DNA of 52,810 nucleotides from Maricaulis salignorans. GTDB lineage: Bacteria > Pseudomonadota > Alphaproteobacteria > Caulobacterales > Aquidulcibacteraceae. The stretch covers positions 1-52,810 of the forward strand of contig CAMDDL010000015.1 of the NCBI GenBank assembly GCA_945891505.1, read 5' to 3'. The translations under genes and the position numbers were made by a program. The notes beneath the pieces are model-generated. The model searched no databases and was not told where the DNA came from. It saw only the letters and a program-made list of their open reading frames with translations. Numbering within the stretch: the stretch's first letter is position 1; the number at the start of each line of letters is the position of its first letter. Positions 1-52,810 of the stretch are shown one piece after another.

Positions 1-118
1 ACACGACAGTCTTGCCTATACTAATGGAACACATTAAAAGAGCATTTGAGCAGCTCTCATTCTGGAATATGGCTGCAGACATAATTCTTCCAGTTTTCAA
101 GGGAGCAAGCGAGGGCGC

Positions 119-1207
119 ATGAAACGGTTGATTCTGATTTGCATCGGGCTCGCAGCTATCGGTGCTATCGCTTTTGGCGGGTTCTACCTCTTTCAACGCC
201 AAATCACCACATATATCTTTGACCGCGGGGTCGCTCGGACACTGGGCCAAGACCCGACCGCAAACCTGTCGGACGGCTTGCATGTCTATCTCTGTGGCGT
301 GGGTTCGCCCTTGCCTTCCGAAAGCGCCGGGCCGTGTATTGGCATTGTCGCAGGGCAGAAGGCATTCGTATTCGACGCAGGGTCCGGCTCCATCCGAAAC
401 TTGATGCGCATGGGCTTTCCCATGGAAAAGCTACAAAGCGCTTATCTCACCCACCTTCATTCCGACCACATCGACGGGCTTGGCGAACTCCTGCTTCAGG
501 CATGGGTGTCTGGGGGGCGAAGTGTGCCTTTGCCAGTGTTGGGACCGCCTGGAACGAAATCAGTGGTGAACGGATTCGTCGCGGCCTATCAGGTTGACCG
601 TGGCCTGAGGATCGCCCACCATGGCGAGACAGTCGTCAACCCCGCTGGCCACGGCGCCACCCCTGTCGAAATCGCTCTGCAAGGCGGCAGTAACCAGAAG
701 GCACTGACCGTTTACGAGAAAGAGGGCGTGCGCATCACGGCCATTCTAGTCGACCATGCACCTGTCGAGCCCGCGTATGGTTTTCGCGTAGACTACAAAG
801 GTCGCTCTATCTCCATCAGCGGCGACACAATCTACAGCCCCTCATTTGTCGAGGGCTCGAAGGGTGTTGACGTCATGCTGCACGAAGCGCTCGATCCCGA
901 AATGGTGGCGAAGATGGCGGCGGCGCTTGAAGCGCGAGGGCAGTCACGAACGGCCAAAGTCTTTAGGGATATTCCAAGCTACCATGCTTCACCTGAGGAC
1001 GCCGCACGCGCCGCCTCTGAGGCAGGGGCCAAGGAACTTGTATATTATCATATGATTCCGCCTCTAACCGCGCGCGTTCTCCACGCGCTATGGCTCGGTA
1101 ATTCGAGAGACAAGTTCACCGGGCCGATTACTATTGGCGAAGACGGCATGCTTATTTCCTTGCCAGCGGATGGCCGCGAGGTGCATTATTCGCGTGCTTT
1201 CCGCTAG
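119..1207 (+). CDS. MBL-fold metal-dependent hydrolase, membrane-anchored or exported
   Basis: Metallo-beta-lactamase-fold hydrolase of 362 aa. Residues 5-25 form a hydrophobic N-terminal segment (signal anchor or signal peptide), so the enzyme probably works in the periplasm. The zinc motif H112-x-H-x-D-H117 (THLHSDHIDG) is intact. A later SGDT stretch near residue 238, a HEA motif and the final YYHMIP give further metal-ligand-like positions. The layout resembles the RNase Z/arylsulfatase-like subgroup of the fold, but a single-substrate call is not justified. The ATG follows GAGGG at a workable distance. It stands alone, facing a convergent sulfatase operon across a 400-bp gap. The fold is clear; the substrate is unknown. 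Confidence 0.85.
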   Translation: MKRLILICIGLAAIGAIAFGGFYLFQRQITTYIFDRGVARTLGQDPTANLSDGLHVYLCGVGSPLPSESAGPCIGIVAGQKAFVFDAGSGSIRNLMRMGFPMEKLQSAYLTHLHSDHIDGLGELLLQAWVSGGRSVPLPVLGPPGTKSVVNGFVAAYQVDRGLRIAHHGETVVNPAGHGATPVEIALQGGSNQKALTVYEKEGVRITAILVDHAPVEPAYGFRVDYKGRSISISGDTIYSPSFVEGSKGVDVMLHEALDPEMVAKMAAALEARGQSRTAKVFRDIPSYHASPEDAARAASEAGAKELVYYHMIPPLTARVLHALWLGNSRDKFTGPITIGEDGMLISLPADGREVHYSRAFR

Positions 1208-1609
1208 AAAGCTGCGATCGACATTCGACGTTGCGAAAGCCCTAAGCGGGTGCCACGCTGGATCAGCGGGTCCAACCGACGACACGGCTGGACGAGGACA
1301 GCTATTTCTCGACCCGTCACCTCAGCATTGACTGAGCGTACCCAGCATGGTGGCGTTTTGAAGAGTGGGAAGCGGTCTCCAGAAAGATGCAATCATAACC
1401 CAGAGATTTATGAATCTGCTTGCCCCGACGAAGCCGACCGATGCACCAGTGATTAAGTAGTCTCAGCGGCCGTTTAATCTAAAGAAACCGAGAGTGTTTT
1501 AGACCAGTTTCTATCCCCATTAACTCGGGGTGCATGGCTTTACACCTTTTTGAGCAAATTGGATAACGCACCGAGTAACTACTTTCGCGGCAACATGCTC
1601 TAGCAGCCG
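1208..1609. other. intergenic gap, convergent genes, no gene seen
   Basis: About 400 bp between the 3' ends of the MBL hydrolase and the sulfatase. Short ORFs on both strands lack ribosome sites and recognisable motifs. The only structure noted is a weak CCCC/GGGG hairpin near 1516-1531, which could be part of a terminator but is too short to call. Confidence 0.5.
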
Positions 1610-3295
1610 TCAGTTCGGCCAAATCACATAACTATTCTCTGGACATGGCAAGTCAGCTAACGTGCGGTCGATGCAGGTCGGGCTTTCCGTAGTGGAAGGA
1701 TAGAGCGGTGGGCGTGCATCAGCCCAATGCTTGTCGATCAGCGCTTGCAACTCGGCCAGTTTCTCTGGTCGGCTTCTCGCTAAGTCGTTGCGCTCCGTCG
1801 GATCGTCAGCGAGATTAAAGAGCCAGCTTCGGTTTTGGCGCTCATTGATCTGCAACTTCCAGCCGCCGGATCGGACGACCTTGTAGAAGCCGCTTGACCA
1901 GAAGATTGTATCGTCTGGACGGGTAATCGCGCCTTTGCCCATCGCCGCTGGCAAAAGATTCTGACCGTCGATGGCGACACCTTTAGGGAGGGTGGCACCT
2001 GCTGCTGCTGCGAACGTCGGCATGACGTCAATATGCGCGGCGGGCGCTTTGATCACGGTGCCGGGTGCAATCCGGGCAGGCCACTTGATGAACATTGGAA
2101 CGCGGATGCCGCCTTCGAACAGAGTGATTTTCCAACCGCGATAGGGCGCGTTCACTTCCGGAAGCCCGAGATATCCAGCGCCGCCATTGTCGGAAGAGAA
2201 GACAACGATTGTATTCTCCGCAAGCCCTTCTTTCTCGAGCTTATCTAGGATGCGCCCGACGCTGCGGTCGATCGAACGAACCATCGCCGCATATACCCGC
2301 AACCGATGTGGCTGGATGTTACCGACTGCATCATAGTCCTCCTTTGTTGCTTGCAACGGTGTGTGAACACCCCAGTGCGCCAGATAGAGGAAGAACGGCC
2401 GGTTACGATTTGCCTCGATGACCCTTACCGCTTCATCGGTCCAGTAGTCCGCAAGGTAACCGCCTGGCGCAAAGGGCTCGTCAACAGGCGCAACCCCGGC
2501 GCGGTCGTAGTCCGCTGCAAACTGCATCCGCGCCCAAAAGAATTTGTCGAGCGGATCGAATGGAAGCTTGGCGTTAACGACATTTGGATGACTCTCAGGC
2601 AGATGCAGCCCGTTCGCCAACAAGAGGCTCTCATCGAAACCCTGCGAGACTGCGCGGAACGGCGCTGCGCCGCCAAGGTGCCATTTACCGATGTGGACAT
2701 TATGGTAGCCTCTGGTCTTGAGTATCTCGGCGATTGTGACTTCTTCACCTGGTAGCCCCTTCTCATTGAACGCAGGACCGTCGCCATCGGCTGCTTCATT
2801 CCAAGTCATCGGCGGCATTGCGGATTTGCCGCGCAAATCTTCAGCGAACATGGAAACGACTCTGCCCATGCCGTTGGGCGTTGGGGTGAATTCAAAGCCC
2901 GTCCGCGTCGGATAGCGGCCCGTCATTAACATCGCGCGGGATGGCGCACAGGTGGCTGTGCCGGAATAAGCGTTGGTAAAGACGGCCCCTTGCGCTGCAA
3001 GCCGGTCGATGTTCGGCGTGGGCACACGCGCTCCCGCAACACCGCCGCCGAATGTGCTGATATCATTGATGCCAAGGTCGTCAGCAAGAATGAAGATAAT
3101 GTTTGGCGGGCGTCCCTGCGCCGGCACTATAGAGGTGGCGGGACCGGGCATCCACTCGATCGGCCGGTTCGGAGCAACTTCCATTCGTCCCGTGCTTGTT
3201 ACCGCAAAGAGAATGATCTCCTTACGAAATATCCAACTGGCACCGGCCAAAAGAACTGCAACGGTCGAAACGCCAAGGATTAGACGCTTTAGCAT
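1610..3295 (-). CDS. arylsulfatase-family sulfatase (formylglycine type)
   Basis: Sulfatase of 561 aa hydrolysing a sulfate ester, probably periplasmic. The start is set at ATG 3295 because AAAGGAG lies 5 nt upstream; the longer frame begins with TTG and has no such site. Residues 4-22 are a signal peptide or anchor. The metal-binding ADD (about 71-73) and the sulfatase signature C116-A-P-S-R120 followed by MLMTGRYP are intact, so Cys116 would be converted to formylglycine by a separate maturase not seen here. Other family landmarks are GKWHLGG, HWGVHTPL and SSDNGG. It is the last gene of a minus-strand operon with the DUF4345-like gene, monooxygenase and alpha/beta hydrolase, suggesting removal of sulfate from the same growth substrate. 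Confidence 0.93.
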   Translation of the reverse strand: MLKRLILGVSTVAVLLAGASWIFRKEIILFAVTSTGRMEVAPNRPIEWMPGPATSIVPAQGRPPNIIFILADDLGINDISTFGGGVAGARVPTPNIDRLAAQGAVFTNAYSGTATCAPSRAMLMTGRYPTRTGFEFTPTPNGMGRVVSMFAEDLRGKSAMPPMTWNEAADGDGPAFNEKGLPGEEVTIAEILKTRGYHNVHIGKWHLGGAAPFRAVSQGFDESLLLANGLHLPESHPNVVNAKLPFDPLDKFFWARMQFAADYDRAGVAPVDEPFAPGGYLADYWTDEAVRVIEANRNRPFFLYLAHWGVHTPLQATKEDYDAVGNIQPHRLRVYAAMVRSIDRSVGRILDKLEKEGLAENTIVVFSSDNGGAGYLGLPEVNAPYRGWKITLFEGGIRVPMFIKWPARIAPGTVIKAPAAHIDVMPTFAAAAGATLPKGVAIDGQNLLPAAMGKGAITRPDDTIFWSSGFYKVVRSGGWKLQINERQNRSWLFNLADDPTERNDLARSRPEKLAELQALIDKHWADARPPLYPSTTESPTCIDRTLADLPCPENSYVIWPN

Positions 3296-3350
3296 ACTCG
3301 CTCCTTTCAAAACTATCTGCCGAGGAATGCCGGGCTAGGACGTGGTGCTC

Positions 3351-3728
3351 TCATCGATTTGACGCACGCAAGGAGACGGCGATTAAAAGCGGTGCCACGA
3401 AAATCTCGATGATCGTTGGCGGGATGGCAGCGGAACCAAGCTCACCGTTCAATCCGGCCACGCCTCGCCCAACAAGAATAAAGACCTCAATCAAGCCGAT
3501 AGGCAGGAGCAACTGGAGCTTCTGGCGCACGACGGCATAGATGCAAACCGCGCCCATCGCCAAGTGGTGCCCGCCAAAAATCGCGCGAAATTGGCCCGTT
3601 GCCTCGCTGTTAACAAGGGCGAAGCCCAATGCTTCCGCGACGCGTTCGGGTCGAAACATGCCGGCAAGCCCGATTAAAGTCAGCATCACGCCGATGGCAA
3701 TAATCAGCGCGCCCAATACTTTCGTCAT
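3351..3728 (-). CDS. small four-helix membrane protein, DUF4345-like
   Basis: 125-aa hydrophobic protein with about four predicted membrane segments (roughly 4-22, 45-62, 70-88 and 98-118). Start ATG 3728 is chosen because AGGAGG lies just upstream; the longer frame would place 10 polar residues before it. The spacing of the helices and the FRAIFGGHHLAMG stretch resemble DUF4345-type proteins, whose function is unknown. It sits 30 nt after the Baeyer-Villiger monooxygenase and 55 nt before the sulfatase, so it is almost certainly co-transcribed with them. A role in the membrane handling of a hydrophobic substrate is only a guess from context. Confidence 0.75.
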   Translation of the reverse strand: MTKVLGALIIAIGVMLTLIGLAGMFRPERVAEALGFALVNSEATGQFRAIFGGHHLAMGAVCIYAVVRQKLQLLLPIGLIEVFILVGRGVAGLNGELGSAAIPPTIIEIFVAPLLIAVSLRASNR

Positions 3729-3758
3729 GCTATCCTCCTGCTGCGCTCTAAGGCGCAC

Positions 3759-5558
3759 TTACTTTGCGAAGTGCAAGCCTTTGAAATCGCCAGCCGCGCG
3801 CCATTGGTTCATGTGGTCGAAGAACGCTTTCGGCCCTCCGGGATGGCCCTGAATCTGACGAAACTTTTGGTCCCAACCTTGACCCTCGTTGTTCCAGAAG
3901 CCAGGCGTGCAATCCGGCGAGGTGATCAAAGATCCAGTGCCAGTCAGAACGAGGTCAACCCAAGCCTGCTCGGCTTCCAGCGCCGGCTCGACTTCCGCAA
4001 AGCCGCGGGCTTCGGCATGAGCAACGATTTGCGCGATGGTCTTGGCATGATCCACAATGTTGTGCGGAATGTTTGAGGCCAAGTTCGCAGCTTGAAACAT
4101 TTGAACCGTAAAGGCATTTGGAAAGTTGTGCGTTTGCAGCCCGTGCAACGTGCGCAAACCGTTATCCCAATATTCGGATAGGAATTGGCCATCGCGTCCC
4201 TTGACGTCGAAGCCCGACTTCAATTGAAAACTGGCACCGAAATCAAAGCCGGAGGCGTAAACAATGCAATCGACCTCATAATGCTGGCCGTTCACCACCA
4301 AGCCAGTTTCGGTGATTTCCTCTACGCCGCGGCCATCGGTGTCCACCAGCGTCACGTTTGGCTGATTAAACGCGGGAAGGTAGAGATCGTTGAAGCAGGG
4401 GCGCTTGCAGAGCTGGCTATACCAAGCTTTCAGTTTTTCAGCGGTTTCCCGATCGTGAACTAACGCGTCCACGCGGGCGCGAATTTCATTCATCTTCTCG
4501 ATATCGGCATCGTCCACAGCCGCTCGTATTGTGGTCATGTCGATTTGGTCACTCGGCAAGGCGAATACCCGTTCGCGAATACGACGCGAAATTGCCGTCC
4601 AACCATCGTTAATATAGTCTTCAGTGGGTATCACGCCGCGTGATTGATTGTCGACGAAGTTGTCGTACCAACGCTGTTGCCAACCCGGCTCCGCTATCGA
4701 CTTAAACCAGTCTGGGTCGACAGCTCGGTTACCGCGTTCGTCCACTGAAGATGGGGTGCGCTGGAAAACGAACAGGTGTTTCGCGGTGCGCGCCACGTAG
4801 GGGACGCACTGAATGCCAGTGGCACCCGTGCCAATGATGGCGACGCGCTTGTCGCCGAGCTTATCCATGGCTGCGCCATTCGCGTTTCCACCGGTATACT
4901 CATAATCCCAGCGGCTGGTATGGAACGCCTTGCCGCGAAAGCGCTCAATGCCGGGAATACCGGGCAGTTTGGCTACACTAAGAGGCCCGGTTCCCATGCC
5001 GATGTATTTCGCTGTGAAGTCGTCGCCGCGATTGGTCGTGATCCGCCAGCGCTGGTCACTTTGCTGCCATTCGACAGAGGTGACTTCTGTGTGGAACAAG
5101 GCCTTGTCGCGCAACCCGAATTGGTCGGCAATGCGGTTGCAATGCGCGCGGATTTCCGGCCCGTGTACGTATCGCTCGGAAGGCATATAGCCGGTTTCTT
5201 CCAGCAACGGCAGGTAGATCATGGAGACTGTATCGCACTGGACTCCCGGATAGCGATTCCAGTACCAAGTCCCGCCGACATCGCCGGCTTTGTCGATCAA
5301 GCGAACATCACTCACGCCGGCCTCTGCCAGCCTTGCGCCAACAACAAGCCCGGAAAATCCTGCGCCGACGAAAGCGAAAGTTACATGATCATGCACCGGC
5401 TCGCGCGCCTTAACCAACGTATACGGATCGGTAGCCATTTCAGGAAATCGGGCATCTAGCGGAATATACTGAGCATTACCGTCGGGGCGCAGGCGCTTCG
5501 CACGCTCTTGGGCATATTTCTGCTTTACGGAGGCTTTGTCGAGCATCGTGGCTGCCAT
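3759..5558 (-). CDS. FAD-dependent Baeyer-Villiger monooxygenase
   Basis: Flavoprotein of 599 aa that would insert oxygen next to a ketone using NADPH and O2, giving an ester or lactone. It has two Rossmann motifs, GAGFSG at 65-70 for FAD and GTGATG at 243-248 for NAD(P)H. Between them is the type I fingerprint F207-x-G-x3-H213-T-x2-W217. GGTWYWNRYPGVQCD near 95-110 is typical of the cyclohexanone/phenylacetone monooxygenase family, and the roughly 60-residue N-terminal extension matches the longer members. ATG 5558 has AAGGA upstream. The alpha/beta hydrolase gene ends its intergenic gap only 33 nt upstream, a pairing that fits ketone to ester to acid plus alcohol. Substrate unknown. Confidence 0.93.
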   Translation of the reverse strand: MAATMLDKASVKQKYAQERAKRLRPDGNAQYIPLDARFPEMATDPYTLVKAREPVHDHVTFAFVGAGFSGLVVGARLAEAGVSDVRLIDKAGDVGGTWYWNRYPGVQCDTVSMIYLPLLEETGYMPSERYVHGPEIRAHCNRIADQFGLRDKALFHTEVTSVEWQQSDQRWRITTNRGDDFTAKYIGMGTGPLSVAKLPGIPGIERFRGKAFHTSRWDYEYTGGNANGAAMDKLGDKRVAIIGTGATGIQCVPYVARTAKHLFVFQRTPSSVDERGNRAVDPDWFKSIAEPGWQQRWYDNFVDNQSRGVIPTEDYINDGWTAISRRIRERVFALPSDQIDMTTIRAAVDDADIEKMNEIRARVDALVHDRETAEKLKAWYSQLCKRPCFNDLYLPAFNQPNVTLVDTDGRGVEEITETGLVVNGQHYEVDCIVYASGFDFGASFQLKSGFDVKGRDGQFLSEYWDNGLRTLHGLQTHNFPNAFTVQMFQAANLASNIPHNIVDHAKTIAQIVAHAEARGFAEVEPALEAEQAWVDLVLTGTGSLITSPDCTPGFWNNEGQGWDQKFRQIQGHPGGPKAFFDHMNQWRAAGDFKGLHFAK

Positions 5559-5591
5559 GCATGATTCCTTTGTTTGATCAGGTTGTGTCCG

Positions 5592-6668
5592 CTACCTCGA
5601 GGAGGTTGAACGAATAAACTCGATGATTGCTTTGGAGAGCTCTTCGGGAGCCTTTTCCTGGACGAAATGTCCACCGCCGGAGATCGTCGTGTGCGGCTGT
5701 GCTTTTGCGCCGGGAACGCGTTTTTTGAATTCGTCCGCCTGGGTTGCGGTGATTGGATCATCGTCAGAAAAGGCGCACAGGAATGGCTTCTCGAAAGCTT
5801 CGAAAACCGACCATGCCTTAAGTTGTGCATCAGTGGATGGGTCGCCGGGCAGCAGTGGTACACAGCGCGGCATGGCGCGCGCACCCATCTTGTAGCTCAC
5901 ATCTGGGTAAGGTGCTTCATAGGCCTTCACTACTGGCGATCTTGCAATCTTGCCCAAGCCAAGCTTGTGAAGTCCCAGATTAATGGCGTTCGACAGGCGC
6001 GAGCCATGAGAAGTTCCGAAATACATGAGGATGCCGACTGGAAAGTCGATGGTTTCCCAAGCAAACTTTTGCCACGTGGCGAACTTCAAAAGCTTGCTTC
6101 CCCCTGTCATGCCTTGGAGGGCGCGGCCCATCTCAATAAGGGTCGGCGTGCGCGAACTGGCCATAAGCGCCTCTACGGCGCGAATTTCCTCCTCAGATGC
6201 ATCCTCCGGCGGCAAAAGCAAGCCGGTGTTAGAGACCACAACTCGATCAAACCGATCAGGATGATCTGCTACCATCCGCAGACCGATCGCGCCGCCCCAA
6301 TCTTGGCCAAAAAAGGTCATGCCCCTCAAATTATTGGCGAGCAGCCACGCATTCATCCAATCAACCTGGTTTTGATAGCTATAGTCTTCTAAGTTGGCTG
6401 GCTTGTCGGACTTTCCAAATCCGGGCAGATCAGGCGCAATAACGCGAAGACCCGCCGCCGTGAGCAGCGGTATCATTTTACGGTAGATGTAGGACCAAGC
6501 CGGTTCGCCATGCATACAAAGCACTATCGGCCCTGTTAGAGGGCCCTCATCGACATGGTGGATTCTTAACTCACTACCATCGCTCGTGTAGATGGTTGTA
6601 TAGTGCGGCTCGAAGGGAAACCCCTCAAGGTCAACGAAGCATTTATCCGGCGTCCGAAGAATTTTCAT
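5592..6668 (-). CDS. haloalkane dehalogenase-like alpha/beta hydrolase
   Basis: Alpha/beta hydrolase of 358 aa, first gene of the minus-strand operon. HGEPAWSYIYRKM (53-65) carries the oxyanion HGEP typical of haloalkane dehalogenases. The nucleophile elbow GQDWGG has Asp at about 123 followed by Trp124, as in DhlA-type enzymes rather than a serine esterase. The C-terminal GGGHFVQE supplies the catalytic His. At 358 aa it is longer than DhlA (310 aa), with extra sequence in the cap region. Known families with Asp at the elbow are dehalogenases and epoxide hydrolases, so carbon-halogen or epoxide cleavage is expected. The next gene being a Baeyer-Villiger monooxygenase makes ester hydrolysis tempting, but the Asp nucleophile argues against it. 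Confidence 0.88.
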   Translation of the reverse strand: MKILRTPDKCFVDLEGFPFEPHYTTIYTSDGSELRIHHVDEGPLTGPIVLCMHGEPAWSYIYRKMIPLLTAAGLRVIAPDLPGFGKSDKPANLEDYSYQNQVDWMNAWLLANNLRGMTFFGQDWGGAIGLRMVADHPDRFDRVVVSNTGLLLPPEDASEEEIRAVEALMASSRTPTLIEMGRALQGMTGGSKLLKFATWQKFAWETIDFPVGILMYFGTSHGSRLSNAINLGLHKLGLGKIARSPVVKAYEAPYPDVSYKMGARAMPRCVPLLPGDPSTDAQLKAWSVFEAFEKPFLCAFSDDDPITATQADEFKKRVPGAKAQPHTTISGGGHFVQEKAPEELSKAIIEFIRSTSSR

Positions 6669-6780
6669 TGAACTCAGTCCGAAAGATGAAGGTTTAAGGA
6701 GTTCAATCTAGGGCTCCCGTTTGTTGCAAGGATCCCTTTCATGATATGCGCGGCGGCCAAGATCACGCGGTTGAGGTCAG

Positions 6781-7215
6781 TTACTTTTTCTTTGTGGTGC
6801 TCCGCAATGCAGCCATTTCCTTGGCGCTCAAGCTGCGATCACCGTTGGTGTCGGCGCGATCAAAGACAGGCGCTGGAGCGTCAAGCATTTCTGTGCGAGA
6901 GACCCGATTGTCGCCGTTCGCGTCGAATTGGGATTTGACGTTGGTGAACGCTTCATCGAATCGCGCCCCAAAGGCACCACGAGGGCGATCGCTTGCTGCA
7001 ATAAAACCGTCCTTGTTGCGATCCAGACGCCCGAACGTCTTCATGCGCATGGAGACGACTTCAGACCAAGACACGGTTCCGTCCCCGTTGGCGTCAGCCT
7101 CGCTGATCAGTTGCACAGGGTCCTTGGCCTGGGCTGAGACTAGGGTAGGGTTGAGCATGCAAGCGAGGCTTAGAAGCACCGCGACACCACCGAAAGGAGC
7201 AGTTTTGACATTCAT
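6781..7215 (-). CDS. exported EF-hand calcium-binding protein
   Basis: 144-aa protein with a cleavable signal peptide (hydrophobic 10-28, then VSAQA) followed by four EF-hand loops beginning DANGDGTVSWSE, DRNKDGFIAASD, DANGDNRVSRTE and DTNGDRSLSAKE. The first two have complete D-x-D/N-x-D-G ligands; the last two lack the loop glycine but keep the acidic positions. It should bind calcium in the periplasm. Start ATG 7215 has GGAGG about 9 nt upstream. It is divergent from the TetR gene, separated by fewer than 100 bp containing a perfect inverted repeat, so TetR control is plausible. No enzymatic domain is present; the role is unknown. Confidence 0.9.
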   Translation of the reverse strand: MNVKTAPFGGVAVLLSLACMLNPTLVSAQAKDPVQLISEADANGDGTVSWSEVVSMRMKTFGRLDRNKDGFIAASDRPRGAFGARFDEAFTNVKSQFDANGDNRVSRTEMLDAPAPVFDRADTNGDRSLSAKEMAALRSTTKKK

Positions 7216-7270
7216 CGATCTTTACCTCCATGATTGCGCCAACGCCCACTCTTGCTTGCGCGAGAGCTTT

Positions 7271-7287
7271 TTAATGGATGCCATTAA
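7271..7287. promoter_or_regulatory. perfect inverted repeat, candidate TetR operator
   Basis: TTAATGG-ATG-CCATTAA, two perfect 7-bp arms with a 3-bp spacer, in the 96-bp gap between the divergent EF-hand and TetR genes. Position and symmetry fit autoregulation by the adjacent TetR protein. It lies only about 24 bp upstream of the TetR start and about 56 bp upstream of the EF-hand start. Confidence 0.6.
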
Positions 7288-7311
7288 TATGTCAACCCGA
7301 GACAGCACCCC

Positions 7312-7935
7312 ATGATGCAAGATACCAAATCAGCGTTGGTTCGAGCCGCCGAGCGCTTGTTCGCCGAAAAAGGGCTTGGCGGCGTCTCAGTGAAAGAAAT
7401 CACCCAGGCTGCCGGTGCCCGTAACGAGAGTGCATTGCACTATCACTTCGGAGGCCTCGATGCCCTAATCAAGGAAGTCTTTGCGCATCGATACCGCGAT
7501 ATTGAACGGGCGCGCTTCGCTCGCCTCGCCGAACTTAGCGGCGACACAAAAAAGATGACCATTGAGTCGGTATTGGAAGCGTCCATCGCGCCGTTCATGG
7601 CAGCTTGTCTGCAAGAAGATGGCCGTCTCTATGCAAGATTTTGCGTGCAATTGGCGACGGATCCGAGGTTCGACCTAGCTGACCTGATTGGCGATATTGG
7701 AATGCCCAGTATGAACATGATGCGGCGTTTTCTGGTGGAAAGCATTCGCGACATTCCGTCCAGTATTCTGGCTACGCGGCTTAGACGGGCTTTCCTAATC
7801 TCACTGATGCTAGCTGCCGACTATGCCAAGCAGATCGAGCGTGGGACCGCTCCGTCAATCGAGGACGCCACACGCGAGGCAGCGGTTACGTTGGCGGGCT
7901 TCTTGTGCGCGCAGGAATCCAAACCTAATCAATAG
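7312..7935 (+). CDS. TetR family transcriptional regulator
   Basis: 207-aa regulator. The N-terminal helix-turn-helix (about 8-52: AAERLFAEKGLGGVSVKEIT, then NESALHYHFGG) is a textbook TetR DNA-binding domain; the C-terminal domain (60-200) is the variable ligand-binding part. Two adjacent ATGs (7312, 7315) are both possible starts and neither has a strong ribosome site. It is divergent from the EF-hand gene and near the sulfatase/monooxygenase operon, which it may also regulate. The ligand is unknown but is likely a hydrophobic compound handled by the neighbouring catabolic genes. Confidence 0.92.
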   Translation: MMQDTKSALVRAAERLFAEKGLGGVSVKEITQAAGARNESALHYHFGGLDALIKEVFAHRYRDIERARFARLAELSGDTKKMTIESVLEASIAPFMAACLQEDGRLYARFCVQLATDPRFDLADLIGDIGMPSMNMMRRFLVESIRDIPSSILATRLRRAFLISLMLAADYAKQIERGTAPSIEDATREAAVTLAGFLCAQESKPNQ

Positions 7936-7943
7936 TGACGATG

Positions 7944-7967
7944 AAGCTGCCGCTATTTGGGCAGCTT
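7944..7967. terminator. hairpin after the TetR gene
   Basis: AAGCTGCC (7944-7951) and GGCAGCTT (7960-7967) form a perfect 8-bp stem with an 8-nt loop, 9 nt after the TetR stop. No strong T-run follows, so this is a terminator-like hairpin that could also serve the convergent gene at 7992. Confidence 0.45.
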
Positions 7968-7991
7968 GGCCACTTAAACCCAACATGTAGT

Positions 7992-8396
7992 CTAGCGTTT
8001 TTTACGCGTTTTTTTAGGTAACTGAACTATCGGCTTTTTTGGCTTTGCGACCGCAGTCCATGGCATTTCCTTTTTTGCCTTCGCAAGAACCCCCTCAATC
8101 GTCGACACAGGCCTCTTCTCTTCAAGAAAATGTGACGCTAACGCTAAGTTGGTTCTGATCCGCGCGTCTTTCATCGAGTTGCAAATTGCGTGGTCGGCGG
8201 CCTGCCAAGTTAAAGATCCAGAACTACTTTCAGGATATTTTCGCATCGCTTGCTGACCAGATCCATCAGATTTCTTCCCACAATCAGCTGCTTCGGCTGA
8301 AAAATGGCGGCGAGTGGCTCGCCGTATATCCTTGATAACACGCTCAGCTGGAGCCTTGCCCTTAGCCTTGTCATGAATTGAGTGATTTGGTCTCAT
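7992..8396 (-). pseudogene. chimeric ORF: IS3-type OrfA N-terminus joined to unknown sequence
   Basis: 134-aa ORF. Residues 12-35 (KGKAPAERVIKD, then IRRATRRHFSAE) match the start of IS3-family OrfA transposases, where EEKIRIVL would normally follow. Here the homology stops abruptly and runs into unrelated sequence ending in a Lys/Arg-rich tail (PKKTRKKR). I do not recognise the C-terminal 95 residues. The start codon lies inside one arm of a perfect 18-bp inverted repeat (8380-8434). Upstream on the minus strand GAGGAATG could serve as ribosome site. It is best read as a truncated transposase fused to other DNA; a small functional basic protein is possible but less likely. Confidence 0.55.
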
Positions 8397-8434
8397 CTTG
8401 GTTCATTCCTCACTACGATGAGACCAAATCACTC
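8380..8434. repeat. perfect 18-bp inverted duplication of the OrfA 5' end
   Basis: GAGTGATTTGGTCTCATC at 8380-8397 is perfectly complementary to 8417-8434, with a 19-nt loop. Both arms encode the same start peptide MRPNHS, once on each strand, and similarity continues imperfectly outward into IH/LIH. This is an inverted duplication of the beginning of the transposase gene, not a simple terminator. Confidence 0.75.
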
Positions 8435-8776
8435 CTTAATTCACAACCCTAATTTTGTGCCATAGGTGCTGGCGGGGAACAGATGCCGCGCCTTCCGGTC
8501 CAAAATCAATGTTCATGATATGTCTGAGTTAGCGCCGTCCGTGTTACAAACCTTGAAGTGCCCCCATATACTGCGAAGTCTTCTGCATTGACGCCAAAAA
8601 GGGCGTTGACCTTGCAGTTGCGAGCAACGAAATCGCGCTAAACATATCCATTGTTCCATTGGCTCCCCGCAACAGGTCAGACTATAAAATATTTTGTATT
8701 TTATGCTCCTCTTATCCACTATGTAATGCTATTATGACGAAAGGTCGTCCTGTGATTAAAGATGGGAGGAGAGAAC
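8435..8776. other. intergenic region upstream of the Fe-S gene pair
   Basis: About 340 bp. Short ORFs on both strands have no recognisable content. The right half is AT-rich and carries the near-palindrome at 8683-8698. This is the likely promoter region for the 8777-10747 genes. Confidence 0.5.
8683..8698. promoter_or_regulatory. candidate Crp/Fnr-type site 1 (TATAAA-ATAT-TTTGTA)
   Basis: A near-perfect 16-bp palindrome within an 18-nt string identical to one at 16874-16891. It lies 78 nt upstream of the first start codon (8777) of the Fe-S/YgfZ-like unit. Half-site length and spacing fit Crp/Fnr geometry, and two such regulators are encoded in the window. Confidence 0.5.
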
Positions 8777-8929
8777 ATGGCGAAGCCAAATCTGCTATCC
8801 ATAATAGCCATGTGTTTTTCTGTGGGTTTTTCTATCACCGCTGAGGAAATCCGAGCTGAGACTGCTCAGTACTTGCCGATTTCCATAACCACTTCGATCC
8901 CTGCTGCACTGGAAGAAGCCAATGTCTGA
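8777..8929 (+). CDS. 50-aa signal-peptide-bearing small ORF overlapping the Fe-S gene
   Basis: Small ORF with a strong ribosome site (GGGAGGAGAGAAC then ATG). It encodes a hydrophobic N-terminal segment (LLSIIAMCFSVGFSITA) with a plausible cleavage point before EEIRAE, then QYLPISITTSIPAALEEANV. Its TGA overlaps the ATG of the following 4Fe-4S gene by 8 nt, so it could couple translation of that gene. It might also be the surviving N-terminus of a longer secreted protein: the mature part weakly recalls the start of secreted GlcG/HbpS-type proteins. I do not recognise it with confidence. It explains why the following gene has only a modest ribosome site. Confidence 0.55.
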   Translation: MAKPNLLSIIAMCFSVGFSITAEEIRAETAQYLPISITTSIPAALEEANV

Positions 8930-9833
8930 CGGGTCGGCACCTCGCTCGCATCGCGATGATACTCTTCCCAATACTCCACAGGCAAATGACCAAGCTGCAC
9001 TTGGGCTTTCGTCACGCGGCTGCAGCTCTGGCGCGCTTTCTGCTACTTCTTCGGAGGGATCTCCCTTCAACCATGCTTGGCTCAATCGGGTCAAAGCCGA
9101 GCTTGGCGTGGATTTGATGGGTGTCCTAGCGGTTGAGCCGAACTCGCATCCAGATTTCATCCAAGGCGTAAAAACGTTCCTACCAAAGGCGCGCGCGGCG
9201 ATCATCCTCATGAATGAGCTGGCGTCGGAAACGATGAATCTGGTCATGCATCCTGCAAAATATGCCGGAAAGCTGAAGACCGGCGCATTACTTGCTCCCC
9301 ACGTCGACGAGGTACATTCAGAGCTCGACCTCGCCAATATGCAACTTGCAAAGCTGCTTAAACGTGAGGGCTATCGCAGCATCGCTCTGCCTCGACGCCT
9401 TCCCATGCGGGCTGCCGATATGAAGTTCCCTTTGTCATTTTGTCATATCGCGGAAGCTGCCGGAATGGGCACCGTCGGCACGCACACGCTGATCATTACA
9501 CCTGAATTTGGCACACGGGTGCGACTGGCCTGCCTGCTAACCGAAGCCCCGATACCGACAACCAAACGCCATGATCCAGTCGACGATTGCACCCACTGTC
9601 TCGATTGCGTCAAAGTCTGCCCGGTTGGAGCGATCAGTTCGCCTGGGCCCGGCCTACGCTATGAAGTCGATGCTGCACGGTGCAAATTTTATCGCGACTA
9701 TGTCGATAATTGCGGTCTTTGTCAGAAAGCGTGCAGTTTCGCCACGCGTCATTCCGAAACCGTCGGGCCGCCGCTGACGGCGCGCGCCGATTCTTTTGGC
9801 CTGCAAGAATATCTCAACAAAGCGGCGGATTAA
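8922..9833 (+). CDS. QueG-like double-cluster 4Fe-4S protein
   Basis: 303-aa iron-sulfur protein. After a poorly conserved, Ser/Gly-rich first 45 residues, positions 46-215 resemble the epoxyqueuosine-reductase/reductive-dehalogenase-like superfamily, including SELDLANMQLAKLLKREGYR and GMGTVGTHTLIITPEFGTRVRL. Two cluster motifs follow: C223-x2-C-x2-C-x3-C233-P and C254 ... C264-x2-C-x3-C271. Relatives use cobalamin or flavin next to these clusters for reductive chemistry. It lacks the C-terminal repeats of classical QueG and sits in a catabolic region, so tRNA modification is unlikely. The YgfZ-like gene starts 2 nt after its stop, so the two products almost certainly work together. It may reduce or demethylate a substrate (inference). 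Confidence 0.8.
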   Translation: MSDGSAPRSHRDDTLPNTPQANDQAALGLSSRGCSSGALSATSSEGSPFNHAWLNRVKAELGVDLMGVLAVEPNSHPDFIQGVKTFLPKARAAIILMNELASETMNLVMHPAKYAGKLKTGALLAPHVDEVHSELDLANMQLAKLLKREGYRSIALPRRLPMRAADMKFPLSFCHIAEAAGMGTVGTHTLIITPEFGTRVRLACLLTEAPIPTTKRHDPVDDCTHCLDCVKVCPVGAISSPGPGLRYEVDAARCKFYRDYVDNCGLCQKACSFATRHSETVGPPLTARADSFGLQEYLNKAAD

Positions 9834-9835
9834 CA

Positions 9836-10747
9836 ATGAGCGTTTCTGACGAGGACATTCAGGCAAGTGCCAAGATGGCGGGCCTGCGACCACGGTCAAT
9901 GTCTAACGACTCCGCGCACTACTTTCGTAAGCGCACTGTATTGCAAGCCTTTGGTGATTTGTCAGGTTTGGCAGAAATCGCGGCGTGTTCGCCACCTAGT
10001 AAAAGTGAGCGCGGGCGGTTCGTCCCTCTGCTCACTGAAGCGGGTTTCCTCGACGCAGACCTTTATATCGCTCCCTATGAAAACGGGGCGCTGATCGATG
10101 TGCATACGGACCTCGCAGACGCGGTTGCAGATCGATTGGTTGCATTAGCGGGCGTGGTTGAGATCGATCGAACGGCTGGTGAGCGATGGCGTGTCTTTGG
10201 CGAACTGCCTGATCAAAAGAGTGCCGACACTACCTTCGAAACAATTCGTTTTGCAGACTCGAGACGACGCGAGCTTGGAGCGCGCGTTTTTCGCGATGCC
10301 ACCGAACCGGAAGGCATGGACTGGCGCCATGCACGCAAATGGGATGGCCATGCGCTGCGGCTTGGGCTTTTGCCGGACCACCGCTGCATAATTGGTAAGG
10401 GCATAAAGCCAGAGGAAGTCGGCTATCACCGCCTTCTCGGTGAAGCGGAACGTCCGCTACCGAAACAATTATCGCGGCGGGCACTGCCGGTGCGCGTAGA
10501 CACCTATGATACTGTTCGCAGTCATTTGACAGGTTCGCCCTTAACAGCCGCAGACGTGGAAATTGGCATTATGCTTGACCATGAAGGCGTTTGCGGAGTG
10601 GCGCTGGTATCAATCGACCCATGGCGTGAAGCGATTTCTGAAGGATGCAGGATTTTCTGTGCTGGTCTCCCTGTTCTCATTTCCTGGCCAACTTGGCTTT
10701 CTTCTGAAAGTGAAGGCCGCGTCGGGCCTGCGTCAAATCTGATCTAA
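9836..10747 (+). CDS. YgfZ/CAF17/GcvT-like folate-binding-fold protein
   Basis: 303-aa protein; ATG 9836 follows the Fe-S gene's TAA by 2 nt. The order of features matches the YgfZ/CAF17 branch of the GcvT fold: a GRFVPLLTEAGFLDADLYIA core, a FADSRRRELGARVF segment, a WDGHALRLGL helix and a C-terminal barrel (LPVRV ... EIGIMLDHEG ... GVALVSID). The family's signature K-G-C-Y-x-G-Q-E is absent; the equivalent stretch reads IGKGIKPEEVGYHR, so the usual cysteine is missing. It is therefore unlikely to be the housekeeping Fe-S repair factor. A folate-linked one-carbon or demethylation role with the neighbouring Fe-S protein is possible but unproven. Confidence 0.65.
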   Translation: MSVSDEDIQASAKMAGLRPRSMSNDSAHYFRKRTVLQAFGDLSGLAEIAACSPPSKSERGRFVPLLTEAGFLDADLYIAPYENGALIDVHTDLADAVADRLVALAGVVEIDRTAGERWRVFGELPDQKSADTTFETIRFADSRRRELGARVFRDATEPEGMDWRHARKWDGHALRLGLLPDHRCIIGKGIKPEEVGYHRLLGEAERPLPKQLSRRALPVRVDTYDTVRSHLTGSPLTAADVEIGIMLDHEGVCGVALVSIDPWREAISEGCRIFCAGLPVLISWPTWLSSESEGRVGPASNLI

Positions 10748-10796
10748 GCATGGCTAGTCGGCAAGGGGTCAGCCGCCGCGCTGCGCGGCACACATT

Positions 10797-11720
10797 ATGA
10801 TTGCCATCTTAGCCGCGATCTTTCCCATTGTCGCGATCCTGTTGCTTGGTAAAGCCGTTGGAAAAATGGGCTTGGTGTCAGACGAAGGATGGCTTGGGCT
10901 GGAGAGTATCACTTATTATGTACTGTTCCCAGCATTGATAATCAGCAAGCTTGCTATAGCGGATTTTGACGGTCTCGACTGGCGCATGCCGATCGTTTTG
11001 ATTGCAGCGCAAGTTCTTATGGCAGGTGCCAGCATCTGGTTGGGTAAGTTCTTTAGCCAATCGGGCGAACGAATTGGCGTGTATGTGCAATCCGGTGTGC
11101 GGTGGAACACCTTCATCGCCATCGCGCTCGCTCAAGATCTAATTGGTGAAGACGGTGTCATTCTGATTGCGGTTGCCGCTGCCGCCATGGTGCCGACATC
11201 CAATCTCCTGTCCACTATTGCGCTGAGCCACTATTCAAGCGGGCAGACGAGCGCCAGCAATTTGATTCGACAGATTATGATCAACCCTCTGATCATTGCC
11301 TCCGTTATCGGCCTCGCAATAAACCTTTTGCAGATCAGTCCGACCTACAGTATACTGAATTTTATGGATATTCTGGCGGGCGGTGCCGTTGCGACGGGCC
11401 TGCTTGCGTCAGGCGCCTATGTGCAATTGCGCAATGCAAGCACCTCCGTAGCAGAGCTATTGGGATGGTCGATGTTCCGGTTACTCGGTTTACCGTTAAC
11501 TGCTGGCGTGATCGCATTCACGTTCGATGTTTCGCCCGAAATGTTTCTCGTCGTCTTGATCGCAACAGCCGTGCCGACCGCGTCAAATGGCGCGATCCTT
11601 GCCCGAAAGCTTGGCGGTGATGCGATGCTCGCTGCCAATTTGATTGCAGTTCAAACCATTTTGGCGCTGGTTAGCTTCACCGGCATATTATGGGTCGCAG
11701 CGGCGTTTGGACTGACTTAG
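10797..11720 (+). CDS. AEC family (auxin efflux carrier-type) transporter
   Basis: 307-aa inner-membrane protein with about ten hydrophobic segments in two halves, the arrangement of the auxin-efflux-carrier family. Family landmarks include the N-terminal IFPIVAILLLGKAVGKMGLV, VRWNTFIAIALAQDLIG and the C-terminal AVPTASNGAILARKLGGDAMLAA. Such carriers export or import organic anions. It lies 49 nt after the YgfZ-like gene and ends in a strong hairpin, so it probably closes the same transcription unit. The likely cargo is a carboxylated intermediate of the local pathway (inference). The start at ATG 10797 has no strong ribosome site. Confidence 0.88.
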   Translation: MIAILAAIFPIVAILLLGKAVGKMGLVSDEGWLGLESITYYVLFPALIISKLAIADFDGLDWRMPIVLIAAQVLMAGASIWLGKFFSQSGERIGVYVQSGVRWNTFIAIALAQDLIGEDGVILIAVAAAAMVPTSNLLSTIALSHYSSGQTSASNLIRQIMINPLIIASVIGLAINLLQISPTYSILNFMDILAGGAVATGLLASGAYVQLRNASTSVAELLGWSMFRLLGLPLTAGVIAFTFDVSPEMFLVVLIATAVPTASNGAILARKLGGDAMLAANLIAVQTILALVSFTGILWVAAAFGLT

Positions 11721-11727
11721 AGCGCGT

Positions 11728-11747
11728 TTCGACCCTCTGGGGTCGAA
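11728..11747. terminator. hairpin after the AEC transporter
   Basis: TTCGACCC (11728-11735) and GGGTCGAA (11740-11747) form a perfect 8-bp stem with a 4-nt loop, 8 nt beyond the stop codon. There is no clear T-run. It lies between convergent genes and probably ends the plus-strand unit. Confidence 0.55.
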
Positions 11748-11880
11748 GTTGCGTGGCAACCTATTGATAGAGCAGCAAGATTTCATGTGCCCAGGATTCA
11801 CCTTGGTCGGGAGCCGCTCTAGGCAACACATCCTGGGGCAGTTCTTTCCAGAGGGCGGTCCATATCACATTTGCCGTTCA

Positions 11881-13026
11881 CTAAGCCAATGCCGCGGTCG
11901 CTTTTTCCAGCGTAGTTGCATATTTTTCAAGCTTCGCGCGGTCGATTTCAATGCCCAGGCCCGGTCCCTTGGGTAGGATCGCGTCACCGTCCTCTATACG
12001 CATCGGGATACAAATATCGTCCTCAAGCTTGTCCGGCCCGATAAACTCCCCAGCAGGCAGAATGGCCGAGCAGGAACAGGCCAGTTGCAGCTCCGCCGTG
12101 GCAAGCAGGCTGGTGTTAAATCCATTGCCCACCGTCACCTCGATGCCTGCCGCCTGACATAAATCCGCGATGCGACGCGATGGCCCAAGGCCGCCGCATT
12201 TGCTGACTTTCAGCTTGATGATGTCAGCGGCTCGATGTTCGATGACGGCGAGTGCGTCATGCATCGTGTGCACGCTCTCATCTGCCATGAGCGGAATACC
12301 GATCTGCTGGCGAATTTCTGCCATGCCCTTCAAATCATGCGCTTGTACGGGCTGTTCGAGACTCTCAATATTGTATTTCTCAATCGCGCGACTTAACCGC
12401 ACTGCTAACGGGACGTTGTACACGCCATTTCCGTCAAGGCGAATTTTGATATCGGGGCCAATGGCTTCTCGAACCTCGCGAACTCGGGCGACATCGGTTT
12501 CGAGATCATGCACCGAATCAATTTTCAACTTCACGGTTTTGAAGCCGCGCTCTTTGAATTTCATCGCTTTAGCGGCCATGACCTCTGGCGCTTCTGTCCC
12601 GATCCCGCCCGACATCGGGAAGCGATCCCGAAAAGCTCCGCCCATCATGGCGTGCAGGGGCTGGCCGATTGTGCGCGCTGCTGCATCGCGAACGGCAATT
12701 TCAATTGCACTTTTTGGATACCAATTTCCGAGCTGCCACATTTTCTGCATTCCGCGCTCGATCTTCTCAATGTCGAAAACGCTGACCCCTTTCAGACGCG
12801 GGCCAAAAACGGAATCTATCAACCACAGCATGCCGGCAGGCGTATCCGCCCCGTACCACCCTGGAGTGAGGAAACATTCTCCCCAGCCATCGATGCCGTC
12901 TTCGGTTTCCACCCGAACAATGATGGATATCGCGTGGCTGGCACCCCGCTCCATGGCGCCCATTTGATAAGGCGACCCTGAAGGAATGCGCACGAGCGTC
13001 GTCTCAATTGTTCGGATAGCTGACAT
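11881..13026 (-). CDS. enolase-superfamily enzyme, muconate-lactonizing/dipeptide-epimerase-like
   Basis: 381-aa enzyme of the mandelate racemase/muconate lactonizing family. The N-terminal capping domain (about 1-130) is followed by a TIM-like barrel. The KxK acid/base pair is K166-L-K168. Metal ligands are D198 (RLDGN), E224 (ESLEQP) and D249 (MADES), and the opposite-face base is K273 in KLKVSKCGG. This is the MLE subgroup pattern, which covers cycloisomerases, epimerases and N-acylamino acid racemases. It is the last gene of a minus-strand operon headed by a TonB receptor and MFS transporter, so it probably acts on the imported compound or a derivative. The exact reaction cannot be assigned. 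Confidence 0.88.
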   Translation of the reverse strand: MSAIRTIETTLVRIPSGSPYQMGAMERGASHAISIIVRVETEDGIDGWGECFLTPGWYGADTPAGMLWLIDSVFGPRLKGVSVFDIEKIERGMQKMWQLGNWYPKSAIEIAVRDAAARTIGQPLHAMMGGAFRDRFPMSGGIGTEAPEVMAAKAMKFKERGFKTVKLKIDSVHDLETDVARVREVREAIGPDIKIRLDGNGVYNVPLAVRLSRAIEKYNIESLEQPVQAHDLKGMAEIRQQIGIPLMADESVHTMHDALAVIEHRAADIIKLKVSKCGGLGPSRRIADLCQAAGIEVTVGNGFNTSLLATAELQLACSCSAILPAGEFIGPDKLEDDICIPMRIEDGDAILPKGPGLGIEIDRAKLEKYATTLEKATAALA

Positions 13027-13067
13027 TTGTTTTGGGCTCCCTCATAGAGTTGTTACGCATCGGATGC

Positions 13068-14381
13068 TCAGGGCTTGCTCTTTTCATGCAACGCCAGCAT
13101 TGCGCGGCCTGCGAGCCAATAATGCGTAGCTGACCAGAACGAGAACAAGGTGATACAAGAAAGTCCAATGGCCAGACTGCGCGCCCCTGTGGTCGGTGCC
13201 AGTAAATCGCTAATGATGCCGACAAATAGCGGGCCAAGACTGACACCGATAAGGTTTATCGCCAGCATTTTCAGGGCAGCAACCATTGAGCGCATTTCTG
13301 TCGGCGCATAGGTCTGGAGTGCCGCTTGGCTGGCGCCGAGATAGAATGTGAAAACCAGCATGGGCAACATCAGAAAAGCCAAAGCTATGGGCAGTGACGT
13401 CGATAGATAGCCGGTGATGAGCAAAGGTGCTGCTGCCGCCTGAGTTAAGGCGATCATTTTGATACCAAGATCATCGCGACGCCGATTGAGCATATCGGTC
13501 AGGCGTCCGCCGGTTAGCGTCCCAATTGCACCGATCACGCCAAAAAAGAGGGCCATGACCAAACCGACCTTGCCTTGGGGCAAATCATGCACACGGCCGA
13601 AATAGGACGGCAACCATTGCAGGACGGAATACATGACCATCCCGGAAAGGGTGAATCCCATCAACAGCTGCCGCAGTACCGGGGTGGTGAGCATCGTCTT
13701 GGTGGCTTCTCGCACAGTCGCTGGGGGATTAGACTGATCGACGCCTTGCCCATCAGAACCACCGCGTTGGGGCTCTTTGAACAAGACTAAGAACATAAGT
13801 CCAAGTAGGATGCCTGGAAGACCGACAGCAAAAAAGGCCGACCTCCAACCATATACTTGACTGACATAGCCTGCCGCGAGAAATCCGATGACCATCCCCA
13901 AATTTCCTCCGGTGACGACAACTGACATCGCGAAAGAACGTTCGTGGCGGGGATAATAGTCGGCAATGATTGACTGGCTGGCCGGGTTGACGCCAGCTTC
14001 GCCCACGGCAACAAGAATCCGGCACAGCGCCAGCGTCAAGAATCCAGCCGCCAGTCCGGATAGGGCTGTCATCACGGAGAACAGAATGAGGCTTAAAGCA
14101 ATCAGCGGACGTCGATCGTTTCGGTCCGCATATCGGCCCAGCGGAATGCCCAGGACGGCATAGAATACACCGAATGTAAGCCCGCCTAATAACCCGAGCT
14201 GCGTGTCGGATAGATTGAATTCGGCCTTTATGGGTTCAAAAAGCACCGAAAGGATAATGCGATCCACAGTGGATAGCATGAATGCCGTAGTAAGCAGGGC
14301 AAGTGCGACTAATCTATGTCGGGCATTGGGGGGACGATTAACGTCATTACCTGCCGTTTGCGTTTGCATCTTCTCCGTCAT
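13068..14381 (-). CDS. MFS transporter, organic-acid or aromatic uptake type
   Basis: 437-aa major facilitator protein with 12 predicted membrane helices and a short soluble loop near the middle. Conserved MFS loop motifs are visible: GIPLGRYADRNDRRPLIA between helices 2 and 3 and GGRLTDMLNRRRDD in the second half. The start is ATG 14381 because GGAG lies 9 nt upstream; a TTG 15 nt further out is less likely. It sits 77 nt downstream of the TonB receptor gene and 41 nt upstream of the enolase-superfamily gene, forming an outer-membrane receptor plus inner-membrane carrier pair. The family often carries carboxylates; the cargo is not identifiable. Confidence 0.92.
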   Translation of the reverse strand: MTEKMQTQTAGNDVNRPPNARHRLVALALLTTAFMLSTVDRIILSVLFEPIKAEFNLSDTQLGLLGGLTFGVFYAVLGIPLGRYADRNDRRPLIALSLILFSVMTALSGLAAGFLTLALCRILVAVGEAGVNPASQSIIADYYPRHERSFAMSVVVTGGNLGMVIGFLAAGYVSQVYGWRSAFFAVGLPGILLGLMFLVLFKEPQRGGSDGQGVDQSNPPATVREATKTMLTTPVLRQLLMGFTLSGMVMYSVLQWLPSYFGRVHDLPQGKVGLVMALFFGVIGAIGTLTGGRLTDMLNRRRDDLGIKMIALTQAAAAPLLITGYLSTSLPIALAFLMLPMLVFTFYLGASQAALQTYAPTEMRSMVAALKMLAINLIGVSLGPLFVGIISDLLAPTTGARSLAIGLSCITLFSFWSATHYWLAGRAMLALHEKSKP

Positions 14382-14458
14382 ATTCCGTTGCTCCAAGCTG
14401 CCGGCATCCTGAGCGCACGATCATTATTTAGCGGTTCGTGCGCCCTCCTCATCGAAAC

Positions 14459-16792
14459 TTAGAAGCGGAATGTTCCCGATGCACCATATGTTCGAGGCTG
14501 CGCCCGGTTACAGCGTACCGCTGTGCTGCCAGGGAACACACCGTTGCGCAGCCCGAAGCTATTATCGAGCACCTGATAGAATTGCGTGTTGCAATAGCCT
14601 AAGTCAGCAAGGTTGTTGCCAAAAATGGTCAGGCTCCAACGATCTTCACGTCCAGAGATTTGCAGCCGCGCGCCAAAGAGCCCATAGCCATCTTGGATAG
14701 TTTGTTTATTATTATCAGTTACTTGGCCAATGTTTGCATCGGAAACAAAAGAGACATTACCATTAAGCGACCAACCTAGGCCAGAGTTGCCAATGTCTCC
14801 CCACCACGTCGCGCCAACATTGCCTGTATATTCCGGCGCAAAGTGGTTTGTACCGCCCTTTAGATTCTGCACACCGCCAATGCCGGGCAGGCCAGAACCG
14901 CCGGGGTAGAGGGTAAACTGCGAGTCCAGATAGGCGAGCGAAGCATTGACCACGAAATTTCGTGATGGCGCCATCCGCGCGTCGAACTCAAATCCCTGAT
15001 GACGCAAATTGCCTGCATTGCGCACAACGAAGCTGAGGCCGTCGAAACTGCGATCCTGAAAGCCGCCAATGTCCATCAGGTAAAAGGTCAGGTTGGCTTG
15101 CAGAGCGTTTTCAAGCCAGCTTGTCTTGGCACCCAGTTCGTAGCTATCGACCGTTTCCCTGTCGAACACCCGCGTCTGGTTGAGGGCCGTTGCGCCTGCA
15201 CCCGAATTGAAGCCGCCAGACTTGAATCCTGTCGAATAGCTGGCGAACATCAGCACATCGTCATTGGGTTTATAGCTTAGAGCCGCACGCCAAGTAAAAC
15301 GATCATCTTCCAGGGCCAGCGCCACATTTTCCGTTGCCCGCAAAGAAGCCGCGAAGGGGCTAGCCCGCAGCTGAATGTAGGTCCCATCCTTCTTCTCCGT
15401 CGTCCAGCGCCCGCCAAGTGTAAAGGTCAAGGGGTCAGCGATTTTGAAATTGGCTTGAGCATAAACCGCAAAGCTCTCTACAGTCTGCGAAAAATCCTGA
15501 TCGGTAGCATTGACGCCGCCACCCGCAGCCAGCGAAGTGTTGCACGCCGTGCGAGTGGCGCCAGCCGGCACCAGCACATTGCAGAATTGGCTGCCCAGCT
15601 GGAGCCGCTCATCGATCGTGTAATCTTCGCTGAAATAATAGAGGCCAGCGACGAAATCGAGCGCTCCGCCCAAAAGTTCATCTTTGGGGGAGATCAATTG
15701 CAATTCGTGATTTTGACTATCTGATTCAAAGCCTCCTAATCGGGAAGACAAGGGAATAGTTGTGAAAAGTGTGTCACCGTCGAGCTGCGCATTCTCCCAG
15801 CGACGATAGCTGTTGATCAACCGAAGCGAGTAGCTGCCGATGTCAAGTGTTGCATCGCTCGACACCCCCCAATTCTCATCGGTAAAGTCAGCGGTTATCA
15901 CCTGATTGACCTCGCTGTCGAACAACACTGTGTCCATCGCCGACCCAGCACGTGCGGTCTGCAGACCGAGAAAGTTGGTTAGCTGCGCCGTTGAAACACT
16001 ATCCGTACGCAATTCAGTAGGTGAAAAGCCGTCGCCTTCGCTTTTTGCATAGTCGCCGCGCACCAACCAAGTCACATTGCCCAAATCAGCCTTGATCGAA
16101 ACGCGGCCAGCATAATCATCCGCTCCCCCATAAGTCTTGCCATCGAGCCTGTTGCGCCAGAAGCCCTTGCTCGTGGAGCTGAGGCCAGCAATGCGCATAG
16201 CAACCTTGTCACCCAGCGGCAGATTGACATGCCCCCTCACCGCATAGCGATCACCATTGCCTGCTTCAGCGCTGATCTGGCCGGAGAATTCATTTTCCGG
16301 TTGTGCGCTGCGAAGCGAAATGGCCCCCACGCTTGCGTTGCGACCAAATAAGGTTCCTTGTGGCCCGCGCAAGACTTCGACGCCATCGATGTCGAGAAAG
16401 TTTCCGATTATCGAACCTGAGCGGGGCACATAAACACCGTCAACGAATGACGCAACGCTCGGTTCAATCGCTGCGTTACCCGTTGAACCGACACCGCGGA
16501 TCGCCAAACGGATCCCAGCCGTCTGCACACCACGGTTGACTGTGAAATTTGTTGCAATACGAGGCAGATCCTGAACCGTCAGGACATTTGCCTCTGCCAG
16601 CTTAAGAGCGTTGAACGCAGCGACCGAAATCGGCACATCCTGGACATTTTCGCTCCGCTTTTGAGCCGTGACAATAATGATGTTATCGTCGATTTCATCG
16701 GTTGGGCTATTGTTCTGCGCGGCCACTCCAGTGAATGGAATGCTCGCAAGTGCGATTGCGGCAACACCCGATAATAGTGTTAGTTTCCCCAT
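14459..16792 (-). CDS. TonB-dependent receptor
   Basis: Outer-membrane gated barrel of 777 aa. Residues 1-25 form a signal peptide ending in GVAAQN. The plug begins at IIIVTAQKRSENVQDVPISV, the FecA/catabolite-receptor style seen often in sphingomonads. RGVGSTGNAAIEPSVASFVDGVYVPRSG and LRGPQGTLFGRNASVGAISL are standard plug motifs. The C-terminus ends in the beta-signal GTFRF, so it is full length. It heads a minus-strand operon with the MFS and enolase-superfamily genes. A Crp/Fnr-like palindrome lies 81 nt upstream. It likely imports a hydrophobic or aromatic catabolic substrate rather than a siderophore (inference). Confidence 0.95.
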   Translation of the reverse strand: MGKLTLLSGVAAIALASIPFTGVAAQNNSPTDEIDDNIIIVTAQKRSENVQDVPISVAAFNALKLAEANVLTVQDLPRIATNFTVNRGVQTAGIRLAIRGVGSTGNAAIEPSVASFVDGVYVPRSGSIIGNFLDIDGVEVLRGPQGTLFGRNASVGAISLRSAQPENEFSGQISAEAGNGDRYAVRGHVNLPLGDKVAMRIAGLSSTSKGFWRNRLDGKTYGGADDYAGRVSIKADLGNVTWLVRGDYAKSEGDGFSPTELRTDSVSTAQLTNFLGLQTARAGSAMDTVLFDSEVNQVITADFTDENWGVSSDATLDIGSYSLRLINSYRRWENAQLDGDTLFTTIPLSSRLGGFESDSQNHELQLISPKDELLGGALDFVAGLYYFSEDYTIDERLQLGSQFCNVLVPAGATRTACNTSLAAGGGVNATDQDFSQTVESFAVYAQANFKIADPLTFTLGGRWTTEKKDGTYIQLRASPFAASLRATENVALALEDDRFTWRAALSYKPNDDVLMFASYSTGFKSGGFNSGAGATALNQTRVFDRETVDSYELGAKTSWLENALQANLTFYLMDIGGFQDRSFDGLSFVVRNAGNLRHQGFEFDARMAPSRNFVVNASLAYLDSQFTLYPGGSGLPGIGGVQNLKGGTNHFAPEYTGNVGATWWGDIGNSGLGWSLNGNVSFVSDANIGQVTDNNKQTIQDGYGLFGARLQISGREDRWSLTIFGNNLADLGYCNTQFYQVLDNSFGLRNGVFPGSTAVRCNRAQPRTYGASGTFRF

Positions 16793-16873
16793 GATGTTCT
16801 CTCCCGTTCCCAGTAGCTATGCCGTTTGTCGGCATTTTGTCACAATCTATATGGGAGCAAACAGAGCAAAGAA

Positions 16874-16889
16874 TATAAAATATTTTGTA
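16874..16889. promoter_or_regulatory. candidate Crp/Fnr-type site 2 (TATAAA-ATAT-TTTGTA)
   Basis: The 18-nt string at 16874-16891 is identical to 8683-8700. It is 81 nt upstream of the TonB receptor start, almost the same distance as site 1 from its gene, and is read from the opposite strand. Confidence 0.5.
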
Positions 16890-17023
16890 TTGTTGGGAAT
16901 TTTGTGGAGCAAAGCCCCTATCGTTGGGGTGGCTTGGTTCGCGCTTGACTGACCGTTGCTTTAGATGTCACGGCTAGATACGTTGTCCAGGGACATATTC
17001 GATCAATAAAAATCTAAAGCTTG

Positions 17024-17695
17024 TTAAATAGCATTACGGCTTCGAAGCCACGCCGCCAGCTTAACCATGCTAGGGACCGTAACGCATCGATAGCCCCTTT
17101 TTACCAGACCGGCACCTTCGAGCGTTTTGAGCGCATTCGCCACCGAGACTTCAGTAACCCCTAGCAGATCGGCCAGATCGCGCTGCCTGCAGGCAACTCC
17201 ATCATCAAGCTCGCCACGTCCTGCGTGGATATGAATGATCTTGGCGAGCCTGACAACGATCTCCAACGTTCGGACGTCATCATAAAGCTCCAATAAAACA
17301 TAAAGCCTGTCCGTGTTGCAGCGCCAAAAGCCAAGAGCGAAACCGGGCTGATTGCTAAGAAGATCTTCTAGCAATGTGGCTTCGATAACAAAGACCTCAG
17401 TATCACCCATGGCATAACTGTTATGTGTGTTTGCAGCTCGCTGTAGGCCGACGTCTCCGAAATGACCGCCGACACCAAGGACGCTCACCAAATTAAATGA
17501 GCCATCCGGTCGAATTCGACCAATGCGGACCGCTCCATCAGCGACGATGCATACACGCGGTGAGGTATCGCCGCGTGTATGCATTGAATCTCCATCTTTG
17601 AACTTTCTGCGCGGTGCCCGCCGACAAACTTCCCGATAAACTTCATCAGGAAGGTAATCGCGCAAGGGTCTGAGCCGAAAATCTAAAATGTCCAT
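17024..17695 (-). CDS. Crp/Fnr-type regulator, copy 1
   Basis: 223-aa regulator: cyclic-nucleotide-binding-like barrel (about 25-110), long dimer helix (120-155) and winged helix (170-193: RQRDLADLLGVTEVSVANALKTLE). ATG 17695 is chosen over GTG 17713 because AAGGGA lies 6 nt upstream and the length then equals its paralog at 19160. It lacks the N-terminal cysteine cluster of FNR. At the recognition helix the Crp residues R180-E181-R185 are replaced by Glu, Val and Asn, so a standard TGTGA site is not expected. It probably activates or represses the nearby catabolic units through the TATAAA-N4-TTTGTA element (inference). Confidence 0.88.
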   Translation of the reverse strand: MDILDFRLRPLRDYLPDEVYREVCRRAPRRKFKDGDSMHTRGDTSPRVCIVADGAVRIGRIRPDGSFNLVSVLGVGGHFGDVGLQRAANTHNSYAMGDTEVFVIEATLLEDLLSNQPGFALGFWRCNTDRLYVLLELYDDVRTLEIVVRLAKIIHIHAGRGELDDGVACRQRDLADLLGVTEVSVANALKTLEGAGLVKRGYRCVTVPSMVKLAAWLRSRNAI

Positions 17696-17713
17696 GACGA
17701 ATCCCTTAAGCAC

Positions 17714-18039
17714 AGATGGCTCGGGGGTCTACCCAACCTAAGTCAGCGCTGGCTGGAAGGCGCATGCGGCCTCGCATAAGGTTTGGACGATCCCCAAGCC
17801 AAATTCGCGCAGGAAATCTCAAAAGCCCGCCAGTCGGTCAAGACCGGCGTGCAATCGCGCAAAAAGACCTTCGAGGATTTTCTCGAAGCAGCCGACTACA
17901 CCGTCATCGAAGGCACCAATTGTAGGACCTTCAAAACGCTGCGTTTAAACTTTCAATTCAGCCGCTCATTCATTTCCAGATGATATGGTGCAATCAGGAA
18001 ATTTCTTCCAGCTTCGCCCGATCAATGATGTTGATGCGA
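17714..18039. other. degraded DNA with a short unknown coding remnant
   Basis: Between the Crp/Fnr gene and the pseudogene. The plus-strand frame 17783-17983 reads DDPQAKFAQEISKARQ then KTFEDFLEAADYTVIEGTN, which looks like genuine helical protein sequence but has no start, no ribosome site and no partner. I do not recognise the family. It is probably another gene fragment in this scrapyard. Confidence 0.4.
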
Positions 18040-18694
18040 CCATAGGACAGGCCGACAAGCCCGACACATGGCCCGCTCAACCAGACCCGCGCTGGCACAT
18101 CCAGCTTGATCGTGCGAGTCTGATTGGCATTTTCACCGGCAACATCAATCCCAATACTCGGCGCAGCGAGGGCGGATTTTATCCTACCCGGATAATAATT
18201 ATTTCCGCACGATCGTTAATCTGTGCTTTGGCCCGGTGGCGATATTGCGCGCCAAAGCACCAACAACGCCGCGCACGCGGAGCGGAGAAAGGCTGATGGG
18301 CAATGGAGAGTTGCGCTATTGGTCCGTCTGTTCAAACCGAAGCTTTGCCTACCCCCGCGTCAATGATTGCGCCTCTGACGAGGAAGCGCCTGTCGACGAA
18401 CAGGGCTATTTCACCATAATCATTTCCAAGTCGAAAGACCGCCCGCGCAACGCCCGCCCCGAATGCGGCATGCAATGGTTGCCTGTTGCCAAGGATGGTG
18501 ACGGCGTGTTCGATAAAGATGTCGCCGTGCTGCAAATCCGCCACATGCTGGCCAAACCAGACTTCAAACAGGCCATCCAGTTCATTCCAACCGACGACAA
18601 GAATGCCGAGGTGATGGGCGAAGATGCGCCGAAGATGCGCTATGCGACGCCCAACGCGGTCGAAGGCCTGTTTCCTTGTCCTTTGGATCAATAA
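18040..18694 (+). pseudogene. frameshifted C-terminal remnant of a conserved unknown protein
   Basis: Two overlapping plus-strand frames give one protein when joined. The first holds DPRWHIQLDRASLIGIFTGN and NPNTRRSEGGFYP; near 18182-18192 the homologous frame changes and continues DNNYFRTIVNLCFGPVAILRA, then GNGELRYWSVCSNRSFAY and RPECGMQWLPVAKDGDGVFD, ending FPCPLDQ. These blocks recall a widespread uncharacterised protein family with R-Y-W-S and ECG motifs (from memory). The N-terminal half and any start are missing and at least one frameshift separates the pieces, so this is not functional. It lies between two Crp/Fnr paralogs and next to transposon debris. Confidence 0.65.
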
Positions 18695-18785
18695 GTAAAT
18701 AGCTGGCGTCGCGGGCGTAGGCATGTCTGCTTTCGGATGCGCAACCTTAAGGAGCCCAACCCGACAGAATGGCTAGGTGGGGACG

Positions 18786-18833
18786 ATGAAGGGACAGAGG
18801 ATCGGCTACATCCGCGTCAGCGCATTTGATCAG
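18786..18833 (+). pseudogene. N-terminal fragment of a serine resolvase/invertase
   Basis: The ORF starting at ATG 18786 encodes MKGQRIGYIRVSAFDQ, the start of Tn3-type serine resolvases including the catalytic-serine context (RVS). Homology ends after 16 residues at the junction with the IS481-like fragment, and the frame then stops at 18878. Only the extreme N-terminus of the gene is left. Confidence 0.75.
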
Positions 18834-19048
18834 CCCTGTTTCGCCGTGCTGCTCGTAGGCAGCTCTCCAGTGGTGTAAGCTTGCTAGACCGACACCGAAG
18901 TACCGGCATGTTCTAGCTTTATGGTCAGTCTTCACTGCATGACGCTGCATCTTGAGCTTGCATTGAATATCGCGTTCTTCCTTGATCATAGGTTCCAAGC
19001 TACTGATTGCCTATAGGCAGTTTGAAAGTTGTCCCGCGAGTCCGAACA
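18834..19048 (-). mobile_element. 5' fragment of an IS481-like insertion sequence
   Basis: On the minus strand ATG 18989 begins MIKEERDIQCKLKMQRHA, then RTCRYFGVGLASLHHWRAAYEQHG: the N-terminal helix-turn-helix of IS481-type transposases. It stops at about residue 54 where the resolvase fragment begins, so the catalytic core is lost. The string at 19030-19048, read outward as TGTTCGGACTCGCGGGACA, is a plausible terminal repeat because it begins with TGT and sits about 40 nt before the start. Only the 5' end of the element remains. Confidence 0.65.
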
Positions 19049-19159
19049 GTTCTACAGTTAACGACCATAACAACAATGATCATAAAACGGCGTTGCAGAT
19101 GCCAATAATTGCGTGCTAGCCCTAAAGGACGTGAACAGATTTCATTTCTCAAGGCTGTG

Positions 19160-19831
19160 ATGGACTTGCTTGATTTTGGTCTTAAGCCCCTGAGCGCCTA
19201 TCTGCCCGAAGCGGTCATGAGTGAGGTGCGGCGGCGAGCCCAGCGAAGAAGTTTTAAAGACAGCCAAGCCGTACATGAGCGCGGTGACAAAGGTGCGCGG
19301 CTGTGCATTATCGTTGCTGGTAAAGTGCGGTTTGGGCGATTTCAGTATGACGGATCATTCAAGCTGCTGGCCATGCTAGGGCCAGGGGCTCATTATGGCG
19401 ATGTGGCACTCCACCGAAAAGCATTCACGCAAAGTGTTTTCGCTGATGGGCGGGTCGAAATTGATGTTTTCGATGCGGAAACGCTGGAGGCAATACTAAA
19501 TGATCAACCCGAACTAGCTATAGCCCTTTGGCGGTGCAACACAGAGCGCCTAAATGCTGTTCTGGAATTGTATGATGACGGACGAACGCTGGGTGTAACC
19601 GCTCGGCTGGCCAAGGTGATCTACGTCCATACAGGGCTGGGCGAATTGCCTAACGGTGTGGCTTGCCTTCAACGAGACCTAGCCGATCTGCTGGGGGTCT
19701 CAAAAGTAGCCATTGGGAAGGCGATGCGCGATCTCGAAAGAGCGGGTCTGGTAAAATCTGGGTATCGCCAGATCATCGTGCCTAACAAGACCAAGCTAAA
19801 AGCTTGGCTTCAAAATTCCGGAGCAGCCTGA
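19160..19831 (+). CDS. Crp/Fnr-type regulator, copy 2
   Basis: 223-aa paralog of the 17024-17695 protein, with the same length and near-identical signatures: MDxLDFxLxPL at the start, WRCNTxRL, LELYDD, then VACxQRDLADLLGV and AGLVKxGYR. ATG 19160 is used; the frame is open upstream to a TTG with no support. The recognition helix reads SKVAIGKAMRDLE, so Crp Arg180 and Glu181 are replaced by Lys and Val. The divergence from copy 1 is moderate, suggesting an old duplication or separate acquisition rather than a recent copy. It precedes the acyl-CoA dehydrogenase operon on the same strand, 176 bp away, with a candidate site in between. Confidence 0.87.
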   Translation: MDLLDFGLKPLSAYLPEAVMSEVRRRAQRRSFKDSQAVHERGDKGARLCIIVAGKVRFGRFQYDGSFKLLAMLGPGAHYGDVALHRKAFTQSVFADGRVEIDVFDAETLEAILNDQPELAIALWRCNTERLNAVLELYDDGRTLGVTARLAKVIYVHTGLGELPNGVACLQRDLADLLGVSKVAIGKAMRDLERAGLVKSGYRQIIVPNKTKLKAWLQNSGAA

Positions 19832-19848
19832 ATCGCACTTGGGTCGAA

Positions 19849-19862
19849 ATGCGCCGGCGCAT
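19849..19862. terminator. loopless GC palindrome after Crp/Fnr copy 2
   Basis: ATGCGCCGGCGCAT is a perfect 14-bp palindrome 18 nt after the regulator's stop codon. It could form a short hairpin or a cruciform, or act as a protein site. It is weak as a terminator because there is no loop or T-run. Confidence 0.3.
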
Positions 19863-19900
19863 GGCCGCGTGATCTGAAATAGTTAAAACTCAACGTCAAA

Positions 19901-19916
19901 TACAAACTACTTTGTC
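19901..19916. promoter_or_regulatory. candidate Crp/Fnr-type site 3 (TACAAA-CTAC-TTTGTC)
   Basis: ACAAA-N4-TTTGT with perfect 5-bp arms, matching sites 1 and 2 in half-site, spacer length and distance (91 nt upstream of ATG 20008). It sits between Crp/Fnr copy 2 and the operon it may control. Confidence 0.48.
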
Positions 19917-20007
19917 TTCGTCGCTTCTGTCCGGTGGCATGATCGCTGGATAGTTAAGAACGCCACCGCGCCCCTAGGCAGAGGTGGCCCTACTAAGGGA
20001 GCGCGCA

Positions 20008-21213
20008 ATGAGTTCGGCAGATCTCAGCCAAGAGCAACGAGAGTTCGGCGAATACGCCCGCGGCTGGCTGGCGGAAAATGCACCGCCCCCGCCTCCTGAA
20101 CGCCTGCCAATCACGCCAATAGAGGTGATGACAGTCGGGCAGCGGGATTATCTGCAGGCTTGGCAGCGCAAGTGCTATGACGCCGGCCTCGTCGGCGCGG
20201 ACTATCCCAAGGCGTATGGAGGGCATGGACACACCGGTTTCCAACGCATTGCGAACCAAGAAATGAATCGAGCAGGCGTGCCGTTCCTTATCAATATTGT
20301 TGGGCTCAGCATGGCTGCGCCGACAATTCTGCAACATGGCACGGAAGAGCAGAGGCGCAAATTTATTCCGGGATGCCTCTCGGGTGATGAGATCTGGTGT
20401 CAGGGCTTTTCTGAGCCAGGAGCTGGCTCGGACCTCGCGAACCAACGCACATCCGCCGTGCCCGATGGAGAGGATTGGATCATAAACGGGCATAAGGTTT
20501 GGACCAGCCTTGGCCATTTTGCGACATGGATGATCCTCGTTACGCGCACCAGCAAAGACCATAAATATGATGGTCTGACTTATTTCCTCTGCCCGATCGC
20601 GGGCCAGCCGGGCGTGACAGTCCGCCCATTAGTGAAGATCACTGGGGAAACAGGCTTCAACGAAGTATTCTTTGAAGATGTCAGGATTCCAGACGCGTAT
20701 CGTCTCGATGAGGTTGGAAAGGGTTGGGCGGTGGCGATGACCACCCTTCTTGCTGAACGCGGTGCCTCTGAGGGCGCAGGAAGCGGCGGCGGCGGCGGCG
20801 AAAGCGCCATCCGGGATCTGATCGAGCTTGCGCGTGGCACGTGGCGAGATGGTGTGCTCGCCGCTGACGATCCAGTCACCCGTGACGCGATCATGCAGCG
20901 CGCAATCGTCGCGGAGGGGATGCGGCAGAACGCGAAGCGGGCTCGCGTGCCGGCGTTGTGTGATCACCCGATGCGCCTGCCCTTGCAGCAAAAGCTCACT
21001 GGCAGCGAGTTTCAACAAAACAACGCCCGGCTTGGCGTTGAAATTGCGGGTGCACATTCCACCCTCTACAAACTTGATCCGTCTGCTCCGCAGGCCGGCC
21101 ATTGGCCGCTCGCCTATCTCAATTCCTACGGCAACACGATCGCCGCTGGCACGAACGAGATCCAACGCAATATCTTAGGCGAGCGCGTGCTCGGCCTTCC
21201 GAAGACCAAATAG
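20008..21213 (+). CDS. acyl-CoA dehydrogenase, subunit 1
   Basis: 401-aa flavoenzyme oxidising an acyl-CoA to the enoyl-CoA. The start is ATG 20008 with AAGGGA 7 nt upstream, not GTG 19984. Hallmarks: WCQGFSEPGAGSDLA near the substrate pocket, INGHKVWTSLGHFATWMILVTR, and the C-terminal AAGTNEIQRNILGERVLGLPK that binds FAD at the dimer interface. The second dehydrogenase gene starts 11 nt after its stop. Adjacent unlike pairs of about 400 aa are known from steroid and other bulky acyl-CoA pathways, where they form alpha2beta2 enzymes, and that is the likely assembly here. The Gly-rich run GAGSGGGGGES near residues 250-260 is unusual. Confidence 0.93.
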   Translation: MSSADLSQEQREFGEYARGWLAENAPPPPPERLPITPIEVMTVGQRDYLQAWQRKCYDAGLVGADYPKAYGGHGHTGFQRIANQEMNRAGVPFLINIVGLSMAAPTILQHGTEEQRRKFIPGCLSGDEIWCQGFSEPGAGSDLANQRTSAVPDGEDWIINGHKVWTSLGHFATWMILVTRTSKDHKYDGLTYFLCPIAGQPGVTVRPLVKITGETGFNEVFFEDVRIPDAYRLDEVGKGWAVAMTTLLAERGASEGAGSGGGGGESAIRDLIELARGTWRDGVLAADDPVTRDAIMQRAIVAEGMRQNAKRARVPALCDHPMRLPLQQKLTGSEFQQNNARLGVEIAGAHSTLYKLDPSAPQAGHWPLAYLNSYGNTIAAGTNEIQRNILGERVLGLPKTK

Positions 21214-21224
21214 GAGTGCGGGGC

Positions 21225-22430
21225 ATGACAACCACAAAAACTGCGCCACGCGACTTCGGCTTTGGCGAGGACGAGGCGATGTTGCAGGAAATGGCGCGCA
21301 AGATGCTAGGCGAGCGCTTGCCAATGGATAAGCTGCGCACGCTTGTGGCCGCAGCCCCGGAACCAATCTACGACAGGGGCGAGCGCGCACCTTGGGATAA
21401 GGAGCTCTGGTCCGAGATTGTCGAGCTCGGCTGGACAGGACTTGCCGTCGGCGAGGCGGAGGGCGGTTCCGATGTGTCCCTGGCTGGTATCGCCGGTATC
21501 GTCGAAGAAATTGGCCGGCATGCACTGCCTTCACCATTGATTGCAACTTTGATGGCGAGTCTTGTGTTGCGGGCAGCAGGTGGCGCGGTCGCAGGTGCGC
21601 TTCTTAAACGCATCGCTGGCGGCGCGACTGCAAGCCTCGCGATCACAAATGGTCGCGGCAGCTGGGACCCTGAGCACGCGCCCCTGATTGCGAGCGGAGA
21701 AGCCGACGAGCTGGTGCTGCACGGCGGTGCGCGCTTTGTGCAAGACGCCTTTAAAGCGGACTTTCTTATTGCAAGTGCAAGGCTTGGTGACACCCTAGTT
21801 CTGTGTGCGGTTGAAACAGCAGCCGATGGCTTGAGACTTGAAACGGATCATATCCACGACCTCACTCGCGACCAAGCAAGCGTGCATTTCAACGGCGTAC
21901 GCGTGGGTGCCAGTTCGGTTGTGACCTACGAAGGCGCAGTCGTCTTGCAGGCAGTTTGGCCCTCTCTGCTGGTGCTAGTCTCGGCCGACCTCTGCGGAGC
22001 CAGCGAACGTTTGCTACAAACGACCGTGGATTATGCAAAAGAGCGCGTGCAGTTTGACCGACCGATTGGTTTCTTCCAGGCTGTGAAGCATCCGCTGGTT
22101 GACGCTATGGTCGAGATTGATCGTGCACGCTCGCTGCTTTATCACGCCGCTGCGGAAGTCGATGTAGCGTCTGGCAAGGCAGAGATTGCAGCCCGCATGG
22201 CCAAGAGTGCCGCTTCCGACGCCGCCGCCTTTATTTCGGACAGAGCCATTCAGCTGCATGGGGGGATCGGCTTCACGTGGGAATACGGGCTGCACATCTT
22301 TTTCAAGCGCAATATGCACAATCAGTCCCTGTTCGGCGACGGCGTACATCACCGCAAAAAGCTGGCGGATCTGCTCATTGGACCGATCAGCACTTCACCA
22401 AACCTCGCCCGTGACCCAGCCGCGAACTAA
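21225..22430 (+). CDS. acyl-CoA dehydrogenase, subunit 2
   Basis: 401-aa acyl-CoA dehydrogenase. ATG 21225 has AGGAG 8 nt upstream; the frame is open earlier only through the end of subunit 1. The N-terminal helical domain contains WSEIVELGWTGLAVGEAEGG, a common signature of the divergent partner subunits. The C-terminal domain has FDRPIGFFQAVKHPLVDAMVEI and IQLHGGIGFTWEYGLHIFFKR. The AGTNEIQ motif of subunit 1 is missing, as expected for partners in heteromeric enzymes where FAD sits between unlike chains. Together with its neighbours it should carry out one side-chain or ring beta-oxidation step. Confidence 0.92.
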   Translation: MTTTKTAPRDFGFGEDEAMLQEMARKMLGERLPMDKLRTLVAAAPEPIYDRGERAPWDKELWSEIVELGWTGLAVGEAEGGSDVSLAGIAGIVEEIGRHALPSPLIATLMASLVLRAAGGAVAGALLKRIAGGATASLAITNGRGSWDPEHAPLIASGEADELVLHGGARFVQDAFKADFLIASARLGDTLVLCAVETAADGLRLETDHIHDLTRDQASVHFNGVRVGASSVVTYEGAVVLQAVWPSLLVLVSADLCGASERLLQTTVDYAKERVQFDRPIGFFQAVKHPLVDAMVEIDRARSLLYHAAAEVDVASGKAEIAARMAKSAASDAAAFISDRAIQLHGGIGFTWEYGLHIFFKRNMHNQSLFGDGVHHRKKLADLLIGPISTSPNLARDPAAN

Positions 22431-22454
22431 GACCAGCCAACCAGGAGAACACCG

Positions 22455-23429
22455 ATGAGAACCAGACTGACAGACTTGCTTGGCATCGAAACGCCAATTA
22501 TCTGTGGCGGTATGATGCGGGTTGGCACCGCTGACCTTGCGGCAGCTGTTTCCAATGCTGGCGGTCTTGGGATCATGACCGCGCTGACCCAAAAGACGCC
22601 TGAAGGGTTGAAGGCCGAAATCGAGAAGTGTCAGGCGCTGACAGACAAGCCGTTTGGCGTGAACATTACAGTGGGTGTCGTCGCCACCCAAGTCGACTAC
22701 GGTGCCCTTGTTGAGGTGATCGTCAACAGTGGCGTCAAAATTGTTGAGACTGCGGGCCGCAGCCCCGAGCCGTTCATGCCATTCTTCAAGGCCGCTGGGA
22801 TCAAAGTGATTCATAAATGCGTAACGGTGCGTCATTCACTCGCGGCAGAACGGCTCGGCGTCGATGTCGTTAGCATTGATGGATTCGAGTGCGCAGGACA
22901 TCCTGGTGAACAGGATGTGGGCGGGCTGGTGTTATTCCCAGCGGCGGCCCAAGCATTGAAGATTCCCGTGGTCGCCTCTGGCGGTATCGCTGATGGGCGC
23001 GGCCTTGCTGCTGCATTGGCGCTAGGCTGTGACGGCGTGAACATGGGCACGCGGTTTATGGCCACCCAAGAGGCCCCGATCCATCAAGGCATCAAAGACA
23101 AGATCGTCGAGATGGACGAGAACCAAACCCAGATCATCTTCCGAAGCTATCGCAACACCGCGCGCGTCTACAAGAATTCAGTGGCCATGAAAGTCGCTGA
23201 GATCGAAGCGGCCGGCGGGGGCTTTGATGAAGTCCACGAATATGTCTCTGGCTCCAATCAGGAGCGGGCTTGGACCACCGGTGACATCGACGCCGGTATG
23301 GTGACCGCCGGCATGTCCGGTGCTTTCGTTGACGACGTGCCGACCTGCAAGGAATTGATAGAGCGGATTGTTGGTGACGCTGAGCGGATCATCTCGCAGC
23401 GCCTTGCGGGCATGGTTGGTCAATCTTGA
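22455..23429 (+). CDS. nitronate monooxygenase family (NAD(P)H:flavin-type TIM barrel)
   Basis: 324-aa FMN-binding TIM-barrel protein. GGMMRVGTADLAAAVSNAGGLGI at the start, PFGVNITV, DGFECAGHPGE with the conserved GHxGE-like loop, and VVASGGIADGRGLAAALALG for phosphate binding are all classic nitronate monooxygenase/2-nitropropane dioxygenase motifs. CCAGGAGAACACC precedes ATG 22455. Members in catabolic operons frequently act as enoyl reductases or quinone reductases rather than on nitronates. In this operon with acyl-CoA dehydrogenases an enoyl-CoA or dienone reduction is as likely as nitronate oxidation. Confidence 0.9.
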   Translation: MRTRLTDLLGIETPIICGGMMRVGTADLAAAVSNAGGLGIMTALTQKTPEGLKAEIEKCQALTDKPFGVNITVGVVATQVDYGALVEVIVNSGVKIVETAGRSPEPFMPFFKAAGIKVIHKCVTVRHSLAAERLGVDVVSIDGFECAGHPGEQDVGGLVLFPAAAQALKIPVVASGGIADGRGLAAALALGCDGVNMGTRFMATQEAPIHQGIKDKIVEMDENQTQIIFRSYRNTARVYKNSVAMKVAEIEAAGGGFDEVHEYVSGSNQERAWTTGDIDAGMVTAGMSGAFVDDVPTCKELIERIVGDAERIISQRLAGMVGQS

Positions 23430-23546
23430 ATGGTTTCTGGCCGCGCGCGAGCTTCCGCTCTCACCCGCAGTTTGCTCAACCCTGAACGAGTTAGCGCGCC
23501 TTTACATAAAGTAGAGGCACGCTCTGAAAGCATAGTAGGTGGCTAA

Positions 23547-24494
23547 ATGTTGATGAAAATCTGTCTGAGGACTTCAATCACACTTATTGGCGCGGTTTTG
23601 CTCTCGGGCTGCGAGAGCCTGAGCCGAGCGTCCGCGATGGCGCAGTATAAGCGCACTCTCGACACCTATGCACAGGCTGACACCACCGCCACACAGATTA
23701 CAAATGTCAAACACGCCGATGGCCGCAACGCCGCATTGATCTCAGCCTTTTTCGGCCTCGACAACGCTTTGCCTAAGCGACCTACTGACCGCGTCGCTTG
23801 TAAGGGTGGCGGCGGCGGCGACGGCATGCCGGTGATCTTCTCGCATGAAGTGGACATCAAGACGCTGGAGCCCGGCGACTTCAAGATCACGACGGCGTCT
23901 GGGGCGACCAATCCCGTCACATGCCTGACATTGGCTCCTGCAGACGATCCGGGCGAACTGCGCACCGCTCTGTTGGCGGGGTTCTTTGGTAGCGCAGCGG
24001 ATCAGCCAGTGACCGTGGAAATTACGGGCAATGTGCTTTCGCTCGATGGGTCTGTAAACTTCAGGGGCGCGAAGGTCGCTGTCACGCCGCTGGAAGCCGG
24101 ACCAACGATGGTTTGGGCGGAAGTCGTGCCCGAAGCGCAGTGGGAACTAGGTCGCAAAGCCACCCGCTTGCCGTGGGGAGGGGGCGAACGCTGCCCCGTT
24201 GGAACAAAGCAAGTTGTTCGGGTCACTTGGAACGGGGGCGTCACCAAACCTGCCGGCCCTGACCCAGCTGATGATAAAGAGCGCCAGCTTTATAAAATCA
24301 CCACCACACCGAGCGGTGGTGCCTCGGCCTTGGTCACACCGTTTGCACTCGCGGACTTGAATGATGGCGACAACAACCACTTGCTGTGTCTCGACACAAC
24401 GGACGCTGTCACATCGGTCTTTTTTCCAGAGGGTTACTTAACCGACCCGCGCGAAGACGTGAACCCTGACACCACCATTTCCCTACCGCGGTAG
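23547..24494 (+). CDS. putative lipoprotein of unknown function
   Basis: 315-aa exported protein. The hydrophobic segment IGAVLLSGC with Cys22 is a lipobox, so the mature protein should be lipid-anchored. The body is soluble and beta-rich, with a Gly run (KGGGGGDGMP) near residue 90, repeated FFG segments and a C-terminal block LADLNDGDNNHLLCLD that could bind calcium. I do not recognise the family. It lies inside the catabolic operon (117 nt after the nitronate monooxygenase, 22 nt before the isomerase gene), so it may help capture a hydrophobic substrate at the envelope. That is inference from position only. Confidence 0.75.
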   Translation: MLMKICLRTSITLIGAVLLSGCESLSRASAMAQYKRTLDTYAQADTTATQITNVKHADGRNAALISAFFGLDNALPKRPTDRVACKGGGGGDGMPVIFSHEVDIKTLEPGDFKITTASGATNPVTCLTLAPADDPGELRTALLAGFFGSAADQPVTVEITGNVLSLDGSVNFRGAKVAVTPLEAGPTMVWAEVVPEAQWELGRKATRLPWGGGERCPVGTKQVVRVTWNGGVTKPAGPDPADDKERQLYKITTTPSGGASALVTPFALADLNDGDNNHLLCLDTTDAVTSVFFPEGYLTDPREDVNPDTTISLPR

Positions 24495-24516
24495 ACAACA
24501 ATTAAGGAGCCAACCC

Positions 24517-25161
24517 ATGACCCACTCAGTCGACGTTTTCTGGTCCTTCCGAAGCCCTTATTCTTACCTCGTGACGCCAGATCTACTTCGCCTGCGCGAG
24601 GATTTCGAGGTTGATGTCCACCTTCGCCCCGTCCTGCCAATTGCAGTGCGCGCGAAGGAAGTGTTGTTCACCGAGGGTCCCCACAAAGTGCGCTACATCA
24701 TGCTTGATGCTGCACGCCGAGCCGAATTCTTGGGCATGAACATCGCCATGCCATCGCCCGACCCCATCGTCCAGGACATGCAGACACTAAAGATCGCCGA
24801 CGAGCAGCCCTACATCCATCGCCTCACTGGCTTGGGCGTTGAAGCAGCGCGCCGGGATAAGGGCATCGAGTTTGCGTATCACGTTTCGCACCTGATCTGG
24901 GGCGGTGAGCGTGGTTGGAACGAGGGCGACAAACTGGCCGAAGCGGTCGCAAAAGCCGGACTAGATCTGGCCGAACTGGACACCGCGATCGCCGCTGAAG
25001 ACCCCATGCCACAAATTCAAGCCAATCAAGCAGCACTTGACGTCGCAGGCGGCTGGGGCGTGCCGACGATGGTGTTCAACAGTGAGCCCTTTTTTGGTCA
25101 GGACCGAATCGACACGTTGCGTTGGCGTTTGGAGAAAGCCGGCGTGCCAAAGCGCGCATAG
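24517..25161 (+). CDS. 2-hydroxychromene-2-carboxylate isomerase-like (DsbA/GST-kappa fold)
   Basis: 214-aa thioredoxin-fold protein with the N-terminal FWSFRSPYSYL, in which the usual Cys-x-x-Cys is replaced by Ser-x-x-Ser, as in the isomerases of naphthalene pathways and in kappa-class GSTs. The C-terminal GGWGVPTMVFNSEPFFGQDRIDTLRW is also typical of the family. It probably uses glutathione as cofactor for a cis-trans isomerisation or a related step. AAGGAG precedes ATG 24517. Three GST-fold genes follow in the same operon, which supports a glutathione-dependent branch of the pathway. Confidence 0.88.
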   Translation: MTHSVDVFWSFRSPYSYLVTPDLLRLREDFEVDVHLRPVLPIAVRAKEVLFTEGPHKVRYIMLDAARRAEFLGMNIAMPSPDPIVQDMQTLKIADEQPYIHRLTGLGVEAARRDKGIEFAYHVSHLIWGGERGWNEGDKLAEAVAKAGLDLAELDTAIAAEDPMPQIQANQAALDVAGGWGVPTMVFNSEPFFGQDRIDTLRWRLEKAGVPKRA

Positions 25162-25178
25162 CGGCAAGGAGGACTGAC

Positions 25179-25790
25179 ATGCTGAAACTTCATTTCGCAC
25201 CGAACTCGCGCGCCGGGCGGATCGTCTGGCTATTAGAGGAATTGGAGCTGCCCTACGAGATTAACAAGATGTCCTTTCACCCCAAGGACCTCAAATCCGA
25301 CGAGCACCGCGCGCGCCATCCGCTGGGCCGCGTGCCAGTGCTGGAAGACGGAGACATTTCAATCTTCGAATCCGGCGCAATTGTCGAGTATATCCTTGAG
25401 CGTCACAAGAACGGCGGCCTGAAGCCTGCCGTCTCTGATCCCCGCTTCCCTGCCTATCTCCAATGGTTCCACTTTTGCGAAGGCATGGTGATGCCGCCGG
25501 TGAACACTGTCGTGGTGCACACGCTCCTTCTTCCGGAGGAGCGGCGCGACGCGAATGTGCGGGGCCAAGCGCAGCGGCTACTCACGAAGGCGCTCGAACC
25601 CGTCAACGATACCCTAGAGGGCAAAGACTTTTTGATCGGGGATTTTTCAGGCGCGGACATCATGCTTGGCCATGCCTGCTTCATGGCCAACCGCATCGGG
25701 TCGGTCAGCGACGAGATGACGAACCTGAGAGCCTATGTCGCGCGCATCGCGGCGCGCCCGGCCTTCCAGAAAGCCATCACCATGGGATGA
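25179..25790 (+). CDS. glutathione S-transferase family protein
   Basis: 203-aa GST. ATG 25179 follows AAGGAGG at ideal spacing; the longer frame overlaps the previous gene without support. The thioredoxin-like domain (1-80) has NSRAGRIVWLLEELELPYEI, the cis-proline region LGRVPVLEDGD and the glutathione-binding IFESGAIVEYI. The alpha-helical domain (90-200) contains LIGDFSGADIMLG, the conserved N-capping motif. It is 17 nt downstream of the isomerase gene. It could conjugate glutathione or cleave an ether or a halide; the operon context favours a catabolic over a stress role. Confidence 0.92.
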   Translation: MLKLHFAPNSRAGRIVWLLEELELPYEINKMSFHPKDLKSDEHRARHPLGRVPVLEDGDISIFESGAIVEYILERHKNGGLKPAVSDPRFPAYLQWFHFCEGMVMPPVNTVVVHTLLLPEERRDANVRGQAQRLLTKALEPVNDTLEGKDFLIGDFSGADIMLGHACFMANRIGSVSDEMTNLRAYVARIAARPAFQKAITMG

Positions 25791-25854
25791 AGCCTACGGC
25801 ACGAACTTCACGCTCAATGATGTGAGGGTAGAAAAAATAAGGGGGAATCAGCCA

Positions 25855-27444
25855 ATGAACGCACTCAGCACTGACAATATCAATGGTATTCAAACGCTTG
25901 GAGATATCGCGCGCGTACATGCGCGCCTGAGGCCTAGCGCTACTGCCCTGAAATTTGAGGGCCGCACAACCACCTACGAGATGTTAGAAGCCCAAACCAA
26001 CCGTGTCGCGCATGGGCTGCTCGCCGCTGGCGTGGCGAAGGACGACCGAATTGGTTACCTAGCTAAGAACACTGATGCCTTCTTCGAAATCCTTCTTGGC
26101 GGAGCGAAGATCGGCGCGGTTTCCTTGCCGATTGGCTGGCGGCTAGCACCCGCCGAAATTGCCTATTTGTTGGACAATGGTGAGGTCTCCATCCTTTTCG
26201 TTGGGATGGAATGTGGCGACTTAGCTCGCCAAGCCATTGAAACTTCGGGCCGAGAGGTACGTGTAATCGAACTCGAGTGTGGTTCACAGAACGGGTATGT
26301 GGCGTGGCGAGACAGCCATAGTGAAGCAGATCCGGGGATTTTAATCAGCCCAGCCGACACCGCACTTCAGCTCTACACGTCAGGCACAACGGGTCGACCC
26401 AAGGGCGTCATGCTGACAAACAGCAACCTCCTTCAAATGTGGATGCGTGCTGGCCAGGCTGGGATAGACTGTTACAGCTGGGCGGATGATGATGTCTGTC
26501 TTGTTGCAATGCCGATCGCCCATATTGGCGGAACAGGGTGGGGCGTTGTTGGGCTGTTAAATGGCGCTGCACTGATTATTTTGCGTGAATTTGATCCACC
26601 GACAGTACTTGGCCTGATCGAGCCCGAGCGTATCACCAAGCTGTTTATGGTGCCTGCCGCCCTGAATTTCCTGATCCAAATGCCAGGGTCGCGGGCGGTC
26701 GACTACAGCAGGCTAAAGCTTATTTTCTATGGGGCGTCACCCATCCCACTCGATCTTTTACGCCAAAGCATGGACGTTTTTGGCTGCGGCTTTTGCCAGC
26801 AATATGGAATGACCGAGGCTTGCGGGACCATTGTTTACCTCCCGCCTGAGGATCACGATCCTGGCGGCAACCGCCGGATGAAATCAGCCGGACGGGCGAT
26901 GCCGGGCATCGAAATCAAGATCATCGACAAGGAGGGAAACACCCTCCCATTTGAAACCGTCGGCGAAGTCGCAACACGATCAACCTCCAATATGGCCGGA
27001 TACTGGAAGAACGAGGAAGCAACACGCGAGACCCTCGATGCAGACGGATGGCTGCGCACAGGCGATGCTGGCTATCTCGACGAGGACGGCTATCTCTACA
27101 TCTATGACCGGGTCAAGGACATGATTATCTCAGGCGCGGAAAACATTTATCCGGCCGAAGTTGAGAGCGCCATGTTTGGCCATCCCGCCATTGCTGATGT
27201 CGCGATCATTGGCGTGCCGGATGACAGATGGGGCGAGGCGGTTAAAGCGGTGGTCGTTTTAAAGCCCGGCCAAGAAGCAAACGAGGCAGAGCTGCTAGCC
27301 TTCACACGGTCTCGTATTGCGGCCTTCAAGGTCCCTAAGTCGGTCAACTTCGTGGACGCTCTGCCCCGAAACCCGTCCGGCAAGGTGCTCAAACGCACAC
27401 TAAGAGAACCTTACTGGGCGGGCAAAGACCGCAATGTAAACTGA
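25855..27444 (+). CDS. fatty acyl/aryl-CoA synthetase (AMP-binding)
   Basis: 529-aa adenylate-forming ligase activating a carboxylic acid to its CoA thioester with ATP. Motifs in order: YTSGTTGRPKGVMLTN (P-loop), QQYGMTEACGTIVYLPPE, RTGDAGYLDEDGYLYIYDRVKDMIISGAENIYP, and the C-terminal NPSGKVLKR with the catalytic lysine. ATG 25855 is used, since the upstream extension overlaps the GST gene; a purine-rich AAGGGGGA lies about 10 nt upstream. It supplies the CoA ester that the acyl-CoA dehydrogenases of the same operon would oxidise, and is close to medium/long-chain and steroid-side-chain type ligases. The specific acid is unknown. Confidence 0.95.
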   Translation: MNALSTDNINGIQTLGDIARVHARLRPSATALKFEGRTTTYEMLEAQTNRVAHGLLAAGVAKDDRIGYLAKNTDAFFEILLGGAKIGAVSLPIGWRLAPAEIAYLLDNGEVSILFVGMECGDLARQAIETSGREVRVIELECGSQNGYVAWRDSHSEADPGILISPADTALQLYTSGTTGRPKGVMLTNSNLLQMWMRAGQAGIDCYSWADDDVCLVAMPIAHIGGTGWGVVGLLNGAALIILREFDPPTVLGLIEPERITKLFMVPAALNFLIQMPGSRAVDYSRLKLIFYGASPIPLDLLRQSMDVFGCGFCQQYGMTEACGTIVYLPPEDHDPGGNRRMKSAGRAMPGIEIKIIDKEGNTLPFETVGEVATRSTSNMAGYWKNEEATRETLDADGWLRTGDAGYLDEDGYLYIYDRVKDMIISGAENIYPAEVESAMFGHPAIADVAIIGVPDDRWGEAVKAVVVLKPGQEANEAELLAFTRSRIAAFKVPKSVNFVDALPRNPSGKVLKRTLREPYWAGKDRNVN

Positions 27445-27478
27445 CAAATACACATAATTCCGAGCCGGGAGCATCAGC

Positions 27479-28159
27479 ATGATCGACCTCTACACATCGC
27501 CCACGCCAAACGGCTTTAAGGTCTCCGTCACGCTAGAGGAACTCAACCTTCCTTATGAAGTAAAACCGATCAATATCGCCGCGGGGGAACAGAAGACGCC
27601 AGAGTATCTGCAACTCAATCCCAATGGTCGCATCCCGACCATCGTCGACCGTGAAGCCGCTGACTTCGTGGTCTTCGAGTCGGGCGCAATTATGATCTAT
27701 CTTGCTGAAAAAACAGGCCAATTGATGCCAAGAGACGCCAAGGGGCGATCGCAAGTGATCCAGTGGCTGATGTTTCAGATGGGTGGGATTGGCCCGATGA
27801 TGGGCCAAGCGAATGTATTCTTCCGCTATTTCCCGGAAAAAATTCAGCCTGCCATTGATCGCTATCAGAATGAAGGCCGTCGTCTTTTCGAAGTCCTGGA
27901 TGGACATCTGGCAAAGAATGAATGGCTTGCAGGGGACTTCTCGATTGCTGACATTGCAAACTGGTGCTGGGTGCGGACTTACAAATGGTCCGGCATTAGT
28001 GTTGATGGGCTGGATCACCTGACGCGCTGGCGTAAGACCATCGAAGCCCGTCCAGCCTGCCGTCGCGGGCTTGACGTTCCAGCCCCACCGCCAATCGCTG
28101 ACAATTCCGATGCGACGGCTGATTTTATAAAAAAGGCCGGCGACATCGTACAGCGCTGA
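27479..28159 (+). CDS. glutathione S-transferase, Ure2p/Nu-like class
   Basis: 226-aa GST. The N-terminal domain holds [36 protein letters not shown] and [13 protein letters not shown]. The central [22 protein letters not shown] is characteristic of the Ure2p-like/Nu class, which often works as a disulfide-bond or glutathione-thioester reductase with two bound glutathiones. The [15 protein letters not shown] segment is the usual helix cap. It follows the ligase by 34 nt. Its closest functional hint is the pairing with other GST-fold genes in lignin- or steroid-type operons. Confidence 0.92.
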
Positions 28160-28211
28160 TGCGCTACTTAACGCTATTAAAATCAACAACAAGAGAAGAG
28201 GTCGACCCAAA

Positions 28212-29240
28212 ATGTCTGATAAAGCTGCTGGATATCGCTTAATGGGTCTGGAGCCTTCCCCCTATACGATGAAGGTCGACGCCTTCTTGAGGTTCAAATC
28301 CATTCCCTATCAGTGGGTCAGTCGTAACTTGAGAGCTGAGAAGGAATATCAAGCTCACGCAAAGGTCCAGCTAATCCCTTTGTTGTTTTTTCCAAACGGC
28401 GACACAATGCAGGATTCAACCCCTATCCTTGAGCGGCTGGACGCGGAGCATCCAGAGCCATCCATTCACCCAGACGACCCAGCATTGAACTTTCTGTCCT
28501 GTCTGTTCGAGGAATTTGGCGACGAGTGGTGCAACAAACTAATGTTCTTTCAGCGCTGGTTTTACGATGCCGACGCCAAATCGACCGGAAAACGCCTCGC
28601 CGAAGAGCGGTATGGCGGCGAATGGTGGTCGGGAATCGTGAAACCATTTGTCGCACATATGATGGTGCGCCGCATGGTCCCGCGCCTCGTATACTCTGGC
28701 GGCAACGAGACCAATATCCCCCAGCTAAAGGCGTCCTTCGAAGCGCTAAGCGCAATGTTGGATACTCATTTCCAATCGCGCCCCTATCTTATGGGCGCGC
28801 GACCGTGCTTCGGCGATTTTGGCCTATGGTGCAATCTTTATCAGGCTTGGACAGATCCGACCGCAAAGACCTATCTTGAGACCAATGCACCAAATTTGGT
28901 CGCTTACATTAAACGAATGCGGCACCCCTCGGTCGAAGGAGACTTTGAAGCCCTCGATGCCCTGAAGCCAACCCTTTTGCCAATCCTGAAGCAGGAGATG
29001 GCGACCCGCTTCCTGCCGTGGATGGAGGCCAATCACCGCGCCTTTCATGGAGGTGAAAGTGAGACCAGCCTTCAGATGAATGGCCAACTCTTTCAGCAAA
29101 AGACGTTTAAGTATCAGGCTGTTACCCTAGACGAACTGCGTAGAAAGTTCGCCGCTGCCGCTGGGAATGCTGAGCTTGAAGGCCTTCTTGAAGAGACCGG
29201 CTGCTTGTCGTTTCTGAGATTAGCACCAGTTGCAGCGTGA
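28212..29240 (+). CDS. long GST-fold protein of unknown specificity
   Basis: 342-aa protein with a GST N-terminal domain (7-85: LMGLEPSPYTMKVDAFLRFK, PLLFFPNG, DSTPILERLD) and an extended helical C-terminal domain. The glutathione-site SP-Y motif is present. After the standard GST length it continues about 100 residues with FLPWMEANHRAFHGGES and an acidic tail, longer than ordinary GSTs (about 210-230 aa). Such long members are seen in proteobacterial catabolic operons but have no agreed function. It lies 52 nt after the Nu-type GST and 47 nt before the SDR gene. Ether cleavage, isomerisation or a thiol-transfer step are all possible. Confidence 0.85.
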   Translation: MSDKAAGYRLMGLEPSPYTMKVDAFLRFKSIPYQWVSRNLRAEKEYQAHAKVQLIPLLFFPNGDTMQDSTPILERLDAEHPEPSIHPDDPALNFLSCLFEEFGDEWCNKLMFFQRWFYDADAKSTGKRLAEERYGGEWWSGIVKPFVAHMMVRRMVPRLVYSGGNETNIPQLKASFEALSAMLDTHFQSRPYLMGARPCFGDFGLWCNLYQAWTDPTAKTYLETNAPNLVAYIKRMRHPSVEGDFEALDALKPTLLPILKQEMATRFLPWMEANHRAFHGGESETSLQMNGQLFQQKTFKYQAVTLDELRRKFAAAAGNAELEGLLEETGCLSFLRLAPVAA

Positions 29241-29287
29241 TCCAGCCTGCGCAACCTAGACACACGGATGACAAGGAGAACTCTAAG

Positions 29288-30199
29288 ATGCTCAAGACGA
29301 TCCTGATCACGGGTGCCGGCACGGGGATCGGCAAAGATGCCGCCAAAAAACTCTTGGCGCGAGGGCACACAGTCTACGCGACAACCTACTCGGAGGCGGA
29401 AATCTCGGCGTTGCAGACCGAGTTGGGGCCAGCCGCGCGAATCTTCAAGTTGGACATCACTCGTGCCGAAGACCGCGCCAAAATCGCGGATCTGGACCTC
29501 GATGTACTCATCAACAATGCGGCTCAAAACCTTTCTGGCTCGCTGGCGGAGGTTAACATCGACCGGGTGCGCGGACTGTTTGAGGTTAACCTCTTCTCCT
29601 CGCTCGAACTGACACAAATTGCCATTCGGAGTATGATAGCGCGCCGCGGTGGCACAATCATTTTCATGAGCTCGATAACGGGCCGGGTCCCCGAGCCGTT
29701 CGTGATGCCCTATTCCATGACCAAATTCGCCATCTCAGCAGCGGCGGCGGGCCTGCGCGCCGAGATGAAGGTCCTAGGTAAGGGCATTCATGTCTCGGTT
29801 GTTGAACCCGGTCCTTATAGAACTGGCTTCAACCAAAAGCTGGTAGGCAGTCAATTCGAAACGATTGAGAGGGAAGGATCGCTTTTCTCGCCCACGCAGA
29901 TTGAAGCCCACAAGAAGGCGACTGACTCGCGATTGCAACGTCTAGCGATGATCGCATCCAACTCACGGGCCAGCCTGACACCCGAGATTGAGAAGTCCGG
30001 CATCAACGCCAATGCTTCGCGGGTAAAATCATCAACCACGCACAGAATCCGGAAGCGACGTCCGCCAGACAGGCTGTCAGAGACAAAATCCAAGCTCCAC
30101 CGCTCGTTCGGCCTTGTTGGCAGAACCATGGGCCGACGCGATCCAAGGGCGCGTTTACGGCCCTTTCGGCGGCGAACCGCCAGTTTTTCTTCCGCATAA
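29288..30199 (+). pseudogene. short-chain dehydrogenase, C-terminus replaced by IS sequence
   Basis: The first 216 residues are a good SDR: TGAGTGIGKDAA nucleotide-binding loop, NNAAQNLSG, a SSITGRVPEPF strand with the catalytic Ser, and Y-S-M-T-K. AAGGAG lies 9 nt before ATG 29288. At about 29936 homology stops (EAHKKATDSRLQ) and the frame runs antisense through an IS3 OrfB fragment to a stop at 30199, giving a spurious 304-aa ORF. SDRs of this type need roughly 40-60 more residues for the substrate loop and dimer helices, so activity is doubtful. It was probably the last gene of the catabolic operon. Confidence 0.85.
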
Positions 30200-30312
30200 A
30201 TCCGATACAACTTCTTATGATTGGCATGATGACCCTCTTGGCCCAGTAATATTCCCAGACGACGATAGCCAAACCGACGACGCTCATCGGCCAGTGCCCG
30301 CAACCGCGTGCG
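29937..30312 (-). mobile_element. internal fragment of IS3-family OrfB (IS407-like)
   Basis: On the minus strand the frame reads LRTRLRALADERRRFGYRRL, KKLYRIYAEEKLAVRRRKGRKR, then PNERWSLDFVSDSL with the first catalytic Asp, RFRILCVVDDFTREAL with the second, and ends ARELDAIIARR. It covers the middle of an IS3 OrfB of the IS407 type but lacks the start, the C-terminal Glu of the DDE triad and both inverted repeats. It is flanked directly by a truncated SDR and a truncated transglutaminase, so it is a scar left by recombination or deletion, not a mobile element now. Confidence 0.88.
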
Positions 30313-30796
30313 CAACACCAAATCAACGCTCTTTTGCGCGATGTTGCGCGGTGCTGGCATTCCTGCCCGGCAGCATTTCGTTGACATTTCAGCGCGGATT
30401 TTGGACGGCTTGCTAGATCCGAGAACCCCGTATGTCGATCATTCCTTCGTCGAGGTCGATTTGGACGGGCGAACCTACTCGGTTGACGCCTATATCGTTG
30501 ATCGCGGCTTGTTCGACGCAGCGCGCACGCGCCTTGTAAGCGAAGGACGCAGCCTCGGATACGGTGTCCATCGTGACGGCACATGCGAGTGGGACGGCGC
30601 AACGGACGCATTCAGTCAGTATCTCAGAACCGGCAGCGATCCAGCCCCATCAACACGGGATTATGGCGTTTATGCCGATGTTGAGGACTTTTATCGCCGT
30701 GGCAGTCGCTGGAATCGGCTCAATATTGCATTGAGACTTGGTATCCCACTTTATATCCCAGGTCCGAACGCGCGGGCGCAAGCGCTTCGAAGCTAG
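30313..30796 (+). pseudogene. transglutaminase-like protein, N-terminus lost
   Basis: Residues after the junction read NTKSTLFCAMLRGAGIPARQ, DISARILDGLLDPRTPYVDH and RSLGYGVHRDGTCEWDGATDAF. This is the second half of a transglutaminase-like domain; the NTKSTLFCAML helix is the usual catalytic-Cys region, in which the Cys normally precedes NTK and is here replaced by IS-derived sequence. An in-frame ATG upstream (30308) lies in the IS fragment and is unlikely to be meaningful. Read-through from the SDR/IS fusion cannot supply a start in this frame. A remnant with no predicted activity. Confidence 0.75.
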
Positions 30797-30808
30797 ATTC
30801 TAGACTAA

Positions 30809-30858
30809 ATCTTGTTTTCGTTCCGTATTTTGCCCACGCTGCGAAACGGGAACAAGAT
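30809..30858. repeat. imperfect inverted repeat after the transglutaminase remnant
   Basis: ATCTTGTTTTCGTTCCG (30809-30825) pairs with CGAAACGGGAACAAGAT (30842-30858) at 14 of 17 positions with a 16-nt loop. It lies 12 nt after the stop and could be a terminator or an IS-derived end. The gap to 31074 otherwise holds nothing recognisable. Confidence 0.4.
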
Positions 30859-31074
30859 CAACTAGCGACTGTTGCAGACTCTCCAGCCGGCAGCCTGTTT
30901 CTGGTGGCATAAACACCCTGAGCAATTTATCGGAACGTCCGCTATCGCCCATTACACCCCCAAACCAGACCATCCGCTTTCGGCCAATAGAAAGCATTCC
31001 GTTTAGTCGTTGCCGTTTCCGAAAGCGGGCAACCGTTTACATCGCGCTGATACGTCAGCTACTCGGCCTGAAGT

Positions 31075-31713
31075 TTACTGAGGAGGTTGCGACCGCATTT
31101 GCTCCACGGCGGGCGTTCCCCAAGGTGGCGGGGGTGCAGTTATCGGTTGGCTCAAATCAAATTCAAAGCGCACATGGCGGTTTGGTCGCGTGACCTCATA
31201 AATGAAACGCTTTCCGGGCTCAATTTCCATCCCCCAAATATTGAGTGACGAGTTTGGTCGCCCAGTCCGCTCAAAAAGCACCTTTGAAAAGGCATCTGCA
31301 GGAAATTCTTGGCGGGTTGCGGTGCCCGGTGTCAATGTGCGACCGCCATATTGTGTGACTTCATCTTCGCTTCCGTCTGCATGACGATGGTCGTGCTTCA
31401 ACTCAATCCCCGCCTCGGCCCCCCCAATTTTGCGTGTAACCACCCATGTGCGCGACCTATCATCTTCGACATGTAAGGGGATTTTTATGGTCTCTGCAGT
31501 GCAGCTCCGCACATGCATGATCATTGCTTTGCCCTTCAGATCTGAATCCGTTGGATGGTCTGTTACCATTTTGCCGGCAAAGGCTTGACCACATAGTTTA
31601 GACACGCTCTGGAAAAATCTGTCTTGATCGCTATTCGAGATGCGGCCTTGCGGTGACAACGCGCATGCAGTCAAAAGCCCAGTCACTATCAATAAAAGCA
31701 AGGAACGCCGCAT
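31075..31713 (-). CDS. putative lipoprotein of unknown function
   Basis: 212-aa exported protein. ATG 31713 gives MRRSLLLLIVTGLLTAC, a lipobox with Cys17, so it is likely anchored to a membrane; the longer frame adds 20 polar residues before this signal and is rejected. The body is a compact beta-rich domain with RTWVVTRKIGGAEAGIELKH and two Cys (about 32 and 59) that may form a disulfide. I do not recognise the family. It stands alone after a 280-bp gap with no obvious partner, on the strand opposite to TspO. Confidence 0.7.
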   Translation of the reverse strand: MRRSLLLLIVTGLLTACALSPQGRISNSDQDRFFQSVSKLCGQAFAGKMVTDHPTDSDLKGKAMIMHVRSCTAETIKIPLHVEDDRSRTWVVTRKIGGAEAGIELKHDHRHADGSEDEVTQYGGRTLTPGTATRQEFPADAFSKVLFERTGRPNSSLNIWGMEIEPGKRFIYEVTRPNRHVRFEFDLSQPITAPPPPWGTPAVEQMRSQPPQ

Positions 31714-31773
31714 AGATTTATACACCCTAACCCACTCCTCGTTAGTCTGACACCTAATTACTGTGAACATCAA

Positions 31774-32179
31774 GCGCGAAAGTTACAGTGGACTCAGCCG
31801 TCTAGGCAAATGCAAAGGCAGTCACGCTAAAAAGGCCCGCCACTTTTGACTTGAGAAACCAAATCTACATCCAGATTACCATCCTGATAGAGTGATAGGC
31901 TCTGACGCTGCCTCGAAGTCTCCCCCATTCACGCGGAGAATTTGATCGCCTTTGAAGTGCATCCATACTTCGGGCCACTAGAAACCAGCGCTCACCGTTA
32001 AGATAAATGTCCGCTTATGCCGTGTTCGCCCCCCAAACTCGACCACCCCTTTCGGCAAAGCGCAGACAACCGCCCGACCGCCGTGGTGCAATTAAGATCA
32101 CGCTGACTTGGCGTTCAACTTTTCAACTATTTAGACGTCGTTGCTTGCTAGTTGCGCCCATAGGTCACATATACGCCCT
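31774..32179. other. divergent intergenic region, nothing recognised
   Basis: About 400 bp between the lipoprotein and TspO genes. The only long ORF (32007-32249) is rich in Arg/Pro, has no ribosome site and overlaps the TspO start in another frame. No repeat or promoter pattern strong enough to call. Confidence 0.45.
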
Positions 32180-32668
32180 ATGCCAGAACCACATATCATC
32201 GCTGCGATTATCTGGGCGCTCCTTCTCGCTGGTGCGGGCGGCGCGCTGACCAGTATTGGTCCGTGGTATCGCAATCTCAAAAAGCCAAGTTGGCAGCCGC
32301 CCGATTGGCTGTTTGGCCCGGCTTGGACTTTGATTTTATCCTCAGCAGCTTGGGCGGCGATACTCGCTTGGGAAGGGGCAGACAGCCGTGCAGATCAGAA
32401 TGTGGTTATTGGGCTCTATGTTGCGAATTTTATTTTTCACTTTGCGTGGTCACCCTTGTTTTTTGCGCTTAAGCGCCCGGATTGGGCATTAAAGGAATCC
32501 TTCCTGCTTTGGGGCTCAGTTGTTGCACTATGCGTTGGTGTATTGCCTTATTCGGCGCTCGCAAGTGCGCTCTTGCTGCCCTATGTGCTCTGGGTCACCT
32601 TTGCGACCTACCTCAATTACGTCATCGTGAAACTCAATGGACCGTTTGAAAGCCCAGCTTCGGCCTAA
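32180..32668 (+). CDS. TspO/MBR family tryptophan-rich sensory protein
   Basis: 162-aa membrane protein with five predicted helices. The signature loop GPWYRNLKKPSWQPPDWLFGPAW is intact, followed by WAAILAWEG and FAWSPLFFAL with the expected tryptophans. TspO proteins bind porphyrins and sterols and help dispose of photoreactive tetrapyrroles; in alphaproteobacteria they regulate pigment and stress genes. ATG 32180 is chosen, since the upstream extension is not conserved-looking. It is convergent with the NamZ-type gene, 45 nt apart, and has no operon partner. Confidence 0.92.
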   Translation: MPEPHIIAAIIWALLLAGAGGALTSIGPWYRNLKKPSWQPPDWLFGPAWTLILSSAAWAAILAWEGADSRADQNVVIGLYVANFIFHFAWSPLFFALKRPDWALKESFLLWGSVVALCVGVLPYSALASALLLPYVLWVTFATYLNYVIVKLNGPFESPASA

Positions 32669-32713
32669 TCGGCGGTGTTAAAGAGCGCGGTCGGCTCCTG
32701 TTTCAGGCCACTT

Positions 32714-33961
32714 CTAATACAAAAGGCGGCTGGCACGTTTTAGCTTGAAAGCCGCCAGCTCTGGCTGCCAGCGCGTCTTTATAGCGTCTAGGCCTTCCCC
32801 AGCAGCGATTGCTTCGCGCAACCAAGACACACCGGCCAGCTTGTCGAAGAAAGGCGGATTACCGGGCAAGAAGGAAAAATCCTTGCCATAATGACCTGCA
32901 ACTTCGAGCAAGCTCGCGATACCCATATCCACGGGCGCAAGAGCTGCACGATCTGTGATATGCACCTGCACGCCCGCGCACAATTGACCCTGAAACTTGG
33001 AAAAGGACGGTGTAAACCATGCCGGTCGAAAGCGGGCACCGGGCAAGTTGCGTTGGTTCAGTCTATCGGCAAGCGCAGGCGCGTCGATAAAGGGCGCACC
33101 AATCAATTCGAACGGCTTAGCGGTGCCGCGCCCTTCAGACAGGTTCGTGCCTTCGATCAGGCAGGTGCCGGGATAGATGAAAGCTGTGTCGATTGTGGGC
33201 ATATTGGGTGAGGGCGGCACCCATTGCAGGCCTGTCTGGGTGGCATCATCTCCGCGTCGCCAATTGGCGCATTTCACCACGTTGAGATCACAGCCAATGC
33301 CGAAATCTGCATTCATCATCAGGGCCAGTTCGCCAAGGGTCATCCCGTGGCGAATGGGGATCGGATAGGCCCCAACAAAGCTCGCCAAGGCGGGGTCCAG
33401 CACCGGTCCTTCCACCCTGATACCGCCAATCGGGTTGGGCCGGTCGGCCACGATGACGCCAATCCCGGCTTCTCGCGCGGCTTGCATCACAAGGGCAAGC
33501 GTCCACGGATAGGTATAAAACCGTGCACCAATATCTTGCATATCAAACACCAACACATCCAGTCCGGCGAGCATGGCAGGCGTTGGTTTGCGGGTTGTGC
33601 CATAGAGGCTGTAGGCGGGCAGGCCTGTGCGAGCATCTACATGGTCGAACACCGGTGCGCCAGCTTGGGCATCGCCCCGCACCCCATGCTCAGGTCCAAA
33701 TAGGGTAGCCAATTTGAAGTCCCTCGCCCGGGCCATCCGATCAATCGCACTTTCGAGTTTCACCGTGACGCCTGTTGGATTGGTGATCAATCCTACGCGC
33801 TTGCCTGTGAGGAGGGCGCGCTTGGGACCCAAAAGAACGTCCAAGCCTGGCAGAACTTTTCCAGCCCGTGCTTGGGCACCCACAGGTGTGCCAGTTGCTA
33901 AAGTGCTCGCTGCCGCCACGCCTAAAAGGCTGCGCCGGGAAAATGCTCTGATGCGTTCCAT
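32714..33961 (-). CDS. namZ: exo-beta-N-acetylmuramidase NamZ-like (DUF1343)
   Basis: 415-aa protein; ATG 33961 follows GGAGAGGG. The start SRRSLLGVAAAS is a twin-arginine-like signal, so it is exported. The body carries the whole DUF1343 set: GLITNPTGVT, FGPEHGVRGDAQAG, DMQDIGARFYTY, DRPNPIGG, GPVLD, RHGMTLGELALMMN, PSPNMPT, YPGTCLIEGTNLSEGRGT. Characterised members remove terminal N-acetylmuramic acid from peptidoglycan fragments. Alone here, but 6 kb from a sugar-phosphodiester/TonB locus that also has a ROK regulator and GPH symporter, so a shared role in recovery of amino-sugar glycans is plausible. Confidence 0.93.
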   Translation of the reverse strand: MERIRAFSRRSLLGVAAASTLATGTPVGAQARAGKVLPGLDVLLGPKRALLTGKRVGLITNPTGVTVKLESAIDRMARARDFKLATLFGPEHGVRGDAQAGAPVFDHVDARTGLPAYSLYGTTRKPTPAMLAGLDVLVFDMQDIGARFYTYPWTLALVMQAAREAGIGVIVADRPNPIGGIRVEGPVLDPALASFVGAYPIPIRHGMTLGELALMMNADFGIGCDLNVVKCANWRRGDDATQTGLQWVPPSPNMPTIDTAFIYPGTCLIEGTNLSEGRGTAKPFELIGAPFIDAPALADRLNQRNLPGARFRPAWFTPSFSKFQGQLCAGVQVHITDRAALAPVDMGIASLLEVAGHYGKDFSFLPGNPPFFDKLAGVSWLREAIAAGEGLDAIKTRWQPELAAFKLKRASRLLY

Positions 33962-34154
33962 CAACACCCTCTCCAGCGAGCACAGGGCCAAACCATGCAA
34001 TGACCGAGCTCACCAAGGACAAATTCTAAGAAAACAGGTTTAGTCGAGACGCAGCTAGCTGCAAGTGCCAGCACCATCAGCTTAAACCAGCGGGATTTCA
34101 GCTGGCGCGGGTCATTCCCTATTCGGCCCCTATTTGGCTCGATTGGTGATTCAG

Positions 34155-34170
34155 CCCCAGATACCTGGGG
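34155..34170. terminator. small hairpin CCCCAG-ATAC-CTGGGG
   Basis: Perfect 6-bp stem with 4-nt loop in the gap upstream of the NamZ gene and before the HipA remnant. No T-run. Could be a terminator or a repeated palindromic unit. Confidence 0.35.
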
Positions 34171-34244
34171 ACGTCGCCTCATGCAGCGCGCAGAGCGCCG
34201 CGCCGCGCAGCAGGGCGGGCGCCGAGTTCGCACCCTGATGGAGA

Positions 34245-34454
34245 GTGACTGCCTTCTCGCTCGACTTATTGGAAAGCGCTTGTGGGTATTTTGGTTTGTG
34301 CTTGAAGGAGGCGCGCAGGATTATCCAGGAAGTCGCTCAAGTCACAAGAGGCTGGCGGGCGATTGCGATCGAGGTCGGTGCTAAGGCATCAGAAATAAGC
34401 AGAATGGCGTCTGCTTTTAAACATGAAGATTTGAATCGCGCATTGAAGCTTTGA
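34245..34454 (+). pseudogene. C-terminal remnant of a HipA-like toxin kinase
   Basis: 69 residues from a GTG, reading CGYFGLCLKEARRIIQEVAQ, TRGWRAIAIEVGAKASEISR and MASAFKHEDLNRAL. This is the last helical segment of HipA-like serine kinases (APYFxLxxxEAxxIxxEV ... FEHxDLxxAL). The catalytic domain and the HipB antitoxin are missing, so the toxin is dead. It fits the pattern of truncated genes in this region, 2 kb from another toxin-antitoxin-like pair (MmyAB). Confidence 0.6.
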
Positions 34455-34797
34455 TAAATCACTGTATGTCGAAACCCAGCACCGTTTGGAAAACTATTCC
34501 ATGACCTCATCTTGGCGATAGCCGACCGTTTGATTGGTTAGCTTGTACAATGGTGGGCTCTTGCCGTCGTGCACTGCTATCCATCGTTGGGCCGTTTTGG
34601 CTAGGGGTCTCTGGCCTTGCTCGGGTCCGGTGGGCTGGTGTCACCGGCTGAGATTGCCAGCATAATCGGGGTTATGTTGCCGATTGCGCAGCGGCGTCCT
34701 AACACCCAGTCGACTAAGACCTATCTACCGCCCCACCGGTCCTGATCCTGACTGAGTTCCGGAGAGGATGGATTGAGGGCGTTACGCTGTGCCTTCT
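34455..34797. other. intergenic gap, nothing recognised
   Basis: About 340 bp between the HipA remnant and the end of the desaturase gene. Short ORFs only; no motif, tandem repeat or terminator that I can support. Confidence 0.4.
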
Positions 34798-35730
34798 TCA
34801 AACCTTCGATTTGCGCCAGGACCCGGCGTACAGACCCTCGATCCGCGCCCCTTCTTCGATCAAGACGGGCCGCAATGCGCGGTAGAGTTTCGGATAATTG
34901 TAGAATGGCACGCTGGGCCATAGATGGTGCATCAGATGCAGGTTCTGCTGCAGTGTGAAGATGCCTCCGCCTGGCCAGTGGCTGATCCGGGTGGCGCCAT
35001 AACGATCCGTTCGATCAAACGGGTAATGGGGCAGCCACTGGAAAAAGACGTGAAGGTAGAGCACGCCAAACTTGGTGGGAATGAACCACAGGAAGAGCCA
35101 ATGCTGAGCATGTCCGGTAAGCAGCGCTGCGCCCAAAATAGCGTAGGTCAGCAATGTGACGGCAGAATTCAACAGGATTTCCCCCGGGCTAAAAATGCTC
35201 TCCAATCGCCGAAGCCGGTTGCCGCCAACTCTTGCAAGGAGGGGCAGGAATACCATTGGGATCATATTCAACACACCATTGACAACCCATTTGGGCAGAA
35301 GCGCAATGAACGCGCCTTTTACGAAGTTGTCCGGGTCGTCGTCGGTGTTCGTGTGGGAATGATGGAGGATATGGGTCCTCCGAAGCGCGGGCCAGCCGAT
35401 CCCGAGCCCCAGCGCGCCGATCCATCCAACGAGCGGATTAATCCAAGTCCAGCCGCGTACCCCCGCCACGACATTGCTATGCACGGCTTCGTGCACCAGA
35501 GTGTAGTGGGCGTAGGACACCAACGACAGGATCGCTGCGCAAACCCAGAGTGGTGCAATCTCCGCCATCCCCAATGCGACGCAAAACGCGAACGCAGCAG
35601 GCAAGGCAATGGCGAGCGCCAGCGTGGGCCAGGCAATAGCAGGTGAAAGCGCGCGGGCGATCCGCTTTTCGTCCGCATGGGAGATCGCACGGGCTTCGTC
35701 TACAGGCATTGTTAACACGTCGGTTAGCAT
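34798..35730 (-). CDS. membrane fatty acid desaturase / CrtR-like carotene hydroxylase
   Basis: 310-aa di-iron membrane enzyme with several hydrophobic segments and three histidine boxes: H80-EAV-H84, H120-IL-H-H124 (followed by SHTN) and H265-LM-H-H269. The length and the late HLMHHLWPSVPFYNY are typical of the short FA-desaturase group that includes CrtR-type beta-carotene hydroxylases, so it may introduce hydroxyl groups into carotenoids or a double bond into lipids. ATG 35730 has AAGGA about 8 nt upstream. Just upstream of the ribosome site sit three 14-bp tandem repeats. No carotenoid genes are adjacent, so the substrate is uncertain. Confidence 0.87.
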   Translation of the reverse strand: MLTDVLTMPVDEARAISHADEKRIARALSPAIAWPTLALAIALPAAFAFCVALGMAEIAPLWVCAAILSLVSYAHYTLVHEAVHSNVVAGVRGWTWINPLVGWIGALGLGIGWPALRRTHILHHSHTNTDDDPDNFVKGAFIALLPKWVVNGVLNMIPMVFLPLLARVGGNRLRRLESIFSPGEILLNSAVTLLTYAILGAALLTGHAQHWLFLWFIPTKFGVLYLHVFFQWLPHYPFDRTDRYGATRISHWPGGGIFTLQQNLHLMHHLWPSVPFYNYPKLYRALRPVLIEEGARIEGLYAGSWRKSKV

Positions 35731-35751
35731 AGCGGCGTTCCTTCAATGCGA

Positions 35752-35793
35752 GGGCTTAGTACCAAGGGCTTAGTACCAAGGGCACAGTACCAC
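35752..35793. repeat. three 14-bp tandem repeats upstream of the desaturase
   Basis: GGGCTTAGTACCAA repeats perfectly at 35752-35765 and 35766-35779, with a diverged third copy (GGGCACAGTACCAC) at 35780-35793. The array ends only 21 bp before the desaturase start codon, in its leader or promoter, and each copy contains GGTAC on the coding strand. Confidence 0.7.
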
Positions 35794-36176
35794 GGTGGAA
35801 AACCGTCTGTACGATAACCTGACATTTCCCAGATGTGCGGCCCATTTGCCCTAGTTGATGGCACAATAACCGGGGATTTGTCCATTTGGAAGGTGGCCAG
35901 CGCGTCGTGACAGCGTCCGTCGCAGAAGGATCGTCGATGGAAACGCCTTGCCATGCCCCAGAAATTCCTATTTTTGCTATTTTTGCTATAGTGCGGGCGT
36001 ACGTCGCCTGTCGCCCGCTTGGTGCAACCGCTTTGTGCCTTTAGCATGGTGCTGGCTCTCGTGGTCGCAGGTCGCCGATTACATCAAGGATGCGCCGGAA
36101 CAGATCACGCAGCACGGCGACCTCCACTATCCCCTCTTCGTCCGGTTTCGGACTGTTTTATGAGTGTCCCAACTGG

Positions 36177-36190
36177 TTGATTTAAATCAA
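36177..36190. promoter_or_regulatory. perfect FNR-type box TTGAT-TTAA-ATCAA
   Basis: 14-bp perfect palindrome with the FNR/FnrL consensus half-sites and N4 spacer. The nearest plus-strand gene (MmyA) starts 240 bp downstream and the nearest minus-strand start is 447 bp away, so its target is unclear. It could be a relic promoter of a lost gene. Confidence 0.45.
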
Positions 36191-36324
36191 TATATGGCTC
36201 GAGGCATGAGGTTCTTAAAAATGCTGGCACAGATGCCAAGCATGCCAAGCTGCAAGCAACCAACTCGCGCTTTTGGAGCGGGGACCGAGCCTTACTGAGA
36301 ATAAGATCTAGCCTGTCACTGCAT

Positions 36325-36402
36325 CATATATAAGTGACTAAATTTAATTTGTACAATCATATATATATGATTTAAAATTGTTGATTCAATCATATATATA
36401 TG
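36325..36402. promoter_or_regulatory. three AT-rich operator-like repeats at 33-bp steps
   Basis: CATATATATATG occurs perfectly at 36358-36369 (inside an 18-bp palindrome, 36355-36372) and 36391-36402; a diverged copy CATATATAAGTG starts at 36325. The start-to-start spacing is exactly 33 bp twice, about three helical turns, so proteins bound there would lie on one face. The 16-nt CAATCATATATATATG is identical in the last two copies. They lie immediately upstream of the MmyA ribosome site; the last copy overlaps a rejected upstream ATG. Likely MmyA autoregulation. Confidence 0.6.
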
Positions 36403-36429
36403 CTATATTATTGGAGAAGGATCATAGCT

Positions 36430-36894
36430 ATGCCCCCCGATCAAGCCTTATTGGCACGCAAAAATCTTGACAAGCGGCTTGCACGCTTGCGTGACGAGCC
36501 ATTGCCTATGCCACGTACGGGCTGGGTCAAAGCCATCCGCGAAGCGTTGGGGCTTACCGCCCAACAGCTCGCCTCACGCATGGGGGTAGTTCAGTCGCGC
36601 CTCAGCACCATTGAAAAAGCCGAAATTACGGGTGCGACTACCATCAAGACCTTGCGCGAAACAGCCGAAGCCATGGGCTGCACGTTTGTTTATGCGATTG
36701 TGCCGACAAAACCGCTCGATGATCTTTTGCGCGATCAAGCGATGCACAAAGCCGATCAAGAGCTTAGACGGCTACATCATACAATGCGTCTTGAGAACCA
36801 AGCCTTGACCAAAGAGGATTTGATCACCGAGCGTAAGCGCTTGGTCGGCGAACTTCTATCTGGATCGCTTCGCCGCGTGTGGGATGAAGAATGA
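36430..36894 (+). CDS. mmyA: mobile mystery protein A, HTH antitoxin-like
   Basis: 154-aa DNA-binding protein matching mobile mystery protein A. ATG 36430 is used because GGAGAAGGATC lies just upstream; ATG 36400 is inside the operator repeats. An XRE-type helix-turn-helix occupies about 42-65 (LTAQQLASRMGVVQSRLSTIEKAE), preceded by a basic RLARLRDEPLPMPRTGWVKAIRE. The C-terminal half is helical and charged and could bind or neutralise the partner. The stop overlaps the MmyB start (ATGA), so the pair is translationally coupled. Three 33-bp-spaced repeats upstream suggest cooperative self-repression. Confidence 0.88.
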   Translation: MPPDQALLARKNLDKRLARLRDEPLPMPRTGWVKAIREALGLTAQQLASRMGVVQSRLSTIEKAEITGATTIKTLRETAEAMGCTFVYAIVPTKPLDDLLRDQAMHKADQELRRLHHTMRLENQALTKEDLITERKRLVGELLSGSLRRVWDEE

Positions 36895-37481
36895 GCGATC
36901 CAATTTTTGATGAAGACGATGATGCAAATACGCCGCTCGACGCCGATGAGCGCGAAGCCCTCATTCCATCCTACATCACCTTGCGTCGTGAGTTGAATGA
37001 AGCCGAACAGGTCAATATTGCCGCCGCGATGAAATGGATGCGCAGACGAAAGCGCGACGTGCTAGATGAAGCGTTCCTGCGTCAACTTCATAAGCGCATG
37101 TTTGGCAAGACTTGGCGATGGGCCGGACAATATCGTACTACCGCGCGCAACATTGGCGTGGATGCTTACCGCATTGGCGTTGATCTTGTCCAAGCGATAG
37201 ACGCCACGAAATTTTGGATTGCCAATTGCACCTTCCCCGCCGATGAGATCGCCATTCGCTTCAGTCATCGCCTTGTCTTTATCCACCCATTCCCCAATGG
37301 AAATGGACGCTTCTCGCGCCTCGTGGGTGACCTTTTGGCAATGCAGTTAGGCAGATCACCCTTCTCTTGGGGCAGTCAGAACCTCGTCGATGCCACGACA
37401 ACGCGGCGGGCCTATGTTGAAGCATTGCGAGCCGCCGATGCGCATGATTTGTCGCCCCTGATTGTCTTTGCACGATCTTGA
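36891..37481 (+). CDS. mmyB: mobile mystery protein B, Fic-domain protein
   Basis: 196-aa Fic/DOC-family enzyme. The active-site loop H132-P-F-P-N-G-N-G-R-F is intact, so it should transfer AMP or another nucleotide part to a target protein. The helix RTTARNIGVDAYRIGVDL before it and LFLRQLH-like segment (62-67) fit the family. At 30-36 the sequence TLRRELN resembles the class II inhibitory helix (S/T-x3-E-G-N) with Leu for Gly, which could make the protein self-inhibited. It overlaps MmyA by 4 nt. MmyAB pairs are known as a mobile gene pair with unproven function; a toxin-antitoxin role is a reasonable inference. Confidence 0.9.
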   Translation: MSDPIFDEDDDANTPLDADEREALIPSYITLRRELNEAEQVNIAAAMKWMRRRKRDVLDEAFLRQLHKRMFGKTWRWAGQYRTTARNIGVDAYRIGVDLVQAIDATKFWIANCTFPADEIAIRFSHRLVFIHPFPNGNGRFSRLVGDLLAMQLGRSPFSWGSQNLVDATTTRRAYVEALRAADAHDLSPLIVFARS

Positions 37482-37749
37482 ACTCGCAAGTCGTTTAGTT
37501 TCCCAATTGATTGGCTTGGCGGTTTCTTGCTCGGATTGTGTAAGCTTTGTTCTCATCCTATCGAGTTTTGAAATGCCCTTCTCCTTAGTTTTCCTGCCGG
37601 CGTAAGTTAGGCTTTACCGTTCAATTGAATGGACGCAGATGACGCCCGAGCTCACCAAATTGGACCGACCGCAATCAACCAACTTTTCAAGACACTGCCA
37701 ATTTTAGATGCGCCGTTAGATTTCATTAACCCGAGTTGGCCGTGGACTG
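37482..37749. other. intergenic gap after mmyB
   Basis: 270 bp without recognisable coding sequence or hairpin. Confidence 0.4.
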
Positions 37750-38046
37750 TCATTGCTTCACTAGCCTTTCTCTTAATTGTTCAGCGGCTAGATTCGCTTC
37801 GCGTTGCCTGCCAAGTCTGACGGCGTCTATCAGCGCCAATAGGCGATAAAGTTCCGGGTCTCTTTGAACGGCTACTGGTACTGAATTGAAAAGTGGCACG
37901 ACGGATAATCCCCGTTCCTTGCCCGAGGCGTTTGGCCGAATATAGACATCTTGGCTGGGGCTAATGATCTGTCCTTGCAGCATTGGGGCATAGAAGCCTG
38001 TTGGTATACCAAGCTCAGGTGCGCCGAGTTTAGCAGGAAAAACCAA
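37750..38046 (-). pseudogene. C-terminal remnant of an unrecognised conserved protein
   Basis: 98 residues beginning MVFPAKLGAPELGIPTGFYA, then ISPSQDVYIRPNAS, GLSVVPLFNSVPVAVQRDPE and a helical end LALIDAVRLGRQREANLAAE. It reads like the end of a real protein (dense helix and loops, no low complexity) but starts abruptly next to the IS21-like repeats, with no ribosome site. I do not recognise it with certainty; the blocks recall an accessory-gene family of regulators or toxin-linked proteins. Its N-terminal part was probably lost at the junction at 38047-38130. Confidence 0.5.
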
Positions 38047-38087
38047 CCTCTTGACCCAACCCCCGCAACGCGGGACATAACCTTAGC

Positions 38088-38126
38088 CCGGGTCACTTCT
38101 CGATGAAAATACCGGGTCACTTCTCG
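38088..38126. repeat. two 15-bp direct repeats, IS21-like end
   Basis: CCGGGTCACTTCTCG at 38088-38102 and 38112-38126, spaced 24 bp start to start, perfect copies. Ends of IS21-family elements carry repeated blocks with GGGTCACTT/AAGTGACCC cores, so this is probably one end of a lost IS21-type element (from memory of the family, not a database match). It sits exactly between two truncated genes. Confidence 0.5.
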
Positions 38127-38133
38127 GCGACAA

Positions 38134-38613
38134 TCAACAATGATCGGTGCGATAGAGGCTGGTTTGAAACAATGCCCCAAGGCCACGGCGCACGACCAAG
38201 CGTGCGGTTTCAGGTGCGGTATAAATCTCGGTGATTGCAGGGTCCCAATCTGGGCCCAAAAAGGCATAAGGGGCGATCAAGGCACCACTACTGACGCCTG
38301 TTACGATTTCAAATTCTGGTCGCGTATCTTTGCGCTGCAACCCGACCAGGACACCCACACCAAAGGCCCCTCCTGCACCACCGCCCGATAGCGCTAGAAT
38401 GTCGATGGAGCCATCTGAGGCCTCGATCGCCTTCGTGTACAAAGCGGTTACAACGCTGCTGGCTTGTGGATCATAGGAATTGATCCGCAACTTGGCTTGG
38501 TAGCTGGCGGGTGCGACATGGGTGGAGCTTAAAGGTGGTGCAGGCATGCGCGATAAGGTTGCGCAGCCTGCGAGCAGGCTCGCTAAGGCGACGGCCAGGA
38601 GTTTTTTAATCAC
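38134..38613 (-). pseudogene. patatin-like phospholipase lipoprotein, C-terminus lost
   Basis: 159 aa from a probable GTG start (38613): MIKKLLAVALASLLAGC is a lipobox (Cys17). Patatin features are the oxyanion loop SGGGAGGAFGVGVL (76-89) and GVSSGAL with Ser108 as nucleophile. The second catalytic residue (Asp in DGG/DGA) and the rest of the fold are absent because the frame ends in YRTDHC next to the IS21-like repeats. Family members are 300 or more residues. It is therefore a truncated, probably inactive, lipase. An upstream ATG frame is possible but has no ribosome site. Confidence 0.75.
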
Positions 38614-38804
38614 GGCTTCTAGCCCCCATGCGGCGCGCATGGGTTCTGCGACGCGCCTCAGCCCTAAAGCTAATGCCATCGCACGGCTTTGATGCAGAAC
38701 AAATCCCTGCCGCATCCTCGGTTCAGGCGGACCGGGCCGCGCCGCATGAAGCACAGGAACCAAGAAATAGGTGGGGCGTTTAGGGACCCAGAGGATCTTG
38801 AGCG

Positions 38805-39008
38805 ATGAATCATGAGCAACCAGATGAAGCGGCCCGCGAGTTGATACTGGTCGTCATGCCACCAGAACCAGATGCCGCATTGGACAGCGTCGGCGACGAG
38901 GTCGGCCCCCTGTCAGACTTCATCCGCAAGCAACCCGTGCTAACCTTATCCATTGCATTTGGCTTGGGTCTGCTAGTCACCAGCCTCTTGGCGCGAGAAC
39001 GCACATGA
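38805..39008 (+). CDS. small YqjD/ElaB-like membrane protein
   Basis: 67-aa protein: acidic N-terminal half, then F-I-R-K-Q-P-V-L-T-L-S-I-A-F-G-L-G-L-L-V and a final ARERT. The single C-terminal membrane helix preceded by a basic/proline turn and ended by Arg matches the DUF883/YqjD ribosome-associated anchor type, though the body is shorter. GAGG lies about 10 nt upstream of ATG 38805. Its TGA overlaps the ATG of the next gene (ATGA), so the trio 38805-39823 is one operon of envelope proteins. The role (stress or ribosome docking at the membrane) is inferred only. Confidence 0.65.
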   Translation: MNHEQPDEAARELILVVMPPEPDAALDSVGDEVGPLSDFIRKQPVLTLSIAFGLGLLVTSLLARERT

Positions 39009-39445
39009 TTGGCCGGGCCATCTCTTTGCGCGTTTTCGCTGTCATCTTTGCTTTGGCGTGCGCAATCTTCCTTATCGTCGCTGGCTACCGCGCCTTGCTG
39101 GTCTATGCGGGGCCGCTTTTGGCCCCGGTTGTTATGGCTGTCGGGTGTGGGCTTGTCGCGCTCAGCCTCCTTGGACTGACCCACCTACGTGCCAGCCGCC
39201 GCAAAGCGCGGTTGCAGGCGGTCGTTGCGAGTTTGATTGATCACAAGCCGATGGCCGCCCTCGCAGCAGCTGTCGTCGCAGGAGCTGCGGCACGTTTTGG
39301 GATCGAGCCGGAAGACCTGTTCCCAATCTTTGAGGCCTTCGCGCCAGATAGCCAAGCTCCCGACACCACAGACGAAGCCACCCCGCCCCCTGTGTCACCC
39401 ACGCCACAGGCACACCCCAGTCCGCCTCAACAAAGCATCCACTAG
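39005..39445 (+). CDS. YqjE/holin-like two-helix membrane protein
   Basis: 146-aa protein with two hydrophobic segments near the N-terminus (about 10-28 and 33-55), a basic stretch RASRRKARLQ, then an Ala-rich helix and a Pro-rich tail (TPPPVSPTPQAHPSPPQ). The helix pair fits the DUF1469/YqjE-type holin-superfamily proteins. It overlaps the YqjD-like gene by 4 nt and is followed by the next gene after 9 nt. Function unknown; the Pro-rich tail is not typical of the family. Confidence 0.6.
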   Translation: MIGRAISLRVFAVIFALACAIFLIVAGYRALLVYAGPLLAPVVMAVGCGLVALSLLGLTHLRASRRKARLQAVVASLIDHKPMAALAAAVVAGAAARFGIEPEDLFPIFEAFAPDSQAPDTTDEATPPPVSPTPQAHPSPPQQSIH

Positions 39446-39454
39446 GAACACACC

Positions 39455-39823
39455 ATGCCCAATTCAAATGAAAAGCTCGTCGCCGGTATTGTCGCCCTTA
39501 TTCCGGTCGCCATAGATGCCTTTAAGGATGATCATCTGGACCGGCAGGTCGATGCGATTATGACCAACACAAAGGTGCGCGATATCGGGTCGCGCATGGC
39601 CGGCCAAACTGAAAAATACCTCCATAACATGATCAAAAGTAACAAATTCACCCGCCAAGTCGCAGCGCAATTTAAGCCACGCCAATCGCCAGCTCCTGCG
39701 ATCTTGGCCGGCCTTGCCCTCGTCGTGGCAGGGGGACTTGTCTTTGCCTATTTTGATCGACGCAAAAAGCCTAAGCCGGATGAACAGGGGCAAGCCCCAA
39801 AGGCGGAGGCTGTTGCCACTTAA
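39455..39823 (+). CDS. small membrane protein, third of the trio
   Basis: 122-aa protein. N-terminal hydrophobic LVAGIVALIPVAIDAF, a charged helical middle (DRQVDAIMTNTKVRDIGSRM), and a C-terminal membrane helix AILAGLALVVAGGLVFAYF followed by DRRKKPKPDEQG. I do not recognise the family. The GGAACACACC before ATG 39455 is a moderate ribosome site. It is co-transcribed with the YqjD/YqjE-like genes. Confidence 0.65.
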   Translation: MPNSNEKLVAGIVALIPVAIDAFKDDHLDRQVDAIMTNTKVRDIGSRMAGQTEKYLHNMIKSNKFTRQVAAQFKPRQSPAPAILAGLALVVAGGLVFAYFDRRKKPKPDEQGQAPKAEAVAT

Positions 39824-39903
39824 GGGCAGGCTGGTTCCGCCGTCAGGCGAAACTGGATCAAGCCTCGCCTTGGAAATTGCGCGCCGGTTGAATTCGGCAG
39901 GCG

Positions 39904-41493
39904 TCACTTCACGCTTATAAAGATCGGGTTTGAGTAGAACCAAAGATCGGTCCAAGGGTCCTCCCCTTTAGGGTCCGGTTGCGGCTCAAGCTCCGTCGTG
40001 TTGGTCCCGCGGATGCGCAGATACTCGTTCTTGGTCACGTTCTTTATACGGTAGGTGATCACAGTCTGGTCGCCGACCTGCGACCAAGCGCTGGCTGTAA
40101 ACCGCGCTTCCACGCGGGTTGTTGGGTTTTTGTTGGCGGCTTTATCCGCCACCGGCCCGGTTACCTCACCGCGTATGAGATCAACGCGAGAAACAAGCGG
40201 ATTGATGCCCTGAGTATTGGGGTCCTTGTCATCCTTAAAGCGAATGATGACCTCGAGATCATCGCCCACTTTGGCCGATAAAGTCCCCCCCATGGAGGCG
40301 GTCGCATTAGCACCAACCGCCTTAACCGATACATCCAGTTCTGAGATCAAGTCACCCGTCGTGACAAAAATCTTGCCTGCGCGGAGGCCTGAGATAATCG
40401 AGTCTGGTGTCTTGTCCGCAAAGACATAGGTCTTTGAATACTCACCGGGCCAAAAATCGATGCCGCCTTCACTGTAGTGAACGTGAGAGTCAGACGTTGC
40501 CGTGATCCACCACCGGCGACCCTCGCCAAGCAAGGAATCCCACAGGCCGCCAACTTGGGCGGTCATCTGGTCAAACCCGCCCATAGTTGGTGTCTTGTTA
40601 TAGGCACCACGGCCATATTCTCTGGCCTCGGCGTCTGAAGGTGTGGCAAGCCCGAGTTTGGGCCGGGAGAGGCTGCTGGCTTGATGGCCGGGTGCGCCTT
40701 CCATGCCAATGGCAACTTGGGGTGCGACGTCATTCCAGTTTCGAAACTCTTGGGGGGTGGTTAATCCATATTCGCCCATGCCTGTAGCTGAGCGCGATGG
40801 ATGATGGGCAAAGAGAACTGGCTTTGGCGTTTGCTGGTTCATGAATTCAAGTGCGGAAATCATGGAAGATTCTTGATTGCGCGCCTCAGACCGCGGAAAG
40901 ACCTCGCGAGAGTCAAACTTAAACTCAATATCGCGCAAGCGCTGTGCTTCGTCGGGCCCATAGGGAATGACCACACTGCTGTGGTCTGCTGCAGGCGTAT
41001 TAAGTTCAATGCCAAAAAACTGAATGACCTCGGGAACCGCGGCGCGCGATTGTAGCAATTCGGGATAGGCATAGTCATGATTGACTTTGCTGTGATTGGG
41101 TCCGCCATGGTCTGTCGCAACCATCCAGCTGAGGCCAAAACGTCGCGCCATCGCGGCATTGGTGGTTATTGGATAGACGGCATCACCGCCCAGAATCGGG
41201 GTCGGCGGTGTGGTGGTCGTATCTAGGCCGACACTATATCGACTATGAATATGATGGTCGCCCGCAAGCCATCTTGGGCCGGTTCTATCATCCTGCTTCG
41301 GTGCAACCTTCGGCGCAGCAACTTGCGGCGCGCTGGCTTTGGGAGGGGCATGGCGTCCATGTGCATTGGCGCTGCCAGACATGGCTAAACTGATCAGCGC
41401 AACCACCAAAGCAACATGGGAAACTATGCCCCGCTGCGACGTCGCCTTGGATGAAAAGTTTCTCACACCTGTCGTATTCGCATCGCGCATCAT
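39904..41493 (-). CDS. exported PHP-type metallohydrolase (CehA/McbA-like)
   Basis: 529-aa enzyme with a signal peptide (hydrophobic 25-42, then SANA). The PHP metal motif GDHHIHSRYSVG and the second ligand block WMVATDHGG are intact, followed by HYDYAYPELLQ-like and SDSHVHYSEGGIDFWPGEY with further His/Asp/Glu ligands. CehA/McbA proteins hydrolyse phosphoesters or carbamates. It follows the ROK regulator on the same strand; GAGGGAG precedes ATG 41493. AACG-TG-CGTT lies upstream in its leader, resembling the ROK operator. In this locus a phosphodiester or sugar-phosphate substrate is likely. Confidence 0.85.
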   Translation of the reverse strand: MMRDANTTGVRNFSSKATSQRGIVSHVALVVALISLAMSGSANAHGRHAPPKASAPQVAAPKVAPKQDDRTGPRWLAGDHHIHSRYSVGLDTTTTPPTPILGGDAVYPITTNAAMARRFGLSWMVATDHGGPNHSKVNHDYAYPELLQSRAAVPEVIQFFGIELNTPAADHSSVVIPYGPDEAQRLRDIEFKFDSREVFPRSEARNQESSMISALEFMNQQTPKPVLFAHHPSRSATGMGEYGLTTPQEFRNWNDVAPQVAIGMEGAPGHQASSLSRPKLGLATPSDAEAREYGRGAYNKTPTMGGFDQMTAQVGGLWDSLLGEGRRWWITATSDSHVHYSEGGIDFWPGEYSKTYVFADKTPDSIISGLRAGKIFVTTGDLISELDVSVKAVGANATASMGGTLSAKVGDDLEVIIRFKDDKDPNTQGINPLVSRVDLIRGEVTGPVADKAANKNPTTRVEARFTASAWSQVGDQTVITYRIKNVTKNEYLRIRGTNTTELEPQPDPKGEDPWTDLWFYSNPIFISVK

Positions 41494-41528
41494 AACCGCT
41501 CCCTCGTTTGGTTGAGAGAGTTAGCCGC

Positions 41529-41538
41529 AACGTGCGTT
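41529..41538. promoter_or_regulatory. candidate ROK operator half-pair AACG-TG-CGTT
   Basis: A short inverted repeat 36 bp upstream of the PHP-hydrolase start, inside the ROK/PHP gap. The string GTGCGTTATT (41532-41541) is identical to 42849-42858 in the ROK/TonB promoter. Confidence 0.4.
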
Positions 41539-41612
41539 ATTCTTGTGACACTGATGGTTAGGGCCTCACTTTTTGGCACCTGCATTTGGGCCCAGTGCGA
41601 GAGCCAAATGAT

Positions 41613-42779
41613 CTAGCCAAAGAAATGTGCGCGCAATGGTAATGCTGCAGCGCCGAGAAGAGCGGGTTCCACAACCACCTGCGCTGGCACCACCAGTGGC
41701 ACAGGCCTGATATAGCCGCGCCGAGGGACGCTGGAAAAAGCAATCATCGGGACCATGCGCTCGGCTAATGCCGTTGGAAGTTGGCCACCTAAAACAATGA
41801 CATCTGGATCTAGGACAGCCGAGACGGCAGACACTGCGATATTCAAAGCCGGCGCGGTTTTGTGAAGCCACTCATCAATGGAAGACCAAGTAGGATCAAA
41901 ATGATCGAGCATATGGGAGACCGTGGCGAAATCGGACCCCCGCTGGTTCTGCAACTGTCGAAGATTTTCCAGATTTGGGTGCATGTAACCCTCAATCGGG
42001 ATTGCACCGGCAAACTCGCCAGCATTGCCATTGCGACCGCGCAACAATCGCCCTTCGTGGATAATGCCACCGCCAAAGCCCGTGGAGAAATAAAAATAGG
42101 CAAAGTTTTTGACGGTACGACCAACCCCCAGCATGGCCTCGGCTTCGGCGGCTGCATTGCCATCATTGTCGAGCCAGACCGGCAGACCGAGCCGTTCTGT
42201 CAATGCTGTGTCGACATCGATCAATGCGAGATCATCAAGTTGGCCCGGCGGATTGACCTTCAGGCCACTGCCAATAAAAAAACCGGTGATCGCAATACCG
42301 ATACCAAAAAGCCGGCTTCGGTCGCTCAAACGCTCTTGGATGAAACGGTGCAGCAACTCGGCAACGAAATCTACATCAAGCTTCATCGTGCTGGCTTCTA
42401 AAGGCTGTCTAAATTCCCCAAGTTGGTTCCCTAAAAAATCCACGAGGGCGAGCACAATCGCATCGGCCTTAATGGAGACCCCAATTGAATAGGCTGCACC
42501 AGCAACCAGTTCCAAACCAATCTTTGGCCCGCGACCCGTGCCCGTTCGGCCTGTGGCCCGAACGAGACCGCGTTGTTCAAGGCTATCGATGATGCGCGTC
42601 ATCGACATACCGGTTAGGCCAATGCGCCGACCGATTTCTGCCCGCGTTATTTGGGGCTCGCGGCGTATCAGATCTAAGGTTTGACGTTCGCTCGCATTGG
42701 CGACCTCCGTTGTCACACGCTTGCGAAAAATCTCGGGTATCGAGGTTCTGGGCTCGGGAGTTGTTTTGTGCGGTGCCAT
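41613..42779 (-). CDS. ROK family transcriptional regulator
   Basis: 388-aa sugar-responsive regulator. The N-terminal winged helix is at about 28-75 (RREPQITRAEIGRRIGLTG, MSMTRIIDSLEQRGLV). A ROK domain follows: WLDNDGNAAAEAEAMLGVGR, NFAYFYFSTGFGGGIIHEGR, LLRGRNGNAGEFAGAIPI and a C-terminal LGGQLP. The classical zinc Cys/His cluster is not obvious, as in many regulator-type ROKs, and no clear kinase phosphate loop is seen. It is divergent from a TonB receptor gene; an inverted repeat overlaps their promoter. The ligand is presumably a sugar or sugar phosphate released by the locus. Confidence 0.92.
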   Translation of the reverse strand: MAPHKTTPEPRTSIPEIFRKRVTTEVANASERQTLDLIRREPQITRAEIGRRIGLTGMSMTRIIDSLEQRGLVRATGRTGTGRGPKIGLELVAGAAYSIGVSIKADAIVLALVDFLGNQLGEFRQPLEASTMKLDVDFVAELLHRFIQERLSDRSRLFGIGIAITGFFIGSGLKVNPPGQLDDLALIDVDTALTERLGLPVWLDNDGNAAAEAEAMLGVGRTVKNFAYFYFSTGFGGGIIHEGRLLRGRNGNAGEFAGAIPIEGYMHPNLENLRQLQNQRGSDFATVSHMLDHFDPTWSSIDEWLHKTAPALNIAVSAVSAVLDPDVIVLGGQLPTALAERMVPMIAFSSVPRRGYIRPVPLVVPAQVVVEPALLGAAALPLRAHFFG

Positions 42780-42835
42780 CTGTCCCCAAACGCTCTAAAC
42801 CTGATGAAACTTCCACGGTGTCACATAACTTTCAT

Positions 42836-42870
42836 TTGATATCTAACGGTGCGTTATTATACTCGTTAGA
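42836..42870 (+). promoter_or_regulatory. TonB receptor promoter with interleaved inverted repeat
   Basis: TTGATA (42836-42841), 16-nt spacer, TATACT (42858-42863): a sigma70-like promoter about 38 nt before ATG 42901. TCTAACG (42842-42848) directly follows the -35 box and its exact complement CGTTAGA (42864-42870) directly follows the -10 box. Inside it, AACG-GTG-CGTT (42845-42855) is a second inverted repeat, matching the site near 41529. The layout is that of a repressor operator, most likely for the divergent ROK protein. Confidence 0.65.
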
Positions 42871-42900
42871 AAACCAATTTCTAGCTGCATCGGACAAAAA

Positions 42901-45483
42901 ATGACACGCACAACCATGCTTACTACAACATGGCTTTCTCTTGTAGCGGCGATGACCCTAGCGCCTGCTGTGGTGATGTCACAATCCGCATCCAGTACGC
43001 AGCCGACGTCAACCAATCCACCTGCTGACGCCGAAACCATTATTGTAACGGGCTATCGCTTGCAAAATCGGCTTGCGGTTGATGCCAAGCGCGTTGAGAA
43101 CCGCGTGGCTGAGTTTTTGACCAGCGATGAGATTGGCCAACAGCCAGACTATAATATTTCAGACAGCTTCCGCCGCGTACCCGGCGTCACCACGATTTTT
43201 GACGAAGACGAAGGTCGATACGTCGCACTTCGCGCGCTGGAGCCGAACTTCACGCTTGGCAGCCTTGATGGCTCGACTTTGGCGACCGGTGAACGTGGCA
43301 ACCGCCAATTGAATATGGAAGCGATCCCAACCACGGCCGTTCGCCGCCTTGAGATTTTTAAATCCCGTACACCCGACGCCGAAGGCAATGCCATTGGGGG
43401 CACGGTTAATCTGGTAACCCGTTCTGCCTTTGACCATAAAGGTCTTTACTATGTCGGGAGCGTGTTTGTTGGCACAGGCGACAGCCAAGCTGCGCCCGGT
43501 AAAGGCTATAATCGTGAGAGCGACGATGGGTTGAATTTCCGCTTTGATGGAACGGTTTCCAACACATTTGGCCCTGGTGATCAGTTCGGCGTGATGGCGA
43601 CGCTGGCCTTCAGTCGCAAACGGCGTGACCAAGAGCGCTACAGCCCCGGTGCCTTCGCCCTGTTTAACAACGTTCCTGTATCGTCCAGTCATTTGTGGCA
43701 GGGCTATCCCAATACCGTGGATCGCTACGGCGGCACCGTAAAGCTGGAATGGCGACCAAATGATACATTCAAAACCCATGTCGCCGGGACCTATTACATC
43801 CAAGCAGACAACGAATTGCGGCTCTCCCATCAGCTAACCCGGGGCACAGTCGACCTCACGCGGACCTCGGGTACGAGCGCGCGCGTTTCAACCGCTGGCG
43901 GATTCGTGCGGTTTAATGACTTCCCAATCGACAAGCCATTGAGCGCGGTGCAAGCTGGCTTTGAATGGCAGCCAACCAATCGGCAAACCATCTCCGGGCG
44001 CTTGGCTTATTCGGAGGCGGCTTTCAACGAGCCTTCCAACCAGCTTCAGTTCAATTTGCCGACTTCGGCGGCAAACGCCTACACGGTTGAGTTGAACGAC
44101 AAATTGCCACTCGTCACCCTTGATTCAACCGCGACATTCTTAAACCCCACCGCTTATACTTTTGGGTCCTATTTTACCTATGAGGACGATAGCGACGACT
44201 TCATCAAAGAAGGTCAAATTGATTGGTCCTTTAACACAGAGCGACAAAGTGAAGGCTGGGGCTTTGGTTTAGGTGCAAAGCTCCGTGAAAACGAGCGCGA
44301 CTTTGATCGCACACGAGTCAATTACGCCTTGGCAACCGGGGTCACGTTGAACTTGTCGAGCTTTTTGCTCGCAGATCAATATCGCCCAATCTACGCGGGC
44401 CAAGATGCTCTGTTCATTGATTTTGATAAATTTCAAGCCTATCGCGCGGCCAATCCCAATGCGATTGTCGCCAATGCGACGACAAGTGCGTTCGATAGTT
44501 TGCGCAACGACTATGTCGTAACCGAGCAGGTTCAAGCTGCCTATGCCCTTGCCCGTCATGGTGGTGAAAACCATGCTTTGGTCCTTGGCTTGAGGCATGA
44601 GACGACCGAGACCGAGGTCGCAGGGCGACGCGTTGTCGGCACCACGACAATTCCTTTGGTCCGCTCGGGTGAGTATGACAATCTGCTCCCCTCCATCACG
44701 CTTAGCTATAATCTCAATCAGCAAACCAAACTCAAAGTTGGCCTGTTTGAAGCGATCGGGCGACCTAACCCATCTGATCTTGGCAATAATGAAGTGTTGA
44801 ACGCGGGCAATGCAACCTTAACCCGCGGCAACCCGGACTTGTTGCCGCGTAAGGCAAAAAACCTCGATTTGGCCGTCGAATATTATTTCGATAAGCGCCA
44901 AGGCCTGTTGAGTGTCGGCCTGTTCCAAAAGTCGATCACCGATAATATTTTCTCGGTGACTTTGGGCACGACGGTGATTGACGGCGTGACCTATACGATT
45001 AACCAGCCACGCAATACCGGCGATGCCCGCGTCTCAGGGCTTGAGCTTAACTTCATCCGCAATAATCTCGACTTTTTGCCTTCCGTTTTCAAGAATTTCG
45101 GGGTGTCTGCAAACGCAACCTTTGTATCCAGTGAAGCAACACTGGCCAATGGCGCGAAGATTGATCAGCTGAACCAAATGCCGAATGAGCAAGCCAATTT
45201 CGCTGTGTTTTACGAAGCAGACGCGTTCCGGGCGCGCTTGACCTATGCCTATGTTGGGGAGCGTTTGACAGGCATCACCCCAGCCGATTTCGCGCAAAAT
45301 CGTTATGACGAGCCCTACAATCAGTTGGACGCCCAAGTCCGATTTAAGGTTGGCCGCTTTGATGTGATTGGCGAAGTACGCAATCTGACAGACGAGCACC
45401 GCGTGAATTACAATAGCTTGGGCGGTTTGGACTATAATTTCTTCGGTCGGCAGTTCTGGCTTGGCGTGGCGTTAAAACGATGA
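42901..45483 (+). CDS. TonB-dependent receptor, carbohydrate-type
   Basis: 860-aa outer-membrane receptor: signal peptide (11-30), plug starting ETIIVTGYRL, then NRVAEFLTSDEIGQQPDYNISDSF, VALRALEPNFTLGSLDG and IFKSRTPDAEGNAIGGTVNL, the pattern of large catabolite receptors from Xanthomonas/sphingomonads used for oligosaccharides. The barrel ends in FWLGVALKR. Its stop overlaps the ATG of the phosphodiester glycosidase gene, so the two are translationally coupled: a receptor plus an enzyme acting on the imported glycan. Transcription is likely from the 42836 promoter under ROK control. Confidence 0.94.
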   Translation: MTRTTMLTTTWLSLVAAMTLAPAVVMSQSASSTQPTSTNPPADAETIIVTGYRLQNRLAVDAKRVENRVAEFLTSDEIGQQPDYNISDSFRRVPGVTTIFDEDEGRYVALRALEPNFTLGSLDGSTLATGERGNRQLNMEAIPTTAVRRLEIFKSRTPDAEGNAIGGTVNLVTRSAFDHKGLYYVGSVFVGTGDSQAAPGKGYNRESDDGLNFRFDGTVSNTFGPGDQFGVMATLAFSRKRRDQERYSPGAFALFNNVPVSSSHLWQGYPNTVDRYGGTVKLEWRPNDTFKTHVAGTYYIQADNELRLSHQLTRGTVDLTRTSGTSARVSTAGGFVRFNDFPIDKPLSAVQAGFEWQPTNRQTISGRLAYSEAAFNEPSNQLQFNLPTSAANAYTVELNDKLPLVTLDSTATFLNPTAYTFGSYFTYEDDSDDFIKEGQIDWSFNTERQSEGWGFGLGAKLRENERDFDRTRVNYALATGVTLNLSSFLLADQYRPIYAGQDALFIDFDKFQAYRAANPNAIVANATTSAFDSLRNDYVVTEQVQAAYALARHGGENHALVLGLRHETTETEVAGRRVVGTTTIPLVRSGEYDNLLPSITLSYNLNQQTKLKVGLFEAIGRPNPSDLGNNEVLNAGNATLTRGNPDLLPRKAKNLDLAVEYYFDKRQGLLSVGLFQKSITDNIFSVTLGTTVIDGVTYTINQPRNTGDARVSGLELNFIRNNLDFLPSVFKNFGVSANATFVSSEATLANGAKIDQLNQMPNEQANFAVFYEADAFRARLTYAYVGERLTGITPADFAQNRYDEPYNQLDAQVRFKVGRFDVIGEVRNLTDEHRVNYNSLGGLDYNFFGRQFWLGVALKR

Positions 45484-46436
45484 GCAATGCCGCAGCTTCT
45501 AAGCATATCCCCACTGGGATCGCACTCAGTCTCTTGCTGACCTTTACAGTCGGTTGTGCCCACGTTGGTTCCCCCGGCTCACAAGTGCCAACCACCGCGA
45601 CTCCCCTGTTCCAGGGCGTCACCTATTGGCGTGCCCCGGCTGTCGCACCTCGCCCGCAGATTATTCATGTCTTGGCAATTGATCTGAAGAAGTCGGGTAC
45701 CAGCCTGATGGCGACGCCAGGGGATCGGTCTGGTGGGCTTGAATATCGCGCTCAAACGGTTTCGGCATTTCTGGCGCAGCAGAATCTAAAGGCTGCCATC
45801 AATGGAGGCTATTTTCTTCCCTTTAAGGGTGGCAGCCCCGGTGGCGAGGATTACTACCCCAAGGCCGGCGACGGGGCTAATGTCTCTGGTGCTGCTTGGG
45901 GTGGGGGGAAACAAGCCTCACCCGTTGAGACCGACCCCAGCGATACCCTGAATTTTGATGCCCGCGTGGTTGGGATTGTTTGCATTGATGACGGCGTGAA
46001 GGTCGCCATTCTTGATGGTCAAGTCTGTCCAACAGGCGTTGAAGATGCTTTATCGGCTGGGCCACGGCTGTTGAAAGACGGCAAGCCGACCCTCAGCGAC
46101 GCAAAGGCCCCCCCTGCCGCGGGTGACCGAACCCCCGGTGCGCCGCGCACGGCGATTGGGGTCTCCAAAGATGGCCGCTTTGTTTGGTTGGTGGTGGTGG
46201 ATGGTCGCCAAGTCGGTGTCAGTGAAGGCGCAAGTATTGAGGAATTGAAGACCTTGTTCTTGTCACTTGGCGCTTATGATGCCCTGAACCTAGACGGCGG
46301 CGGATCGTCAACCATGGTGGTCGCTGGCCCACAAGGCCCTCGTGTCCTCAACTCTCCTATCCATACCGGCGTGCCGGGGCGTGAGCGCCCAAGCGCAAAT
46401 CATTTGGGGGTGTTCGCAAAGGCCTTACCAAAGTGA
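45480..46436 (+). CDS. phosphodiester glycosidase (NAGPA-type) lipoprotein
   Basis: 318-aa protein with a lipobox ending at Cys26 (TFTVGC). Residues 90-310 form the DUF2233/NAGPA domain: AAINGGYFLPF, SAGPRLLKDGKPTL, PRTAIGVSKDGRFVWLVVVDGR, NLDGGGSSTMVV and NSPIHTGVPGRERPSANHLGVF. Family members remove a sugar, typically N-acetylglucosamine, from a phosphodiester. It overlaps the TonB receptor stop (ATGA) and is therefore co-expressed; its lipid anchor would place it at the outer or inner membrane facing the periplasm. Ends in tandem TGA TGA. Confidence 0.92.
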   Translation: MSNAAASKHIPTGIALSLLLTFTVGCAHVGSPGSQVPTTATPLFQGVTYWRAPAVAPRPQIIHVLAIDLKKSGTSLMATPGDRSGGLEYRAQTVSAFLAQQNLKAAINGGYFLPFKGGSPGGEDYYPKAGDGANVSGAAWGGGKQASPVETDPSDTLNFDARVVGIVCIDDGVKVAILDGQVCPTGVEDALSAGPRLLKDGKPTLSDAKAPPAAGDRTPGAPRTAIGVSKDGRFVWLVVVDGRQVGVSEGASIEELKTLFLSLGAYDALNLDGGGSSTMVVAGPQGPRVLNSPIHTGVPGRERPSANHLGVFAKALPK

Positions 46437-46439
46437 TGA

Positions 46440-46700
46440 AAAGCCTTCTGGCGTGATTATCGGCTTAAGCGCCGTCCTCGGTCAGCGCGCAGGAGGCAAG
46501 ATCGACTAGGCCCACACGCTGCGTCTGGCGGTGCGTTCGGCCCGGATGGTCCTATCTATGTCCTCGCCCGTCCGGCACGCGGCCCAGTTTTTCTGCCCAT
46601 TGCCACCTTCGCCATCTGAGCGGAAGGACACGCCTTTGCGTGGGACACGTCAAACCCAAGACAGTTTGCGGCCTTAGGGTTTAGTCGCTTCTTGGCCTAA
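46440..46700 (+). pseudogene. gene tail interrupted by an in-frame TGA
   Basis: The frame following the glycosidase's tandem stops is open for about 85 codons except for one TGA at 46617. It reads GGAFGPDGPIYVLARPARGP, VFLPIATFAI, stop, AEGHAFAWDTSNPRQFAALG, FSRFLA, then TAA at 46698-46700. Protein-like composition on both sides of the TGA suggests a former Trp codon (FAIW-AEG) in the C-terminus of a lost protein. No start or ribosome site. I do not recognise the family. Confidence 0.4.
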
Positions 46701-48052
46701 ACTTCGCTGCGCAGATTGTGGCTTCGGATTGGCGTTTGTCTTATGCCACAAGCCTGCGAGAGCTGCTGCCGAAACAGAACAATCCCCAATGCGCACAGTC
46801 CGTTTAGGGCAATGAAGGGGCCGACCACCACAAGAATGATTGGGGCCACGTTAAGAAAATCGCGACCCGCTTCATAGCCAACAGCGCTGAGGCCAACCCC
46901 AAGCACCAAGGCGGCGACACCGGCACCGGTCTGGATTGCACAAATCACCAGGCCGATCATACCACTCTCAACACGCACCGCATTTTGACGCGCCGCGTGG
47001 TCGATGATGTCGGGCAACAAAGACCACCGCAAGGTTGATACACCGCCAAGTAGCCCGCCGATCAGGCAGATCAGGCCGAGCGCTTTCACGTCCGAACCTT
47101 GACCCAACAGGGCAAAGACTACTCCAGCGCATGCGGCAAAGCCATGGGTTAGTCCAAAGGCCGCGATCTTGCCTAAACGTCTTGCGATCCACAGCCACAA
47201 TGGCTGGCCTGCAACTTGGGATAGGGTCATGGAAACCAAGGCAGCGCCCACCCAAGAGGGATCTTTGAGGACGACAATCGCATAATAAATCAGGCCGCTC
47301 ATGAAAGCCGTTGTCCCGCACGCTTCGAGGAAGGCGGCGGCGGCAATCATCCAACAGCCCGGTGCTTTCTTGATCGCATCCAAACGCTGACTGAATTTGG
47401 TTTCGTCCAGCGTAGCACCCAGACGATCGGATTGGCGTAAATTATTATAGCACGCCGCAGTCAATGCGATCAGAACAACCGACGCACTCAAAGCCATGGT
47501 CGCGATCCGCGCCGCATAATCGCCCTCGCTTTGAAACACCCAGCCCATGGATGCGCCCAGCAGAACGGCAGTCAAAGACTGCGCGATCTTTCTAGCCGAG
47601 GCGAAAAGGGTTCGGTCCTCTGGATTGGTCATCACGCGCACAGCAATGGCGTTCTCGGTGAGATCAAAGACAGAAAACGTAAGTCTGAAGATCAAGAGCG
47701 TGCCAATTAGCAGTGCCGTTTCAAGGGAGCCGAAGGAGAAAACCCCAAAAAAATAAAAGGCCGTGAGGGCAAGTGAGCTTAAGCCCGCCGATATAATCAG
47801 TATGCTGCCATAATCGCGCACTCGCCCCCTTATGCCATCAAGGAGTGCGCCAAGCGGCAGATCAACCACGGCATCGAACATCAAGGAGGCAAATAGGATT
47901 GTCCCCGCCAAAGCCGGACTTAAGCCGATAACATCGGTCAAATAGACCATGCCAAACAGCGTAAACAGACTCCAATATACGTTCTTAATGCCGTTTAGCG
48001 CAGCGCTCGACAGGCCAATTTTGAGTTTTTCGATAGGTAGGGCCACAAGCAT
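46697..48052 (-). CDS. GPH-type sugar:cation symporter (MFS_2)
   Basis: 451-aa transporter with 12 predicted helices. VYLTDVIGLSPALAGTILFA, then FDAVVDLPLGALLDGIRGRV, is the first-loop motif of the glycoside-pentoside-hexuronide group; RTLFASARKIAQSLTAVLLG and the second-half LLGGVSTLRWSLLPDIIDHAA also fit. It probably takes up the mono- or disaccharide released by the phosphodiester glycosidase and PHP hydrolase. ATG 48052 has no clear ribosome site; TAG in the preceding frame limits extension. It is convergent with the glycosidase and divergent from the second TonB receptor gene. Confidence 0.88.
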   Translation of the reverse strand: MLVALPIEKLKIGLSSAALNGIKNVYWSLFTLFGMVYLTDVIGLSPALAGTILFASLMFDAVVDLPLGALLDGIRGRVRDYGSILIISAGLSSLALTAFYFFGVFSFGSLETALLIGTLLIFRLTFSVFDLTENAIAVRVMTNPEDRTLFASARKIAQSLTAVLLGASMGWVFQSEGDYAARIATMALSASVVLIALTAACYNNLRQSDRLGATLDETKFSQRLDAIKKAPGCWMIAAAAFLEACGTTAFMSGLIYYAIVVLKDPSWVGAALVSMTLSQVAGQPLWLWIARRLGKIAAFGLTHGFAACAGVVFALLGQGSDVKALGLICLIGGLLGGVSTLRWSLLPDIIDHAARQNAVRVESGMIGLVICAIQTGAGVAALVLGVGLSAVGYEAGRDFLNVAPIILVVVGPFIALNGLCALGIVLFRQQLSQACGIRQTPIRSHNLRSEV

Positions 48053-48487
48053 AGCCGACTATGGCATTTTTCTATGACATTCAATGATCCTAAAGATCTG
48101 CAATCGGCAAATTCGTCCGTAAACGCGCGCTTCTATCCTTTCGAATAAAGATGAGCTCAAAAGCCTAAATCTAACAATAGAGGCCAGCAGGGCAAATCGT
48201 TTTACAACTTAAAATCTCTAATATTCAGAAAAATCGGCTGAAAGCAGCTTGGCCAGAGGTTGCCGACGAGCATTTAAACTATATGTTGGAACACGATACG
48301 GACTAGCTTTTTCGATAGTCCGTACGGTGATAGATTTTGAAATTGACGTGTTTTATTCGGATTTTAATTGTGACTGTGACCGTAACGAAAGTGTGATTTA
48401 GGCTCCATAATCCACCAGTATCCCGTCCTGTATTGCCGATCCAGAAGGCTTAAAAACTGGTTCTGGCGCAATCAGGGGACACGACAT
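48053..48487. other. 435-bp divergent regulatory region
   Basis: AT-rich, no gene. Contains the 9-bp inverted repeat at 48297-48324 and a TTGACG (48343) that could be a -35 for the TonB receptor, but no -10 at ideal distance. The repeated GTGACTGTGACC near 48375 may be a regulator site. Confidence 0.4.
48297..48324. promoter_or_regulatory. 9-bp perfect inverted repeat with 10-nt spacer
   Basis: TACGGACTA (48297-48305) and TAGTCCGTA (48316-48324) are exact complements separated by GCTTTTTCGA. Located between the divergent GPH transporter and TonB receptor, about 165 bp from the latter. The half-site spacing of 19 bp suits a dimeric regulator; as RNA it would be a hairpin with a U-rich loop. 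Confidence 0.5.
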
Positions 48488-51025
48488 ATGTTTACTAGAA
48501 GTTTGAAGCCAAGCACGCGCGTTGCCTTGGCAGCCGGGACTGCGGCTATTGCCATTTTGCTGAGTTCGCAAGCGGGCGCACAAGGCGTATCAACGGCACC
48601 AGCCACGCCGGTAACGGCGGCTGAAGCCAAAGACGACAGCATCAATTTCGAAACCGTGATCGTAACCGGGGTTGCTAATCGGACTCGCAAATTTGACGCA
48701 TCCTTTGCCGTATCCAATGTGAACGCATTGGCTATTCAGAAATTGGCGCCTTTGAATATGGCCGATCTATTGGGCCAGTTGCCAGGTGTGTTCGCTGAAG
48801 CGACCGGTGGCGAAGTCCAAAACGTCTACCGCGTCCGCGGCATTCCCAACGAGGGCAATTTCCAAGCCTTTCATGAAGACGGGATGCCTGTTTTCCAAGA
48901 CAATGACGGTATCTTCTTTAAGGGCGACGGCTTGATCCGCCCAGATATTATGACGAAATCAATTGAGTTTGTGCGCGGTGGCCCGGCACCTGTTTTCGCT
49001 TCTAACGCTGCGGCGATCTACAACACAATTACGCGCCAAGGCACCGAGACGCCAGAAGGCAGCATTCAAACCACGCTTGGCGATACAGGTCTTTATCGCG
49101 CAGAGGGTTATTGGTCTGGCCCGGTTGGCGAGAAAACCTACCTAGCAGTTGGTGGCTTTTTGCGCCGCCATAATGGCTATCGTGACAATGGTTTCCCCAA
49201 TGATGAGGGCGGTCAAATCCGGGTCAATCTGCGCCGCGAGATTGAAGGTGGCGAAATCAGAGCCTTTGTTAAATATCTGAATGACAAAAACGTCTTCTAT
49301 TTGCCCATTCCAGTGGCTGATCCGCGTAATCCATCGGTCTCTTTAGATCGCTATATTGATCTATTCACGGGAACGCTCAACACGCCAACCTTACAAAATG
49401 CCGTGTTACTCTATCCAGGTGAAGGCGGTCAGATAACAAGCGAAGCTCGTGACCTTTCGGACGGGCGCCATATGAACTTCTTTAACACCGGGATCGATTT
49501 TGATCGGACCTTTGGTGCTTGGACAATTGAAAACAAAGCACGCTTTACCAAGGGCGTGGTTGATTTTGATGCGCTTTACTCCACTTCAAACCCAGCTGAC
49601 GCCAACACATTTGCTGCAGGCCAGCTCGCTGCCGCAAATGCGGCCTTTGGCACTCTAGCAAATCCCGTGACCCGTTTGGGCTATGCGATTGGTGGAACCA
49701 ATGGCGCAACAGTCTATAATCCAGCCCTTGATTCAGGCCTTGTGCTTCAGGCCCAATATCGGGCGATCAAGACAGAATCCCAATCGGTGATGAACGACTT
49801 GCGCATTAGTCGCGAGATCGAGTGGCTTGGAACCCATGCTCTGGTAGGGGGCCTCTATTTGGCAAACTTCCAGACCGATTTCCAGCAGCGTTACCAAGAC
49901 TATTTGTTTGAGCTGAAGTCCAAGCCACGGACGCTGGACTTGGTGGCCTATGGGGCAGCAAACCAAGTCTTGGGTTCGGTAACGGACAAAGGCGTCTTGC
50001 GCTATGGTACCGTTCTGAACGGTGGGTCGTCGGATATTTCGATGCATGCGCTGTATTTGGCCGACAATTGGCAGGTTAACGACAAGCTGCGCCTAGAAGC
50101 GGGTCTGCGTTATGAGAAATACTCTGGCAAAGGATTTGCTAAAGGCGTGCAGGTCGTCAATCTTGGCAATGCTGCTACCTTGGCTGACAATGCGGTTCGC
50201 GGTTTCACGAGCGCGGTTACCCCAACAAGGCTTGAGGAATCAGTAACAGCATGGACTGTGGGTGCAAATTACGAATTCAACAACATGATTGGATTTTATG
50301 GTCGCGCCTCTAAGTCGTTCCGCGTTGGCGGTGAAGGTAACTTGATCTTTGGTAATGCCGCCATCACCACTGAAGCAGAACAGTTCGAATTGGGTGCAAA
50401 GTTTGATATCAAAACGCTGTCAGTCTTCTTGACGGGCTTTTATACCAAATTCACCCCATTCAATGCGTCCTTCCAAGAATTCAACCCCGCAACAGGCACG
50501 CAGCAATTGCTGACATTCGTTGGCGAAGCCGTAAGCCCCGGTGTGGAAGTTGACTTCTCATGGCGGCCCGCTTCCATGTTCCGCTTGGAAGGCTCATTCA
50601 CCTATAATGACGCAAAACTGGGCAATTTCTTCAACCAGTTTGGTGCGATTGCCGCTTCGGTAGATGGCAACCAACCCATCCGCCAGCCAAAAACCTATGG
50701 CAATTTGCGGCCAACGCTTCGCCTGACGCTAGGCGACGCTTGGGATGTAGAGACCTATCTGCGGTACAATTTTGTTGGTGACCGCTATGTCGACTTACAA
50801 AACCGCACCCTATTGCCAGCCTATAACACATTGGCAGCGGGTATTACCGTTGATCATGGCCCATGGCGCGTTCAATTCGTTGGCGAAAATCTCACCAACG
50901 AACGGGGTCTAACTGAAGGCAATCCGCGTACAGACCAATTGGCGGGCCAAGGCTCCTCAACAGCCATTTATGGCCGTCCGTTGTTTGGTGCCAATTACAG
51001 GCTGGTCACCAGCTATAAGTGGTAA
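48488..51025 (+). CDS. TonB-dependent receptor, second of the locus
   Basis: 845-aa receptor with a signal peptide (12-32, SQAGAQ). Plug: FETVIVTGVANRTRKFDAS, ADLLGQLPGVFAEATGGEVQ, YRVRGIPNEGNFQ, FVRGGPAPVFASNAAAIYN, an architecture seen in the sphingomonad/Caulobacter group. The barrel ends in NYRLVTSYKW, a normal beta-signal. It follows a 435-bp regulatory region and is closed by a strong hairpin before the PhoD-type gene, so it is probably a separate unit. Together with the first receptor it points to a complex substrate with at least two forms. Confidence 0.94.
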   Translation: MFTRSLKPSTRVALAAGTAAIAILLSSQAGAQGVSTAPATPVTAAEAKDDSINFETVIVTGVANRTRKFDASFAVSNVNALAIQKLAPLNMADLLGQLPGVFAEATGGEVQNVYRVRGIPNEGNFQAFHEDGMPVFQDNDGIFFKGDGLIRPDIMTKSIEFVRGGPAPVFASNAAAIYNTITRQGTETPEGSIQTTLGDTGLYRAEGYWSGPVGEKTYLAVGGFLRRHNGYRDNGFPNDEGGQIRVNLRREIEGGEIRAFVKYLNDKNVFYLPIPVADPRNPSVSLDRYIDLFTGTLNTPTLQNAVLLYPGEGGQITSEARDLSDGRHMNFFNTGIDFDRTFGAWTIENKARFTKGVVDFDALYSTSNPADANTFAAGQLAAANAAFGTLANPVTRLGYAIGGTNGATVYNPALDSGLVLQAQYRAIKTESQSVMNDLRISREIEWLGTHALVGGLYLANFQTDFQQRYQDYLFELKSKPRTLDLVAYGAANQVLGSVTDKGVLRYGTVLNGGSSDISMHALYLADNWQVNDKLRLEAGLRYEKYSGKGFAKGVQVVNLGNAATLADNAVRGFTSAVTPTRLEESVTAWTVGANYEFNNMIGFYGRASKSFRVGGEGNLIFGNAAITTEAEQFELGAKFDIKTLSVFLTGFYTKFTPFNASFQEFNPATGTQQLLTFVGEAVSPGVEVDFSWRPASMFRLEGSFTYNDAKLGNFFNQFGAIAASVDGNQPIRQPKTYGNLRPTLRLTLGDAWDVETYLRYNFVGDRYVDLQNRTLLPAYNTLAAGITVDHGPWRVQFVGENLTNERGLTEGNPRTDQLAGQGSSTAIYGRPLFGANYRLVTSYKW

Positions 51026-51042
51026 GTAATTCTCAAAAGCTG

Positions 51043-51076
51043 TCCGCCCAATCACCTCGGCTTGTGATTGGGCGGA
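51043..51076. terminator. 13-bp perfect hairpin between TonB receptor and phoD
   Basis: TCCGCCCAATCAC (51043-51055) and GTGATTGGGCGGA (51064-51076) form a perfect 13-bp stem with an 8-nt loop, 17 nt after the receptor stop. No T-run, but the strength makes it the best terminator in the window. It could also limit read-through into PhoD. Confidence 0.7.
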
Positions 51077-51134
51077 TGCCCTTATGGCATCAATCGGTAC
51101 ACACTATTTTCTCTCCAACCTCAGAGGTTCTCCT

Positions 51135-52808
51135 ATGAAATCCCTATCAAGACGTGGCACATTGGCGGGGCTTTCAGGGTTCACGGGGATCGTTGCGCTA
51201 TCTGGCACGGCGGCTGCGCGCGGCCTCGGAGACGGTGTGTTTACCCACGGCGTCGCTTCAGGTGATCCAACCACAAATGCCGTGATCATTTGGACCCGGT
51301 TTGTCCCAAAAGTCGCTGTGCCGGGCCCGGTTCGCTGGCAAGTGGCACGCGATGAAGCTTTCAGCCGTATCATCGCCCAGGGTGTCGCGCAGGCCACGCC
51401 AGAAACCGACTATTGTATCAAAGTAGACGCAACTGGTTTAGCACCCGGTCAGCGTTATTTTTACCGCTTCCTATCCCGTTCCGGGCCATCCGTGACTGGC
51501 CTGACACGCACAGCGCCCGAGCGTGGACGCGAGCCACTGACAATTGCGGGGTTTGCCTGCTCAATGCTGCCGGCTGGCTATTTCCGGGCCTATGCAGATG
51601 CGGCAACGCGCGATGATATTGATCTGTGTGCCCATGTTGGCGACTATATTTACGAGTATGGAGATGAGTTACGGCAGTTTGCACCCAATATGTTACCAGA
51701 GCGTACTTGGGAGCCAAAAACCGAAATCATCACCTATGCTGACTATGCACGCCGCTATGCGAGCTACAGGGCAGACCCCGATTTACAAGAGCTCCATCGC
51801 GTCAAACCCTTCGTGCATGTCTGGGATGATCATGAATTTACCAATGACGCCTGGCGCGAAGGCGCACAGAACCATCAGCCATTGACAGAAGGCCCTTGGA
51901 TGCCGCGCCGTGACGCGGCCGCCAAAGCATGGTTTGACTGGCTGCCGGTTCGCCCGCAACCCGGGCAACCACGCCGAATTCATCATACCCTGAAATGGGG
52001 TGATCTGGCCCATCTGATTATGCTCGATTCCCGCCTGATGCGCGACAAGCAACCGGATTCGTGGCAATCTTTGCTCAATAACTTTGTCGATGGTGACCGC
52101 GCGCGCTTTGACCGCGAGGCGCTAAGGCTTTGGCAAGACGAGATCGGAGCACCCACCCGCACCGTTTTGGGTTCTGACCAAGAAACATGGCTTGCGAGCC
52201 AGTTGAAAGCCTCTCGCGATGCTGGCACGAATTGGCAGGTCCTCATCGAAGGCAGCGTGCTCGGACGTTTCCAGATGCCGCGTCAATCCGAGACTTGGTT
52301 GGCGCCGGACGCTTCCGCCAATGAAAAGAAAGCGCGGCGTATTCTTGCACAAGTTGGTGAGCTCGGCCTGCCCTTTGATACCCCATTGTGGAGTGGGTTT
52401 CCTGCCGCACGGGAGCGCTTATTGGCGAGTTGCAAAGCAAATGGCAGTAATGTCTTCGCCTTTGGCGGGGAAACCCACATTGGCTGGGCGTTTAACTTGC
52501 CCGGCGGTCCAGATGGCCCTGCCGCCGTTGAGATTGCCTGCACGGCCGTGACCTCTTCCAATAGTTTCAGACCAGATGGGTTTGACGACGTGAGCCGCGA
52601 AGCCGCCTTCATTGAGGCCAGCCCGGAACTCGCGTGGTGTGATGTCCACCATTGGGGCTACACCAGCGTGCGATTTGAGGCTAAAGCAGCGACGGCTGAT
52701 TTCACAGGCTTCCGCTCCGTCTCAGCCCGCAACACGCCTGTCGCCAAACGCAGTCAGTTGGTTGCCGAAACAACCAAAGTCGGGGTCCGTCCTTGGATCG
52801 TGTCTTAG
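51135..52808 (+). CDS. phoD: PhoD-type alkaline phosphatase/phosphodiesterase
   Basis: 557-aa exported enzyme; ATG 51135 with AGAGG 7 nt upstream. The start SLSRRGTLAGLSG is a Tat signal. Family blocks: THGVASGDPTTNAVIIWTR, LAPGQRYFYRF, HVGDYIYEYG, HVWDDHEFTNDAW, LKWGDLAHLIMLDSR, LGSDQETWL and GGETHIGWAF. These hold the metal-binding Asp/His and the phosphate site (Ca/Fe in characterised PhoD). PhoD cleaves phosphodiesters such as teichoic acid or phospholipid headgroups, matching the other phosphate-linked enzymes of this locus. The stop TAG ends at 52808, two bases before the window edge. Symbol given at family level. Confidence 0.92.
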   Translation: MKSLSRRGTLAGLSGFTGIVALSGTAAARGLGDGVFTHGVASGDPTTNAVIIWTRFVPKVAVPGPVRWQVARDEAFSRIIAQGVAQATPETDYCIKVDATGLAPGQRYFYRFLSRSGPSVTGLTRTAPERGREPLTIAGFACSMLPAGYFRAYADAATRDDIDLCAHVGDYIYEYGDELRQFAPNMLPERTWEPKTEIITYADYARRYASYRADPDLQELHRVKPFVHVWDDHEFTNDAWREGAQNHQPLTEGPWMPRRDAAAKAWFDWLPVRPQPGQPRRIHHTLKWGDLAHLIMLDSRLMRDKQPDSWQSLLNNFVDGDRARFDREALRLWQDEIGAPTRTVLGSDQETWLASQLKASRDAGTNWQVLIEGSVLGRFQMPRQSETWLAPDASANEKKARRILAQVGELGLPFDTPLWSGFPAARERLLASCKANGSNVFAFGGETHIGWAFNLPGGPDGPAAVEIACTAVTSSNSFRPDGFDDVSREAAFIEASPELAWCDVHHWGYTSVRFEAKAATADFTGFRSVSARNTPVAKRSQLVAETTKVGVRPWIVS

Positions 52809-52810
52809 GG

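Follow-up and report, generated by a model that had tools for sequence, protein, structure and literature searches.

A rare palindrome as putative operator of two local Crp/Fnr regulators in Maricaulis salignorans

A short palindromic element that occurs three times in 52,810 nucleotides of Maricaulis salignorans DNA (the window) is probably the operator of a local Crp/Fnr switch, with regulator B (P0005) proposed to act at an acyl-CoA dehydrogenase operon and regulator A (P0004) at a unit encoding a TonB-dependent receptor, an MFS transporter, and an MR_MLE protein. The palindrome before the operon is kept in three other bacteria and is thus probably the regulators' switch. The locus is best read as encoding two Crp/Fnr regulators that act locally, respond to a ligand, and have slightly different putative operators, within a catabolic gene block that is rare and apparently transferred. 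The principal features are as follows.

8683..8700, plus strand: site 1, TATAAAATATTTTGTATT (16-bp element, 8683-8698), putative operator of a TonB-receptor-type promoter
16874..16891, minus strand: site 2, the same 18-mer as read on the plus strand, putative operator of the TonB/MFS/MR_MLE unit (genes on the minus strand)
17024..17713, minus strand: Crp/Fnr regulator A, P0004, likely ATG at 17695
17720..19100, no strand: debris that separates the two modules, made up of ORFs lacking Pfam matches and, by eye, a resolvase-like frame start, MKGQRIGYIRVSAFDQ, at about 18787
19109..19831, plus strand: Crp/Fnr regulator B, P0005, likely ATG at 19163
19901..19916, plus strand: site 3, TACAAACTACTTTGTC, putative operator of the acyl-CoA dehydrogenase operon, conserved in four of four contigs
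20008..30199, plus strand: catabolic operon encoding two acyl-CoA dehydrogenases (PimC-like; IpdE2/PimD-like), then an NMO/FabK-like protein; the remaining genes encode a protein without family match, a DsbA-like protein, a GST, an AMP-binding ligase, two GSTs, and an SDR

As the original prediction stated, the 18-mer is identical at sites 1 and 2, and a related version with perfect arms forms site 3, where the 5-bp arms ACAAA/TTTGT pair perfectly and the outermost T/C does not. The 16-bp elements stand 78, 81, and 91 nt before start codons at 8777, 16792, and 20008, in agreement with the 78-91 nt first reported. Among 11 exact repeats of at least 15 nt in the window, TATAAAATATTTTGTATT is the sole one of at least 16 nt with distant copies; with up to three mismatches it gave four matches, which are the two sites on both strands (shuffle mean, 0.01). 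The genome-wide palindrome search that had been called for returned, with a pattern for all three sites (TAYAAAMTAYTTTRTM, up to one mismatch), exactly these three places in the 3.07-Mb genome (control, 0). TAYAAAATATTTTRTA matched only the two 18-mers genome-wide (control, 0), and TAYAAANNNNTTTRTM matched six places including the three sites, against one forward and one reverse match for the reversed control. Because all patterns were derived from the sites themselves, these counts measure rarity and are not independent proof. The tight pattern occurred at two other places in this genome, on contigs 11 and 47; the latter match, TACAAAAAGCTTTGTA, lies within an ORF and about 240 bp upstream of a gene that looks IclR-like by eye. 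The match on contig 11 and one on contig 76 fall within long ORFs, and one on contig 87 lies about 45 bases or less from the contig end. A wider regulon was rejected on these matches, with the contig 47 site as a possible exception.

Conservation was found at site 3. Three alphaproteobacterial MAG contigs carry P0005 orthologs (75-80% identical) with this acyl-CoA dehydrogenase operon behind them, and in all four contigs the palindrome sits between regulator and operon. Across these four contigs, three of them from MAGs, 12 of the 16 palindrome columns are invariant; the best overlapping stretch reaches 14 of 16, and the intergenic mean is 5.4 per 16. Upstream of the P0005-type regulator, none of six pairwise comparisons gave a DNA match, in slices that end 21-63 bp before the start codon and that include one of only 480 bp (L026) and one with a run of N (L025). 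Since no similarity extends further upstream, regulator, site, and operon constitute a conserved unit. The other three genomes yielded only one such regulator apiece at E <= 1e-10; in two of them the tight pattern occurs at the operon site alone, with one extra place in G150. Plasmids yielded no match to P0005 (at 1e-20) or to P0007 (at 1e-100). A matrix built from the operon site only placed both 18-mers joint third among 52,795 window positions, outranked by a site within the TonB gene (14837).

Both regulator genes lie between the sites, as proposed, specifically between the second and third. P0004 and P0005 exceed the cut-offs for PF00027 and PF13545, which gives both the cNMP-binding-type domain and the Crp-type HTH of the Crp/Fnr superfamily, and they are paralogs with 55% identity. 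The residue equivalent to Crp Glu181 is indeed Val in each. The accompanying idea that this recognition-helix change is unusual did not hold: among 20 homologs this position is Val in 16, Thr in 4, and Glu in none, making Val181 the subfamily norm. The unusual trait is instead the predicted loss of the cyclic-nucleotide pocket, as Glu72 is replaced by Asp, and Arg82 by Asn or Phe, in both regulators and their three orthologs, and 17 of 17 distant homologs retain the two residues. Residues 180/181/185 are E-V-N in P0004 and K-V-K in P0005, and the C-terminal extension comprises 12 residues. A cAMP-responsive Crp reads a TGTGA-N6-TCACA operator through Arg180, Glu181, and Arg185; here the pocket residues are replaced, all three positions differ, and site 3 is TACAA-N6-TTGTC. 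The proteins also depart from FNR, with Val for the Glu209-type Glu and a different box.

Closer parallels come from CprK/RdhK of Desulfitobacterium. CprK binds a dehalobox with a 4-bp spacer and has a C-terminal extension and a Val at 181 that faces T, whereas FNR has a Glu209-type helix and a box carrying C where that of CprK has T (PMC2610375). The dehalobox is TTAAT-N4-ATTAA, and CprK controls organohalide respiration (PMC2610375 and PMC7062800). Common to CprK/RdhK and P0004/P0005 are the Crp/Fnr fold, a neighboring gene cluster as target (here putative), a ligand other than cAMP (here inferred), 5-bp arms with a 4-bp spacer, Val181 with T (here a sequence match), and an extended C terminus. 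Unlike the dehalobox, the element here is ACAAA-N4-TTTGT, and unlike organohalide respiration genes, the adjoining genes are catabolic genes of another kind; P0004 and P0005 are not filed as members of CprK/RdhK, a group that binds organohalides and controls a reductive dehalogenase. The geometry of the element, with its 4-bp spacer, would suit a regulator that has Val181 and an extended C terminus, in support of an operator role. DPR-1 and DPR-2 of Cycloclasticus are likewise two Crp/Fnr regulators within catabolic clusters, each in control of particular operons (here putative); the likeness is one of description, and the DPR pair bind c-di-GMP (PMC8547461). HbaR of Rhodopseudomonas palustris, likened to P0004/P0005 by the title of its paper and not by sequence, belongs to the Crp/Fnr family, senses 4-hydroxybenzoate, and controls the breakdown of this compound (via PMC8547461). 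Judged by title and abstract opening, none of the papers listed for the motif and for such regulators in sphingomonads describes this arrangement.

A candidate -10 element lies downstream of site 3.

19938..19943, plus strand: CATGAT, candidate -10 element, which would put the center of site 3 at -41.5

This hexamer is CATGAT in three of the four contigs and CAAGAT in the fourth, and the one implying -41.5 scores highest in two contigs and second in the other two. We propose that P0005, encoded directly upstream of a CoA- and glutathione-type catabolic operon on the same strand, would bind as a dimer to the ACAAA-N4-TTTGT element that follows its gene and precedes the operon, and probably activates from about -41.5 on sensing a pathway-related ligand other than cAMP. 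P0004 is arranged in the same way relative to the TonB/MFS/MR_MLE unit; it would probably bind the site at 16874, an AT-richer variant, a pairing based solely on adjacency. The 8683 copy would be the same operator before the probable truncated start of another TonB-receptor gene, and it may now drive the Fe-S gene behind that start. A regulon of both regulators, as originally envisaged, finds sequence support at site 3, which lies between a P0005-type regulator and the operon in four of four contigs, and for P0004 only as far as adjacency goes.

The genes at and near sites 1 and 2 are the following.

7312..7935: TetR-family protein, near site 1
8777..8929, plus strand: 50-aa ORF, probably what is left of the 5' end of a truncated TonB-dependent receptor gene, with signal peptide and TonB-box/VPIS region
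8922..9833, plus strand: Fe-S protein P0001, QueG/reductive-dehalogenase-like C-terminal half, start uncertain
9710..10747, plus strand: CAF17/YgfZ-like protein P0002, barely over the Pfam cut-off
11881..13026, minus strand: mandelate racemase/muconate lactonizing enzyme family protein P0006 (MR_MLE)
13068..14396, minus strand: MFS transporter
14459..16792, minus strand: TonB-dependent receptor P0003

Site 1 is upstream of the Fe-S/YgfZ-like genes, as described originally; the first start codon after it, however, is that of the 50-codon probable remnant. In a receptor N-terminus profile, for which receptors were picked solely by similarity to P0003, this ORF ranked second of 1083 window segments (E 0.021, or 0.025 without P0003), behind P0003 itself. 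Nine of 12 receptors chosen for a VPIS-type motif, a choice biased towards a match and with L033, L036, and L040 omitted, align at the ORF with a best E of 0.005, and control stretches reach E 0.015. The ORF has no Pfam match. We therefore grade it only as a probable truncated or decayed receptor gene start, given an E of only 0.021-0.025 with the unselected profile. P0001 scores 48.9 bits against the reductive dehalogenase model, far under the cut-off of 160.35, and its single-sequence structure prediction was useless (mean pLDDT, 32.2).

With site 1 fronting a probable receptor remnant, both 18-mers resemble TonB-receptor promoters, and it is conceivable, if unlikely, that only site 3 is an operator of these regulators and that the 18-mers are relics of such related promoters, with an AT-rich element for another factor or polymerase. 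The distances from element start to ATG are almost equal (94 and 97 bp), an 11-mer, GGAGAGAACAT, is common to both ribosome-binding regions, and positions agree at 33 of 80 over bp 16-96; as only 2 of 80 shifted registers reach that value, some common descent of the two regions is possible. The promoter geometry differs from that of site 3: at sites 1 and 2 the top-scoring -10-like hexamers would give -51.5 and -44.5 in place of the putative -41.5, and -51.5 would fall on the wrong side of the helix for simple activation. Two observations speak against relics: the element was kept while most of its surroundings changed (past the first 26 bp, 25 of 70 positions are identical), and it matches a matrix built from the operon site alone. 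Footprinting of sites 1 and 2 failed, since the searches gave no sufficiently close relative for any of the three units (TonB, Fe-S, MR_MLE). P0003 had matches at E <= 1e-150 in 12 genomes besides this one, out of 398 (two candidates scored per genome; best, 44% identical), none close enough for footprinting, and one plasmid receptor (52.7% identical) has an AraC gene alongside in a different layout. P0001 had no match at E <= 1e-40 in 397 other genomes of the order or at 1e-30 on plasmids; for the MR_MLE protein, neither 298 other genomes (at 1e-80) nor plasmids (at 1e-70) gave a match.

TetR-type dimers are also suited to 16-bp palindromes with a short spacer, and a TetR gene lies near site 1; that the palindrome belongs to this or another family, with the Crp/Fnr genes mere neighbors, is nevertheless improbable, because in the three other contigs the only shared neighbors of the site are the operon and the ortholog of the Crp/Fnr gene, with no similarity in the DNA further upstream. 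We give very little credence to the repeats having arisen by chance or as a hairpin of the transcript with no regulatory role. AT-rich palindromes arise readily, and two of six folded strands reached -4.7 and -5.7 kcal/mol, but the shuffles, genome-wide counts, and four-way conservation speak against chance, and the six strands as a whole (0 to -5.7 kcal/mol; z-scores, -1.72 to 0.80) formed no consistent hairpin.

The local Crp/Fnr switch remains our preferred reading. The claim that the three units form one pathway is unsupported: the other genomes have one regulator each and, in two of three, the operon site alone, site 1 precedes a probable decayed TonB gene, and debris separates the regulators. 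More tentatively, a duplicated pair of pocket-less Crp/Fnr proteins may each have kept a regulator-operator-operon module on a mobile catabolic island, with an ancestral operator split into paralog-specific ACAAACT- and ACAAAAT-types. If so, the locus would be a small switch that answers to a substrate independently of cAMP and follows a new recognition code, the bases not fixed by the common Val181 being set by residues 180 and 185. For a rare catabolic block, the locus supplies a concrete regulator with its putative operator; it also makes an independent natural test of DNA reading by Val181 Crp/Fnr proteins and, given the ligand, might be used as a substrate sensor. As to autoregulation, TACAAA half-sites occur upstream of the regulator in two of the four contigs (L025 and L027) and are absent there in the window. 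Among the distant homologs, 2 of 17 loci (L010 and L013) carry a long TGYTAA-N4-TTARCA palindrome immediately before their own start, which is no more than suggestive of operator covariation.

The 18-mer TATAAAATATTTTGTATT occurs twice in the window, identically, at 8683-8700 and 16874-16891, and TACAAACTACTTTGTC lies at 19901-19916; these positions, and the measured distances of 78, 81 and 91 nt from the 16-bp elements to the respective ATGs (8777, 16792 and 20008), bear out the original prediction of a repeated string, a related version and a spacing of 78-91 nt. The features concerned are as follows.

8683-8700 (+), site 1
8777-8929, ORF behind site 1
8922-9833 (+), P0001, Fe-S protein
14459-16792 (-), P0003, TonB-dependent receptor
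16874-16891, site 2
17024-17713 (-), P0004, Crp/Fnr regulator A
19109-19831 (+), P0005, Crp/Fnr regulator B
19901-19916 (+), site 3, before the acyl-CoA dehydrogenase operon

The window contains 11 exact repeats with a length of 15 nt or longer; of those that reach 16 nt, only the 18-mer has widely separated copies. The genome-wide palindrome search that had been proposed was run on the organism's own genome (3,073,632 bases, 88 contigs) with patterns derived from the sites themselves: TAYAAAATATTTTRTA returned the two 18-mers only, TAYAAANNNNTTTRTM six places (control, one forward and one reverse), and TAYAAAMTAYTTTRTM with at most one mismatch exactly the three sites (control, 0), while the narrower ATACAAAATATTTTRTA, likewise so derived, was found in none of the 59 other family genomes searched. 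The motif proved rare, which speaks for a local regulon rather than a wide one. A perfect palindrome, TACAAAAAGCTTTGTA, lies inside another ORF on contig 47 of the same genome (8445; L005 7001), roughly 240 bp ahead of a gene that is IclR-like by eye.

Sequence comparison supports site 3 well as a putative part of a local Crp/Fnr switch. A genome scan with both regulators recovered P0005 orthologs of 75-80% identity on three alphaproteobacterial MAG contigs (L025, L026 and L027), each preceding the same operon within the limits of contig extent or gene calls, with a first acyl-CoA dehydrogenase 90-92% identical. The regulator-operon gap holds TACAAACTACTTTGTC, TACAAACTTGTTTGTC, TGCAAACTTCTTTGTC and AGCAAACTTCTTTGTC in the four sequences; 12 columns of the site 3 16-mer are invariant, against an intergenic mean of 5.4, and the best 16-column stretch (14 invariant) begins 2-3 bases after the 16-mer start. 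Genomes G151 and G152 each contain RCAAAHWNNTTTGTM at a single place, G150 contains it at two and the own genome at three; one place per genome is the operon site. In the DNA beyond the regulator on its upstream side, all six pairwise comparisons among the four contigs came back without a match; the slices compared terminate 21-63 bp short of the start codon, that of L026 is limited to the 480 bp present, and that of L025 includes a run of N. The unit conserved is the regulator, the site and the operon. A tRNA-Phe at L026 158-233, shortly upstream of the regulator block, is a possible island insertion point. Regulator matches at E <= 1e-40 were found in 4 of 385 class genomes (the own genome, G536 and two of about 34% identity), and dehydrogenase matches at E <= 1e-130 in 2 of 270 (the own genome and G536); G536 is probably the same genome as G151, since position and score agree. 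Horizontal transfer likely explains this rare distribution. Because only the regulator B block is found together in other genomes, the proposal that the three units form one pathway has no comparative support.

At the operon, the distance from the site centre to a CATGAT (three of four contigs) or CAAGAT (one of four) hexamer is 29.5 bp, which implies a site at -41.5; this hexamer scores best in two contigs and second in two, with competing hexamers at -52.5 (L025) and -33.5 (L026). The best hexamers at sites 1 and 2 imply -51.5 and -44.5, a less clean arrangement. The alternative that the elements act as an RNA hairpin found no consistent support. A perfect 18-bp inverted repeat (8380-8397 and 8417-8434) lies around the start of ORF 7992-8396.

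The original prediction assigned all three sites to a regulon of both regulators; beyond site 3, the membership of sites 1 and 2 in the local switch is plausible. A symmetric matrix trained on the four operon sites only, and scored over the whole window, ranked 19901, itself a training site, first, 14837, inside the TonB gene, second (14.74) and both 18-mers joint third (12.88). At other, partly overlapping loci, 14 rows reach 12.88 among 268,852 positions: eight are the operon site, two represent a single position immediately before the L025 regulator gene, and four lie elsewhere, three of them on loci fetched for matching a motif. Letter-shuffled versions of the 16-mer attained its matrix score in 6 of 200,000 trials; among shuffled half-sites mirrored to perfect palindromes, 1,205 of 200,000 attained the equivalent score.

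P0004 and P0005 are 55% identical, and among the 150 relatives listed no other exceeds about 35%. Crp positions 180/181/182/185 read E-V-S-N in P0004 and K-V-A-K in P0005; Val181 is shared as predicted but is not unusual, since the 20 homologs, which include the three orthologs, comprise 16 with Val and four with Thr. All 17 distant homologs retain the cyclic-nucleotide pocket residues that align with Glu72 and Arg82; P0004, P0005 and the three P0005 orthologs carry substitutions there. According to PMC2610375, Val192 contacts a T in the CprK-DNA structure, and the extended C-terminus common to CprK and FNR is tied to a 4-bp spacer. By sequence, the arm ACAAA/TTTGT matches with a T at the corresponding position, its third, and both regulators extend 12 residues past the Crp end. 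Between them, at about 18787, debris includes a frame opening MKGQRIGYIRVSAFDQ, resolvase-start-like by eye. Long palindromes, TGCTAAATTTTTAGCA and TGTTAAGTATTTAACA, stand just upstream of the Crp/Fnr start of distant homologs at loci L010 and L013 and are possible autoregulatory sites.

The end of the ORF at 8777-8929, ITAEEIRAETAQYLPISITTSIPAALEEANV, can be aligned to the TonB-box/VPIS region of receptors; the ORF is preceded by the 11-mer GGAGAGAACAT and an operator-type element at the same spacing as P0003. Against 12 motif-selected receptors (500 shuffles each), its score was met by 0 shuffles for six and by 2 to 9 for five; the twelfth, whose matching part falls outside the 150 residues compared, gave 464. 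By tblastn, nine of the 12 land on the ORF at E 0.005 to 0.74, with control-stretch matches down to E 0.015. In an unselected profile (13 receptors plus P0003), the ORF segment (E 0.021; next best, 0.33) came behind only P0003 itself among the 1,083 segments of the window; without P0003 it reached E 0.025 (next best, 0.21). A Pfam search of the ORF's 50-mer gave no match. The simplest reading is that the ORF is probably the 5′ end of a truncated TonB-receptor gene, so both 18-mers probably mark TonB-receptor-type promoters. The unselected profile weakens the remnant reading and leaves unchanged the likelihood that the three palindromes are operators of the local regulators. The regions upstream of the ORF and of P0003 share 33 of 80 positions over bp 16-96, a value met by 2 of 80 shifted registers; they are not recent copies, because beyond the first 26 bp they are identical at 25 of 70.

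P0001 is similar to the Fe-S half of QueG and of reductive dehalogenases, with scores under the model cut-offs, and a search of 397 other genomes of the order recovered no relative at E <= 1e-40. Its annotated start, 8922, may be too early, since the probable receptor remnant abuts the Fe-S gene.
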